The notes under the pieces: model-generated
What the model saw: only the letters and a program-made list of their open reading frames with translations
Database searches by the model: none
Told to the model about the DNA's origin: nothing
Position numbers and translations under genes: made by a program
NCBI GenBank assembly: GCA_012517285.1
Contig: JAAYVG010000025.1
Location: forward strand, 1 to 40,938
DNA length: 40,938 bases
DNA from: Elusimicrobiota bacterium
GTDB taxonomy: Bacteria; Elusimicrobiota; Elusimicrobia; Elusimicrobiales; UBA9959
Direction: 5' to 3'
In this document: one piece after another, positions 1-40,938 of the stretch
Numbering within the stretch: the first letter of the stretch is position 1
Layout of the letters: every line of letters begins with the position of its first letter

Positions 1-141
1 TAAAGCCAAAAGGTGATAAAAACTGCACACTTTTTTAACATTATATATCAAAAACCGTGCAGTTTTTGATATAAATTTTTAAACTTTTTATATAGTTTTT
101 CATTTACAAAATCTCTACCGTTAGACTTATTCAGTGACCCC
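1..141 (-). mobile_element. Partial MITE (one arm and terminal repeat)
   Basis: Read on the minus strand this begins with a terminal repeat at 119-141 (GGGGTCACTGAATAAGTC, then TAACG). It continues with sequence clearly related to the left arm of the element at 29999-30197 (TAACGG-GGAG, TATAAA-GAAA, then the CTGCA core). It contains a perfect 12-bp inverted repeat, 44-55 with 62-73, around the loop CGTGCA. The other end lies outside the window or is lost. The element stops 3 nt short of the stop codon of the radical SAM gene. It has no coding capacity, so mobility would need a transposase supplied elsewhere. Confidence 0.7.
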
Positions 142-144
142 AAA

Positions 145-1188
145 TTAGAATACCCCATATATTTCATATCCGCACTTAGGGCAAAAACCTTTTCCATCTT
201 TTTCTTTTATTTTATTTTCAATTATGCTCATATACCCTCTCTTTATTAATGTATATGAACAATTAGGGCATATAGTATCACAATATTGGGTGTTATAATT
301 TCCACCATAAACATATTTCAAACCAAGATCTTTTGCAGTTTCTATAAATCCTTCAATCTTTTTTTCGTCGGTCTGAGGCGTTTCTATCATACGATAGTCA
401 GGATGGAATTTTGTAAGGTGCCACGGGATATCTGATGATAGAGATTTAATAAAATTTATCATCTGTTTTATTTCAGCAATGCTATCATTGAAATCAGTAA
501 CCACAAGCGTTACTAATTCAATATGCTTGCCGGCTTTATAAACCATTTCTATTGATTTCAAGAGTAGATCCAAATCTGCACCTGTCAGTTTCCTAAATCT
601 GTTTTTATTAAAACTCTTTAAATCTATTCTGATAAAATCTATATAATCCCTTATATAGTTAAATCCATCCCGCGATATATAACCGTTTGAAACAAATCCA
701 GTTTTTATACTCTTATCCTTTTCCTTAGCATTTTTAAAAATTTTTCTGGCAAGTTCAATTGAGATGACAGGCTCGTTATATGTTGAGACAATTACTTTAA
801 TATCTCTTTGTTTGGCTATATCATATATGCTTAAAGGAGAAACCTCTATCAGTTGAAGGTTTGATAATTTATCACTTTTTATCAACTGCGAAAGCTCCCA
901 ATTCTGACAGTAATCACATTTAAAATTGCAGCCAAAGTTTGAAAATGACAATGTCATAGAGCCTGGCATAAAGTGATAAACTGGTTTTTTTTCAATCGGG
1001 TCTATGTTTAATGCTGAAACATATCCATCAGGAACAAACAGTTTTCCATCCTTATTAAACCTGACGCCACAGTTTCCTGATCTGCCTTCGCTAATATTAC
1101 AATTAAAATTACAGGCCAAACATCTTACACCTGTATCTGTTTTATAATAAAGTTCAGACTCTGCTGAATATTTTTCAATAAAACTCAT
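145..1188 (-). CDS. amrS: AmmeMemoRadiSam-type radical SAM protein (AmrS)
   Basis: A 347-residue radical SAM enzyme of the group that usually travels with AMMECR1 and MEMO proteins; the substrate of that system is not established. The [4Fe-4S] motif CNFKCDYC is at residues 87-94 (Cys87, 91, 94). An N-terminal cysteine cluster (Cys23, 26, 30, 40) precedes the radical SAM core. Two C-terminal CxxC pairs (CPNC and CPKC) look like a zinc ribbon or auxiliary metal site. The start overlaps the end of the upstream lipid kinase by 4 nt, so the two are probably co-transcribed. No AMMECR1 or MEMO gene lies in the window. A glycyl-radical-enzyme activase is the alternative reading, but no glycyl radical enzyme is nearby. 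Confidence 0.8.
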   Translation of the reverse strand: MSFIEKYSAESELYYKTDTGVRCLACNFNCNISEGRSGNCGVRFNKDGKLFVPDGYVSALNIDPIEKKPVYHFMPGSMTLSFSNFGCNFKCDYCQNWELSQLIKSDKLSNLQLIEVSPLSIYDIAKQRDIKVIVSTYNEPVISIELARKIFKNAKEKDKSIKTGFVSNGYISRDGFNYIRDYIDFIRIDLKSFNKNRFRKLTGADLDLLLKSIEMVYKAGKHIELVTLVVTDFNDSIAEIKQMINFIKSLSSDIPWHLTKFHPDYRMIETPQTDEKKIEGFIETAKDLGLKYVYGGNYNTQYCDTICPNCSYTLIKRGYMSIIENKIKEKDGKGFCPKCGYEIYGVF

Positions 1189-2066
1189 ACAGATATTACA
1201 TTTATTGCGTTTTCCATAACACTTATATTAAGCACACCATCTTCCGAGCTGAAGTCTTCACCATCCAGATGGTACACCGAGCCTTTATCAATCACAATTT
1301 TAAAATTTTTAGATCTAAAACTTTTAACACAATCATTTTCAAGTATTTTAGAGTTAAAGAGGGTCTTTACTCCCATTATCATTCCAATCAATCCCGGATC
1401 ATCAATAACAATGGCTTCTAGATATCCATCATCCATAATTGAGTTCGGGCTTATAACAGCCTTTCCACCATACTGTTTACCATTTGCAATAGTAGCTATA
1501 AGTGGCTTAAAAGAATATTTTTCACCATTAACATAAAGATCAGTGTTGTTCGGCTTAAATTTAAAATATGATAATATCCCGTGGATAAAGTATGGTAATA
1601 GCCCCCTTGAATGAACCGTATTATTAAAAAGATATGCTATTTTAGCGTCAAATCCTGTTCCACAGGTGCAGAGAAATATTTCACCATTGACCATGCCACA
1701 ATCTATGGCTTTTGTCCTGCCATTAAGAATAACCCTTATTGCATCATCGATGTTAAGTGGTATCCCGAGGTTTCTTGCAAGACCATTTCCAGAGCCTGCA
1801 GGTATAATTCCGAGTTTTATATCTTTTCTTCCAGTTAGTAAGCCTGCTATTTCTCTTATAGTCCCGTCACCACCAACAGCAATTATATTATCAAATCCCT
1901 CTTCTATATAATTAAGAGCTATTTCTTTTGAATGATATCTGTATTTTGTATATTCTATAAAAAATTCAATATCAGGCATATTAAACTTCTCTCTTATCTT
2001 TTTCTCTATAAGTTTATTTATTTTTAATCCTGATTTTGGGTTTATTATAAAAATATATTTTTTCAT
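1185..2066 (-). CDS. Diacylglycerol kinase-family lipid kinase
   Basis: A 293-residue member of the YegS/DgkB-type lipid kinase family, which phosphorylates diacylglycerol, sphingoid or related lipids with ATP at the membrane. Visible signatures are the N-terminal INPKSG, the nucleotide-binding GGDGTIREI near residue 65 and PAGSGNGLARNLG near 90. The C-terminal beta-rich domain ends in HLDGEDF, typical of the family. Full length, with no signal peptide. It is the first gene of a two-gene minus-strand unit with the radical SAM gene. Its promoter region is shared back to back with rpsP. The exact lipid substrate cannot be told from sequence. Confidence 0.85.
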   Translation of the reverse strand: MKKYIFIINPKSGLKINKLIEKKIREKFNMPDIEFFIEYTKYRYHSKEIALNYIEEGFDNIIAVGGDGTIREIAGLLTGRKDIKLGIIPAGSGNGLARNLGIPLNIDDAIRVILNGRTKAIDCGMVNGEIFLCTCGTGFDAKIAYLFNNTVHSRGLLPYFIHGILSYFKFKPNNTDLYVNGEKYSFKPLIATIANGKQYGGKAVISPNSIMDDGYLEAIVIDDPGLIGMIMGVKTLFNSKILENDCVKSFRSKNFKIVIDKGSVYHLDGEDFSSEDGVLNISVMENAINVISV

Positions 2067-2114
2067 TTAAAAAATGTCTTTCAAACAATGACTTAAAGAA
2101 TTAGTATAGAATAA

Positions 2115-2123
2115 ATTATATCA
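2115..2123 (-). promoter_or_regulatory. Candidate promoter of the lipid kinase gene
   Basis: On the minus strand the sequence TGaTATAAT gives a perfect -10 hexamer (2115-2120) with an extended TGn. It lies about 50 nt before the start codon in an AT-rich divergent spacer. No convincing -35 box is seen. Confidence 0.45.
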
Positions 2124-2201
2124 TAATTGGGATAATATAAATCTTTTAGAACATTCAGAAATTATTACTTTTAAACATAGCGTATTTATATTGATATTTT
2201 T

Positions 2202-2210
2202 TGCTATAAT
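2202..2210 (+). promoter_or_regulatory. Candidate promoter of the rpsP operon
   Basis: TGcTATAAT is an extended -10 with a perfect hexamer at 2205-2210, about 85 nt before rpsP. The spacer 2067-2295 otherwise holds only AT-rich sequence. Confidence 0.5.
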
Positions 2211-2295
2211 ATTATTTATATAGGCTATATTATATATTTTATAGTGTTATATTTAGCTTTGAAAAAAGGAGTAATGTTAGTATAGGAGGTATGAG

Positions 2296-2547
2296 ATGGC
2301 TGTCGTTTTAAGACTTCAAAGACATGGCAAGAGGGTTCAACCTAATTATAAGATAGTTGCCATTGATAGAACAAAAGGCCCAACAGGGGAGCCAATAGAG
2401 GTTATAGGTAATTATAATCCAAAGGGCGAGAAGCTCGTTGATAAGATAAATCTTAAAATGGAAAGGTATGATTATTGGTTAAAGGTGGGTGCAAAGCCGA
2501 GTGATACACTTTCCAAACTAGTAAAAAAGGTAAAAGAAAATCAATAA
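2296..2547 (+). CDS. rpsP: 30S ribosomal protein S16
   Basis: An 83-residue protein with the S16 pattern: start MAVVLRLQRHGKR, then IGNYNPKGE and a C-terminal basic tail. S16 binds 16S rRNA early in 30S assembly. The start is set by TAGGAGGT (2283-2290) six bases upstream; an ATG at 2291 is in another frame. It heads the cluster rpsP-khpA-trmD-rplS-rnhB-yraN, a common bacterial arrangement. Confidence 0.97.
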   Translation: MAVVLRLQRHGKRVQPNYKIVAIDRTKGPTGEPIEVIGNYNPKGEKLVDKINLKMERYDYWLKVGAKPSDTLSKLVKKVKENQ

Positions 2548-2548
2548 G

Positions 2549-2782
2549 ATGAATGATTTGATCTCGTATATGATTTCTTCCATTTTAGGCGATAAGAATG
2601 ATGTGAATATTACGTTGGTTGAGAATGAGAATGAGTTAAGGGTTCAGATAAATGCTTCTTCATCATCAAAATCAAAGCTTATTGGAAGGGATGGTAAGGT
2701 GATCAACAGTATGCGAGAGTATTTAAGAGCGATCTCTAAAAAGTTTAATAAAAGAGTTTATATAGAAATCAATGAAAATTGA
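2549..2782 (+). CDS. khpA: KH-domain RNA-binding protein KhpA
   Basis: A 77-residue single KH-domain protein. The GxxG loop is visible in KLIGRDGKVINSM near residues 44-56. Members of this family (KhpA/YlqC) bind RNA and in several bacteria act with KhpB in RNA regulation. It starts one base after the rpsP stop and overlaps the trmD start by 11 nt, which implies translational coupling. rimM is usually found just after this gene but is absent. Confidence 0.9.
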   Translation: MNDLISYMISSILGDKNDVNITLVENENELRVQINASSSSKSKLIGRDGKVINSMREYLRAISKKFNKRVYIEINEN

Positions 2783-3464
2783 TGTGGTAACTCTGTTCCC
2801 TGAGATTGTGGATTTCCCACTTTCTAAGAGCATAATGGGAAGGGCAAGACTTAATGGTCTTTTAAAGATAGGTTTTGTCAATCCGAGAGACTTTGCTTCT
2901 GACAGGCATAAGACAGTTGATGAAAAACCCTATGGTGGTGGGAGTGGAATGCTTTTGATGGCAGAACCATTTTATAAGGCTGTGCAAAAGGTGAAGAAGA
3001 AGTCATCACATACAGTTTTGCTTACACCGCGAGGGAGAGTCTTCAATCAGAGAATATCAGAGGAGTTGTCTCTTAAGAAGCATCTCATCCTTGTCTGTGG
3101 CCACTACGAGGGAATTGATGAAAGAATATCCTGTTGTATAGATGATGAGATCTCAATAGGAGATTTTATACTTTCAGGTGGAGAGCCTGCTGCGGTGTGC
3201 ATAATAGATTCCATATCAAGGCTTTTGGATGGTGTGATAAAAAGAGAGTCTCGTGAGGAGGAAAGCTTTTCAGAGTATCTTTTGGAGTTTCCCCAGTACA
3301 CGAAGCCGAGGGTCTGGAAAAAGCAGTCTGTTCCTGATGTTCTTTTAAGTGGTGACCATAAAAAGGTTGAAGAGTGGCGTATGGAGAGGGCTATGGAGAT
3401 CACCAGAACCAGAAGACCTGATCTCTATAAAGAGTATTTAAAATCAAAAAAACTAAATAGATGA
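2772..3464 (+). CDS. trmD: tRNA (guanine-N1-)-methyltransferase
   Basis: A 230-residue SPOUT methyltransferase that makes m1G37 next to the anticodon and so prevents frameshifting. Trefoil-knot signatures are present: LTPRGRVFNQ, LVCGHYEGIDERI and IGDFILSGGEPAA, followed by the family's EFPQYTKP segment. Length is normal. The start codon overlaps khpA by 11 nt with no space for rimM. No base-composition anomaly is apparent. Confidence 0.96.
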   Translation: MKIDVVTLFPEIVDFPLSKSIMGRARLNGLLKIGFVNPRDFASDRHKTVDEKPYGGGSGMLLMAEPFYKAVQKVKKKSSHTVLLTPRGRVFNQRISEELSLKKHLILVCGHYEGIDERISCCIDDEISIGDFILSGGEPAAVCIIDSISRLLDGVIKRESREEESFSEYLLEFPQYTKPRVWKKQSVPDVLLSGDHKKVEEWRMERAMEITRTRRPDLYKEYLKSKKLNR

Positions 3465-3545
3465 TTGGAAGAGTAGAAGAAAAATGAATAAGGAGTTTCA
3501 AATTCTGACTTCTAACCTCTGATTTCCGTTATCTGTTTTTAATGG
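3465..3545 (+). repeat. Degenerate TCTGA-type repeat spacer before rplS
   Basis: The left side is purine-rich (GGAAGAGTAGAAG). The right side consists of TCTGAC, CTCTGA and TATCTG words and ends at the GGAGG of rplS. It is a short, weak member of the compound spacer family seen more clearly at 9942-10266 and 27745-27921. Confidence 0.5.
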
Positions 3546-3552
3546 AGGATAA

Positions 3553-3954
3553 ATGAACAAGTTAGATGAAATAATGAAGGATTATATAAAAGAATTTAAG
3601 TATAGAGTTGGTGATAGGGTTGATGTGTACCTTAAAGTAACTGAAGGAGATGCTGAAAGAATTCAGGTTTTTGATGGCATAATAATTGCTATAAGAGGAA
3701 GCGGTGTATCAAAAACTTTTACAATAAGGAAGATTTCTTATGGCGTTGGTGTTGAGAGAACAATTCCTGTTAATTCACCAAAGATAGAAAAGATAGTTCT
3801 TATAAGATCCAACAAGGTAAGAAAAGCAAAGCTAAATTATTTAAGAAATTTGAGTGGTAAGGCCGCCAGATTAACCGAGATAGTAAATGATATGGAGGAT
3901 GATGATTCAAATGAGGAAGCAGTGGTGAATCAGGAAATAAATTCTGGCAAATGA
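3553..3954 (+). CDS. rplS: 50S ribosomal protein L19
   Basis: A 133-residue L19, a component of the 30S-50S interface. The core is recognised by FRVGD-like spacing ([13 protein letters not shown]), [35 protein letters not shown] and the C-terminal [13 protein letters not shown]. About 20 extra, mostly acidic residues follow the core ([11 protein letters not shown]), a modest extension. The start is supported by TGGAGG seven bases upstream. The stop overlaps the rnhB start codon (ATGA), so the two are coupled. Confidence 0.96.
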
Positions 3955-4637
3955 TAGAGATACAGGAAACAAAGGTTAATTTTGAAAATGAGCCCCTTTT
4001 ACAGAAGGGGCTTGTTTTTTTTGATGAAGAATTAAAAAGAAAATATTCTAGGAAATATATAATAGGTGTTGATGAGGCGGGAAGAGGTCCGCTTGCCGGT
4101 CCTGTGGTTGCATGTGCAAGCCTGATATCTGATAGCTCGTGTGATTTTTTTAAAGAGGTCAATGATAGCAAAAAACTTTCACCTAAAAAGAGAGAGATTT
4201 TGTTCAAAAAAATGATCTCATCTAATGCCGTAAGATTTGGTTTTGCTTACTCTGATAACATTGAAATAGACAAAATTAACATATTAAATGCCACTCTCCT
4301 TGCAATGAAAAAATCTGTTATGAGGCTTGTCTCATATCTCTCAATTGATATGGATGATCTACTTGTTATTGTTGATGGTAATCAGAAAATAAGGGATTTC
4401 AACTGTTTTCAGATCCCTATAGTTAAGGGAGATTCAAAAAGTCTTTCAATAGCTTCGGCGAGCATATTTGCAAAGGTTTTGAGAGATAGGTGGATGGATA
4501 TAATAGATATGAACAATCCTGTTTATGATTTTAAAACTCATAAGGGATATCCGACAAAAAAACATATTGAGCTTATAAAAAAACACGGTCTCTCTGCATA
4601 TCACAGAAAAAGCTATGCACCCTGTAAAGTCTTATGA
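3951..4637 (+). CDS. rnhB: Ribonuclease HII
   Basis: A 228-residue enzyme that cuts RNA in RNA-DNA hybrids and removes ribonucleotides from DNA. The signature [15 protein letters not shown] begins at residue 39 with catalytic Asp41-Glu42, and later acidic residues sit in VIVDGNQ and the [10 protein letters not shown] segment. The start overlaps the rplS stop by 4 nt. No in-frame ATG, GTG or TTG exists between that start and the catalytic motif. A terminator-like hairpin (3991-4022) therefore lies within codons 14-24, which is unusual. It overlaps yraN by 4 nt at its end. Confidence 0.94.
3991..4022 (+). terminator. Intragenic terminator-like hairpin in rnhB
   Basis: AGCCCCTT (3991-3998) pairs perfectly with AAGGGGCT (4005-4012) across a 6-nt loop and is followed by TG and eight T residues (4015-4022). 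This has the form of a Rho-independent terminator. It begins 36 nt downstream of the rplS stop but inside the only plausible rnhB frame, so it may act as an attenuator controlled by translation of rnhB. Confidence 0.7.
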
Positions 4638-4996
4638 ATACACGGGGAAAGGAGTATGAAGACCTTGCAGCTCTTTACATTGAAAAAAATGGATATAAAA
4701 TAGTTGAAAGGAATTACGTTACAAGGCTTGGAGAGGTTGATATTATAGCTTATGATAAAAAGGTTCTCTGCTTTATAGAGGTTAAGGCAAGAAAGAATTC
4801 TGAATATGTGCCGTATGAGGCTGTTAATAAATTAAAGCAGAGAAAGATAATAAAGGCATCAATAATGTATATGAAAACAAAAGGAATAAGTGGTGGTGTT
4901 GATCTAAGATATGATGTTGTTTCAATATACGGTGATATAAATTCTCCTGATATACTGCTGATAAAGAATGCTTTTAATGTCGAGAGATATTTTTAA
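4634..4996 (+). CDS. yraN: UPF0102 (YraN) family nuclease-like protein
   Basis: A 120-residue protein of the UPF0102/YraN family. It carries the restriction-endonuclease-like core: Glu34 and Asp36 in LGEVDIIAYD, then Glu49 and Lys51 in CFIEVKAR, the arrangement of a PD-(D/E)xK metal site. The cellular role is not settled; the family often sits next to rnhB as here. It overlaps rnhB by 4 nt (ATGA) and is the last gene of the ribosomal cluster. Confidence 0.88.
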   Translation: MNTRGKEYEDLAALYIEKNGYKIVERNYVTRLGEVDIIAYDKKVLCFIEVKARKNSEYVPYEAVNKLKQRKIIKASIMYMKTKGISGGVDLRYDVVSIYGDINSPDILLIKNAFNVERYF

Positions 4997-5217
4997 GACA
5001 GTGTTTGGAAATAAGGAAAATACCTTATTCACTGATTTGGTTTTGCTGATCACTGACCCTGCCTACGCCGAAGCGGCTTCGGCAGACCCGCCTGCTTTTA
5101 GGAACTATGGCGGATTATATGTGTTAAATTAATGCTGACTACAAGTCCTTAACACATTGCAGTGGGCGGGCAGGCAGGCACTGTCCACTGTCCACTGACC
5201 ACTGTCCACTATTTTGA
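4997..5217 (+). repeat. Compound repeat spacer with GC-rich palindrome
   Basis: The spacer holds three things. A perfect palindrome GCCGAAGC-G-GCTTCGGC lies at 5067-5083 within a CCTGCC/GGCAGG environment. A 9-bp stem, ATGTGTTAA (5119-5127) with TTAACACAT (5149-5157), follows. A run of CACTGTCC/CACTGACC words at about 5180-5212 ends at the ribosome binding site of the next gene. CCTGCC near 5059 and the G-rich GGCGGGCAGGCAGGC near 5165-5179 are complementary, so the whole can fold as one large branched hairpin. Confidence 0.7.
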
Positions 5218-5227
5218 TGGAGGTTTT

Positions 5228-6064
5228 ATGAAGGGTGAAGAAATGTATAAAACGATTGTAAAGACTGCGTCATATTTAAAGAAGAAGATAAAGAATTTTA
5301 ATCCTGAGTATCTCATCATCATGGGAAGCGGTCTTAAAAATGCTATTCCAGATATGGAAGTGATTAAGACTATAAAATACAGCGATATTCCCAATTTTCC
5401 TTTAACCACTGTTAAGGGTCATATAGGTGAGCTTATATATGGAAGATATGCTGGAAAAAATATTGCTGTGATGAGGGGAAGATTCCATTATTATGAAGGG
5501 CATCCAATAACATTTATATCATTTCCCATAAGATTGTTTAACTATCTCGGTGCAAAAAAGCTTGTAGTTACTGCTGCTGTTGGTTCTTTGAAAAAGGATA
5601 TAAAGCCAGGAGATATAGTTCTTTTGAAGAGTCATATAAATCTTATGGATACAAATCCGCTTATAGGAAACTATTATGAAAAATTTGGTGAGATGTTTGT
5701 TGATATGTCTGAACCTTATAAGCTTTCAACTGTTAAGGATATAAAGAATTTGATCAAAGGGAAAAAAATAGCCTTAAAGGAAGGAGTTTATGTCGCTGTA
5801 AGTGGTCCATGCTATGAAACACCGGCTGAGGCTAATATGTATAGACTTATGGGTGGTGATGTTATAGGTATGTCAGTAGTTCCTGAGGTCATAAGTGCAA
5901 GGCAGTTGAATATGGATGTCCTTGGTGTTTGCTGGATATCAAACTATGTACCATGTATAGAAAATAAAAACATATCCCATGATGATGTTTTAAAGCTTGG
6001 TGATCTGGCTGGAGAAAATATAAAATACATAGTTGAAACTGCTATATCAAAAGGTGCATTTTAG
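5228..6064 (+). CDS. Purine nucleoside phosphorylase
   Basis: A 278-residue class I-type purine nucleoside phosphorylase: nucleoside plus phosphate gives base plus ribose-1-phosphate. Motifs are MGSGLKNAI (phosphate loop), MRGRFHYYEGHP, VTAAVGSLKKDIKPGD and VSGPCYETPAEANMYR, then GMSVVPEVISAR. The start at 5228 is chosen because TGGAGG stands just before it and homology begins there. The frame remains open upstream to a GTG at 5162, but that stretch is repeat DNA. It is the first gene of a salvage operon with pyrimidine nucleoside phosphorylase and upp. Confidence 0.92.
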   Translation: MKGEEMYKTIVKTASYLKKKIKNFNPEYLIIMGSGLKNAIPDMEVIKTIKYSDIPNFPLTTVKGHIGELIYGRYAGKNIAVMRGRFHYYEGHPITFISFPIRLFNYLGAKKLVVTAAVGSLKKDIKPGDIVLLKSHINLMDTNPLIGNYYEKFGEMFVDMSEPYKLSTVKDIKNLIKGKKIALKEGVYVAVSGPCYETPAEANMYRLMGGDVIGMSVVPEVISARQLNMDVLGVCWISNYVPCIENKNISHDDVLKLGDLAGENIKYIVETAISKGAF

Positions 6065-6072
6065 GAGTTTTT

Positions 6073-7383
6073 ATGAATATGATTGAACTCATTACGAAAA
6101 AGAGGGATGGGCTTAAGCTTGATTATGATGATTTTAATTTTATATCCAAGGGTGCTGCTGATGGGAGTATTCCTGATTATCAGCTTACGAGTTGGCTTAT
6201 GGCCTCATTTCTTAATGGTATGGATGATAAAGAAACTTCATATCTTACAAGGGCTATGGCACTCTCAGGTAAAAGGCTTGATCTGAGGAATATTAAAAAG
6301 ATGAAGGTTGATAAACACTCAACAGGTGGGGTTGGTGATGGAATTTCTCTAGCTCTTGCCCCGATAGTTGCAAGCTGCGGTGTTTGTGTTCCTATGATGA
6401 GTGGAAGAGGGTTAGGTCATACAGGTGGAACGCTTGATAAGCTTGAGTCAATAAGAAATTTTGAGGTTCGCTTAGGATATTCAAATATACTCAGGCAGCT
6501 TAAGGCTATTGATGTTTGTATGTTTGGTCAGACATCAGAACTTGCACCAGCTGATAAAAAACTTTATGCTCTTCGTGATGCAAGTGCCACTGTTGAATCT
6601 ATTCCGCTTATAGTATCAAGCATACTCTCAAAAAAATATGCAGAGGGAATAAATGCCCTTGTGATTGATGTCAAGTTTGGAAGTGGTGCTTTTATGAAGG
6701 ACTATAGAAAAGCAAAAGAGCTTGCTGTTGCACTTGTAAAAACAGCAAAACTTCTCGGGATAAGCTCTGTTGCTGTAATGAGCAATATGAACTTACCGCT
6801 CGGAAGGGCTGTTGGAAATGGGATAGAGATGGAACAAGCAATAAGAATTTTAAATGGTGAAAATATAAGTGATGATTTTGAAGATCTGCTTTATCTTTTA
6901 AGTGGTTATATGATTTGTCTTGGCAAAAAAGCAAAAAGCATTGATGAGGCTATGGATAAAGCAAGGGATGCTGTCAGGACAAAAAAGGCTTTGAACAAAT
7001 TAAGAGAAATAATTAAATGGCAGAAAGGAGATCTTCGTGTCTGTGAAAACCCATCAGTGTTCATAAAAAAATCAAGACTTGTGAGCTACGCGAAGGCAAC
7101 AGCTGATGGATATATAAGCGATATGGATGCAAGAACTGTTGGACTTTCAACTATTGCTCTTGGTGTTGGAAGAACAAAGGCTGAGGACAGTGTTGATTAC
7201 GGTGCTGGAATATGGCTTAGCAAAAAATATGGTGATCTTGTAAAAAAAGGTGATATTATCGCAACAGTTTATGGATCAGATATAAACAGGCTTAATGAGT
7301 GTATTAAAATATTTGAAACTTCTATAAAAATATCTCAGTCAAGACCACCGAAGTTAAAACTGATAGGTGATATAGTGAGGTGA
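6073..7383 (+). CDS. Pyrimidine-nucleoside (thymidine) phosphorylase
   Basis: A 436-residue glycosyltransferase family 3 enzyme that splits uridine or thymidine with phosphate. The family signature KHSTGGVGDGISLALAPI starts near residue 79. It is followed by MSGRGLGHTGGTLDKLESI and the DVKFGSGAFMK loop; a C-terminal alpha/beta domain with GAGIWLSKKYGD is present. The length fits the Pdp/DeoA family. An AGGAG precedes the ATG. It lies 8 nt after purine nucleoside phosphorylase and overlaps the GTG form of the upp start. Whether uridine or thymidine is preferred cannot be decided here. Confidence 0.93.
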   Translation: MNMIELITKKRDGLKLDYDDFNFISKGAADGSIPDYQLTSWLMASFLNGMDDKETSYLTRAMALSGKRLDLRNIKKMKVDKHSTGGVGDGISLALAPIVASCGVCVPMMSGRGLGHTGGTLDKLESIRNFEVRLGYSNILRQLKAIDVCMFGQTSELAPADKKLYALRDASATVESIPLIVSSILSKKYAEGINALVIDVKFGSGAFMKDYRKAKELAVALVKTAKLLGISSVAVMSNMNLPLGRAVGNGIEMEQAIRILNGENISDDFEDLLYLLSGYMICLGKKAKSIDEAMDKARDAVRTKKALNKLREIIKWQKGDLRVCENPSVFIKKSRLVSYAKATADGYISDMDARTVGLSTIALGVGRTKAEDSVDYGAGIWLSKKYGDLVKKGDIIATVYGSDINRLNECIKIFETSIKISQSRPPKLKLIGDIVR

Positions 7384-7385
7384 TT

Positions 7386-8006
7386 ATGCTATATGTATCA
7401 AAACATCCTCTTGTTATGCAAAAGCTTTCAAAACTGAGAGACTTAAACACAAAAACTTATGAGTTTAGAAAAAATATGGAGGAGCTTGCAATGTTGCTTG
7501 GATATGAGCTTACTGCTGATTTTCCTGTTAAAGAGGTTAGAGTAAAGACTCCAATCGCTGTTTCAACATCATATGTCATATCAAAGGATATTGTTATAGT
7601 TGCAGTTCTAAGAGCAGGTCTTGCACTTATGGAAGGGCTTTCAAAGATAATACCAGATGCAAAGTTAGCTCACATAGGACTTTATCGTGACGAAGAAACA
7701 TTGAAGCCTGTAAAATATTATCTGAGATTTCCTGATGATTTAAAGGATAGTATCGTTGTTATAGTTGACCCAATGCTTGCAACAGGTGGCTCGGCTGTTG
7801 AGGCTGTTAATATAGTTAAATCAAGGGAAGCAAAGAATATATATTTTATGTCGGCCATATCGTCAAGGATGGGGATAGATGTTCTCAGAAAGCATCACCC
7901 TGATATAAAAATTTTTACAGCAGCAGTCGATGAAAAAATAAATGATAAGGGTTATATTGTTCCAGGTCTTGGAGATGCAGGTGATAGGATGTTTGGTACT
8001 GATTGA
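7386..8006 (+). CDS. upp: Uracil phosphoribosyltransferase
   Basis: A 206-residue enzyme that turns uracil and PRPP into UMP. It shows LYVSKHPLVMQKL at the start, AVLRAGLALMEGL and the PRPP loop VDPMLATGGSAVEAV, ending in PGLGDAGDRMFGTD as is typical. I place the start at ATG 7386, where family homology begins and GAGGTGA precedes it. A GTG at 7380, overlapping the previous gene, adds two residues and is also possible. It completes the pathway uridine to uracil to UMP with its upstream neighbour. Its stop abuts the stop of the convergent FNR-like gene with no terminator between them. Confidence 0.93.
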   Translation: MLYVSKHPLVMQKLSKLRDLNTKTYEFRKNMEELAMLLGYELTADFPVKEVRVKTPIAVSTSYVISKDIVIVAVLRAGLALMEGLSKIIPDAKLAHIGLYRDEETLKPVKYYLRFPDDLKDSIVVIVDPMLATGGSAVEAVNIVKSREAKNIYFMSAISSRMGIDVLRKHHPDIKIFTAAVDEKINDKGYIVPGLGDAGDRMFGTD

Positions 8007-8720
8007 TTACTCTTTTTCATTTCCAATTTTAAAAAGCATTTCAGGGTTGATTATTTTTATAAAGTTGTTATTTCTTTTTAGTATATTATCTTTTTCAAAT
8101 TTTTGAAGAGTTCTAACTACGGTTTCAACTCTAAGTCCTGATAGCTCTGCTATCTCACTTCTTTTTAGATTATAAACTATTGGTGTCATTAATTTTTTAT
8201 TTACAAACGAAATATGGTTTATAAGTATTGATGCTACCTTTTCCTCAGCTGTTTTATATGCCATATTGCATAGCTTTTTCTGAAGGTTAGTTATTTCATT
8301 GCATAGTATCATAAGTATCTCTTTGCAGAACTCAAAATCTTCCCTTATTATCTCAACCCATAAATCCCTTGTAAATGTTGCTACAGTGCTTTTTCCCATT
8401 GACCTTGCATTACAGTTATATGTCCTTTCCTTGCATATGGCATATCCAAGCATTGACCCCGGCTTTTTTATCTCTATTATAACACATTTACTCCCGTTAG
8501 CTGCCTCTTTATAAATCTTTGCTCTTCCCTTGCACAGTATATGAAACAGAAAAGGTTTTTCGTTTTCAGTGTAGATGGTATCATTGTTATTCTTTATATG
8601 TATTTTTTTATGATTGTTCCATTTACTTCTGGTACGCTCAGATGTGAGCTTTGAATACAGACAGACCCCTTTATGATTACAGCCAGCACAATCTATGAAT
8701 GTATTTTCCCCCCTTTCCAT
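8007..8720 (-). CDS. Crp/Fnr-family regulator with FNR-like cysteines
   Basis: A 237-residue transcription factor: cyclic nucleotide-binding-like beta domain, dimer helix, and a C-terminal winged helix with RSEIAELSGLRVETVVRTLQKFE as the DNA-reading helix pair. The N terminus has Cys11, Cys14 and Cys20 (CAGCNHKGVC), the same C-x2-C-x5-C spacing as three of the four [4Fe-4S] ligands of E. coli FNR. The fourth FNR cysteine position is not a cysteine by eye, but Cys96 and Cys103 lie nearby. This suggests an oxygen or NO sensor. It has its own strong promoter and probably a leaderless mRNA. Confidence 0.85.
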   Translation of the reverse strand: MERGENTFIDCAGCNHKGVCLYSKLTSERTRSKWNNHKKIHIKNNNDTIYTENEKPFLFHILCKGRAKIYKEAANGSKCVIIEIKKPGSMLGYAICKERTYNCNARSMGKSTVATFTRDLWVEIIREDFEFCKEILMILCNEITNLQKKLCNMAYKTAEEKVASILINHISFVNKKLMTPIVYNLKRSEIAELSGLRVETVVRTLQKFEKDNILKRNNNFIKIINPEMLFKIGNEKE

Positions 8721-8728
8721 AATGATAT

Positions 8729-8756
8729 GTTATAAAATTTAAAATGATTGTGTCAA
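8729..8756 (-). promoter_or_regulatory. Promoter of the FNR-like regulator (leaderless)
   Basis: On the minus strand TTGACA (8751-8756), a 16-bp spacer and TATAAC (8729-8734) form a near-consensus sigma70-type promoter. Only 8 nt separate the -10 box from the ATG at 8720, and no Shine-Dalgarno is present. Transcription should therefore begin at or next to the start codon. Confidence 0.7.
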
Positions 8757-8765
8757 CACATATGA

Positions 8766-9941
8766 TTATTTGATGATGTTTAGAAGAACAAAGTGAAGAT
8801 ATTTAGTTTCTCTCATACCAGCAATTATAGGATGATCCTTTGATTGAGTCCCTATATAAATATTAAAAGTTCTTCTCTGTGATTTAATAGCAGCTGTTTC
8901 AATTATTTCATTAAATATTTCATCAGATATATGCTGGGAGCAGGTTGAAAACGCAACATATCCGGCTGGTTTGACGGTTTTTAGTGCTGATTTTAACATT
9001 TTTATATAAAGTCTTTTTGCATCATTCAAATGCTTTTTATTATGAACAAGATTTGGTGGATCTAAAAGTATAAAATCAGGGTTATCTTTGAAATCATTAT
9101 CGGATAATCCATCCAGTACATTTAGGGCGTTTTCTTCCTTGAAAACAAGTGTTTCCTCAGATATTTTGTTGAGTTCCCTGTTAGTCTCAGCTGTTTCCAC
9201 TGCCTTTTTTGATGAGTCTATGCCTAAAACAAAATTAGCACCATTTTTTGCTGCAATTATTGAGAATGCCCCTGTATAACAGTATAGATCTAAAACCTTT
9301 TTATCTTTAAAATATGGAATTAAAAATTCTCTATTATCCCTCTGATCAAAATACCAACCTGTTTTCTGTGAGTTGATTATATCTATATTAAACATTGCTC
9401 CATTTTCTTCTATTATTATCCTTTCAGTCAGCTTTCCGATTATTTCTGTAGGTTCTATTGCAAGCCCTTCAAGTATCCTTGAGTGATGATTTCTGAGTAT
9501 AACAATAGCCTCAGGGTTGTATATCTCTTTTATACTTGCTATTATTTCTTTGATAGATTTTTCAACACCAGCTGAAAGTATCTGAACGGTTATAACTGAG
9601 TTATATTTATCTATGACAAGACCACCTATTCCATCGCTTTCACCGAAAAAAAACCTACCATTAACTATTCCTATGCTCTTTCTGTAATCAAACGCCTTGT
9701 TAAGGCAGTTGAGAAAAAAATGTTCATCCATATCCTCTTTGCCTTTTAGTAAAAGCCTGACAGATATGAGACTGTGTGGATTATAAAACCCAATTCCACA
9801 CTGAGTATCATCACTGTAAACAATCCTGCAAATCTCACCATTTTCAGCTGTAAAGTCATGTTTAGCTATTTCGTTGGAAAATATCCAGAGATGAGTATTA
9901 AGTCTTTCAATGTATCTTTCTTTAAGTTTTATTGTTTTCAT
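8766..9941 (-). CDS. Class I rRNA methyltransferase, RlmI-like
   Basis: A 391-residue SAM-dependent methyltransferase with an N-terminal PUA-like domain (residues 1-75, ending near YNPHSLISVRLL). An EEHRY-type middle region (FFGESDGIGGLVIDKY) follows, then a Rossmann domain with VLDLYCYTGAFSI and LDPPNLVHNK. A cysteine in FSTCSQHIS is the candidate catalytic residue for m5C. The family modifies 23S rRNA (C1962 in E. coli). The DPPN in place of the usual DPPS/A is a small variation. It lies downstream of the SAM hydrolase-like gene across a 325-bp repeat spacer. Confidence 0.87.
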   Translation of the reverse strand: MKTIKLKERYIERLNTHLWIFSNEIAKHDFTAENGEICRIVYSDDTQCGIGFYNPHSLISVRLLLKGKEDMDEHFFLNCLNKAFDYRKSIGIVNGRFFFGESDGIGGLVIDKYNSVITVQILSAGVEKSIKEIIASIKEIYNPEAIVILRNHHSRILEGLAIEPTEIIGKLTERIIIEENGAMFNIDIINSQKTGWYFDQRDNREFLIPYFKDKKVLDLYCYTGAFSIIAAKNGANFVLGIDSSKKAVETAETNRELNKISEETLVFKEENALNVLDGLSDNDFKDNPDFILLDPPNLVHNKKHLNDAKRLYIKMLKSALKTVKPAGYVAFSTCSQHISDEIFNEIIETAAIKSQRRTFNIYIGTQSKDHPIIAGMRETKYLHFVLLNIIK

Positions 9942-10266
9942 ATATTGTAAATCAGAAGTCAGAGGTCAGAAGACAGAGGTCAGAAAACAGATGTCAGAAA
10001 GCAGAGAACAGAAATCAGAAGTCAGAGGTCAGAATACAGAAATCAGAAAACAGAGGACAGACAAATAGGGAATTTCCTTAAATTCTGAGCTCTGACTTAA
10101 TCTTGATGTTTTACTAAACAACCAGATGACTAAATAACTAATTTGTCTGTCTTCATCTCGATAATTATCCGTTTTCATCTCGATGATTTCCTAAATAACT
10201 AACTTATCTGTCTTCATCTGATTTCTATCTGTTTACATCTTGATGAATCCGTCTACATCATGATGT
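9942..10266 (-). repeat. Long compound inverted-repeat spacer before the RlmI-like gene
   Basis: This 325-bp gap contains no gene. Read in the minus (coding) direction, it begins with 22-24-bp units of the form ATCAnnATGnAnACnGAT (about 10130-10265). It passes TTAGTTATTTAG words and ends with a run of TCTGACCTCTGTCTTCTGA words (about 9955-10065) that stops just before the methyltransferase start. The leading CAGATGAAGACAGA and trailing TCTGTCTTCTGA arms are complementary, so the transcript can fold into a long imperfect hairpin. Confidence 0.75.
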
Positions 10267-11046
10267 TTATATTGCTACTATAACCTCAACCTTATCTCCG
10301 ATTTTTATGTTGTGGGTCTTTGAAAAATTAGAATTTTTTATAGAAAACTCTACGAAATCATATGAACCTATTACTGCTATTTCTTCGCTCTGTCCACCGA
10401 GAGCGTATGTTAGAGTCAATCCTTTTATCAATATATTGCTTATATTAAATATTGATTTTGGTGTTACATAATCCTTCATAATATTTGTTATTGCATTTCC
10501 AAATCTATCTATTGCTATGACCTCTCCATAAACAGTGTTCCCTACTCTTAATGGATGTGGAAATGGGATTTTGTTGTATGAATCGTATGTTGTTCCTATC
10601 TCATCCTCTTTAAATCCCTTTGCAATAATGGCTGCAGCAGGTGCCATTATATCTCTGCCATGGAATGTTGAACTTATCTTTGGAAGAAAAAGTTTTTGAT
10701 TATCTATAACCCTTGCCTCAATTATTTTTTCTTTTTCTTCAACCCAGCTTATAAGACCATTATCGGGTGCTATTATCTGATGGTTTTCAGTCTTTACCCA
10801 TATGACACTTCTCCCAGTTCCAACTCCGGGATCAACAACGCATAGCATCATTGCCGATTTTGGAAGGTATGTAATGGATGCCATAATATAAAAAGCCGCT
10901 GTCCTTATATCCTGAGGTGGTATTGAGTGGGTTATATCTATTATATTAACTGATGAATTCTTGGAATATATAACTGACTTCATTATTCCAACAAACGGGT
11001 CACTGCTTCCGAAGTCTGTTATTAATGATATAAACTTTGTTTTCAT
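10267..11046 (-). CDS. SAM hydrolase / SAM hydroxide adenosyltransferase (DUF62)
   Basis: A 259-residue member of the DUF62 family, which is related to fluorinase and chlorinase. Characterised bacterial and archaeal members hydrolyse S-adenosylmethionine to adenosine and methionine. Motifs: LITDFGSSDPFVG with Asp11, CVVDPGVGTGR, APDNGLISWV and FHGRDIMAPAAA, with IDRFGNAITN in the C-terminal beta domain. Length is typical. It sits 2 nt after pyrE on the same transcript. Nothing here suggests halogenation. The physiological reason for SAM cleavage is unclear for the family in general. Confidence 0.88.
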   Translation of the reverse strand: MKTKFISLITDFGSSDPFVGIMKSVIYSKNSSVNIIDITHSIPPQDIRTAAFYIMASITYLPKSAMMLCVVDPGVGTGRSVIWVKTENHQIIAPDNGLISWVEEKEKIIEARVIDNQKLFLPKISSTFHGRDIMAPAAAIIAKGFKEDEIGTTYDSYNKIPFPHPLRVGNTVYGEVIAIDRFGNAITNIMKDYVTPKSIFNISNILIKGLTLTYALGGQSEEIAVIGSYDFVEFSIKNSNFSKTHNIKIGDKVEVIVAI

Positions 11047-11048
11047 AT

Positions 11049-11630
11049 TTATTTCTCAGATGATGTTCCGCAGGCTGTGAGCGGTATGGACATCTTACAG
11101 AGGGGACAGTTATCAGGTGGGTAAAGCTCAAGCGGATATGATACAAGGCATCTTACTGGAACATTAAAAAATGGCAGTTCTCCTGTGGATCTATCAACTA
11201 TTGCGGCAACTCCAATAACCTTTGCCTTATAATTTCTGGCAAGCGATATCGCCTCCGCACACATCTTTCCTGTCGAAAAAACATCATCAACTATTAAAAC
11301 CTTTTCATTCTCAGCTATTTTAAAATTTCTCTTAAGCATCATAACACCATCTACTTTTTCGGTGAATATTGATCTTGCATTTTTAATCCTTGCTATTTCC
11401 TGTCCTATAACTATTATTGCAGGATTTGGCGAGATCACAACATCTATGTCCTGAGGAAATCTATCTGCCATCTCCTTTGCAATTTTTTGTGCTATATGAG
11501 GATACTGAAGTACCATAGATGTCTGTATATAGGTTTGTGAATGAAAACCTGATGGAAGTTTAAAGTGTCCGCTGACTATAGCGCCATGTTCCTGTAAAAT
11601 TCCTACTATATCAAATTTACTCTTTGGCAT
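11049..11630 (-). CDS. pyrE: Orotate phosphoribosyltransferase
   Basis: A 193-residue PRTase that makes OMP from orotate and PRPP in de novo pyrimidine synthesis. It has SGHFKLPSGFHSQTYIQ near the N terminus and the PRPP-binding VLIVDDVFSTGKMCAEAI near residues 113-130. The C terminus has PPDNCPLCKMSIPL, a CxxC found in a subgroup of PyrE proteins. The start is supported by AGGAGG nine bases upstream on the minus strand. It follows the AsmA-like gene after a 215-bp repeat spacer and immediately precedes the DUF62 gene. Confidence 0.92.
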   Translation of the reverse strand: MPKSKFDIVGILQEHGAIVSGHFKLPSGFHSQTYIQTSMVLQYPHIAQKIAKEMADRFPQDIDVVISPNPAIIVIGQEIARIKNARSIFTEKVDGVMMLKRNFKIAENEKVLIVDDVFSTGKMCAEAISLARNYKAKVIGVAAIVDRSTGELPFFNVPVRCLVSYPLELYPPDNCPLCKMSIPLTACGTSSEK

Positions 11631-11640
11631 ATCTCCTCCT

Positions 11641-11841
11641 GTTAAACAAAAGACAGATGACAGAAAACAGATATCAGAAGACAGATGTCAGAAGACAGAT
11701 GTCAGATTTTAAAAGAATTTCTTATTTATCTGATATCTGTTTTAATCCTGACTTAATCTGTCTTCATCTGATGATTTATCCGTTTACATCTTGATTGAAT
11801 CTGTCTTCATCTTGATGATTAGATAACTTTTTTAGTGACCG
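11641..11841 (-). repeat. Compound inverted-repeat spacer before pyrE
   Basis: In the coding direction the spacer starts with three 22-23-bp units close to ATCATCAAGATGAAGACAGA (about 11750-11820). It ends with repeated GACATCTGTCTTCT words (about 11645-11710) that stop at the AGGAGG of pyrE. The two halves are mutually complementary. The architecture is the same as at 9942-10266 and 27745-27921. Confidence 0.75.
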
Positions 11842-11845
11842 CTAT

Positions 11846-13891
11846 CTACTCTTCTATCTTTACTGATTCCTTTATCTCTTTATCAACGAGATTTGTGATA
11901 TCAGTTGCGTCAAATATCTTAATTTCATTCTTATTAAATTTTCCTTTTATTTTGAAAGCCAGCGCTGGCCTTCCCTTTGAATCTGAAAGTGTCTCGGGTA
12001 ATGCCCCAATCTTATAGTCCTTTCTGTTTATAACATACTCTTCCATATCTATTTCTTCAGTTTTTATGTTTAAAACTCCTTTAGCATAAACCATAAATTC
12101 TTTTGAATTCAAATAGAATTTATTAACTACTATTTTACCATTATTTAAGCTGAAATCAATTCCTGTATCAGAAAAATTTATTAAATCAAGGGATGATTCA
12201 AACTTTAAAGCCCCGGTTCTGTTAAGGCTAAAGATCGTTGTTAGAGGGGTAAACAATAGTTCATAAACTCCACCCTGTTTTATGCTTTCCTGTATTTTTT
12301 TCATATTTCCATTTATAAGTTTTATTTTAAAGTTGGCATCCATAAGATCATACCTATTGAATCTTGATATATCCCCTCTTATATATATTTTCTGTGCTGT
12401 AACATATGGATCCAATATAAAATCACTGGAATCCCATACTATTTTTACAGGTCTGTTTGTGATGTGATATCTTGAATTTTTATTCTCTGGATAGATAGAA
12501 AGCTTTTCATTGAAGTAGTTAAAGATCTCATAATATTTTTTTGTATCAAATTTTGATGTGTTAAAAACCACGTTGAATGATTTGTTAGGTTTAAACAGAT
12601 TTTTTATAACAGCATTGAATTTGATGTCTATACCATCAAGATTAAGTTTTGATTCCAGCCTTTCACTTTTATAATCAGATGTGTCCACAAGGCTTCCTGT
12701 TATTGTACCATGCGGAAACACAGCAGTTGCTTTTAATATATTTATATCAGTAAAGGTAGGTGTTATCTCAACTTTTATATTTGTATTTTTAAAATCAAAG
12801 AGATCATATATATCCTTACAGTTTAAGTCGTTGCTTGATGCTTTAATAAAAACCTGATTTCCTTTTTCAACTCTTACCTCTATATCAGTTTTGCCAGAAA
12901 AATTTTTTATATACTCATTTAGGTAATCATAAACCTTTCCTACATCTATTTGATTTGCTGTTATCTCTGCTCTTTCCACGATCTTTTTATTCCAATCGTA
13001 GTATATTTTAACCTTAGTATTAAGTTCTTTTATATTTGATTCTATTTTTATGGTATTACTGCTTATGGCTTGTGTATAAATTGGTGCTTCAAATCTATCA
13101 AGGACAATATTTTCATTCAGCTTTATGAAATCCTTGAGATTGATGCTTGTTGAGGTCTTTAAATTTAAAGTGGAGCTGAGTTTTTTTATATCATTTAATG
13201 TACCATTAAGAGTTATCTTCTTGTCCTTTATCCTTGTTTCAAAGCTATGAATTTCTATCTTTTTATTGTCATCGTATGATATCGAAAAAGATGCTATAAA
13301 ATTTATAGGATTTATGAAAGAATTTTGGTAGTTCATATTCACATCAAAAACAGTATCCTTGCTAAGAATTTTTTTTGCCGAGGTTATATCGTTTATCAGT
13401 ATCCTGTGATAGTTTTTAGAATCTATATCATTAAATGATATATCAAAATTTTTTAATGACATCTCCGGCATTTCATTTTTCCCTGGTGTTAAAAAGCTAT
13501 CTATCAACCTCTGGATATTGAACTTTCCATCCTTCTTGTATAAAAACGCTGATGCATCTTCAACATAGATTTCATTTATTTTTATTGAAAAATACTTTAA
13601 AAAGTTTATAAAATCAATGTTTATCTCAACATTATCAGCCCTAAAAACGATCTCATTGTTTTCTTTATTGACAAAGGATATATTTTTTAAATAAATTCTA
13701 TCAGGTAAAGAAAATTTTAATCCATCAAAATTAAGTATCAGATCGCTTTTCTCATATACAACCTCTATTAGATAATTTTTTATATCCTCAGTATTACAGT
13801 ATTTATGATATATAAAGACTAAAGAAAGAATTACAGCTATTATCAATGAAAAGAGTAGTATTATAATAAATCTAAAAAACTTAAAAATCAT
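11846..13891 (-). CDS. AsmA-like envelope protein
   Basis: A 681-residue protein with one N-terminal membrane anchor (residues 5-28), then a very long beta-rich region that faces the periplasm. The start (FDGLKFSLPDRIYLKNISF, then VEINIDFINFLKYF) and the C-terminal part (KFESSLDLINFSDTGIDFSLNNGKIVVNKFYLNS, residues about 565-600) match the AsmA/TamB-like pattern. Such proteins are thought to form bridges carrying phospholipids to the outer membrane. It overlaps the upstream M50-like gene by 4 nt. The specific subfamily is not clear. Confidence 0.75.
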   Translation of the reverse strand: MIFKFFRFIIILLFSLIIAVILSLVFIYHKYCNTEDIKNYLIEVVYEKSDLILNFDGLKFSLPDRIYLKNISFVNKENNEIVFRADNVEINIDFINFLKYFSIKINEIYVEDASAFLYKKDGKFNIQRLIDSFLTPGKNEMPEMSLKNFDISFNDIDSKNYHRILINDITSAKKILSKDTVFDVNMNYQNSFINPINFIASFSISYDDNKKIEIHSFETRIKDKKITLNGTLNDIKKLSSTLNLKTSTSINLKDFIKLNENIVLDRFEAPIYTQAISSNTIKIESNIKELNTKVKIYYDWNKKIVERAEITANQIDVGKVYDYLNEYIKNFSGKTDIEVRVEKGNQVFIKASSNDLNCKDIYDLFDFKNTNIKVEITPTFTDINILKATAVFPHGTITGSLVDTSDYKSERLESKLNLDGIDIKFNAVIKNLFKPNKSFNVVFNTSKFDTKKYYEIFNYFNEKLSIYPENKNSRYHITNRPVKIVWDSSDFILDPYVTAQKIYIRGDISRFNRYDLMDANFKIKLINGNMKKIQESIKQGGVYELLFTPLTTIFSLNRTGALKFESSLDLINFSDTGIDFSLNNGKIVVNKFYLNSKEFMVYAKGVLNIKTEEIDMEEYVINRKDYKIGALPETLSDSKGRPALAFKIKGKFNKNEIKIFDATDITNLVDKEIKESVKIEE

Positions 13892-14580
13892 AATTTCGCG
13901 AATATGTATTTAATTATAGTTATAAAAAAAGCTATTATTTTTTTGATGGAGAATATATAATATTTGATTGTATCTTTAAAAAATATAATTAAAATGTTTT
14001 CTTTCACAGGTGTTATTATGTATATCAAGAATATAAAGAATATAAGATTTAGGAGAATTATTAAGACTGTTGATACAAACCTGCCACCAGTTTCCTTAAA
14101 ATCAGTTTGATTTATTGATATTGCATCAACTGTGTTTATTATATGAAACGAAAAAAACAGCCCCTGAGTAAAGATAAAAAATCTAAAATAATCCTTTTTT
14201 ACTTCAAATGGTAGTAAAAAATAGATTATTGATATAAGAATATTGTAGAGTGGAAATATGTAAGGTGCTATAGCAGTAAACTTGTTCACTCTGCTTCCAA
14301 AAGAGACATATCCATTTCTTTTAGAAACCTTTATTTTTTTTATGCTGTTGCCGCTTAAAAAACCTGATACTGCGTGAGAGAGCTCGTGTGAAAAAACATA
14401 AATATAGTTAACAGTCTTCCTGAACCTTTTATTTACATGGATTAATATATAGAGTATAAATCCGGACAAAAAGAAAAGCGATATATCAGAACTGAATTTC
14501 ATTATCTTTATCAAACCCAGATATGACATACATACTGCATATATCATCGGTATTGCAAGAAACGTTATTATGGTTGACAT
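13888..14580 (-). CDS. M50-like membrane metallopeptidase
   Basis: A 230-residue, strongly hydrophobic protein with about five or six membrane spans. It contains HELSH at residues 65-69, the HExxH zinc site of M50 peptidases, at the edge of a membrane segment. A later NQTDF stands where the family has its third metal-binding acidic residue. No PDZ domain or RseP/SpoIVFB hallmark loop is seen, so the substrate is unknown. It lies between a response regulator and an AsmA-like gene, abutting or overlapping both, which hints at an envelope-related role. Confidence 0.75.
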   Translation of the reverse strand: MSTIITFLAIPMIYAVCMSYLGLIKIMKFSSDISLFFLSGFILYILIHVNKRFRKTVNYIYVFSHELSHAVSGFLSGNSIKKIKVSKRNGYVSFGSRVNKFTAIAPYIFPLYNILISIIYFLLPFEVKKDYFRFFIFTQGLFFSFHIINTVDAISINQTDFKETGGRFVSTVLIILLNLIFFIFLIYIITPVKENILIIFFKDTIKYYIFSIKKIIAFFITIIKYIFAKL

Positions 14581-14976
14581 TTATTTTTTTATCTTCAATG
14601 CTTTTTCTACTGCTGAAATAAAGATATGTGTCTTTATTGGTTTTTCTATAAAGTCCACTACGTTGGGTTCCATCTTTATCATCTCTGATGTTGTTTTGTC
14701 CATGTACTTACCGGTAACAATTATTACAGGGATGTTATGTGTGTCATCTGATTGAAGTTCCCTAAGTATCTCAAAGCCACCAAACCCTGGGAGCATAAGA
14801 TCAAGTATTATAAGATCAGGATTTTTTGCTTTGACTTTGGTTATTGCATCATTACCGTTTGAGGAATTCTCTACCCTAAATCCTTCTTTCCTAAGGATTA
14901 TTTCAAGAAGTTCTCTTACTGCATCATCATCGTCAACTATTAAAATTAATTTCTTGGATATTTCTGATGTGTCCAT
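14581..14976 (-). CDS. Single-domain response regulator
   Basis: A 131-residue CheY-like receiver without an output domain. The acidic pocket is Asp15-Asp17 in LIVDDDDAV, the phospho-acceptor is Asp59 in LIILDLMLPG, and Thr88 and Lys112 (EKPIK) complete the active site. No histidine kinase is present in the window, so its partner is encoded elsewhere. It abuts the M50-like gene (no gap) and follows the Lrp/AsnC ligand-binding gene by about 20 nt. An AGGATA lies upstream of the start. Confidence 0.88.
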   Translation of the reverse strand: MDTSEISKKLILIVDDDDAVRELLEIILRKEGFRVENSSNGNDAITKVKAKNPDLIILDLMLPGFGGFEILRELQSDDTHNIPVIIVTGKYMDKTTSEMIKMEPNVVDFIEKPIKTHIFISAVEKALKIKK

Positions 14977-14997
14977 AATTTATTTATCCTAAAAAAA

Positions 14998-15228
14998 TTA
15001 ATAATTGGTTGTTACAAGAGTTTCTGTTGACTGAACACCATGGGTTGATCTTATTTCTCTCAGTATAAGGTTTGAAAGCTTATCCATAGTATCAGCCTCA
15101 GCTATTATTATTGCGTCCCATCCTCCAAACGTTATATAAACATCCTTTATTCCTCTTATCGTTTTTATCTGAGATATAGCTTTTTGTTCAAGCCCTGCCG
15201 TCAGTTTGCAAAGTACGAATGATATCAT
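14998..15228 (-). CDS. Stand-alone Lrp/AsnC ligand-binding (RAM) domain protein
   Basis: A 76-residue protein that is just the C-terminal effector-binding domain of Lrp/AsnC regulators (SFVLCKLTAGLEQKAISQI, GGWDAIIIAEADTMDKL, then the TETLV strand). There is no helix-turn-helix. Such stand-alone domains form oligomers that bind amino acids or related ligands. It leads the minus-strand unit with the response regulator, M50-like and AsmA-like genes. AGGAGG precedes the start. Its promoter half lies in the palindrome at 15261-15290 shared with gap. Confidence 0.82.
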   Translation of the reverse strand: MISFVLCKLTAGLEQKAISQIKTIRGIKDVYITFGGWDAIIIAEADTMDKLSNLILREIRSTHGVQSTETLVTTNY

Positions 15229-15260
15229 ATTTCCTCCTTCTTCATATTCCCTTGTTCTTT

Positions 15261-15290
15261 AATATTATACTAAAAATTTTGTATAATATT
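15261..15290. promoter_or_regulatory. Divergent promoter palindrome between the Lrp-like gene and gap
   Basis: AATATTATAC (15261-15270) and GTATAATATT (15281-15290) form a perfect 10-bp inverted repeat around a 10-nt AT spacer. Each arm contains a perfect TATAAT facing outward (plus strand 15282-15287, minus strand 15264-15269). The element can serve as two divergent -10 boxes and as a symmetrical operator. Confidence 0.6.
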
Positions 15291-15368
15291 TGAAGATTTA
15301 AGGTGGTTAATTGATGATGTCGGATTGTTCTTTTAACAACTCAGTTTTGTATTTCTAATCTTGTGTAA

Positions 15369-16436
<1,068 letters not shown>

Positions 16437-16567
16437 TAGTGGTTAGAAGACAGAAGTCAGAAGACAGAAAAGGCAAAAAGCAATAATGATTAGTGAATAA
16501 GCTGTTTTCTTATTTTACTGGCTGCTGTTCTCTTAACACTGACCACTGATCACTGACCACTATTTTA
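16437..16567 (+). repeat. Inverted-repeat spacer between gap and the cDPG synthetase-like gene
   Basis: AATAGTGGTTAG right at the gap stop (16435-16446) is complementary at 11 of 12 positions to CTGACCACTATT (16553-16564), which abuts the ribosome binding site of the next gene. Between them are CAGAAGACAGAAGTCAG words on the left and CACTGACCACTGATCACTG on the right. Confidence 0.75.
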
Positions 16568-16578
16568 CAGGAGGAACA

Positions 16579-17925
16579 ATGACAAACAAAGATGGTAGAA
16601 AGAAAGTTATAATAATGGGAGCTGCAGGAAGAGATTTCCATAATTTTAACACCTATTACAGGGATAACGAAAATTATGAAGTCGTGGCTTTTACAGCCCA
16701 GCAGATTCCTAACATTGCAGGTAGAAAGTATCCTGCATCTTTAAGCGGTAAACTCTATCCTGCTGGAATACCAATATATGAAGAAGCAGAGTTAGCCGAT
16801 TTAATAAAAAAGTACAACGTTGATCAGGTTGTCTTTGCTTACAGTGATGTGAACTTTAACTATGTCATGGAAAAGGGTTCCATTGCACTTGCTTGTGGAG
16901 CAGATTATGTATTGCTGAGCGGTGAGCACACAATGATAAAATCGACAAAGCCAGTCATATCCGTATGTGCGGTCAGAACAGGGTGTGGCAAAAGCCAGAC
17001 ATCAAGAAGGATTGCTGCAATTTTAAAAGAGATGGGCAAAAAGGTTGTTGTTATAAGACATCCTATGCCTTACGGCGATTTAGAAAAGCAGACATGGCAG
17101 AGATTTGCTTCGATACAGGACATGTTGGATCAGAAATGTACAATAGAAGAGATGGAAGAGTATGAACCACATATAAGTGAGGGACATATTGTTTATGCTG
17201 GTGTTGATTATGGGAAGATTTTGCATGAGGCAGAAAAAGAAGCTGATGTGATACTGTGGGATGGTGGTAACAATGATCTTCCTTTTTACAAACCTGATAT
17301 CCATATAGTTGTTACTGATCCACTGAGAGCAGGTCATGAGAATTTTTATCATCCAGGAGCAACCAACCTTAGAATGGCTGATGTTGTTGTCATAAACAAG
17401 GTTGATACTGCAAAACCTGAGGATGTAAAGAAGGTGAAGGACAGCATTAATGCAGTAAATCCTAACGCAAAGATAATTGAGGCAGAAAGTCCTGTTGTTA
17501 TCAATGGTGATGTCTCAAAGATAAAGGGCAAAAAAGTTCTTGTTGTTGAGGATGGTCCTACACTAACACACGGTGGAATGAAGTTTGGAGCAGCTTATGT
17601 TGCTGCAAAGAACAACGGAGCCGGCGAAATAATTGATCCAAGACCTTATGCTGTTGGTTCAATAAAGGGTGTTTTTGAAAAATATAACCATCTTGAAAGC
17701 ATACTCCCAGCTATGGGATATGGTGATGAACAGATGAAAGAGCTTAAAGAAACTATTGAGAAAATTCCTTGTGATTTGGTTCTCGTTGGAACTCCAATAG
17801 ATCTTGCTCTTCACCTCAAGTTCAACAAGCCTTCTTTAAGAGTATCATATTATCTTAAAGAAAAAACATCCCCGGGACTCAAAGAAATAGTTAATGATGT
17901 GATCTCAAGCAAGGTTGCAAGATAA
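16579..17925 (+). CDS. Cyclic 2,3-diphosphoglycerate synthetase-like P-loop protein
   Basis: A 448-residue protein. An N-terminal Rossmann-like part (KKVIIMGAAGRDFHNFN, residues 9-24) is followed by a P-loop VRTGCGKSQ (132-140), a DTBS/CobQ-like ATPase core with DVILWDGGNNDLPF, and INKVD near residue 270. This matches the family of the archaeal enzyme that cyclises 2,3-diphosphoglycerate with ATP, a compatible solute in some methanogens. Bacterial members are mostly uncharacterised and usually annotated only as GTPase or cDPG synthetase. The position between gap and pgk fits a phosphoglycerate-linked role, but cDPG production is not shown. AGGAGG supports the start. Confidence 0.75.
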   Translation: MTNKDGRKKVIIMGAAGRDFHNFNTYYRDNENYEVVAFTAQQIPNIAGRKYPASLSGKLYPAGIPIYEEAELADLIKKYNVDQVVFAYSDVNFNYVMEKGSIALACGADYVLLSGEHTMIKSTKPVISVCAVRTGCGKSQTSRRIAAILKEMGKKVVVIRHPMPYGDLEKQTWQRFASIQDMLDQKCTIEEMEEYEPHISEGHIVYAGVDYGKILHEAEKEADVILWDGGNNDLPFYKPDIHIVVTDPLRAGHENFYHPGATNLRMADVVVINKVDTAKPEDVKKVKDSINAVNPNAKIIEAESPVVINGDVSKIKGKKVLVVEDGPTLTHGGMKFGAAYVAAKNNGAGEIIDPRPYAVGSIKGVFEKYNHLESILPAMGYGDEQMKELKETIEKIPCDLVLVGTPIDLALHLKFNKPSLRVSYYLKEKTSPGLKEIVNDVISSKVAR

Positions 17926-17937
17926 AGGGAGATACCT

Positions 17938-19152
17938 ATGACAAGACCTGTCTTAAAGCTTAAAAGAGTTCAGGATACAAATATTGAGAAGGGTTCTACT
18001 GTTCTTGTAAGGGTTGATTACAATGTGCCGTTAAAGGATGGGAAGGTCAGCGATGATACAAGAATAAGAGAAACAGAAAAAACAATAAAATACCTTATTG
18101 ATAAAAAGGCAAGGATTGTGCTCATAGCTCATCTTGGAAGACCTAAGGGAAAGGTTGATCCAAAGTATTCTTTGGAACCTTTGCGCAGTTACGTCGAAAA
18201 CATAATGGGAGCAAAAACTTATTTTTGTTCTGATTGTGTTGGTGATGTAGCAAGGGAGGCGAAGAGCAGACTCGGAGATGGGGAAATACTTCTCTGTGAA
18301 AATCTGAGATTTCATCCTGAGGAAGAAAAAAATGATGAAAGCTTTGCAAAACAACTTGCAGATGGCTGTAATTATTTTGTTCAGGATGCGTTCGGTGCTA
18401 TTCACAGAGCTCACTCATCAACAAGTGCTATTACAAAATACCTTCCTTCGTCAATAGGTTTCCTTCTTCAAAAGGAGTTGGAGTATCTTGATAAGATAGT
18501 AACAAGTCCTCAACGACCGTTTGTTGCTATTATAGGCGGTGCCAAGGTCAGCGATAAAATAGATGTTCTTTTAAGTCTTCTTGATAGCGTTGATGTCTTG
18601 ATAATAGGTGGAGCTATGGCTTACACATTTCTTAAGGCTCAGGATGTTAATACTGGTAAATCTCTTGTTGAGGATGATAAGGTTGAAGAAGCAAAAAAAA
18701 TTATTCTTAAAGCCTTTAAGAATAATGTTGAGCTTTTGCTTCCTGCCGATCATATCGTCGTTAAGGAGATTAAGGAAGATGCAAAAACTGAAACAACACA
18801 ATCCATGGCAGTGCCTGATGATTATATAGGTGTTGACATAGGTGAGAGAAGCATTGCAATATTTGGTGAGAAAATTCTTATGGCAAAAACCATATTCTGG
18901 AACGGGCCTATGGGAATATTTGAGATGCCTCCTTTTTCCAATGGAACATTTAGCATTGCAAAAAAAGTTGCCGAGGCAACAAAGAATGGTGCAATAAGTG
19001 TTATAGGTGGTGGTGACACAATAAATGCTCTCAAAAAGTCAGGTGTTAAACCAGAAGAGATATCTCACTGCTCAACAGGTGGTGGTGCAAGCCTTGAGTT
19101 TGTGGAAGGAAAGCTTTTGCCAGGCCTTGAAGCTTTGAGCAAAAGCAACTAA
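17938..19152 (+). CDS. pgk: Phosphoglycerate kinase
   Basis: A 404-residue glycolytic kinase that makes ATP from 1,3-bisphosphoglycerate. N-terminal VLVRVDYNVPLKDG, LIAHLGRPKG and ENLRFHPEEE bind the phosphoglycerate; the hinge and nucleotide side show IIGGAKVSDKI, FWNGPMGIFE and VIGGGDT near the end, with STGGGASLEF at the C terminus. It starts 12 nt after the cDPG synthetase-like gene with GGGAG upstream. tpiA, which often follows, is absent. Confidence 0.97.
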   Translation: MTRPVLKLKRVQDTNIEKGSTVLVRVDYNVPLKDGKVSDDTRIRETEKTIKYLIDKKARIVLIAHLGRPKGKVDPKYSLEPLRSYVENIMGAKTYFCSDCVGDVAREAKSRLGDGEILLCENLRFHPEEEKNDESFAKQLADGCNYFVQDAFGAIHRAHSSTSAITKYLPSSIGFLLQKELEYLDKIVTSPQRPFVAIIGGAKVSDKIDVLLSLLDSVDVLIIGGAMAYTFLKAQDVNTGKSLVEDDKVEEAKKIILKAFKNNVELLLPADHIVVKEIKEDAKTETTQSMAVPDDYIGVDIGERSIAIFGEKILMAKTIFWNGPMGIFEMPPFSNGTFSIAKKVAEATKNGAISVIGGGDTINALKKSGVKPEEISHCSTGGGASLEFVEGKLLPGLEALSKSN

Positions 19153-19394
19153 ATAGTGGTTAGTGATCAGTTGGCAGTGGTCAGCAAAACAAAATAGTGG
19201 TCAGTGGATAGTGAAACAGTATACAGTAATCAGTGAGCAGTGCCTGCCTGCCGAAGATATATCAGCAAAGTGGCGAATAGCCACAGTCGTTTTGCTGATA
19301 TGTTTATCGTAGGCAGGGTCAGCAAAACCAATACAGTGGACAGTGAATAAGGTGTTTCCTTTTACTGTCCACTGACCACTGATCACTGTTTAAA
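19153..19394 (+). repeat. Inverted-repeat spacer between pgk and secG
   Basis: AGTGGTTAGTGATCAGT (19155-19171), just after pgk, is complementary at 14 of 17 positions to ACTGACCACTGATCACT (19371-19387), which ends at the secG ribosome binding site. The interior repeats AGTGG/CAGTG words and carries the GC-rich hairpin listed at 19243-19317. The whole spacer can fold as one long stem. Confidence 0.75.
19243..19317 (+). repeat. CCTGCCTGC-type nested hairpin
   Basis: Outer arms CCTGCCTGCCGA and TCGTAGGCAGG pair. Inside, TATCAGCAAA (19260-19269) pairs perfectly with TTTGCTGATA (19291-19300). The tip adds GTGGC (19270-19274) with GCCAC (19280-19284) around GAATA. It is related at its ends to the hairpins at 5057-5100 and 24334-24366, and is much more GC-rich than its surroundings. 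Confidence 0.7.
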
Positions 19395-19404
19395 TGGAGG
19401 TTTG

Positions 19405-19683
19405 ATGTATAATTTTTTTCTTGTTATTCATATAATAATATGTTTACTTTTAATAGTCTCAATACTTTTTTTTCAAACAAGCAAAGGTTCAGCACTGAGT
19501 ATGTTTGGGGGTGGTGGTGATTCACTTTTTTCCAGTCCAAGTGGAAGTAGCTTTGTAAAAAAATTTACAATGTGGCTTGCTCTTGCATTTGCAGTAAATT
19601 CTCTTGTTTTAACAATTCTTTCTCCAACAAGATATCGTTCTGTTCTTTATGATGCATCATCTACGGCTCCTGTAAAAAAGTAA
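19405..19683 (+). CDS. secG: Protein translocase subunit SecG
   Basis: A 92-residue protein with two membrane spans (about residues 2-24 and 52-74) and the glycine/serine-rich loop between them (QTSKGSALSMFGGGGDSLF). This is the SecG arrangement in the SecYEG channel. I use ATG 19405, four bases after GGAGG; a TTG at 19402 would be too close to it. The gene closes the gap-pgk run, as secG often does. Confidence 0.88.
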   Translation: MYNFFLVIHIIICLLLIVSILFFQTSKGSALSMFGGGGDSLFSSPSGSSFVKKFTMWLALAFAVNSLVLTILSPTRYRSVLYDASSTAPVKK

Positions 19684-19729
19684 AGATGTTTTATCAACCC
19701 ATCGTAAAAGATAGGAAAATTAAGAATTT

Positions 19730-21247
19730 ATGGATTATATAAACTTTTTTGCATCTGTTATATTTTTATTGCTTAATGCATTCTTCGCTCTCATAGAATA
19801 TGCCATAGTAAGATCGAGGGCAACAAAGTTTCAGGAATTAGCCCTCAAAGGGAGCAAAAACGCAAGAATAGCCCTTGATATAACAGACAACATAAAGCCT
19901 TACTTAGCATCAATACAACTTGCTATAACAGTAGCAAGCATAGGGCTTGGCTGGATAGCTCAGCCATTTGTGGCAAGGATATTAAATACATTGTTTTATG
20001 CTATTCCTCTTGATATCTTGAAGCTTTATTCATACCCTGTCTCAATAGGAGTAGCATTCCTCGTCGTGACATCACTCCAGATGATAGTTGGAGAACAAGT
20101 CCCAAAGTACATTGCTCTTTCAAAGGCTGAGACTATAATTTTATTCTTTGCCCTTCCATTAAAGATTTTTTATAAATTAACATATTATCCTATGATTATC
20201 ATCAACTCATCAAGCGAGTTTATCGTGAGGCTTCTTGGTTTAAAGAAGCAGAATGATGACGATAGAATCCCGTCTGAGGATGAGATGAAGTTGATCTTAT
20301 CTCAATCTGAGGAGCTTGGCAGGCTTTCCCTTCAGAGGCTTCTGATGTTTGATCATCTCTTTGATTTTGGTAAAACAAGTGTTAAGGAAATAATGACCCC
20401 TTCTGAAAAAATAGTTTTTGTTGATATTAACTCAAGTTTTGAAGATATTATTGATACTCTTAGTAAATTTAAGTTTTCAAGATATCCTGTAAAAGAAAAT
20501 GGTAGATATACCGGTTATATTCATATAAAAGATATAGTATTAAACTATAAAACCTTTAAATCTGATGGATTTAAACTGAGCAGTTTTATGAAAGAGATCA
20601 AATCGCTTAAGGAAAAAGTGCCCGTGGAGAGGGCATTAAAATATTTTCAGGAAAACCAGCTTCAAATATCACTTGTTGAAAATGAAAATAAAGAGGTAGT
20701 TGGTTTTTTGAGCGTTGAGGATATAGTAGAGGATCTTGTTGGTGAGATAAGAGATGAGTTTGAAAAAAGGCCTGCTTACAGGCTTGATGCTATTTTGGAC
20801 AGGGGAGCATCCATAATATCTTTGAGTTCAAATGATAGATTTGCAGCAATAGATGAGATGATTGATAAGCTTTATAAGAGCGGGCTTATAACAGATAAAT
20901 ATGAGATAAGGGATAAGATAATAAAAAGGGAAAAATCATTTTCAACTGCCATAGGCCATCAGGTAGCAATCCCTCATGCGAGAATAGATGGTTTAAAAAA
21001 ACCGATTATGACTGTAGGAGTCCATCAGAATGAGATTTTTTTTCCATCACCTGATAACAGAAATGTAAAAATTATTTTTATGATTCTTACTCCATACAAT
21101 GATCCATCCATACAGCTTAATATCCTATCAAAGATTTCAAAACTTATTTCAAACGTAACGCTCAGGAGAAAATTATTTAAATCGAAAAGCATAGATGAGG
21201 TTTTAGAGGTTTTAACAACGTTTGAAGATAGTATGCCTCTTGATTAA
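19730..21247 (+). CDS. CNNM/CBS membrane protein fused to a PTS EIIA domain
   Basis: A 505-residue three-part protein. Residues 1-190 are a CNNM (DUF21) membrane domain with about four spans (ALIEYAIVRSR, ASIGLGWIAQPF, VGEQVPKYIAL). Residues about 215-335 are a CBS pair (VKEIMTPSEKIVFVD, SRYPVKENGRYTGYI, GFLSVEDIVEDLVGEI). Instead of the usual CorC/HlyC domain, residues about 350-500 form a PTS EIIA type 2 domain with the phospho-histidine motif IPHAR at His416. CNNM proteins act in metal ion (Mg/Co) efflux or sensing. The EIIA part suggests control by phosphotransfer, though no PTS genes are nearby. Confidence 0.82.
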   Translation: MDYINFFASVIFLLLNAFFALIEYAIVRSRATKFQELALKGSKNARIALDITDNIKPYLASIQLAITVASIGLGWIAQPFVARILNTLFYAIPLDILKLYSYPVSIGVAFLVVTSLQMIVGEQVPKYIALSKAETIILFFALPLKIFYKLTYYPMIIINSSSEFIVRLLGLKKQNDDDRIPSEDEMKLILSQSEELGRLSLQRLLMFDHLFDFGKTSVKEIMTPSEKIVFVDINSSFEDIIDTLSKFKFSRYPVKENGRYTGYIHIKDIVLNYKTFKSDGFKLSSFMKEIKSLKEKVPVERALKYFQENQLQISLVENENKEVVGFLSVEDIVEDLVGEIRDEFEKRPAYRLDAILDRGASIISLSSNDRFAAIDEMIDKLYKSGLITDKYEIRDKIIKREKSFSTAIGHQVAIPHARIDGLKKPIMTVGVHQNEIFFPSPDNRNVKIIFMILTPYNDPSIQLNILSKISKLISNVTLRRKLFKSKSIDEVLEVLTTFEDSMPLD

Positions 21248-21262
21248 AAAAAATTAAAAAAA

Positions 21263-21271
21263 TGCTAAAAT
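21263..21271 (+). promoter_or_regulatory. Candidate promoter of tRNA-Leu
   Basis: TGcTAAAAT, an extended -10, ends 14 nt before the mature tRNA 5' end. It lies in an A-rich tract directly after the previous gene. No good -35 is seen at standard spacing. Confidence 0.45.
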
Positions 21272-21285
21272 AAATATATACTATC

Positions 21286-21367
21286 GCGCGGGTGGCGGAA
21301 CTGGTAGACGCGTACGTTTGAGGGGCGTATGCCTAACGGCGTAAGGGTTCGAGTCCCTTCCCGCGCA
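21286..21367 (+). tRNA. tRNA-Leu (GAG)
   Basis: An 82-nt cloverleaf. The acceptor stem GCGCGGG pairs with CCCGCGC at all seven positions, discriminator A. The D-arm contains GGTAGAC. The anticodon stem TACGT/GCGTA holds the loop TTGAGGG with anticodon GAG at 21320-21322. A long variable arm (class II) follows, and the T-arm is AAGGG-TTCGAGT-CCCTT. CCA is not encoded. Confidence 0.96.
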
Positions 21368-21461
21368 GAAACAGTGGATATGGTATCCAGTGTTCACTGC
21401 TTTTGGTTTTGTTTACTACCTACCGCAGACAGGGATGATAGGCAAGCTTATCACTACATAT

Positions 21462-22598
21462 ATGTGGTATTTTAATAAAAAAAATAAAGAAGAACTTTTA
21501 AAAATAGCAGCTAAAAAAACACCTGTTTATGTCTATGACCTAAAAACATTGCAAAGGGAGATAGATAAGTATAAAAAAACATTTAAGGGTGTTAAAATCT
21601 TTTATGCACTAAAGGCAAATTCAAACAGCAAAATATGCAGGTTTATTTCACAAAATGGTATTGGTGCTGATGTTGTTTCTGGAGGAGAGCTTTTAAGAGC
21701 TTGTGAATCTGGATTTGATGATATAATTTTTTCAGGGGTTGGTAAAACCGATAAAGAGATAGAGTTAGCTGTATCAAAAAAAATATTTTTTATAAATATT
21801 GAATCGTTTGAAGAGTTTGAAAAAGTAGCTCAGATTGCTAAAAAATTTAAAATTAAAACAAATATATCGGTTAGAATAAATCCTGATGTTAGTGTTCATA
21901 CCCATAAGTATATAAGAACAGGGGAAAGGGGTTCAAAGTTTGGAGTTGATTCGAAGACTGCTTATCAGATATATAAAACAGCATCAAAGGAAAAATATTT
22001 AAACATAAAAGCTATTCATTTTCACCTCGGTTCTCAGATATTTGAAACAGAACCATATATAAAAGCACTTAAAAAAATTATGAATTTTATCACTGTGTTA
22101 AATGAAGGCAATATTCGTGTTAATACTGTGGACATTGGCGGTGGATGGGGAGTGAAGGAGGGAAATGAAACAGAAGGGCACGCTATGCTATATGATGTGA
22201 TAAAACCTTATGTTAAGGATTTCAATTTTATAATTGAACCGGGTAGAAGTCTTGTTGCATCATCGGGTGTATTGCTTGCAAGAGTTTTGTATAGAAAAAA
22301 AGTTGATAACAGATATATTGTGATAGTCGATGCAGGAATGAGCGATTTTATAAGACCTGCACTTTATGGCTCATTTCATCCAGTTTTTAATCTATCATAT
22401 AAAAAAAATAAAATTAAAATCGTTGATATAGCAGGGCCTATTTGTGAAAGTTCGGACTTCTTTGCCAGAAATTTAGAGATCCCGTTTCCAGAACAGGATG
22501 ATATATTGCTTATATCATCAGTTGGGGCATATGGATATTCAATGTCATCAAACTATAATCTAAGGGAAAAGCCTGAAGAAAAGATAATAAGCTTATGA
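21462..22598 (+). CDS. lysA: Diaminopimelate decarboxylase
   Basis: A 378-residue PLP enzyme giving lysine from meso-diaminopimelate. Visible features are YALKAN with the PLP lysine Lys51, HFHLGSQI, DIGGGWGV, the phosphate-binding EPGRSLVA, CESSD and GAYGYSMSSNYN. I choose ATG 21462 because homology (MWYFNKKN) starts there; the frame is open back to 21390 but that part overlaps repeat-like DNA behind the tRNA. The C terminus stops about 20-25 residues earlier than usual, just after NYNLREKPEEK, and a MITE begins 25 nt beyond the stop. The catalytic core is intact. Confidence 0.9.
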   Translation: MWYFNKKNKEELLKIAAKKTPVYVYDLKTLQREIDKYKKTFKGVKIFYALKANSNSKICRFISQNGIGADVVSGGELLRACESGFDDIIFSGVGKTDKEIELAVSKKIFFINIESFEEFEKVAQIAKKFKIKTNISVRINPDVSVHTHKYIRTGERGSKFGVDSKTAYQIYKTASKEKYLNIKAIHFHLGSQIFETEPYIKALKKIMNFITVLNEGNIRVNTVDIGGGWGVKEGNETEGHAMLYDVIKPYVKDFNFIIEPGRSLVASSGVLLARVLYRKKVDNRYIVIVDAGMSDFIRPALYGSFHPVFNLSYKKNKIKIVDIAGPICESSDFFARNLEIPFPEQDDILLISSVGAYGYSMSSNYNLREKPEEKIISL

Positions 22599-22624
22599 CC
22601 GATTTATCCCTGAGTTTATAAATA

Positions 22625-22896
22625 GGGTTCACTGAAAAAGTCTAACGAAAGATAATTTTCCAAATGAATAGTTGTCTCTATTATAGCGTATTATTGCTTT
22701 AAAAGTGCACGATTTTTAAGGTAATGTTGCAAAAACCTTGCACTTTTTTTATCTTTCTTTTGACAATAAAGATAATGCTTTTCTACTACGGCTTCGTCAG
22801 AATTCGCTTACCCCGATATATCGGGGCTCGCTCATTTTTTCGCCTCATAACGAAAATCATTGCTTTATTGCTCAAATAGACTTTTTCAGTGAACCC
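22625..22896 (+). mobile_element. Complete MITE, copy with long second arm
   Basis: A 272-bp element bounded by GGGTTCACTGAAAAAGTC (22625-22642) and its inverted counterpart GACTTTTTCAGTGAACCC (22879-22896). TA stands on both sides, and TAAATA flanks both ends (22619-22624 and 22897-22902), a possible 6-bp target duplication. The first 118 bp (22625-22742) are, by eye, identical to the reverse complement of 30080-30197. The rest is unrelated to that copy. It contains CCCCGATATATCGGGG (22811-22826) inside a larger imperfect inverted repeat. There is no open frame of note. The spacer 22599-22978 is otherwise empty. Confidence 0.85.
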
Positions 22897-22978
22897 TAAA
22901 TAAAATCTGAAATAATTTAATCATTAAAAAAAATTGTAGAATTGTATTTAATAGTTGGAATATTACAGCAGAGGTCAT

Positions 22979-24316
22979 ATGTGTGGAATATTTGGTATAA
23001 CAAACAACAAAAATGCAAGCTTTTTGACATACATCGCTCTTTACTCGCTTCAACACAGGGGGCAGGAGTCCTGTGGTATTGCAAGTTTTTCTAATAATGG
23101 TTTTAAATATTACAATGGTATGGGGCTTGTTCAGGAAGTTTTTAATAAGGATATAATAAATGACTTGTCAGGAAATACTGCAGTTGGTCATGTTAGATAT
23201 TCAACCACTGGTTCATCGGTTATAACCAATGCTCAGCCACTTTTTTTTAACACAAAGTTTGGTGAGTTCGCTGTAGCTCACAACGGAAATATTGTGAATT
23301 CAGCAGAGTTAAAAGAAACACTCTCAAAGTCAGGCTCAATATTTCAAACCACCACAGATAGTGAGATAATAGCCCATCTTATATCAACCTCAAAGAGTGA
23401 TAATTTTATAGATGCACTTATTGAAAGTGTAAAAAAATTAAAGGGTGCATATTCATTTGTATTCCTTTATGAAAATTCTATAATAGCTGTTAGAGATCCA
23501 TGGGGCTTTCGTCCACTTGTAATTGGTAAAAATGGCGATTCTATTGCCTTTGCATCAGAGAGCTGTGCCCTTGATGGAACCGGATATGCCTTTACAAGTG
23601 AGGTTATGCCGGGTGAGATTGTTATTGCAAAGAATGGTGACATTAAAAGATTTATATATAAAAGTTTTGATAAATATTTCAGGTGTATATTTGAACAGGT
23701 TTATTTTGCAAGACCTGACTCAGTTGTGCTTGATAAAACAATATTTATGACAAGATATGAGATCGGTCGTAGCTTAGCTAAACAGTCAGTAGATTTGACT
23801 GCTGATATTGTAAGCGGAGTTCCAGACTCAGGCACAGCCTATGCACTTGGATTTTCTGAGCAATCTGGAATACCATATATGCCTGTTTTTATGAAAAATC
23901 ACTATGCACCAAGGTCTTTTCTCCAGCCACAGCAAACACTGAGGGAATTTATTGCAGATTTGAAGCTTTCACCAATAAAGGACACTATAAAGGGAAGGGA
24001 TATAATACTTGTTGATGATTCACTTGTAAGGGGCACGACTTCTAAAAAAATTATTTCAAAGCTTAGGGCATGTGGAGCAAAAAAAATTACATTTATTGTT
24101 GGTTCTCCACCAATAAAAGGCCCGTGCTGTTATGGAATTGATACTCCTGATGAACACGAGCTCATAGCAAACAATATGACTGTCAGTGAGATAGAAAAAT
24201 TTATAGGTGTTGATAAGCTTTGTTATCTTGATATGGAAAGTCTTGTAAATGCTTGTGGAAATGGGAATAAGAATTTTTGTAAGGCTTGTTTTGACAGGAA
24301 GTATCCTGTAAAGTAA
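22979..24316 (+). CDS. purF: Amidophosphoribosyltransferase
   Basis: A 445-residue enzyme for the first step of de novo purine synthesis (PRPP plus glutamine to phosphoribosylamine). The start at 22979 puts the nucleophile at Cys2 (MCGIFGITN), exposed once Met is removed, and GAGG precedes it; the frame also runs back to 22955. The glutaminase has GQESCGIASF and GHVRYSTTG. The PRTase has the PRPP loop ILVDDSLVRGTTSKK. Cysteines in YFRCIFEQ, GPCCYGID and the C-terminal FCKACFDRKYP fit the [4Fe-4S] Bacillus-type enzyme, which is oxygen-sensitive. purD follows. Confidence 0.94.
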   Translation: MCGIFGITNNKNASFLTYIALYSLQHRGQESCGIASFSNNGFKYYNGMGLVQEVFNKDIINDLSGNTAVGHVRYSTTGSSVITNAQPLFFNTKFGEFAVAHNGNIVNSAELKETLSKSGSIFQTTTDSEIIAHLISTSKSDNFIDALIESVKKLKGAYSFVFLYENSIIAVRDPWGFRPLVIGKNGDSIAFASESCALDGTGYAFTSEVMPGEIVIAKNGDIKRFIYKSFDKYFRCIFEQVYFARPDSVVLDKTIFMTRYEIGRSLAKQSVDLTADIVSGVPDSGTAYALGFSEQSGIPYMPVFMKNHYAPRSFLQPQQTLREFIADLKLSPIKDTIKGRDIILVDDSLVRGTTSKKIISKLRACGAKKITFIVGSPPIKGPCCYGIDTPDEHELIANNMTVSEIEKFIGVDKLCYLDMESLVNACGNGNKNFCKACFDRKYPVK

Positions 24317-24424
24317 GTAGGCAGTGATCAGTGCCTGCCTGCCGAAGCCGCTTCGGCGCAGGCAGGGTTAGCAAAAAAGAGATACATTATAAGCTGACCA
24401 TCGACTGCTGCACACGGCTCAATC
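24317..24424 (+). repeat. Repeat spacer between purF and purD with GC-rich hairpin
   Basis: GGCAGTGATCAGTGC leads into a strong hairpin at 24334-24366. There CCTGCCTGC pairs with GCAGGCAGG and CGAAGC with GCTTCG around one C, with a 2-nt bulge. AAGCTGACCATCGACTGCTGC follows towards the purD ribosome binding site, complementary to the left AGTGATCAGT words. It belongs to the same spacer family as 19153-19394. Confidence 0.7.
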
Positions 24425-24433
24425 GGAGGGAAT

Positions 24434-25684
24434 ATGAATGTTCTTGTTATAGGAAGTGGTGGAAGGGAACACGCAATATGTCTAAAATTAAAGGAAAGCA
24501 ATAATCTGAAATCTCTATATACAGTTCCTAAAAATTCAGTTTTTGAGAGATTTAGTAAAAATATTGATCTCTCACCAGATGATTTTGAAGGGATAAAAGA
24601 CCTATGTATAGCAGAAAAAATTGATCTTGTAGTAGTTGGCCCGGAGGATCCTCTCTCAGCTGGAATATCTGATTATCTTATATCAAAAGGCATAAATGTT
24701 TTTGGACCATGTCTTAAAGGAGCTGTTCTTGAATCATCAAAACAACTTGCAAAAGAATTTATGGACAGAAACTATATTCCGACGGCAAAGTTTAAAGTAT
24801 TCTATGATTTTAGATGTGCAAAAAAGTATATTGCTGAACTGCAAAAATTTCCTGTTGTTATAAAAGCTGATGGACTCTGTGCTGGTAAGGGAGTTAGAAT
24901 ATGCAATAACATTGATGAGGCAAATACTGCAATAGAAGATTTTATGGAAAAAAGGATTTTTAAGGGTTCAGGTATGAAGGTTATAGTGGAGGAGTGTCTT
25001 AAAGGGAAGGAATGTTCTGTCCTTGCTCTTGTGGATGGGAAAAGATATTTATTACTTCCTGTGGCTCGTGATCACAAACGTTTGAACGATGGCAATACTG
25101 GGCCTAATACTGGTGGCATGGGAGCAGTATGCCCTGTGGATCTAAGCACAAACGACATAAAAAAAATAGAGGAAGAAATAATAACAAATTTTATGAACGG
25201 TATAAGAAAAGAAAGGATAGACTATCGTGGTGTAATATACTTTGGTATTATGATGACAGAGGATGGCCCAAAGCTTTTGGAGTTTAACGTTAGATTTGGC
25301 GATCCTGAAACTCAGGCAATACTTCCTCTTGTAGAGGATGATCTCCTTGATATCTTTTATAAGGTCGCATCAGGGAAGCTTGATAGGGAAAAAATTAATC
25401 TCAAGAATAAATATTCCGTATGTGTAGTTTTATCAGCAAAGGGATACCCTCAAAATCCATTGAAGGGTGATGAAATATCTGGGCTTGATAGTATTGATAA
25501 GGATATAACTATTTTTTATTCAGGAATCAGAATTGAAAACGGAAGATATTTCACCAGCGGCGGAAGGGTTTTAAGCCTTGTCGGGCTTGGTGATAGCGTT
25601 GATGAAGCAAGAAGAAAGGTTTATAATAATATAAAAAAAATAAAATTTGAAGGTATGCACTTCAGAACTGATATAGGGCTGTGA
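24434..25684 (+). CDS. purD: Phosphoribosylamine-glycine ligase
   Basis: A 416-residue ATP-grasp enzyme, second step of purine synthesis. N-terminal NVLVIGSGGREHAICLKL, VVGPEDPLSAGISD, the ATP-grasp FPVVIKADGLCAGKGVRI and the metal-binding LEFNVRFGDPETQ are all present. GGAGGG precedes the ATG. It lies in the same direction as purF. One nt separates its stop from the antiporter gene. Confidence 0.95.
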   Translation: MNVLVIGSGGREHAICLKLKESNNLKSLYTVPKNSVFERFSKNIDLSPDDFEGIKDLCIAEKIDLVVVGPEDPLSAGISDYLISKGINVFGPCLKGAVLESSKQLAKEFMDRNYIPTAKFKVFYDFRCAKKYIAELQKFPVVIKADGLCAGKGVRICNNIDEANTAIEDFMEKRIFKGSGMKVIVEECLKGKECSVLALVDGKRYLLLPVARDHKRLNDGNTGPNTGGMGAVCPVDLSTNDIKKIEEEIITNFMNGIRKERIDYRGVIYFGIMMTEDGPKLLEFNVRFGDPETQAILPLVEDDLLDIFYKVASGKLDREKINLKNKYSVCVVLSAKGYPQNPLKGDEISGLDSIDKDITIFYSGIRIENGRYFTSGGRVLSLVGLGDSVDEARRKVYNNIKKIKFEGMHFRTDIGL

Positions 25685-25685
25685 T

Positions 25686-27317
25686 ATGCACTCACAAGGA
25701 TTATTAACAGATATAGCATTTTCTATCATAGGATGCGGGATAATCTCGCTGATAATGAAACTTATAAAGCAGCCTCTGATAATAGGATATGTCATCGCTG
25801 GTATTATACTTGGGCCTGCCATAGGCTTTGGTATCATAACAGATGAGGCCAACATAGAGATCATATCTGAGATAGGACTTATATTTTTGCTTTTTATCAT
25901 CGGACTTGAGATAAACCTGAGGGATATGATCTCCAACGGTAAAAATATAATTGTTCTTGCTTTTTCTCAGGTAATTATTGGGTCAATTGTCAGTTTTTTC
26001 TGTCTGAAATTTCTCATCCCTGTTAATCTTAGTTTTATTGAGCTTGTATATATAACATTTTGTCTTAATCTCACATCCACACTCATAGTTGTTAAAATTT
26101 TAAAGGATAAGTTTGAAACACAGACAATTGCTGCAAAGCTAACCATAGGAATACTTATATTTCAGGATTTTTTTGCAATTATATTTCTTGCATTTCAAAA
26201 AAATTTTTTAAATCCTGAGTATTCTCTACTTTTAAAATCCCTTGTATCAAGCCTTCTTTTGCTTGCAACCTCATTTGCTTTCTCAAAATATTTCCTTTCA
26301 AAAATTATACACAAATATTCAAGCAGTCTTGAATTTGTCATAATACTATCTATTGCATATTGCTTTCTTATTTCAACTCTGGCAAATGTTTTAGGACTTT
26401 CGAAAGAGATGGGAGCCCTTATAGCAGGTGTTTCAATAGCAAACTCGCCATACAGTGAGGAGCTGGTTGTAAGGATATCATCGATAAGGGATTTCTTTGT
26501 AACGCTCTTTTTCGTTTCTCTTGGCCTGAAACTACCTGTCGTTGGAGCAGAGTATTTAACTGTTTCAATGATACTTATAGTGATAATAGTTGTATCAAGG
26601 TTTATATCCATTCTTTTTTATTATAAGATATTAAAACTTGGCGTAAGACCATTGTTCATAACATCACTTAATCTGATACCTATAAGTGAATTCGGGCTTG
26701 TAATAACATCACTTGGAGTAAAATACTCCCACATCGGTGAAAATGTTGAGATCATTATTCTTATAACAATGATAATATCATCGCTCCTTTCCACATATAT
26801 AATAAACTATAATCACATCATATACTCATTTTTTTCAAAAATATTTTCTCTGAGCAACATTGATGAGAGATTCTCATCAGATGATGAAAAAACGGATATA
26901 CTGGTACTTGGCTACAACAAGCTTACCGCTGAAATAATAAAAACAATAAAAGAAAAATTTCCATCCATATCTGTGGAGGTAGCTGATTTCAATGCCTTAA
27001 ATTCTAAGGAATTGAATGTCATTGGTGTTAAGTGGACATATGTTGATCTCTCAAACTATGAGTCTTTAAAAAGGCTTGAGGGCCTTAAACCATCGCTTGT
27101 GATATCTATGATGTCAGATTTAATACTTAAAGGTATAAACACATATAATCTTATGCTCAATGCTACAAGCATTTTTCCTGAATCAGTTCCTGTTTCTGTT
27201 GCTGAAACATATGAAGAAGAGCAGAGGCTTAAATCAATAGGTGTAAGGGTTATCAACATAGCCACCGCATCTTCATCCATGTTGATTAAAGAGGTTGAAA
27301 AAATAATAAAAAAATAG
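25686..27317 (+). CDS. CPA2-family cation:proton antiporter with altered TrkA-N domain
   Basis: A 543-residue KefB/Na+/H+ exchanger-type protein. Twelve or so membrane spans fill residues 1-385, with the family's IIGYVIAGIILGP and EIGLIFLLFIIGLEINLRDM near the start and LIPISEFGLV in the second half. From residue 403 comes a TrkA-N/RCK-like Rossmann domain, but the glycine loop that should read GxGxxG is LGYNKLT (Gly409 only), so nucleotide binding is doubtful. It probably exchanges K+ or Na+ for protons across the inner membrane. It is tightly linked to purD, which seems a positional rather than functional link. Confidence 0.85.
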   Translation: MHSQGLLTDIAFSIIGCGIISLIMKLIKQPLIIGYVIAGIILGPAIGFGIITDEANIEIISEIGLIFLLFIIGLEINLRDMISNGKNIIVLAFSQVIIGSIVSFFCLKFLIPVNLSFIELVYITFCLNLTSTLIVVKILKDKFETQTIAAKLTIGILIFQDFFAIIFLAFQKNFLNPEYSLLLKSLVSSLLLLATSFAFSKYFLSKIIHKYSSSLEFVIILSIAYCFLISTLANVLGLSKEMGALIAGVSIANSPYSEELVVRISSIRDFFVTLFFVSLGLKLPVVGAEYLTVSMILIVIIVVSRFISILFYYKILKLGVRPLFITSLNLIPISEFGLVITSLGVKYSHIGENVEIIILITMIISSLLSTYIINYNHIIYSFFSKIFSLSNIDERFSSDDEKTDILVLGYNKLTAEIIKTIKEKFPSISVEVADFNALNSKELNVIGVKWTYVDLSNYESLKRLEGLKPSLVISMMSDLILKGINTYNLMLNATSIFPESVPVSVAETYEEEQRLKSIGVRVINIATASSSMLIKEVEKIIKK

Positions 27318-27355
27318 AAATCAATTTTCACAGGAGCTCTTATTAAATTTGGATA

Positions 27356-27364
27356 TGTTATAAT
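27356..27364 (+). promoter_or_regulatory. Promoter of the small membrane protein (leaderless)
   Basis: TGtTATAAT is a perfect extended -10; the -10 hexamer ends 8 nt before ATG 27373. There is no clear Shine-Dalgarno, so the transcript should start at or within a base or two of the ATG. Confidence 0.5.
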
Positions 27365-27372
27365 AGAAGTTG

Positions 27373-27684
27373 ATGAAAGATAAAGAAATACAGGTTATTG
27401 ACAGCAGCAAGGATGAAGAAAAGGATTATGTAGAGGCTGAGATTGTTTCTGATTATCACTCATATACGAGGAGTGAAAAAAAACCTTCTTTTTTTGAGAA
27501 AGTAAAATTAAAATTTGGTAAGACTCTGCTCTTTATATTACTTCCACTTGCTCTTGTTTTAATAGTTATAGGTGTTATTCTTTCAGCGACATTTATTGGA
27601 GCTGTAATAGGTATTCCACTTATACTCATAGGTATTGGGATAATATTTTTTGCCCTGAGGTTTGTCGGTTTTATTGTAAGATAA
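27373..27684 (+). CDS. Small membrane protein of unknown function
   Basis: 103 residues from ATG 27373 (a TTG at 27370 would add one). Residues 1-45 are charged and probably cytoplasmic (KDEEKDYVEAEIV, YTRSEKKPS). The rest is two hydrophobic spans, about 50-72 and 75-97, rich in Ile, Leu and Gly. I do not recognise the family. It stands alone, with its own predicted leaderless promoter, after the antiporter gene and before a repeat spacer. Membership in a small DUF of two-span proteins is possible but cannot be named. Confidence 0.6.
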   Translation: MKDKEIQVIDSSKDEEKDYVEAEIVSDYHSYTRSEKKPSFFEKVKLKFGKTLLFILLPLALVLIVIGVILSATFIGAVIGIPLILIGIGIIFFALRFVGFIVR

Positions 27685-27728
27685 AAAATATTATAATATT
27701 TTTAAGTGGTAGATTGGATAAACTGAAT

Positions 27729-27742
27729 TAGGGTTCACTGAA
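27729..27742 (+). repeat. Solo MITE end
   Basis: TAGGGTTCACTGAA matches the outer 14 bases of the MITE terminal repeat, but the sequence after it (GGCTAATTAG) is that of the compound spacer. No matching right end follows before the aminopeptidase gene. It is either the relic of an element or a chance short match. Confidence 0.4.
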
Positions 27743-27744
27743 GG

Positions 27745-27921
27745 CTAATTAGTTATTTAATCATCAGGATGTAAACAGATAGAAATCAGATGAAGACAGA
27801 TAAATTAGTTATCTGGTTATATCGTTGTTTGGTTATTTAGGAAGAGGCAGCAAGGCAGTTATTTAGTTATCTGTTTTCTGACATCTGACCTCTGTCTTCT
27901 GATTTCTGACAACTGTATTAC
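27745..27921 (+). repeat. Compound inverted-repeat spacer before the M18 aminopeptidase
   Basis: The left half has ATCATCAGGATGTAAACAGAT and CAGATGAAGACAGATAA, the 22-bp unit seen at 11750-11820. The middle has TTAGTTATCTGGTTAT and GTTATTTAGTTATCTG words. The right half is TCTGACATCTGACCTCTGTC followed by TTCTGATTTCTGAC, ending just before CTGGAGG. Left GATGAAGACAGA and right TCTGTCTTCTGA are complementary. Confidence 0.75.
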
Positions 27922-27931
27922 TGGAGGCATT

Positions 27932-29356
27932 ATGGAAACAAAAGAAAAAAAAGATAAAAAGACTGATATAAGCTATCAGAGAAAAAATGGATGGGAGCTT
28001 ATAGATGATAAAGATAAAAAAAACATAGACGGTTTTTCATATGATTATATGGAATTCCTTTCTAAATCAAAGATAGAGAGGGAATTTCATGATAACTCTG
28101 TTGAGCTTTTAAAATCAGCAGGTTTTAAAGAGATATCAGCATATAAAAGCCTAAAGGCTGGTGATAGAGTCTATGTCTCAAACTATGGTAAAACTCTTTT
28201 TGCTTTTGTCATAGGCAAAAATGATCTTACATCAGGTATGCATATCGTTGGAGCTCACATAGATTCTCCGAGGATTGATATAAAGCAAAATCCACTTTAT
28301 GAAAACACTGAAATAGCTTACTTTGATACACATTACTACGGTGGAATAAAAAAATATCAGTGGCTTACCATACCGCTTTCGCTCCACGGAGTTATTGTAA
28401 AGAAAAATGGTGAAAAAATTAAAATAAACATAGGTGATGATGATAGTGATCCTGTTTTTTGCATAACTGATCTGCTTCCTCATCTTGCTCAGAGTCAGAT
28501 GAAAAAAACTCTTTCTGAGGCTGTTGAGGGTGAAAACCTTGATATAATAGTAGGCTCAGTTCCTGTGAATGATAAGGATGCTAAAGAAAAGGTTAAACAG
28601 AATATATTAAATATTTTAAATGAAAAATATTCAATAACCGAAGAAGACTTTCTTTCAGCTGAGCTTGAAATAGTTCCTGCGGCAAGACCAAGAGAGGTTG
28701 GATTCGATAGATCAATGATACTTGCTTATGGCCACGATGACAAGGTTTGTGCATATACTGCATTAAAAGCTATGCTTGATGCTGATAAAATACCTGATTA
28801 TACATCCTGTCTTATACTTGCAGATAAAGAAGAAATTGGTTCTTACGGTGCTACTGGTATGGGTTCTAACTCATTTGAGAATGCTACCTCTGAGATACTA
28901 AACCTTTATTATGGCAGCTACAATGAGCTGAGTCTTAAAAGATTGTTGAAAAATTCATGGATGCTTTCTGCCGACGTTAATGCTGTCTTAGATCCGCTTT
29001 TCCCATCCGTATCGGAAAAGAAAAACAGTGCTCTTCTTAACTATGGCATATGTGTTACAAAATATACCGGTGCAAGGGGAAAGGGTGGAGCCTCTGATGC
29101 AAATGCTGAGTTTGTGGCTGAGGTTAGAAGAATATTTGATTCAAATAAAGTTGTATGGCAGACTGGAGAGTTGGGAAAGGTTGATGAAGGTGGCGGCGGA
29201 ACAATAGCTCATTATTTAGCAAGATACGGTATGCAGGTTGTTGATTGTGGAGTTGGTCTTATGTCAATGCATGCTCCTATGGAGATAGCATCAAAGTTGG
29301 ATATATATATGGCATACAAAGCATATCTTGCATTTTATAACGACAGAAGGAAATAA
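27932..29356 (+). CDS. M18-family aminopeptidase
   Basis: A 474-residue dinuclear zinc aminopeptidase (family M18, TET-type particles), cytoplasmic. Metal ligands are visible in GAHIDSPR (His109, Asp111), the DKEEIGSYGATG segment, SADVNAVLDP and the C-terminal GLMSMHAPMEIAS histidine. The lysine-rich N terminus is typical of this branch. TGGAGG supports the start. It follows a compound repeat spacer and is followed, after a short repeat, by a one-domain asparaginase; the pair may serve peptide and amino acid breakdown, which is inference. Confidence 0.9.
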   Translation: METKEKKDKKTDISYQRKNGWELIDDKDKKNIDGFSYDYMEFLSKSKIEREFHDNSVELLKSAGFKEISAYKSLKAGDRVYVSNYGKTLFAFVIGKNDLTSGMHIVGAHIDSPRIDIKQNPLYENTEIAYFDTHYYGGIKKYQWLTIPLSLHGVIVKKNGEKIKINIGDDDSDPVFCITDLLPHLAQSQMKKTLSEAVEGENLDIIVGSVPVNDKDAKEKVKQNILNILNEKYSITEEDFLSAELEIVPAARPREVGFDRSMILAYGHDDKVCAYTALKAMLDADKIPDYTSCLILADKEEIGSYGATGMGSNSFENATSEILNLYYGSYNELSLKRLLKNSWMLSADVNAVLDPLFPSVSEKKNSALLNYGICVTKYTGARGKGGASDANAEFVAEVRRIFDSNKVVWQTGELGKVDEGGGGTIAHYLARYGMQVVDCGVGLMSMHAPMEIASKLDIYMAYKAYLAFYNDRRK

Positions 29357-29404
29357 GCACTGTCTTCTGATATCGGTCTTCTGTCATCTGATTTCTGGTT
29401 AACT
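29357..29404 (+). repeat. Short TCTGATATCGG-type spacer repeat
   Basis: CACTGTCTTCTGATATCGG and TCTTCTGTCATCTGATTTCTGG words fill the gap between the M18 gene and the asparaginase-like gene, ending at CTGGAG. Only the right-hand arm of the compound spacer is present. Confidence 0.55.
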
Positions 29405-29413
29405 GGAGTTCTT

Positions 29414-29911
29414 ATGACCATAAAGATAATAGTTACTGGTGGAACATTTGATAAGGAATATAATGAAATAAAGGGTGAGCTTTTTTTTAGAGATACTCAT
29501 ATTAACGAGATGCTAACGCTTGGAAGATGCAGGGTTGAGTATAAAATAAAAAAGCTGATGATGATAGACAGCCTTTTTATGAAAAAGTCTCACAGGCTTG
29601 AAATTTTGAAAGAGTGTATGAACTCCCGAGAAAAAAATATAGTCATAACCCATGGCACAGATACAATGGTTGATACTGCAAAGGTTTTAGGTGAAAATGT
29701 TGAAAGCATAAAAAACAAAACCGTAGTCTTAACCGGTGCTATGATCCCATATAAATTTGGCTCATCCGATGGTATGTTTAACTTGGGCAGTGCTATATCC
29801 TTTGCTCAGGTTCTTCCACCCGGTATATATATAGCTATGAACGGCAGATATTTTAACTGGTACAATGTAATAAAGAACAGAAACAAAGGCGAGTTTGAAG
29901 AAGTAAAGTAA
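29414..29911 (+). CDS. Single-domain asparaginase-like protein
   Basis: 165 residues covering only the N-terminal domain of type I/II asparaginases. Catalytic motifs are TGGTFD with Thr11, Tyr16, and THGTDTMVDTA with Thr82-Asp83; TGAMIPYKFGSSDGMFNLG follows. The whole C-terminal domain, which helps bind the substrate in the classical dimer, is missing. No remnant of it is visible after the stop, where the sequence is AT-rich and then a MITE. Short stand-alone proteins of this type are known as asparaginase-domain proteins, so it may be a natural form rather than a broken gene. Activity is uncertain. Confidence 0.75.
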   Translation: MTIKIIVTGGTFDKEYNEIKGELFFRDTHINEMLTLGRCRVEYKIKKLMMIDSLFMKKSHRLEILKECMNSREKNIVITHGTDTMVDTAKVLGENVESIKNKTVVLTGAMIPYKFGSSDGMFNLGSAISFAQVLPPGIYIAMNGRYFNWYNVIKNRNKGEFEEVK

Positions 29912-29998
29912 TTTTTATTTATCTAATAACTCTTTAATTTTTTGTTTGTTCATTTCTTAATCATTGGATTAATTATAAAAATTAGATCGTTTATTATA

Positions 29999-30197
29999 GG
30001 GTTCACTGAAAAAGTCTAACGGTGGAGCTTTTTATAAATGAGAAATTATATAAAAAAGTTTTAAAAATTATATTAAAACTGCAAGGTTTTTGCAACATTA
30101 CCTTAAAAATCGTGCACTTTTAAAGCAATAATACGCTATAATAGAGACAACTATTCATTTGGAAAATTATCTTTCGTTAGACTTTTTCAGTGAACCC
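29999..30197 (+). mobile_element. Complete MITE, 199-bp copy
   Basis: Bounded by GGGTTCACTGAAAAAGTC (29999-30016) and GACTTTTTCAGTGAACCC (30180-30197), with TA on each side. The right arm 30080-30197 is the exact reverse complement, by eye, of 22625-22742 (118 bp). The left arm resembles instead the elements at 1-141 and 32983-33025. The core has TGCAAGGTTTTTGCA-like symmetry and CGTGCAC. No coding capacity. The spacer 29912-30334 contains otherwise only AT-rich DNA, a second MITE end and the alr promoter. Confidence 0.85.
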
Positions 30198-30226
30198 TAG
30201 ATAACAAATAATAATAAACTATAGCA

Positions 30227-30251
30227 CAAATAGACTTTTCAGTGTCCCTTA
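30227..30251 (+). repeat. Second, degenerate MITE end
   Basis: CAAATAGACTTTTCAGTGTCC, then CTTA, resembles the right end at 22874-22898 (CAAATAGACTTTTTCAGTGA). It differs by one missing T and a changed base. It stands 30 bp outside the intact element at 29999-30197, so it may be left from an older insertion at the same place. Confidence 0.55.
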
Positions 30252-30319
30252 GTTATTGTTGTAAAACAGAAAACTCCTTGTTTGACACTTAAAGAGTGAT
30301 AACTATTTACTGCCAAGTT

Positions 30320-30328
30320 TGCTAAAAT
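30320..30328 (+). promoter_or_regulatory. Promoter of the alr operon (leaderless)
   Basis: TGcTAAAAT ends 6 nt before the alr ATG at 30335 and no ribosome binding site is present, so the mRNA should start at the initiation codon. A perfect TTGACA at 30282-30287 stands too far away to pair with this -10, but could serve TATTTA at 30304-30309. Confidence 0.5.
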
Positions 30329-30334
30329 TATTTT

Positions 30335-31438
30335 ATGGATAGAATACTTAGGCCCAACTGGGTAGAGGTTAATTTATCAGATATTGAATCAAACCTTAGA
30401 AAAATAAGAAAAATTATTAATAATAAAAAAATAACTTTTGTTGTAAAGGCAAATGCCTATGGCCATGGCATAAGAGAGGTTTCAAAATTTGCCCAGTCAA
30501 ATAAACTCTGCGACTACTTTGGAGTTTCATCAATAGAAGAGGGAGTAATATTAAGGGAGAGTGGAATAAAACTTCCAATAATAATTTTAGGTAGTATTTA
30601 TCCGTTCAACAATTTCAAATATCTTTTTGATTATAAGCTCTCACCAACCATATCAAGCGTTACAGCAATGGATGAGATAATAAAATATTCAAAAAAAATA
30701 AATTCCAGAATAGGATTACACTTAAAGCTTGAAACAGGGATGAACAGGGTTGGTGTTGGTGAAAACTCACTTATCAAGATGGTTGATAAGGCTTTATCAT
30801 CCAAAAATGTTCTTATAGATGGTATATACTCTCATTTTTCTTCGGCAGACAATGACAGGGATTATACGCTGTGGCAGCTTGATAATTATAAAAGGGTTGT
30901 TGATAAAATAACAGGGATAAAATTCTTAAAACATATCGCAAATTCCTCAGGAACAGTGAATTTCTCTTCATCACATATGGATATGGTAAGGTGTGGGCTT
31001 GCAGCCTACGGCGATATGGATGGTTTTAAAGAAGCTCTCTCATGGAAAACAAAAATAGTTTTTTTGAAGTATGTTAAGAAAGGAAGCTATATAAGCTATT
31101 CAAGGACTTACAAGACCACAAGAAGAACAAGGGTTGCTACAATACCATTGGGGTATGGTGATGGATATATGAGATCGCTTTCAAACAAGGCATCTGTTAT
31201 TATAAATGGTAAAAGAGCCAAAATAATAGGGAATATAACTATGGATATGTGTATGGTTGATGTCAGCGACGTTGATGTAAAGATTGGTGATGAGGTTATT
31301 GTATCGGGGAGTAGTGGTGATGATTTTATATCTGTAAAAGAGATTGCTGCTAAGGCTGGAACAATACCTTATGAGATAACAACGCTGATAACAACAAGGG
31401 TCCCGAGGGTTTACATATACAAAGGGAAAAGACGATGA
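30335..31438 (+). CDS. alr: Alanine racemase
   Basis: A 367-residue fold-type III PLP enzyme making D-alanine for peptidoglycan. The PLP lysine is Lys38 in VVKANAYGHG. HLKLETGMNRVGV, YSHFSSAD, the catalytic tyrosine segment ISYSRTYKT and IPLGYGDGY, then GNITMDMCMVDV, complete the pattern. The gene is the first of a long unit and overlaps mlaE by 4 nt. No Shine-Dalgarno is seen; see the promoter entry. Confidence 0.95.
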   Translation: MDRILRPNWVEVNLSDIESNLRKIRKIINNKKITFVVKANAYGHGIREVSKFAQSNKLCDYFGVSSIEEGVILRESGIKLPIIILGSIYPFNNFKYLFDYKLSPTISSVTAMDEIIKYSKKINSRIGLHLKLETGMNRVGVGENSLIKMVDKALSSKNVLIDGIYSHFSSADNDRDYTLWQLDNYKRVVDKITGIKFLKHIANSSGTVNFSSSHMDMVRCGLAAYGDMDGFKEALSWKTKIVFLKYVKKGSYISYSRTYKTTRRTRVATIPLGYGDGYMRSLSNKASVIINGKRAKIIGNITMDMCMVDVSDVDVKIGDEVIVSGSSGDDFISVKEIAAKAGTIPYEITTLITTRVPRVYIYKGKRR

Positions 31439-32232
31439 GTTTTATTACAAGATTTATTTCAAAGATTGGTAAATCAACACTTGATATATCTGAACACCTT
31501 GGAAGAGCAACCTTTATGATAAAGGATGTGTTCTACTGGGCTTTTAAATCAAGATTGGAAGTGGATGAAATTTATAAACAAACGGTGAGAATAGGTGTTG
31601 ATTCCGTCGGTGTTGCATCACTTGTGAGCCTTTTTACAGGTATGGTTTTGGCACTTCAAACAGGTTATACATCTCAGAACCTCTTCAACGAGCCTTTGTA
31701 TGTTGGAACAGCTGTTGGTTTCTCGCTGGTTAAGGAACTCGCACCAGTTCTCACAGCAATAGTTGTTTGTGGAAGGGCTGGTTCCAGTGTTACAGCTGAG
31801 ATAGGAACTATGGCTGTTACCGAGCAGATAGATGCTCTCTATACTCTTGGAACAAATCCATCATCATATCTTTTGATACCGAGATACTTTGCATTTTTGA
31901 TTGCCCTGCCAGTTTTGACAGTTATTGCAAATATAATAGGTATATTTGGTGGTTTTGCAGTTGGTGTTGTAAGACTTGGTATATCATCAACTGTTTTTAT
32001 TGATGATATAATTGATTTTATGGAAGTTAAAAATTTTATGCATGGATTTATAAAAACATTTCTTTTTGCTTTTACAATAGCAACCGTTTCCTGTTATAAG
32101 GGGCTTTATACTGAGGGAGGTGCTGAGGGCGTAGGAAAATCGACAACAGAGTCGGTTGTGCTTTCAATGATACTTATACTTGTGATAGATTATTTTGCAA
32201 GCTCTTTTCTGGTGCTAATAGGAATAACTTGA
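31435..32232 (+). CDS. mlaE: MlaE-family lipid ABC transporter permease
   Basis: A 265-residue inner-membrane permease of the MlaE (DUF140) family with about five spans. Typical stretches are SLFTGMVLALQTGY, LVKELAPVLTAIVVCGRAGSS, AEIGTMAVTEQIDAL and the C-terminal GLYTEGGAEGVGKSTTESVV. With MlaF and MlaD it moves phospholipids between inner membrane and the periplasmic route to the outer membrane. It overlaps alr by 4 nt, and the mlaF gene begins at or just after its end. Confidence 0.94.
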   Translation: MSFITRFISKIGKSTLDISEHLGRATFMIKDVFYWAFKSRLEVDEIYKQTVRIGVDSVGVASLVSLFTGMVLALQTGYTSQNLFNEPLYVGTAVGFSLVKELAPVLTAIVVCGRAGSSVTAEIGTMAVTEQIDALYTLGTNPSSYLLIPRYFAFLIALPVLTVIANIIGIFGGFAVGVVRLGISSTVFIDDIIDFMEVKNFMHGFIKTFLFAFTIATVSCYKGLYTEGGAEGVGKSTTESVVLSMILILVIDYFASSFLVLIGIT

Positions 32233-32243
32233 TTGATAGATTT

Positions 32244-32993
32244 ATGATAGAGATAAAAAAATTAACAAAGATATATGATAATAAAAAAGTATTGAATAAT
32301 ATAAACGTTGATATAAAAACTGGTGAAATATTTACTGTTATGGGACCTTCTGGAACGGGGAAGTCGACTTTTATAAAATCAATCATAAGGCTTATAAAGC
32401 CTGAGAGTGGTGAGATAATAATAGATGGTAGGGATATATTAAAAGCAAAAAAACAGTTTGAAATACAAAGTATAAGACGTGATTTTGGTTATCTTTTTCA
32501 GGACTCAGCCCTTTTTGATTCTTTAAATGTATGGGAAAATGTTGCATTTGGACTCAAGTATCTCACCGATATCAAACCTGACAAGTATTTTGATGTTGCG
32601 AGGGAAAAATTGGAGCTTGTTGGTTTAAAGGATATAGAGTATAAAAAAATAAATGAACTTTCAGGTGGTATGAAAAAAAGGGTTGCACTTGCCCGTGCTA
32701 TAGCACACAACCCAAAGTATATACTTTACGATGAACCAACCACCGGGCTTGATCCTATAAGCTCTGAAAAAATAATGAATCTCATATCCGAGATGTCAGA
32801 AAAATTGGGGGTTACCTCAGTTGTGGTAACCCATGATGTTAAGCTGGCATTTACAATATCAACAAGGATTGGAATGCTTTTTGGAGGAAAATTTTTAGAT
32901 GTTAACACACCTGAGGGTATAAAAAATAGCAGCATAAAAGAGGTAAAGGAGTTTGTGGAGACTTCATTCATTGAGGTTAATAGGGGTCACTGA
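32244..32993 (+). CDS. mlaF: MlaF-family lipid ABC transporter ATPase
   Basis: A 249-residue ABC ATPase: Walker A GPSGTGKST (residues 34-42), signature ELSGGMKKRVALARA, Walker B YILYDEPTTGLDP, and VVTHD. I start at ATG 32244, where family homology begins (MIEIKKLTKIY); a TTG at 32229 overlapping the mlaE stop would add five residues. The last codons, GGT CAC TGA, lie inside a MITE terminal repeat (TAGGGGTCACTGA), so the native C terminus may have been replaced. Confidence 0.93.
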   Translation: MIEIKKLTKIYDNKKVLNNINVDIKTGEIFTVMGPSGTGKSTFIKSIIRLIKPESGEIIIDGRDILKAKKQFEIQSIRRDFGYLFQDSALFDSLNVWENVAFGLKYLTDIKPDKYFDVAREKLELVGLKDIEYKKINELSGGMKKRVALARAIAHNPKYILYDEPTTGLDPISSEKIMNLISEMSEKLGVTSVVVTHDVKLAFTISTRIGMLFGGKFLDVNTPEGIKNSSIKEVKEFVETSFIEVNRGH

Positions 32994-33025
32994 AAAAGTC
33001 TAACGGTGGAGTTTTTATAAATGAA
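32983..33025 (+). mobile_element. MITE arm fragment at the end of mlaF
   Basis: GGGGTCACTGAAAAAGTC at 32983-33000, then TAACGGTGGAG and TTTTTATAAATGA, follows the left arm of the 29999 element almost base for base and then stops. The right end is missing. It separates mlaF from mlaD and supplies the mlaF stop codon at 32991-32993. TA precedes it, as at the complete copies. Confidence 0.7.
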
Positions 33026-33036
33026 TAAAAAATAAA

Positions 33037-33045
33037 TGTTAAAAT
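33037..33045 (+). promoter_or_regulatory. Candidate mlaD promoter (leaderless)
   Basis: TGtTAAAAT ends 7 nt before ATG 33053, and an overlapping TATAAT lies at 33045-33050. No ribosome binding site precedes mlaD. The promoter lies just past the MITE fragment and would restore expression of the genes downstream. Confidence 0.45.
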
Positions 33046-33052
33046 ATAATTT

Positions 33053-34360
33053 ATGAAAAATGAAATAAAGGTTGGAATATTTGTTCTCATTGGTATTGTC
33101 GTTTTAGGTTTTTCACTTTTTATGTTGGGTGATTTTTCATTCCAAAAAAGGTATTCTGTTAGTGTAGTTTTTGATGAGGTCGGTGGGCTTGCAAATAAAT
33201 CAAATGTAAAGCTCAATGGGGTTGATGTGGGAAAGATAAAGGATATAAGGTTTGATGGTGATAAGGTGATAGCTGAGGTTCTTATAAACAGCGATGCAAA
33301 GATAGCTCGTAATTCAAAATTTTATATAGCTGCTACAAGCATAATAGGTTCAAAATTTTTACAGATAGATCAGGGAAATCTGAACAAGGGTATAATAAAA
33401 CCAGGTGATACAATCTATGCAATCAATAAAAAACCACTTGAGGAGATGATAACTGATGTCGCAGAAAATGTCAACAAACTTGTTAAAAATATAGATTCGA
33501 ATGGTGAGCTTGCAAGAAACTTAAATGATGTTGTTTTAAATCTTAGGGATCTCACTGCAAACCTCAATCAGATGATATCTTCAAACTCACCAAAGGTTGA
33601 TGACATAACATCAAAGGTAGATCTTACAATGGATAATATAAAGGATCTTACGACAAGGCTTGATAAAATTATAGCTAAGATAGATTCTGGAGATGGAGCA
33701 ATAGGAGCACTCGTTTCTGATACAAAGACAAAGGATGATGTTAAGGAGTCAATATCAAATGTAAAGGATGCGACAAAATCACTGAAGGATTTTATGACCA
33801 GAACATCAAAGCTAAGAACATACTGGGTTATAAATGTTAAAAATGAACCAGCAGCAAAACAATCATTTAGCGATGCGGGGGTAAGACTTTATGTCAATGA
33901 CAACAGATACTACTATGGTGGACTTTCAAATGTTGTAAATATAAAGAATAAGACAAGGGGGACATCATATGAGCCAAGAAATACTGCTGATGCATATATG
34001 GGATGGACATATCCTTTGTGGGAGTTTTATTTAGGTTATATAAGGGGCTCGGGTGGATTTGGTATGAGGTATACTCCATTTTATACTGATCCATTCTGGG
34101 GAAAACTTTCTTTGACAGCTGAGGCAAATGAGTTTTCAAGGAACAGGATAATAAGAGGAAGAAGGTTTAATTCTCCGAGATATGATTTAGGACTTGATTA
34201 TAAGTTTACAAATATACTATCAGCTGAGTTTAGTGTTACAGATATACTTGAGGTTCAAAGGATCAACCTTTCAGCAAAGGTCGCTTTTGAGGACAAGGAT
34301 CTTGCCACACTTTTTGGTCTTATTGGAGGCAGTGGAGCCGCATCTGCTGCAGTCAAGTAA
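33053..34360 (+). CDS. MlaD/MCE protein with beta-rich C-terminal domain
   Basis: A 435-residue MCE protein. A membrane anchor (residues 7-27) is followed by the MCE domain (about 36-115: VSVVFDEVGGLANKSNVKLNGVDVG, SKFLQIDQG). Helical, coiled-coil-like sequence with repeated DLT/NL patterns occupies about 125-260. The last 170 residues are rich in aromatic and alternating residues (RYYYGGLSNVV, GYIRGSGGFGMRYTPFY, YDLGLDYKF), like beta-barrel strands. It is the substrate-binding part of the Mla system. It starts after a MITE fragment and directly abuts radA. Confidence 0.86.
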   Translation: MKNEIKVGIFVLIGIVVLGFSLFMLGDFSFQKRYSVSVVFDEVGGLANKSNVKLNGVDVGKIKDIRFDGDKVIAEVLINSDAKIARNSKFYIAATSIIGSKFLQIDQGNLNKGIIKPGDTIYAINKKPLEEMITDVAENVNKLVKNIDSNGELARNLNDVVLNLRDLTANLNQMISSNSPKVDDITSKVDLTMDNIKDLTTRLDKIIAKIDSGDGAIGALVSDTKTKDDVKESISNVKDATKSLKDFMTRTSKLRTYWVINVKNEPAAKQSFSDAGVRLYVNDNRYYYGGLSNVVNIKNKTRGTSYEPRNTADAYMGWTYPLWEFYLGYIRGSGGFGMRYTPFYTDPFWGKLSLTAEANEFSRNRIIRGRRFNSPRYDLGLDYKFTNILSAEFSVTDILEVQRINLSAKVAFEDKDLATLFGLIGGSGAASAAVK

Positions 34361-35722
34361 ATGAAGCTGAAAAAAATATACATATGTTCAAAGTGTAATG
34401 CAAGATATCCAAAATGGCAGGGGATGTGTGATAACTGCAATAGCTGGAATACACTTGTTGAGGATGTCGTTGAAGAAACTACAAAATCACCCAAGAAAAA
34501 ATCCATACTTGATTTTTCAACCAATACATATAAGCTTAATGATATATCATCGCTTGATCTTTCTAAAACACCAACGGGCATAGATGAGTTTGATAGGGTC
34601 ATAGGTGGTGGTGTTGTCCAAGGACAGATAATACTTATAGGTGGCATACCTGGGATAGGCAAGAGCACGCTTGTTATTGAGATAGCTGATAAATTGGCTA
34701 AAAAAGATCTTGATGTCTTTTATGTCTCTGGTGAAGAATCACCGCAGCAGTTGGCTCAAAGAGCAAAAAGGCTTGGAATAGTAAATGATAGAATAACTGT
34801 TGCATCGCAGACTGATATAAGCAAGATAATAGAAGAGATATCAAATATAAATCCACAGATACTTATCATTGACTCTATACAGACACTCTATCATCCAGAG
34901 TTTCCCTCATCAAGCGGGAGCCCTATACAGATAAGGGAGTGTGCTTCAGAGCTTATAAAAATAGCAAAGACAAAAAATATAACAGTTTTTGTCTTAGGAC
35001 ATGTTACAAAAGAGGGGGAGCTTGCAGGTCCAAAACTTTTAGAGCATATGGTTGATACTGTGCTCTATTTTGAAAATGATAGGAGTGGAGTATATAGGAT
35101 ATTGAGAACGTTTAAAAACAGATTTGGAGCTGTTGATGAAGTAGGAATATTTGAGATGACTGAGAAGGGAATATTTTCCTCAAACTCATACTCCGAGAGT
35201 ATAATGGATGATGAGGCTTTAAGTGGTAAGATTTATTCGGCTACATACGAGGGGACAAGGCCAATAATAGTTAGGATAGAATCACTTCTTACAAGAAGTT
35301 TTTATCCTTATCCCAAAAGAGTTTTTTCAGCCATAGATGCTAACTATGCTCAAATACTTCTTGCATCCATTGAGAAAAACACCCCCCTTAAGTTTGATAG
35401 CTATGATGTTTATATAAACATAAGAAGTGGTTTTAAGACAAAGGATAGGGGGATAGATTTGGGTATATGTGCAAGCATAATAAGTTCTGTTAAGGATCTG
35501 CCAATAGATAATCATACAGCATTTCTTGGAGAGGTTGGTATGTTAGGTCAGATATATCCATCAATATTTATGTCGAAAAGAGTGGTTGAGCTTGAAAGGA
35601 TGGGCTTTAAGAAAATATATATACCTATGAGTTACAGGGAAGTCATAAACTCAAAATCAACTATAATAAAAGTGAGTGATATAAAAAATCTTTATCATCT
35701 CATAACAGAAAACAGCTCTTGA
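34361..35722 (+). CDS. radA: DNA repair protein RadA
   Basis: A 453-residue RecA-like branch-migration helicase. Zinc finger Cys9, 12, 23, 26 (CSKCNARYPKWQGMCDNC), Walker A GIPGIGKST at 94-102, the RadA-specific KNRFG (about residue 250), and a Lon-like C-terminal domain with SGFKTKDRGIDLG and AFLGEVGMLGQIYP. The start codon follows the mlaD stop with no gap. radA followed by a PIN/TRAM gene, ispD, ispF and cysS is also the order in many Firmicutes, though disA is missing here. Confidence 0.95.
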   Translation: MKLKKIYICSKCNARYPKWQGMCDNCNSWNTLVEDVVEETTKSPKKKSILDFSTNTYKLNDISSLDLSKTPTGIDEFDRVIGGGVVQGQIILIGGIPGIGKSTLVIEIADKLAKKDLDVFYVSGEESPQQLAQRAKRLGIVNDRITVASQTDISKIIEEISNINPQILIIDSIQTLYHPEFPSSSGSPIQIRECASELIKIAKTKNITVFVLGHVTKEGELAGPKLLEHMVDTVLYFENDRSGVYRILRTFKNRFGAVDEVGIFEMTEKGIFSSNSYSESIMDDEALSGKIYSATYEGTRPIIVRIESLLTRSFYPYPKRVFSAIDANYAQILLASIEKNTPLKFDSYDVYINIRSGFKTKDRGIDLGICASIISSVKDLPIDNHTAFLGEVGMLGQIYPSIFMSKRVVELERMGFKKIYIPMSYREVINSKSTIIKVSDIKNLYHLITENSS

Positions 35723-35817
35723 TAAAAAATTTAAAAGGGAAAAGGGATATTATATATTTATTAATTTAGTAAAATATTTATTAGATTATTAAAAATTGGT
35801 TTGTTAGAGAGGCGTTT

Positions 35818-36594
35818 ATGAAAATTTTATTTGCAGTTTTTGTTGCAGCCATTGTAGTGATTGAATATTATATAGCTGTTTCATATGGTGCCATGGCATT
35901 TGTTTTTTCACTGCTTTGTGTGCTTATATCACTTTTGATACCTCAGCTTGCAAGTGCTCTCGGATTTAATTACAACTTATTTAAGAAAACAAAAAAGGAT
36001 ATTAAGATACTTGATGAAGAAACCGTGATAGACGGAAGAATACTTGATATAATAAACTCAAGGTTTGTCAGCGGTGAGATAGTAGTTCCTAAATTTATAG
36101 TAGAAAGGCTTCAGAGGCTTTCCAGCTCGGAGAATCAAATAGATAGAGCAAGGGGAAGACGTGGGCTTGATGTGATAGCGAGGCTTGGAGAGAATGATAG
36201 ATTGACTTTTAGGGTGGTTGAAAAGGATTATCATGAGAGTGATATAATCAAAAAGATTATAGCTCTTGCAAAGGATTTAGGAGCCAGCATTGTAACAACT
36301 AATTTTCAGATGAATAAGAATGCTGCTATTCATAATATAAGTGTTTTAAACATAAATGACCTTGCATTGTCACTGAAACCTGTGGTCCTTCCCGGCGAGG
36401 AGATGAGCATATTCATAATGAAGGATGGGAAAGAAAAAAATCAAGGGATAGGGTATCTTGATGATGGGACTATGGTTGTTGTAGAGGATGGATACCAGCA
36501 CATAGGAAGAAAGATGGATATAAGGGTACAATCCATACTTCAAACACCAACAGGAAGAATAATATTTGCAAAGATAAAGTTTAATGAAAAGTAA
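35818..36594 (+). CDS. PIN/TRAM-domain protein (YacL-like, short membrane part)
   Basis: A 258-residue protein with one or two N-terminal membrane spans (residues 3-45), a PIN nuclease-like domain (about 58-180) and a C-terminal TRAM domain (about 195-255). Acidic residues in VIDGRILDI and the GRRGLDVI segment fit the PIN site. The last conserved acidic position, Asp in TTDxNLNK, is Asn here (TTNFQMNK). The membrane part is shorter than the four-span YacL of Bacillus. GAGGCG precedes the ATG. It overlaps ispD by 11 nt. Confidence 0.84.
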   Translation: MKILFAVFVAAIVVIEYYIAVSYGAMAFVFSLLCVLISLLIPQLASALGFNYNLFKKTKKDIKILDEETVIDGRILDIINSRFVSGEIVVPKFIVERLQRLSSSENQIDRARGRRGLDVIARLGENDRLTFRVVEKDYHESDIIKKIIALAKDLGASIVTTNFQMNKNAAIHNISVLNINDLALSLKPVVLPGEEMSIFIMKDGKEKNQGIGYLDDGTMVVVEDGYQHIGRKMDIRVQSILQTPTGRIIFAKIKFNEK

Positions 36595-37264
36595 TCTTGA
36601 TATAAGTGTAATAATACTTGCTGCAGGGCTATCAAGAAGAGCAGGTCAGGATAAACAGTTTTTCAGAATAGGCAGAAGATATCTCGTTGATATAACTTTA
36701 AAAAAATTTCTTGATATACCCTTTGTTTCAAGGATTGTTCTTGTTCTCTCAAAAGAAAACATAAAAAAATATTCAGGAATATTTAAAAACAAAAAAATAA
36801 TGATTGTTGAAGGTGGAAAAACAAGGATGGAGTCATTGTTGAATGGTTCAAAGCATATCAGAGATGGTTCTGATCTGATTATGATCCATGACGGTGCAAG
36901 GCCATTTGTATCATCAACTCTCATAAGAAGGATTGCATTAGCAACAATTAAATATGAAGTAGTAATACCAGTGATGCCTTTAAAGGATACTGTTAAGGAG
37001 CTGTCTCGAGATGGAAGGGTATTGAAAACTGTGAACAGGGCATCTCATTTTGTGGTTCAGACTCCACAGTCATATTCAAGAAAATTCTTTGATATGCTTG
37101 TAGAAAATTTGGATGATATAGATGCAACTGATGATTCTCAGATAATAGAAAATTTAGGATTTGATGTTCATACTGTAGATGGAGAGGATAGTAATATAAA
37201 GATTACAACCCCTCTTGATCTCAAAATTGCAAAGGTGATCTATGAAGAAACAGAAAGAAAATAA
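36584..37264 (+). CDS. ispD: 2-C-methyl-D-erythritol 4-phosphate cytidylyltransferase
   Basis: A 226-residue MEP-pathway enzyme that joins CTP and methylerythritol phosphate. N-terminal ILAAGLSRRAGQDKQF is the CTP-binding loop; MIHDGARPFVS and the C-terminal GEDSNIKITTPLDL are typical. It overlaps the PIN/TRAM gene (11 nt) and ispF (23 nt). Length is normal. Confidence 0.94.
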   Translation: MKSNLDISVIILAAGLSRRAGQDKQFFRIGRRYLVDITLKKFLDIPFVSRIVLVLSKENIKKYSGIFKNKKIMIVEGGKTRMESLLNGSKHIRDGSDLIMIHDGARPFVSSTLIRRIALATIKYEVVIPVMPLKDTVKELSRDGRVLKTVNRASHFVVQTPQSYSRKFFDMLVENLDDIDATDDSQIIENLGFDVHTVDGEDSNIKITTPLDLKIAKVIYEETERK

Positions 37265-37751
37265 AAACTATGATATAAGATTTGGGTTTGGGTTTGATGT
37301 TCACAGGCTTGTTGAGGGAAGAAAGCTTATAATAGCAGGGATGGAAATAAAATATAAGAAGGGAATGCTCGGACACTCAGATGGAGATGTCGTTATACAT
37401 AGCATCTGTGATAGCCTCCTTGGGGCAATCGGTGAGGGAGAGATTGGAATGTATTTCCCACCAACGGATCTTACTATTATGGGCATATCAAGCGTGGTGA
37501 TAGCTGAAAAGATAATGGATATGATAAAAAAGAAAAAAGCGGTGATAAACCAGATAGATGTAGCAGTGGTTGCTGAGGAGCCAAAGCTAAAACCATACTA
37601 TGATGACATGGAAAAATCGCTTTCAAAAATATTTAAGTTAGATATCAGTCAGGTGAATGTTAAGGCAAAGACCATGGAAGGGCTTGGAAGCATTGGCAGA
37701 GGAGAAGGTATAATATGCTATTCCGTAAGCAGCGTAAAATTATTAAGATAA
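37242..37751 (+). CDS. ispF: 2-C-methyl-D-erythritol 2,4-cyclodiphosphate synthase
   Basis: A 169-residue trimeric zinc enzyme two steps after IspD in the MEP pathway. Zinc ligands Asp19 and His21 (GFDVHRL) and His53 (HSDGDVVIHSICD), then GEGEIGMYFPPTD and AKTMEGLGSIGRGEG. The N-terminal ten residues (MKKQKENKNY) are an extra basic leader created by the overlap with ispD. Its 3' end overlaps the lipoprotein gene by 37 nt in another frame. Confidence 0.95.
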   Translation: MKKQKENKNYDIRFGFGFDVHRLVEGRKLIIAGMEIKYKKGMLGHSDGDVVIHSICDSLLGAIGEGEIGMYFPPTDLTIMGISSVVIAEKIMDMIKKKKAVINQIDVAVVAEEPKLKPYYDDMEKSLSKIFKLDISQVNVKAKTMEGLGSIGRGEGIICYSVSSVKLLR

Positions 37752-38128
37752 TATCTTTTTTTTGGATCTTATCATCATGCAAAACAGTAGAAAAGAAGAA
37801 TATTATTGTCAACGAGCATGTCATTAAACAAGAGATTTTGCCAGAAAAACAAAGTCGTCAGTATAAGCTTAAAAAATATCAGGACTATGACTTTGAAGAA
37901 AAATTTAAAAATATGGTTGACAGGATATACAATGAGATGCTGACTGAATATGATCTAAATTTTACATATTCAATAGAGCCTGAGGGTGCGGTCTATCCAT
38001 TTTCAGAGGTGTCTGTGAGTTGTATAGCTGATAAGAGAATATCAAATTTAAAGAGAGAAAGGGTGTGTGGTGATTTTTTGAACAGGCTTGATAAGGAATA
38101 CGATAATTTAAAGGGAGAGATAAAATGA
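37715..38128 (+). CDS. Putative lipoprotein of unknown function
   Basis: A 137-residue protein. A basic start (MLFRKQRK) leads into a hydrophobic stretch (IIKIISFFWIL) and a lipobox-like LSSC with Cys at residue 22, so it is probably lipidated. The mature part is charged, with predicted helices and two or three other cysteines (SVSCIAD, RVCGDF). I do not recognise the family. The start lies 37 nt inside ispF and no later start is suitable for the signal peptide. It overlaps cysS by 4 nt. Confidence 0.62.
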   Translation: MLFRKQRKIIKIISFFWILSSCKTVEKKNIIVNEHVIKQEILPEKQSRQYKLKKYQDYDFEEKFKNMVDRIYNEMLTEYDLNFTYSIEPEGAVYPFSEVSVSCIADKRISNLKRERVCGDFLNRLDKEYDNLKGEIK

Positions 38129-39522
38129 GAGTTTATAATACACTTAAAAGGCAGGTGGAGGAGTTTAAACCACTTTCTGATAATACTGTTAAGATATATA
38201 CCTGTGGGCCGACTGTTTATCATTATGTTCACATCGGTAATCTGAGAACATTTATATTTGAAGATTTTCTTGAAAAGGCATTGAATTTTTTAGGATATAG
38301 GGTTATAAGGGTTATGAATATAACTGATGTGGGTCATCTTACAAGTGACAGCGATGAGGGAGATGATAAGATGGAGCTGGGTGCTAACAGAGAGGGTAAA
38401 AATGTCTGGGATATAGCAGAATTTTATATAAATGCTTTTAAAAAGGATATGGATGAACTTAACTGTAAAATACCTGATCTTTTGCCGCGAGCAACTGATC
38501 ATATAAAAGAGATGATAGAGCTTATCAGAGTTCTTGAGGAAAAAGGATATACATACAGGACATCCGATGGTATATATTATGATACATCAAAGTTTGCTGA
38601 TTATCATAAGCTTATGGGCAAGGCAAACATGGATGGAATAAAAGAAGGTGCAAGAATAGAATTCAATAAAGAAAAGAAAAATCCAACTGATTTTGCTCTC
38701 TGGAAATTTTCTCCAACTGATGTTAAGAGGCAGATGGAGTGGGACTCACCATGGGGAAAGGGATTTCCTGGGTGGCATATAGAGTGTTCCGCTATGAGTA
38801 TGAAGTATTTAGGTGAGACGCTTGATATACACTGTGGTGGTATAGATCATATACAGGTACATCATACGAATGAAATAGCCCAGTCTGAGGCTGCAACGGG
38901 TAAAAACTTTGCAAACTACTGGATGCATGCTGAGTTTCTTGTCCTTCAAAACAATGAAAAGATGTCAAAATCAGCAGATAATTTTTTAACATTGAGTGTG
39001 ATAAAGGATAAGGGATTCTTGCCTGTGGAATACAGATACTTTTGTGCACTAGCCCATTACAGGAAGCAGCTTGAATTTTCATTCAGCGGACTTGAGAGTG
39101 CAAAAAATGGATATAGACATCTCAAAAATTCTGTTGAAGAAATAGTTGAAAAAGCAGACCCATCAAAGATTCAAGCTGTAAACACTGAAAATATTTATTA
39201 TAAAAATTTTGTTGCTGCTTTATCTAACGATTTGAACATCCCGAGTGCTCTTAGCATACTCTGGGATGCTATAAGGGATAAAAATTTATCATATGAGGAA
39301 AGGTTATCTCTTGTATCAGAGTTTGATAGGGTTCTATCCTTTGATCTTATAAAAAAAACGGAGGAAAGCATATCTGATGAAATATATGAGCTTGTAAGAA
39401 AACGTGATAATTTCAAAAAAAATAAAGACTACAAAAATGCTGATGAGATAAGGGATATAATAAAACAGAAGGGTTATATTGTCGAGGATACACCAAAGGG
39501 AACAAAGGTGAAGAAAATATGA
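38125..39522 (+). CDS. cysS: Cysteinyl-tRNA synthetase
   Basis: A 465-residue class I synthetase. CGPTVYHYVHIGN carries zinc ligand Cys27 and the HIGH motif as HIGN (36-39). PGWHIECSAMS and HCGGIDHIQVHHTNE give the rest of the zinc site, and KMSKSADN is the KMSKS loop. Length is normal. Overlaps are 4 nt with the lipoprotein gene before and 4 nt with the PAS gene after. Confidence 0.97.
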   Translation: MRVYNTLKRQVEEFKPLSDNTVKIYTCGPTVYHYVHIGNLRTFIFEDFLEKALNFLGYRVIRVMNITDVGHLTSDSDEGDDKMELGANREGKNVWDIAEFYINAFKKDMDELNCKIPDLLPRATDHIKEMIELIRVLEEKGYTYRTSDGIYYDTSKFADYHKLMGKANMDGIKEGARIEFNKEKKNPTDFALWKFSPTDVKRQMEWDSPWGKGFPGWHIECSAMSMKYLGETLDIHCGGIDHIQVHHTNEIAQSEAATGKNFANYWMHAEFLVLQNNEKMSKSADNFLTLSVIKDKGFLPVEYRYFCALAHYRKQLEFSFSGLESAKNGYRHLKNSVEEIVEKADPSKIQAVNTENIYYKNFVAALSNDLNIPSALSILWDAIRDKNLSYEERLSLVSEFDRVLSFDLIKKTEESISDEIYELVRKRDNFKKNKDYKNADEIRDIIKQKGYIVEDTPKGTKVKKI

Positions 39523-39839
39523 AATGGATAAAAAAAGCTCCAGTTGCTATAACTGTGACAGATAGAAATGGAGTAGTGATAGATATGAATGAAAAGTCTG
39601 TTGAGTCTTTTGGTAAGGATGTGATTGGAAAAAGTTTATATCCTTGTCACAGTGAAAAATCAAGATTAAAAATAGATGAGCTCTTTAAGAATAGGTCTAT
39701 TAATGCCTATACTATAGAAAAAAATAGTGCAAAAAAGCTTATTTATCAGTTTCCGTGGTATGATGGTGATGAGTTTGGTGGATATGTTGAGCTTTCGATA
39801 GTTCTTCCTGATGATATTCCTCACTTCATAAGAAAATGA
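39519..39839 (+). CDS. Single PAS-domain protein with Cys-His motif
   Basis: A 106-residue protein that is one PAS domain: VAITVTDRNGVVIDMNEKSVESFG as the first strands, then IGKSLYPCHSEKSRLKIDELF with Cys43-His44, and FGGYVELSIVLP as the last strand. The CHxxKS pattern recalls the PAS domain at the end of DUF438 proteins. A bound heme or other ligand at Cys43/His44 is possible but not shown. It has no output domain. It overlaps cysS and nif3 by 4 nt each, so translation of all three is coupled. Confidence 0.75.
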   Translation: MKWIKKAPVAITVTDRNGVVIDMNEKSVESFGKDVIGKSLYPCHSEKSRLKIDELFKNRSINAYTIEKNSAKKLIYQFPWYDGDEFGGYVELSIVLPDDIPHFIRK

Positions 39840-40588
39840 AAAGAGATGAAATAATAAATTTTTTAGATAATTATCTTTCATCGTCAGAGATAAATGATTT
39901 TTCTTTAAATGGGGTTCAGATTGAGGGTGGTGATGAGGTAAAAAAAGTTGCCTTTGCTGTTTCGTATTCAAGGTATGTTGTTGATGTGGCAGTAAAAGAA
40001 AATGCTGATATGATAGTGGTTCATCACGGCATATTCTGGAAGGAGATAAAACCAATTTCAGGCAACATCAAGAAAAGAATAGAACCTCTTATAAATAATA
40101 ACATAACACTTCTGGCATATCACCTTCCTTTGGATATACATGCTGATATAGGAAATAATATATCAATTTTAAAACTTTTTAGTATAAAAGATACAAAACC
40201 ATTTGCAAACTATATGAATGTAAAGGCTGGGCTTTTAGGCTCTTTAAGAAATAGTATAAGCTTAAACACCGCTGTAAAAATAATCAGGGATAATATCAAC
40301 AGCAATATAACGTTGCTTGATTATGGGAATAAGAGAATAGAAAAAATAGCAGTTGTGACAGGTGGCGGTGCAAATTTTTTTGAGGAAGCAGTTTTAAACG
40401 GTGCTGATCTGTTTATAACTGGTGAAAGCGATGAGAGAGTTTTTGAGTTAGCAAGAGAGTATAAATCAAACTTTTTATCAGCAGGACACTATATGACTGA
40501 GGTATCAGGTGTTAAAAATCTTTCATCTCTTTTAAAGAAAAAGTTTAAAATAAAGACCTTCTTTATAGATACATCAAACCCTTTATAG
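39836..40588 (+). CDS. Nif3-like dinuclear metal-centre protein
   Basis: A 250-residue protein of the NIF3/YbgI family, which forms hexameric rings with a two-metal site. Metal ligands are seen in VVHHGIFWKE (His63-His64), AYHLPLDIHADIGNN and the C-terminal SAGHYMTEVSG. Proposed roles include GTP cyclohydrolase-like activity, but function is not settled. It is the last gene of the alr-to-nif3 run and overlaps the PAS gene by 4 nt. Confidence 0.9.
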   Translation: MKRDEIINFLDNYLSSSEINDFSLNGVQIEGGDEVKKVAFAVSYSRYVVDVAVKENADMIVVHHGIFWKEIKPISGNIKKRIEPLINNNITLLAYHLPLDIHADIGNNISILKLFSIKDTKPFANYMNVKAGLLGSLRNSISLNTAVKIIRDNINSNITLLDYGNKRIEKIAVVTGGGANFFEEAVLNGADLFITGESDERVFELAREYKSNFLSAGHYMTEVSGVKNLSSLLKKKFKIKTFFIDTSNPL

Positions 40589-40598
40589 CATTAAAAAA

Positions 40599-40628
40599 TT
40601 GATTTACTTTTCTTAAATATTGTAAAAT
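40599..40628 (+). promoter_or_regulatory. Promoter of tuf
   Basis: TTGATT (40599-40604), 18 bp, then TAAAAT (40623-40628) preceded by TTG. It stands just after the nif3 stop and about 115 nt before the EF-Tu start, leaving a leader of roughly 105 nt. Confidence 0.55.
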
Positions 40629-40647
40629 AGATAGACGGCGGTAAAAA

Positions 40648-40725
40648 ATGAAGATAGCCGATGTAATAGGTTATATAAGAGAAGCGAGCAGTAGAAGAGA
40701 TATAGTAAAAAAAGGTTTAGAATAG
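40648..40725 (+). CDS. Possible 25-residue leader peptide before tuf
   Basis: An ATG-to-TAG frame of 25 codons (MKIADVIGYIREASSRRDIV, then KKGLE) lies between the promoter and tuf, preceded by the weak GGCGGT. It shares codon style with the following gene. It could be a leader peptide or simply untranslated leader; I recognise no family. Confidence 0.25.
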   Translation: MKIADVIGYIREASSRRDIVKKGLE

Positions 40726-40740
40726 GAACAGGAGGAAGAT

Positions 40741-40938
40741 ATGGCGAAGGCAAAATTTGAGAGGACTAAATCACACGTGAACGTAGGCACGATAGGTCAC
40801 GTGGACCATGGTAAGACAACACTTACAGCAGCGATAACTAAGGTATTAGCGAAGAAAGGGCGAGCGAAGGAGATGCAGTATGCAGACATAGCGAAGGGAG
40901 GAGTAGTAAGGGATGCATCAAAGATATTAACAGTAGCA
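40741..40938 (+). CDS. tuf: Elongation factor Tu, N-terminal part
   Basis: The first 66 residues of EF-Tu, cut by the window edge. [19 protein letters not shown] leads to the P-loop GHVDHGKT. After KVLAKKG the switch I region reads [20 protein letters not shown] instead of the common IDxAPEExxRGITI. The GTPase fold up to the P-loop is normal. AGGAGG lies 5 nt before the ATG. The switch I form is unusual, but I recall a similar one from planctomycete EF-Tu. Confidence 0.92.

Follow-up and report, generated by a model that had tools for sequence, protein, structure and literature searches.

Bacterial MITEs such as Nezha, the Correia elements and ERIC are short, gene-less and mostly intergenic sequences with terminal inverted repeats, which occur in many copies (PMC10969869). 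For TIMEs, which are derived from Tn3 elements, both hybrid miniature elements and the loss of direct repeats by recombination between copies have already been described (PMC4133298). In the present study we analysed a 40,938-bp stretch of the genome of an Elusimicrobiota bacterium (contig JAAYVG010000025.1 of assembly GCA_012517285.1; hereafter the window), in which two gene-less elements, at 22625-22896 and 29999-30197, share an arm. The initial annotation interpreted them as members of a recently active MITE family whose arms are exchanged like modules. The features of the window are collected in Table 1; sites elsewhere in the genome are given as contig:position.

The two elements have 20-base ends in common (GGGKTCACTGAAAAAGTCTA), which confirms that they carry the same terminal repeats. 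The genome searched was a fragmented draft (1,962,120 bases in 52 contigs), in the whole of which 112 ends with no more than three mismatches were detected (57 forward, 55 reverse). A reversed control pattern gave 0, which excludes chance; the list of copies is complete only for ends with ≤3 mismatches or for copies recovered by arm searches. The elements are 106–410 bp long, mostly 272–278 bp (type A) or about 250–350 bp (type C), i.e. below the limit of about 600 bp for MITEs, and each of the many copies is too short for a transposase gene. Perfect direct duplications of 6 or 7 bp border 20 of the 35 resolved copies, and four more have a duplication with one mismatch (24/35). These are TAnnTA-like (e.g. 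TAAATA, TACTTA, TATTTA, TAACCTA) and not the simple flanking TA recorded initially. The element at 22625 is bordered by TAAATA, but the one at 29999 lacks a duplication, as its flanks agree at only 3/6 positions. The end motif was found in 4 of 341 genomes of the phylum, namely this one and three of the same taxonomic family; the single sampled congener had 0 ends, and a literature search by the end motif matched no paper. The family consists of IS5-type MITEs that have undergone a species-limited burst, and the initial claim of a MITE family with recent movement is supported. We also observed arrays of heptad-like repeats (CAGAAGT CAGAGGT...; CTGTCCA CTGACCA...), several of them directly upstream of gene starts; MITEs often lie within TAACTAAATAAC tracts similar to these arrays.

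Table 1. Coordinates of the elements, their parts and other repeats (positions in the window unless a contig is named)
Feature	Position	Strand
Left part of a type-C element present in many copies, truncated where the contig ends (141-bp assembly overlap)	1-141	-
Target duplication TAAATA, left copy	22619-22624	+
Complete type-A MITE, 272 bp (left arm, hairpin centre, right arm)	22625-22896	+
Type-A left arm, 118 bp (20-base end, AT-rich segment, centre hairpin GTGCA...TTGCA)	22625-22742	+
Type-A right arm, 154 bp; long stem in predicted RNA	22743-22896	+
Palindrome CCCCGATATATCGGGG, in place of CAGACTACTTTGTAGTATG of most other type-A copies	22811-22826	.
Target duplication TAAATA, right copy	22897-22902	+
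Left-left fusion of 199 bp with a left end on either side; flanked by TTATTATA / TAGATAAC, duplication absent	29999-30197	+
Left arm of presumably older type-C element	29999-30079	+
Junction inside 12-bp word TGCAAGGTTTTT, common to type-C left arms and inverted type A	30079-30090	+
Centre and left arm of type A in inverted orientation; no mismatch to 22625-22742	30080-30197	-
TAGATA next to type-A end; fits TAnnTA target, without partner copy on left	30198-30203	+
Right-end relic of presumably older element, about 89% to right ends of C19:16042 and C40:18768	30205-30243	+
Truncated type-C left end, at 3' end of ORF 32229-32993	32983-33025	+
REP-like palindrome sites	5053-5085, 24339-24371; C3:28568, C44:21053, C31:4354, C50:23339	
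Heptad-like repeat arrays	5181-5230, 9932-10084, 11626-11729, 16538-16581, 19364-19407, 27866-27934	

The complete type-A element is intergenic; the genes on either side encode a PLP-dependent decarboxylase and a purF-like amidotransferase. The type-A left arm begins GGGTTCACTGAAAAAGTCTAACGAAAG... (118 bp) and the right arm finishes ...TCTATTTGAGC (154 bp, as the 5'-to-3' end arm). The left arm is paired with this right arm, or with a deleted form of it, in 24 of the 25 copies with an assignable partner. These 24 comprise five deletion derivatives and 19 near-full copies, of which two are truncated by a contig end. The predicted fold of the complete 272-bp element (-89.5 kcal/mol; z -10 compared with shuffles) derives its strength largely from the inverted ends and the right-arm stem. 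One full-length type-A copy (C50:43862-44135) has no target duplication (0/6) and may have arisen when two dispersed copies recombined.

In nine paired copies and in a collapsed multi-copy element, the type-C left arm, GGGG(T/G)CACTGAAAAAG(T/C)CTAACGGTGGAG..., is accompanied by the right arm of its own type. An intact copy at C19:16042 pairs a left arm of this kind with a right arm different from that of the C44 copies. A REP-like palindrome, GCCTGCC...GAAGC(C/T)G(C/T)TTC...GGCAGGC, is present both alone between genes and inside type-C right arms, in both orientations and once doubled (C15:12333, C37:12731). Nested cases were detected elsewhere in the genome: the element at C3:28332 (TAAGTA duplication) is inserted in another element or repeat, and a type-C MITE at C35:29890-30480 carries a foreign insert of ~280 bp whose inverted ends are different (CTGAGGGTCACTAAGATA...) and which apparently represents a second MITE family.

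Mosaic structure was tested in the 19 near-full A copies using 30 informative characters, with the palindrome block and one indel each treated as a single character. Neighbouring characters were more compatible than permuted ones in a PHI-type test (p 0.0008–0.021, or 0.002–0.02 with linked sites collapsed), and left-right incompatibility was above within-arm incompatibility (p 0.009). The candidates for exchange are CCCCGATATATCGGGG versus CAGACTACTTTGTAGTATG at the tip of the right-arm stem and, in type C, the REP-like palindrome in its two orientations. The five copies with CCCCGATATATCGGGG in place of CAGACTACTTTGTAGTATG are scattered over the tree (the four changes required are no improvement on shuffled labels), and near-identical palindromes are present at comparable sites of type-C copies. 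The divergence of the family is thus not purely tree-like, and some exchange or conversion of segments over time is likely to have occurred; this probably reflects gene conversion among copies, or repeated replacement of hairpins, and not wholesale arm swapping. A stronger version, in which the copies swap palindromic hairpin segments and recombine near the centre hairpin, and thus form a set of recombining stem-loop modules instead of a tree of copies, is put forward only tentatively, as we consider it rather doubtful. Gene conversion, as proposed initially, is thereby retained in a weaker form, in the mosaics among the 19 near-full copies and in the 16-bp palindrome found in five backgrounds, but for the 118-bp arm it is only an improbable rival explanation (see below). 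Should a complete genome bear out the mosaic signal, this family would offer a compact natural system in which to test gene conversion between short repeats at dispersed sites.

The identity between 22625-22742 and the reverse complement of 30080-30197, which had been read by eye, is exact (118/118; E 8.8e-57 in the whole genome), and in an ungapped search the match lengthens to 137 bp at 96%. Other copies with a full A-left arm are 87–98% identical, and C40:15381, on another contig, is identical over the remaining A-left part (77/77). The other arms of the two elements (154 bp at 22743-22896 and about 81 bp at 29999-30079) indeed show no relationship along most of their length. The arm at 29999-30079 is nearest to C44:20997 (89%), C21:21563 (89%) and C19:16047 (88%), and to the sequence at 32983 (95% over 43 bases). 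The two partial elements in the window with which it was initially matched do resemble it (59-141 at 85% and 32983-33024 at 95%), but 1-141 is a contig break and not a natural partial element.

The fusion copy lies in the intergenic region flanked by an asparaginase-like gene (29414-29911) and an alanine racemase gene (30335-31438). Read from left to right from 29999, the type-C left arm extends to AAAACTGCA and is followed by AGGTTTTTGCAACATTACC, which is inverted A, as far as the A end at 30197, and then by TAGATAACAAATAATAATAAACTATAGCACAAATAGACTTTTCAGTGTCCC. The latter is a right end of the kind seen at C19:16417, C40:18768, C17:14283 and C18:1156. This relic (30205-30243), overlooked in the initial annotation, can be aligned with C19:16042 (46/52), beginning one base past the A end and in the correct orientation. 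The word TGCAAGGTTTTT at the junction is the only internal one of at least 11 bases that C19:16042 and inverted A share in the same orientation. Among the classified copies, 29999-30197 is the only A/C join, and it joins two left arms.

The fusion copy probably arose by insertion of an A element into an older element, followed by a deletion between 12-bp repeats. In the order of events that we infer, the right arm of an older type-C element would have been the target, at a TAGATA site, of a recent A element that closely resembled the 22625 copy and entered in inverted orientation. A deletion between two direct repeats of TGCAAGGTTTTT, one in the old left arm and the other in the new centre, would then have removed roughly 390 bp (estimated by comparison with C19:16042). 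As a result, the old left arm would be joined to the new left arm, and the old right end would be left stranded at 30205-30243. Such a deletion within a nested insertion would explain both the observed structure and the missing duplication. The fixed arm pairs, the position of the junction in TGCAAGGTTTTT and the relic, when set beside the type-C comparison copy C19:16042, argue for this origin, and so do the insertions into other elements or repeats at C3:28332 and C35:29890 and the lack of a duplication at 29999, set against the perfect ones of 20/35 copies. Against it stands the lack of a duplication of the outer, older element around 29999 and 30243 (TTATTATA / TTAGTTATTG), so the old left arm and the relic may derive from two different old elements. 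A clean duplication is also missing in about a third of the other copies; its absence at 29999 alone is therefore weak evidence. On this reading, the locus shows how an apparently modular element can arise by nested insertion and short-repeat deletion.

The complete identity of the arm with a copy on the same contig, compared with the lower values for other full-arm copies, would also fit gene conversion or template switching, in which pairing between the centre hairpin of the old type-C element and the 22625 copy, at a distance of 7 kb, would have let a copy of the A left arm replace the old right half. The mosaic nature of the full A copies, which persists after linked sites are collapsed, and the excess of left-right over within-arm incompatibility point in the same direction. 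However, the identity stops at the terminal inverted repeat, as for an insertion, the right flank TAGATA is a standard insertion target, and the relic outside the element is not simply explained by a tract replacing the right half. Moreover, the match at C40:15381 means that a local donor is not needed. We therefore regard conversion as an unlikely origin of the fusion copy. The view expressed in the initial annotation, that modular exchange of arms creates mobile chimeras which then transpose, seems more doubtful still. It could draw on the two different right arms that accompany type-C left arms in intact copies (the C44 copies and C19:16042), on the CCCCGATATATCGGGG segment in its five backgrounds, and on the conflict between the trees of the A left and right arms. 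The AU test was rejected as proof of this conflict: the rejection was strong, but random column splits performed nearly equally (3/60 reached it), which makes it largely small-sample noise. In addition, the distances of the left and right arms of A copies are positively correlated (Mantel r 0.28, p 0.004), there is a single A/C fusion, and this has no target duplication. Since the A left arm otherwise keeps its own right arm (24/25) and the one exception has a simpler local origin, whole-arm exchange does not appear to be the normal behaviour of the family, each of whose two subfamilies, A and C, probably moves as a fixed left-right pair. Fixed left/right pairs with gradual divergence, which the initial annotation had set against arm exchange, were thus found for the most part: the pairs are largely fixed, but the mosaics show that divergence is not purely tree-like.

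The draft genome is fragmented and 12 element ends coincide with contig ends, so the possibility that the fusion copy is a mis-join of two repeats was also considered. In each of three contig pairs (C12/C46, C45/C18 and C21/C43), the overlap lies inside an element and is exactly 141 bp long, which points to a k-mer length of 141 in the assembly. The identical tract within 29999-30197 is about 120 bp, i.e. shorter than 141 bp, with unique sequence on its flanks; repeats of this size are resolved by such an assembly, which makes an artefact very improbable. Insertion into an older element followed by deletion remains the preferred reading.

The MITE ends are shared with insertion sequences that carry an IS5 transposase; ISMae6-annotated and other IS5 elements were located by plasmid tblastn. 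An ISMae6-annotated element of a Microcystis plasmid (about 1.69 kb) has the end GGGTTTGCTGAAAAAGTC on the right (16/18 to the MITE end GGGTTCACTGAAAAAGTC), a slightly worn left end and TAATTA on both sides. In a Flavobacteriales MAG (WFNC), GGGTTCACTGAAAAAGTTTA (17/18 to the MITE end), with TATATA before it, lies about 350 bp ahead of an IS5 transposase frame. A 388-aa stretch of this frame scored 250.8 bits against NF033578 (IS5 family; cut-off 275), the gene being frameshifted and cut by the contig end. Target and duplication length also agree (TAATTA in Microcystis, TATATA at the Flavobacteriales left end, TAnnTA here); the flanks of a Persicobacter copy, TATTTA and TAAATA, are not identical. 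A TGCA...TTGCA inverted repeat is present just before the transposase start in the Persicobacter and Flavobacteriales elements, and TGCA words occur in the corresponding region of the Microcystis element. The MITE centre, GTGCA...TTGCAC, resembles this hairpin, and the MITE left arm plausibly corresponds to the left end of such an IS as far as the hairpin that precedes the transposase. Taken singly, the hairpins surpass shuffled sequences in folding by a modest margin only (z -1.0 for the Flavobacteriales segment, -0.2 for Persicobacter, -1.8 for type A and -2.8 for a typed type-C sequence).

The MITEs were presumably moved in trans by an ISMae6-type IS5 transposase. A transposase gene with the same ends, which the initial annotation had proposed to look for, was not found in the draft assembly, and no autonomous partner was detected there as a match to NF033578 or PF13751, although multi-copy contigs may be missing from it. 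Several other candidates were rejected. The IS4-like transposase at C6:62075, the only PF01609 match, has no matching ends within the flanks examined. An IS1182 origin is not borne out, as PF13751 matched nothing in the genome and GATTCCGCTGAAAAACCC is the sequence at the IS1182-like ends of relatives. Two viral-contig matches to the end motif fall within coding sequence and are due to chance, and plasmid blastn gave only weak matches, of which the one inspected (Persicobacter) showed no element. The Flavobacteriales MAG, which belongs to a different phylum, also contains a family of MITEs of 224 bp that share the GGGTTCACTGAAAAAGTCTA ends and have TAnnTA duplications of 6 bp, but whose interior is unrelated. 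Most of 26 same-family relatives carry a frame of 166–209 aa whose match to the IS5 transposase profile is confined to the N-terminal part (about positions 8-133); the one tested has a DUF772 domain. Such frames, of which none was found in this genome or in the congener, may be fragments of a transposase that became domesticated.

In their ends, TAnnTA target and TGCA...TTGCA repeat, the MITEs described here are like the ISMae6-type IS5 elements of Microcystis, other cyanobacteria and Persicobacter, but these are about 1.7 kb long and encode a transposase, whereas the MITEs are 106–410 bp long and gene-less. As an Elusimicrobiota family tied to such ends, with a species-limited burst, they are an addition to a known kind of element. 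Like bacterial MITEs in general, its members are short, gene-less, numerous and mostly intergenic, have terminal inverted repeats and were presumably moved in trans. The family differs from Nezha, the Correia elements and ERIC in being a sequence family of its own, with 6–7 bp duplications, two fixed hairpin-centred subfamilies and one left-left fusion. In contrast to TIMEs, which have Tn3-type ends, its ends are of the IS5 type, and while TIME mosaics have been shown to be mobile (PMC4133298), nothing indicates that the present fusion copy has ever moved as a unit.
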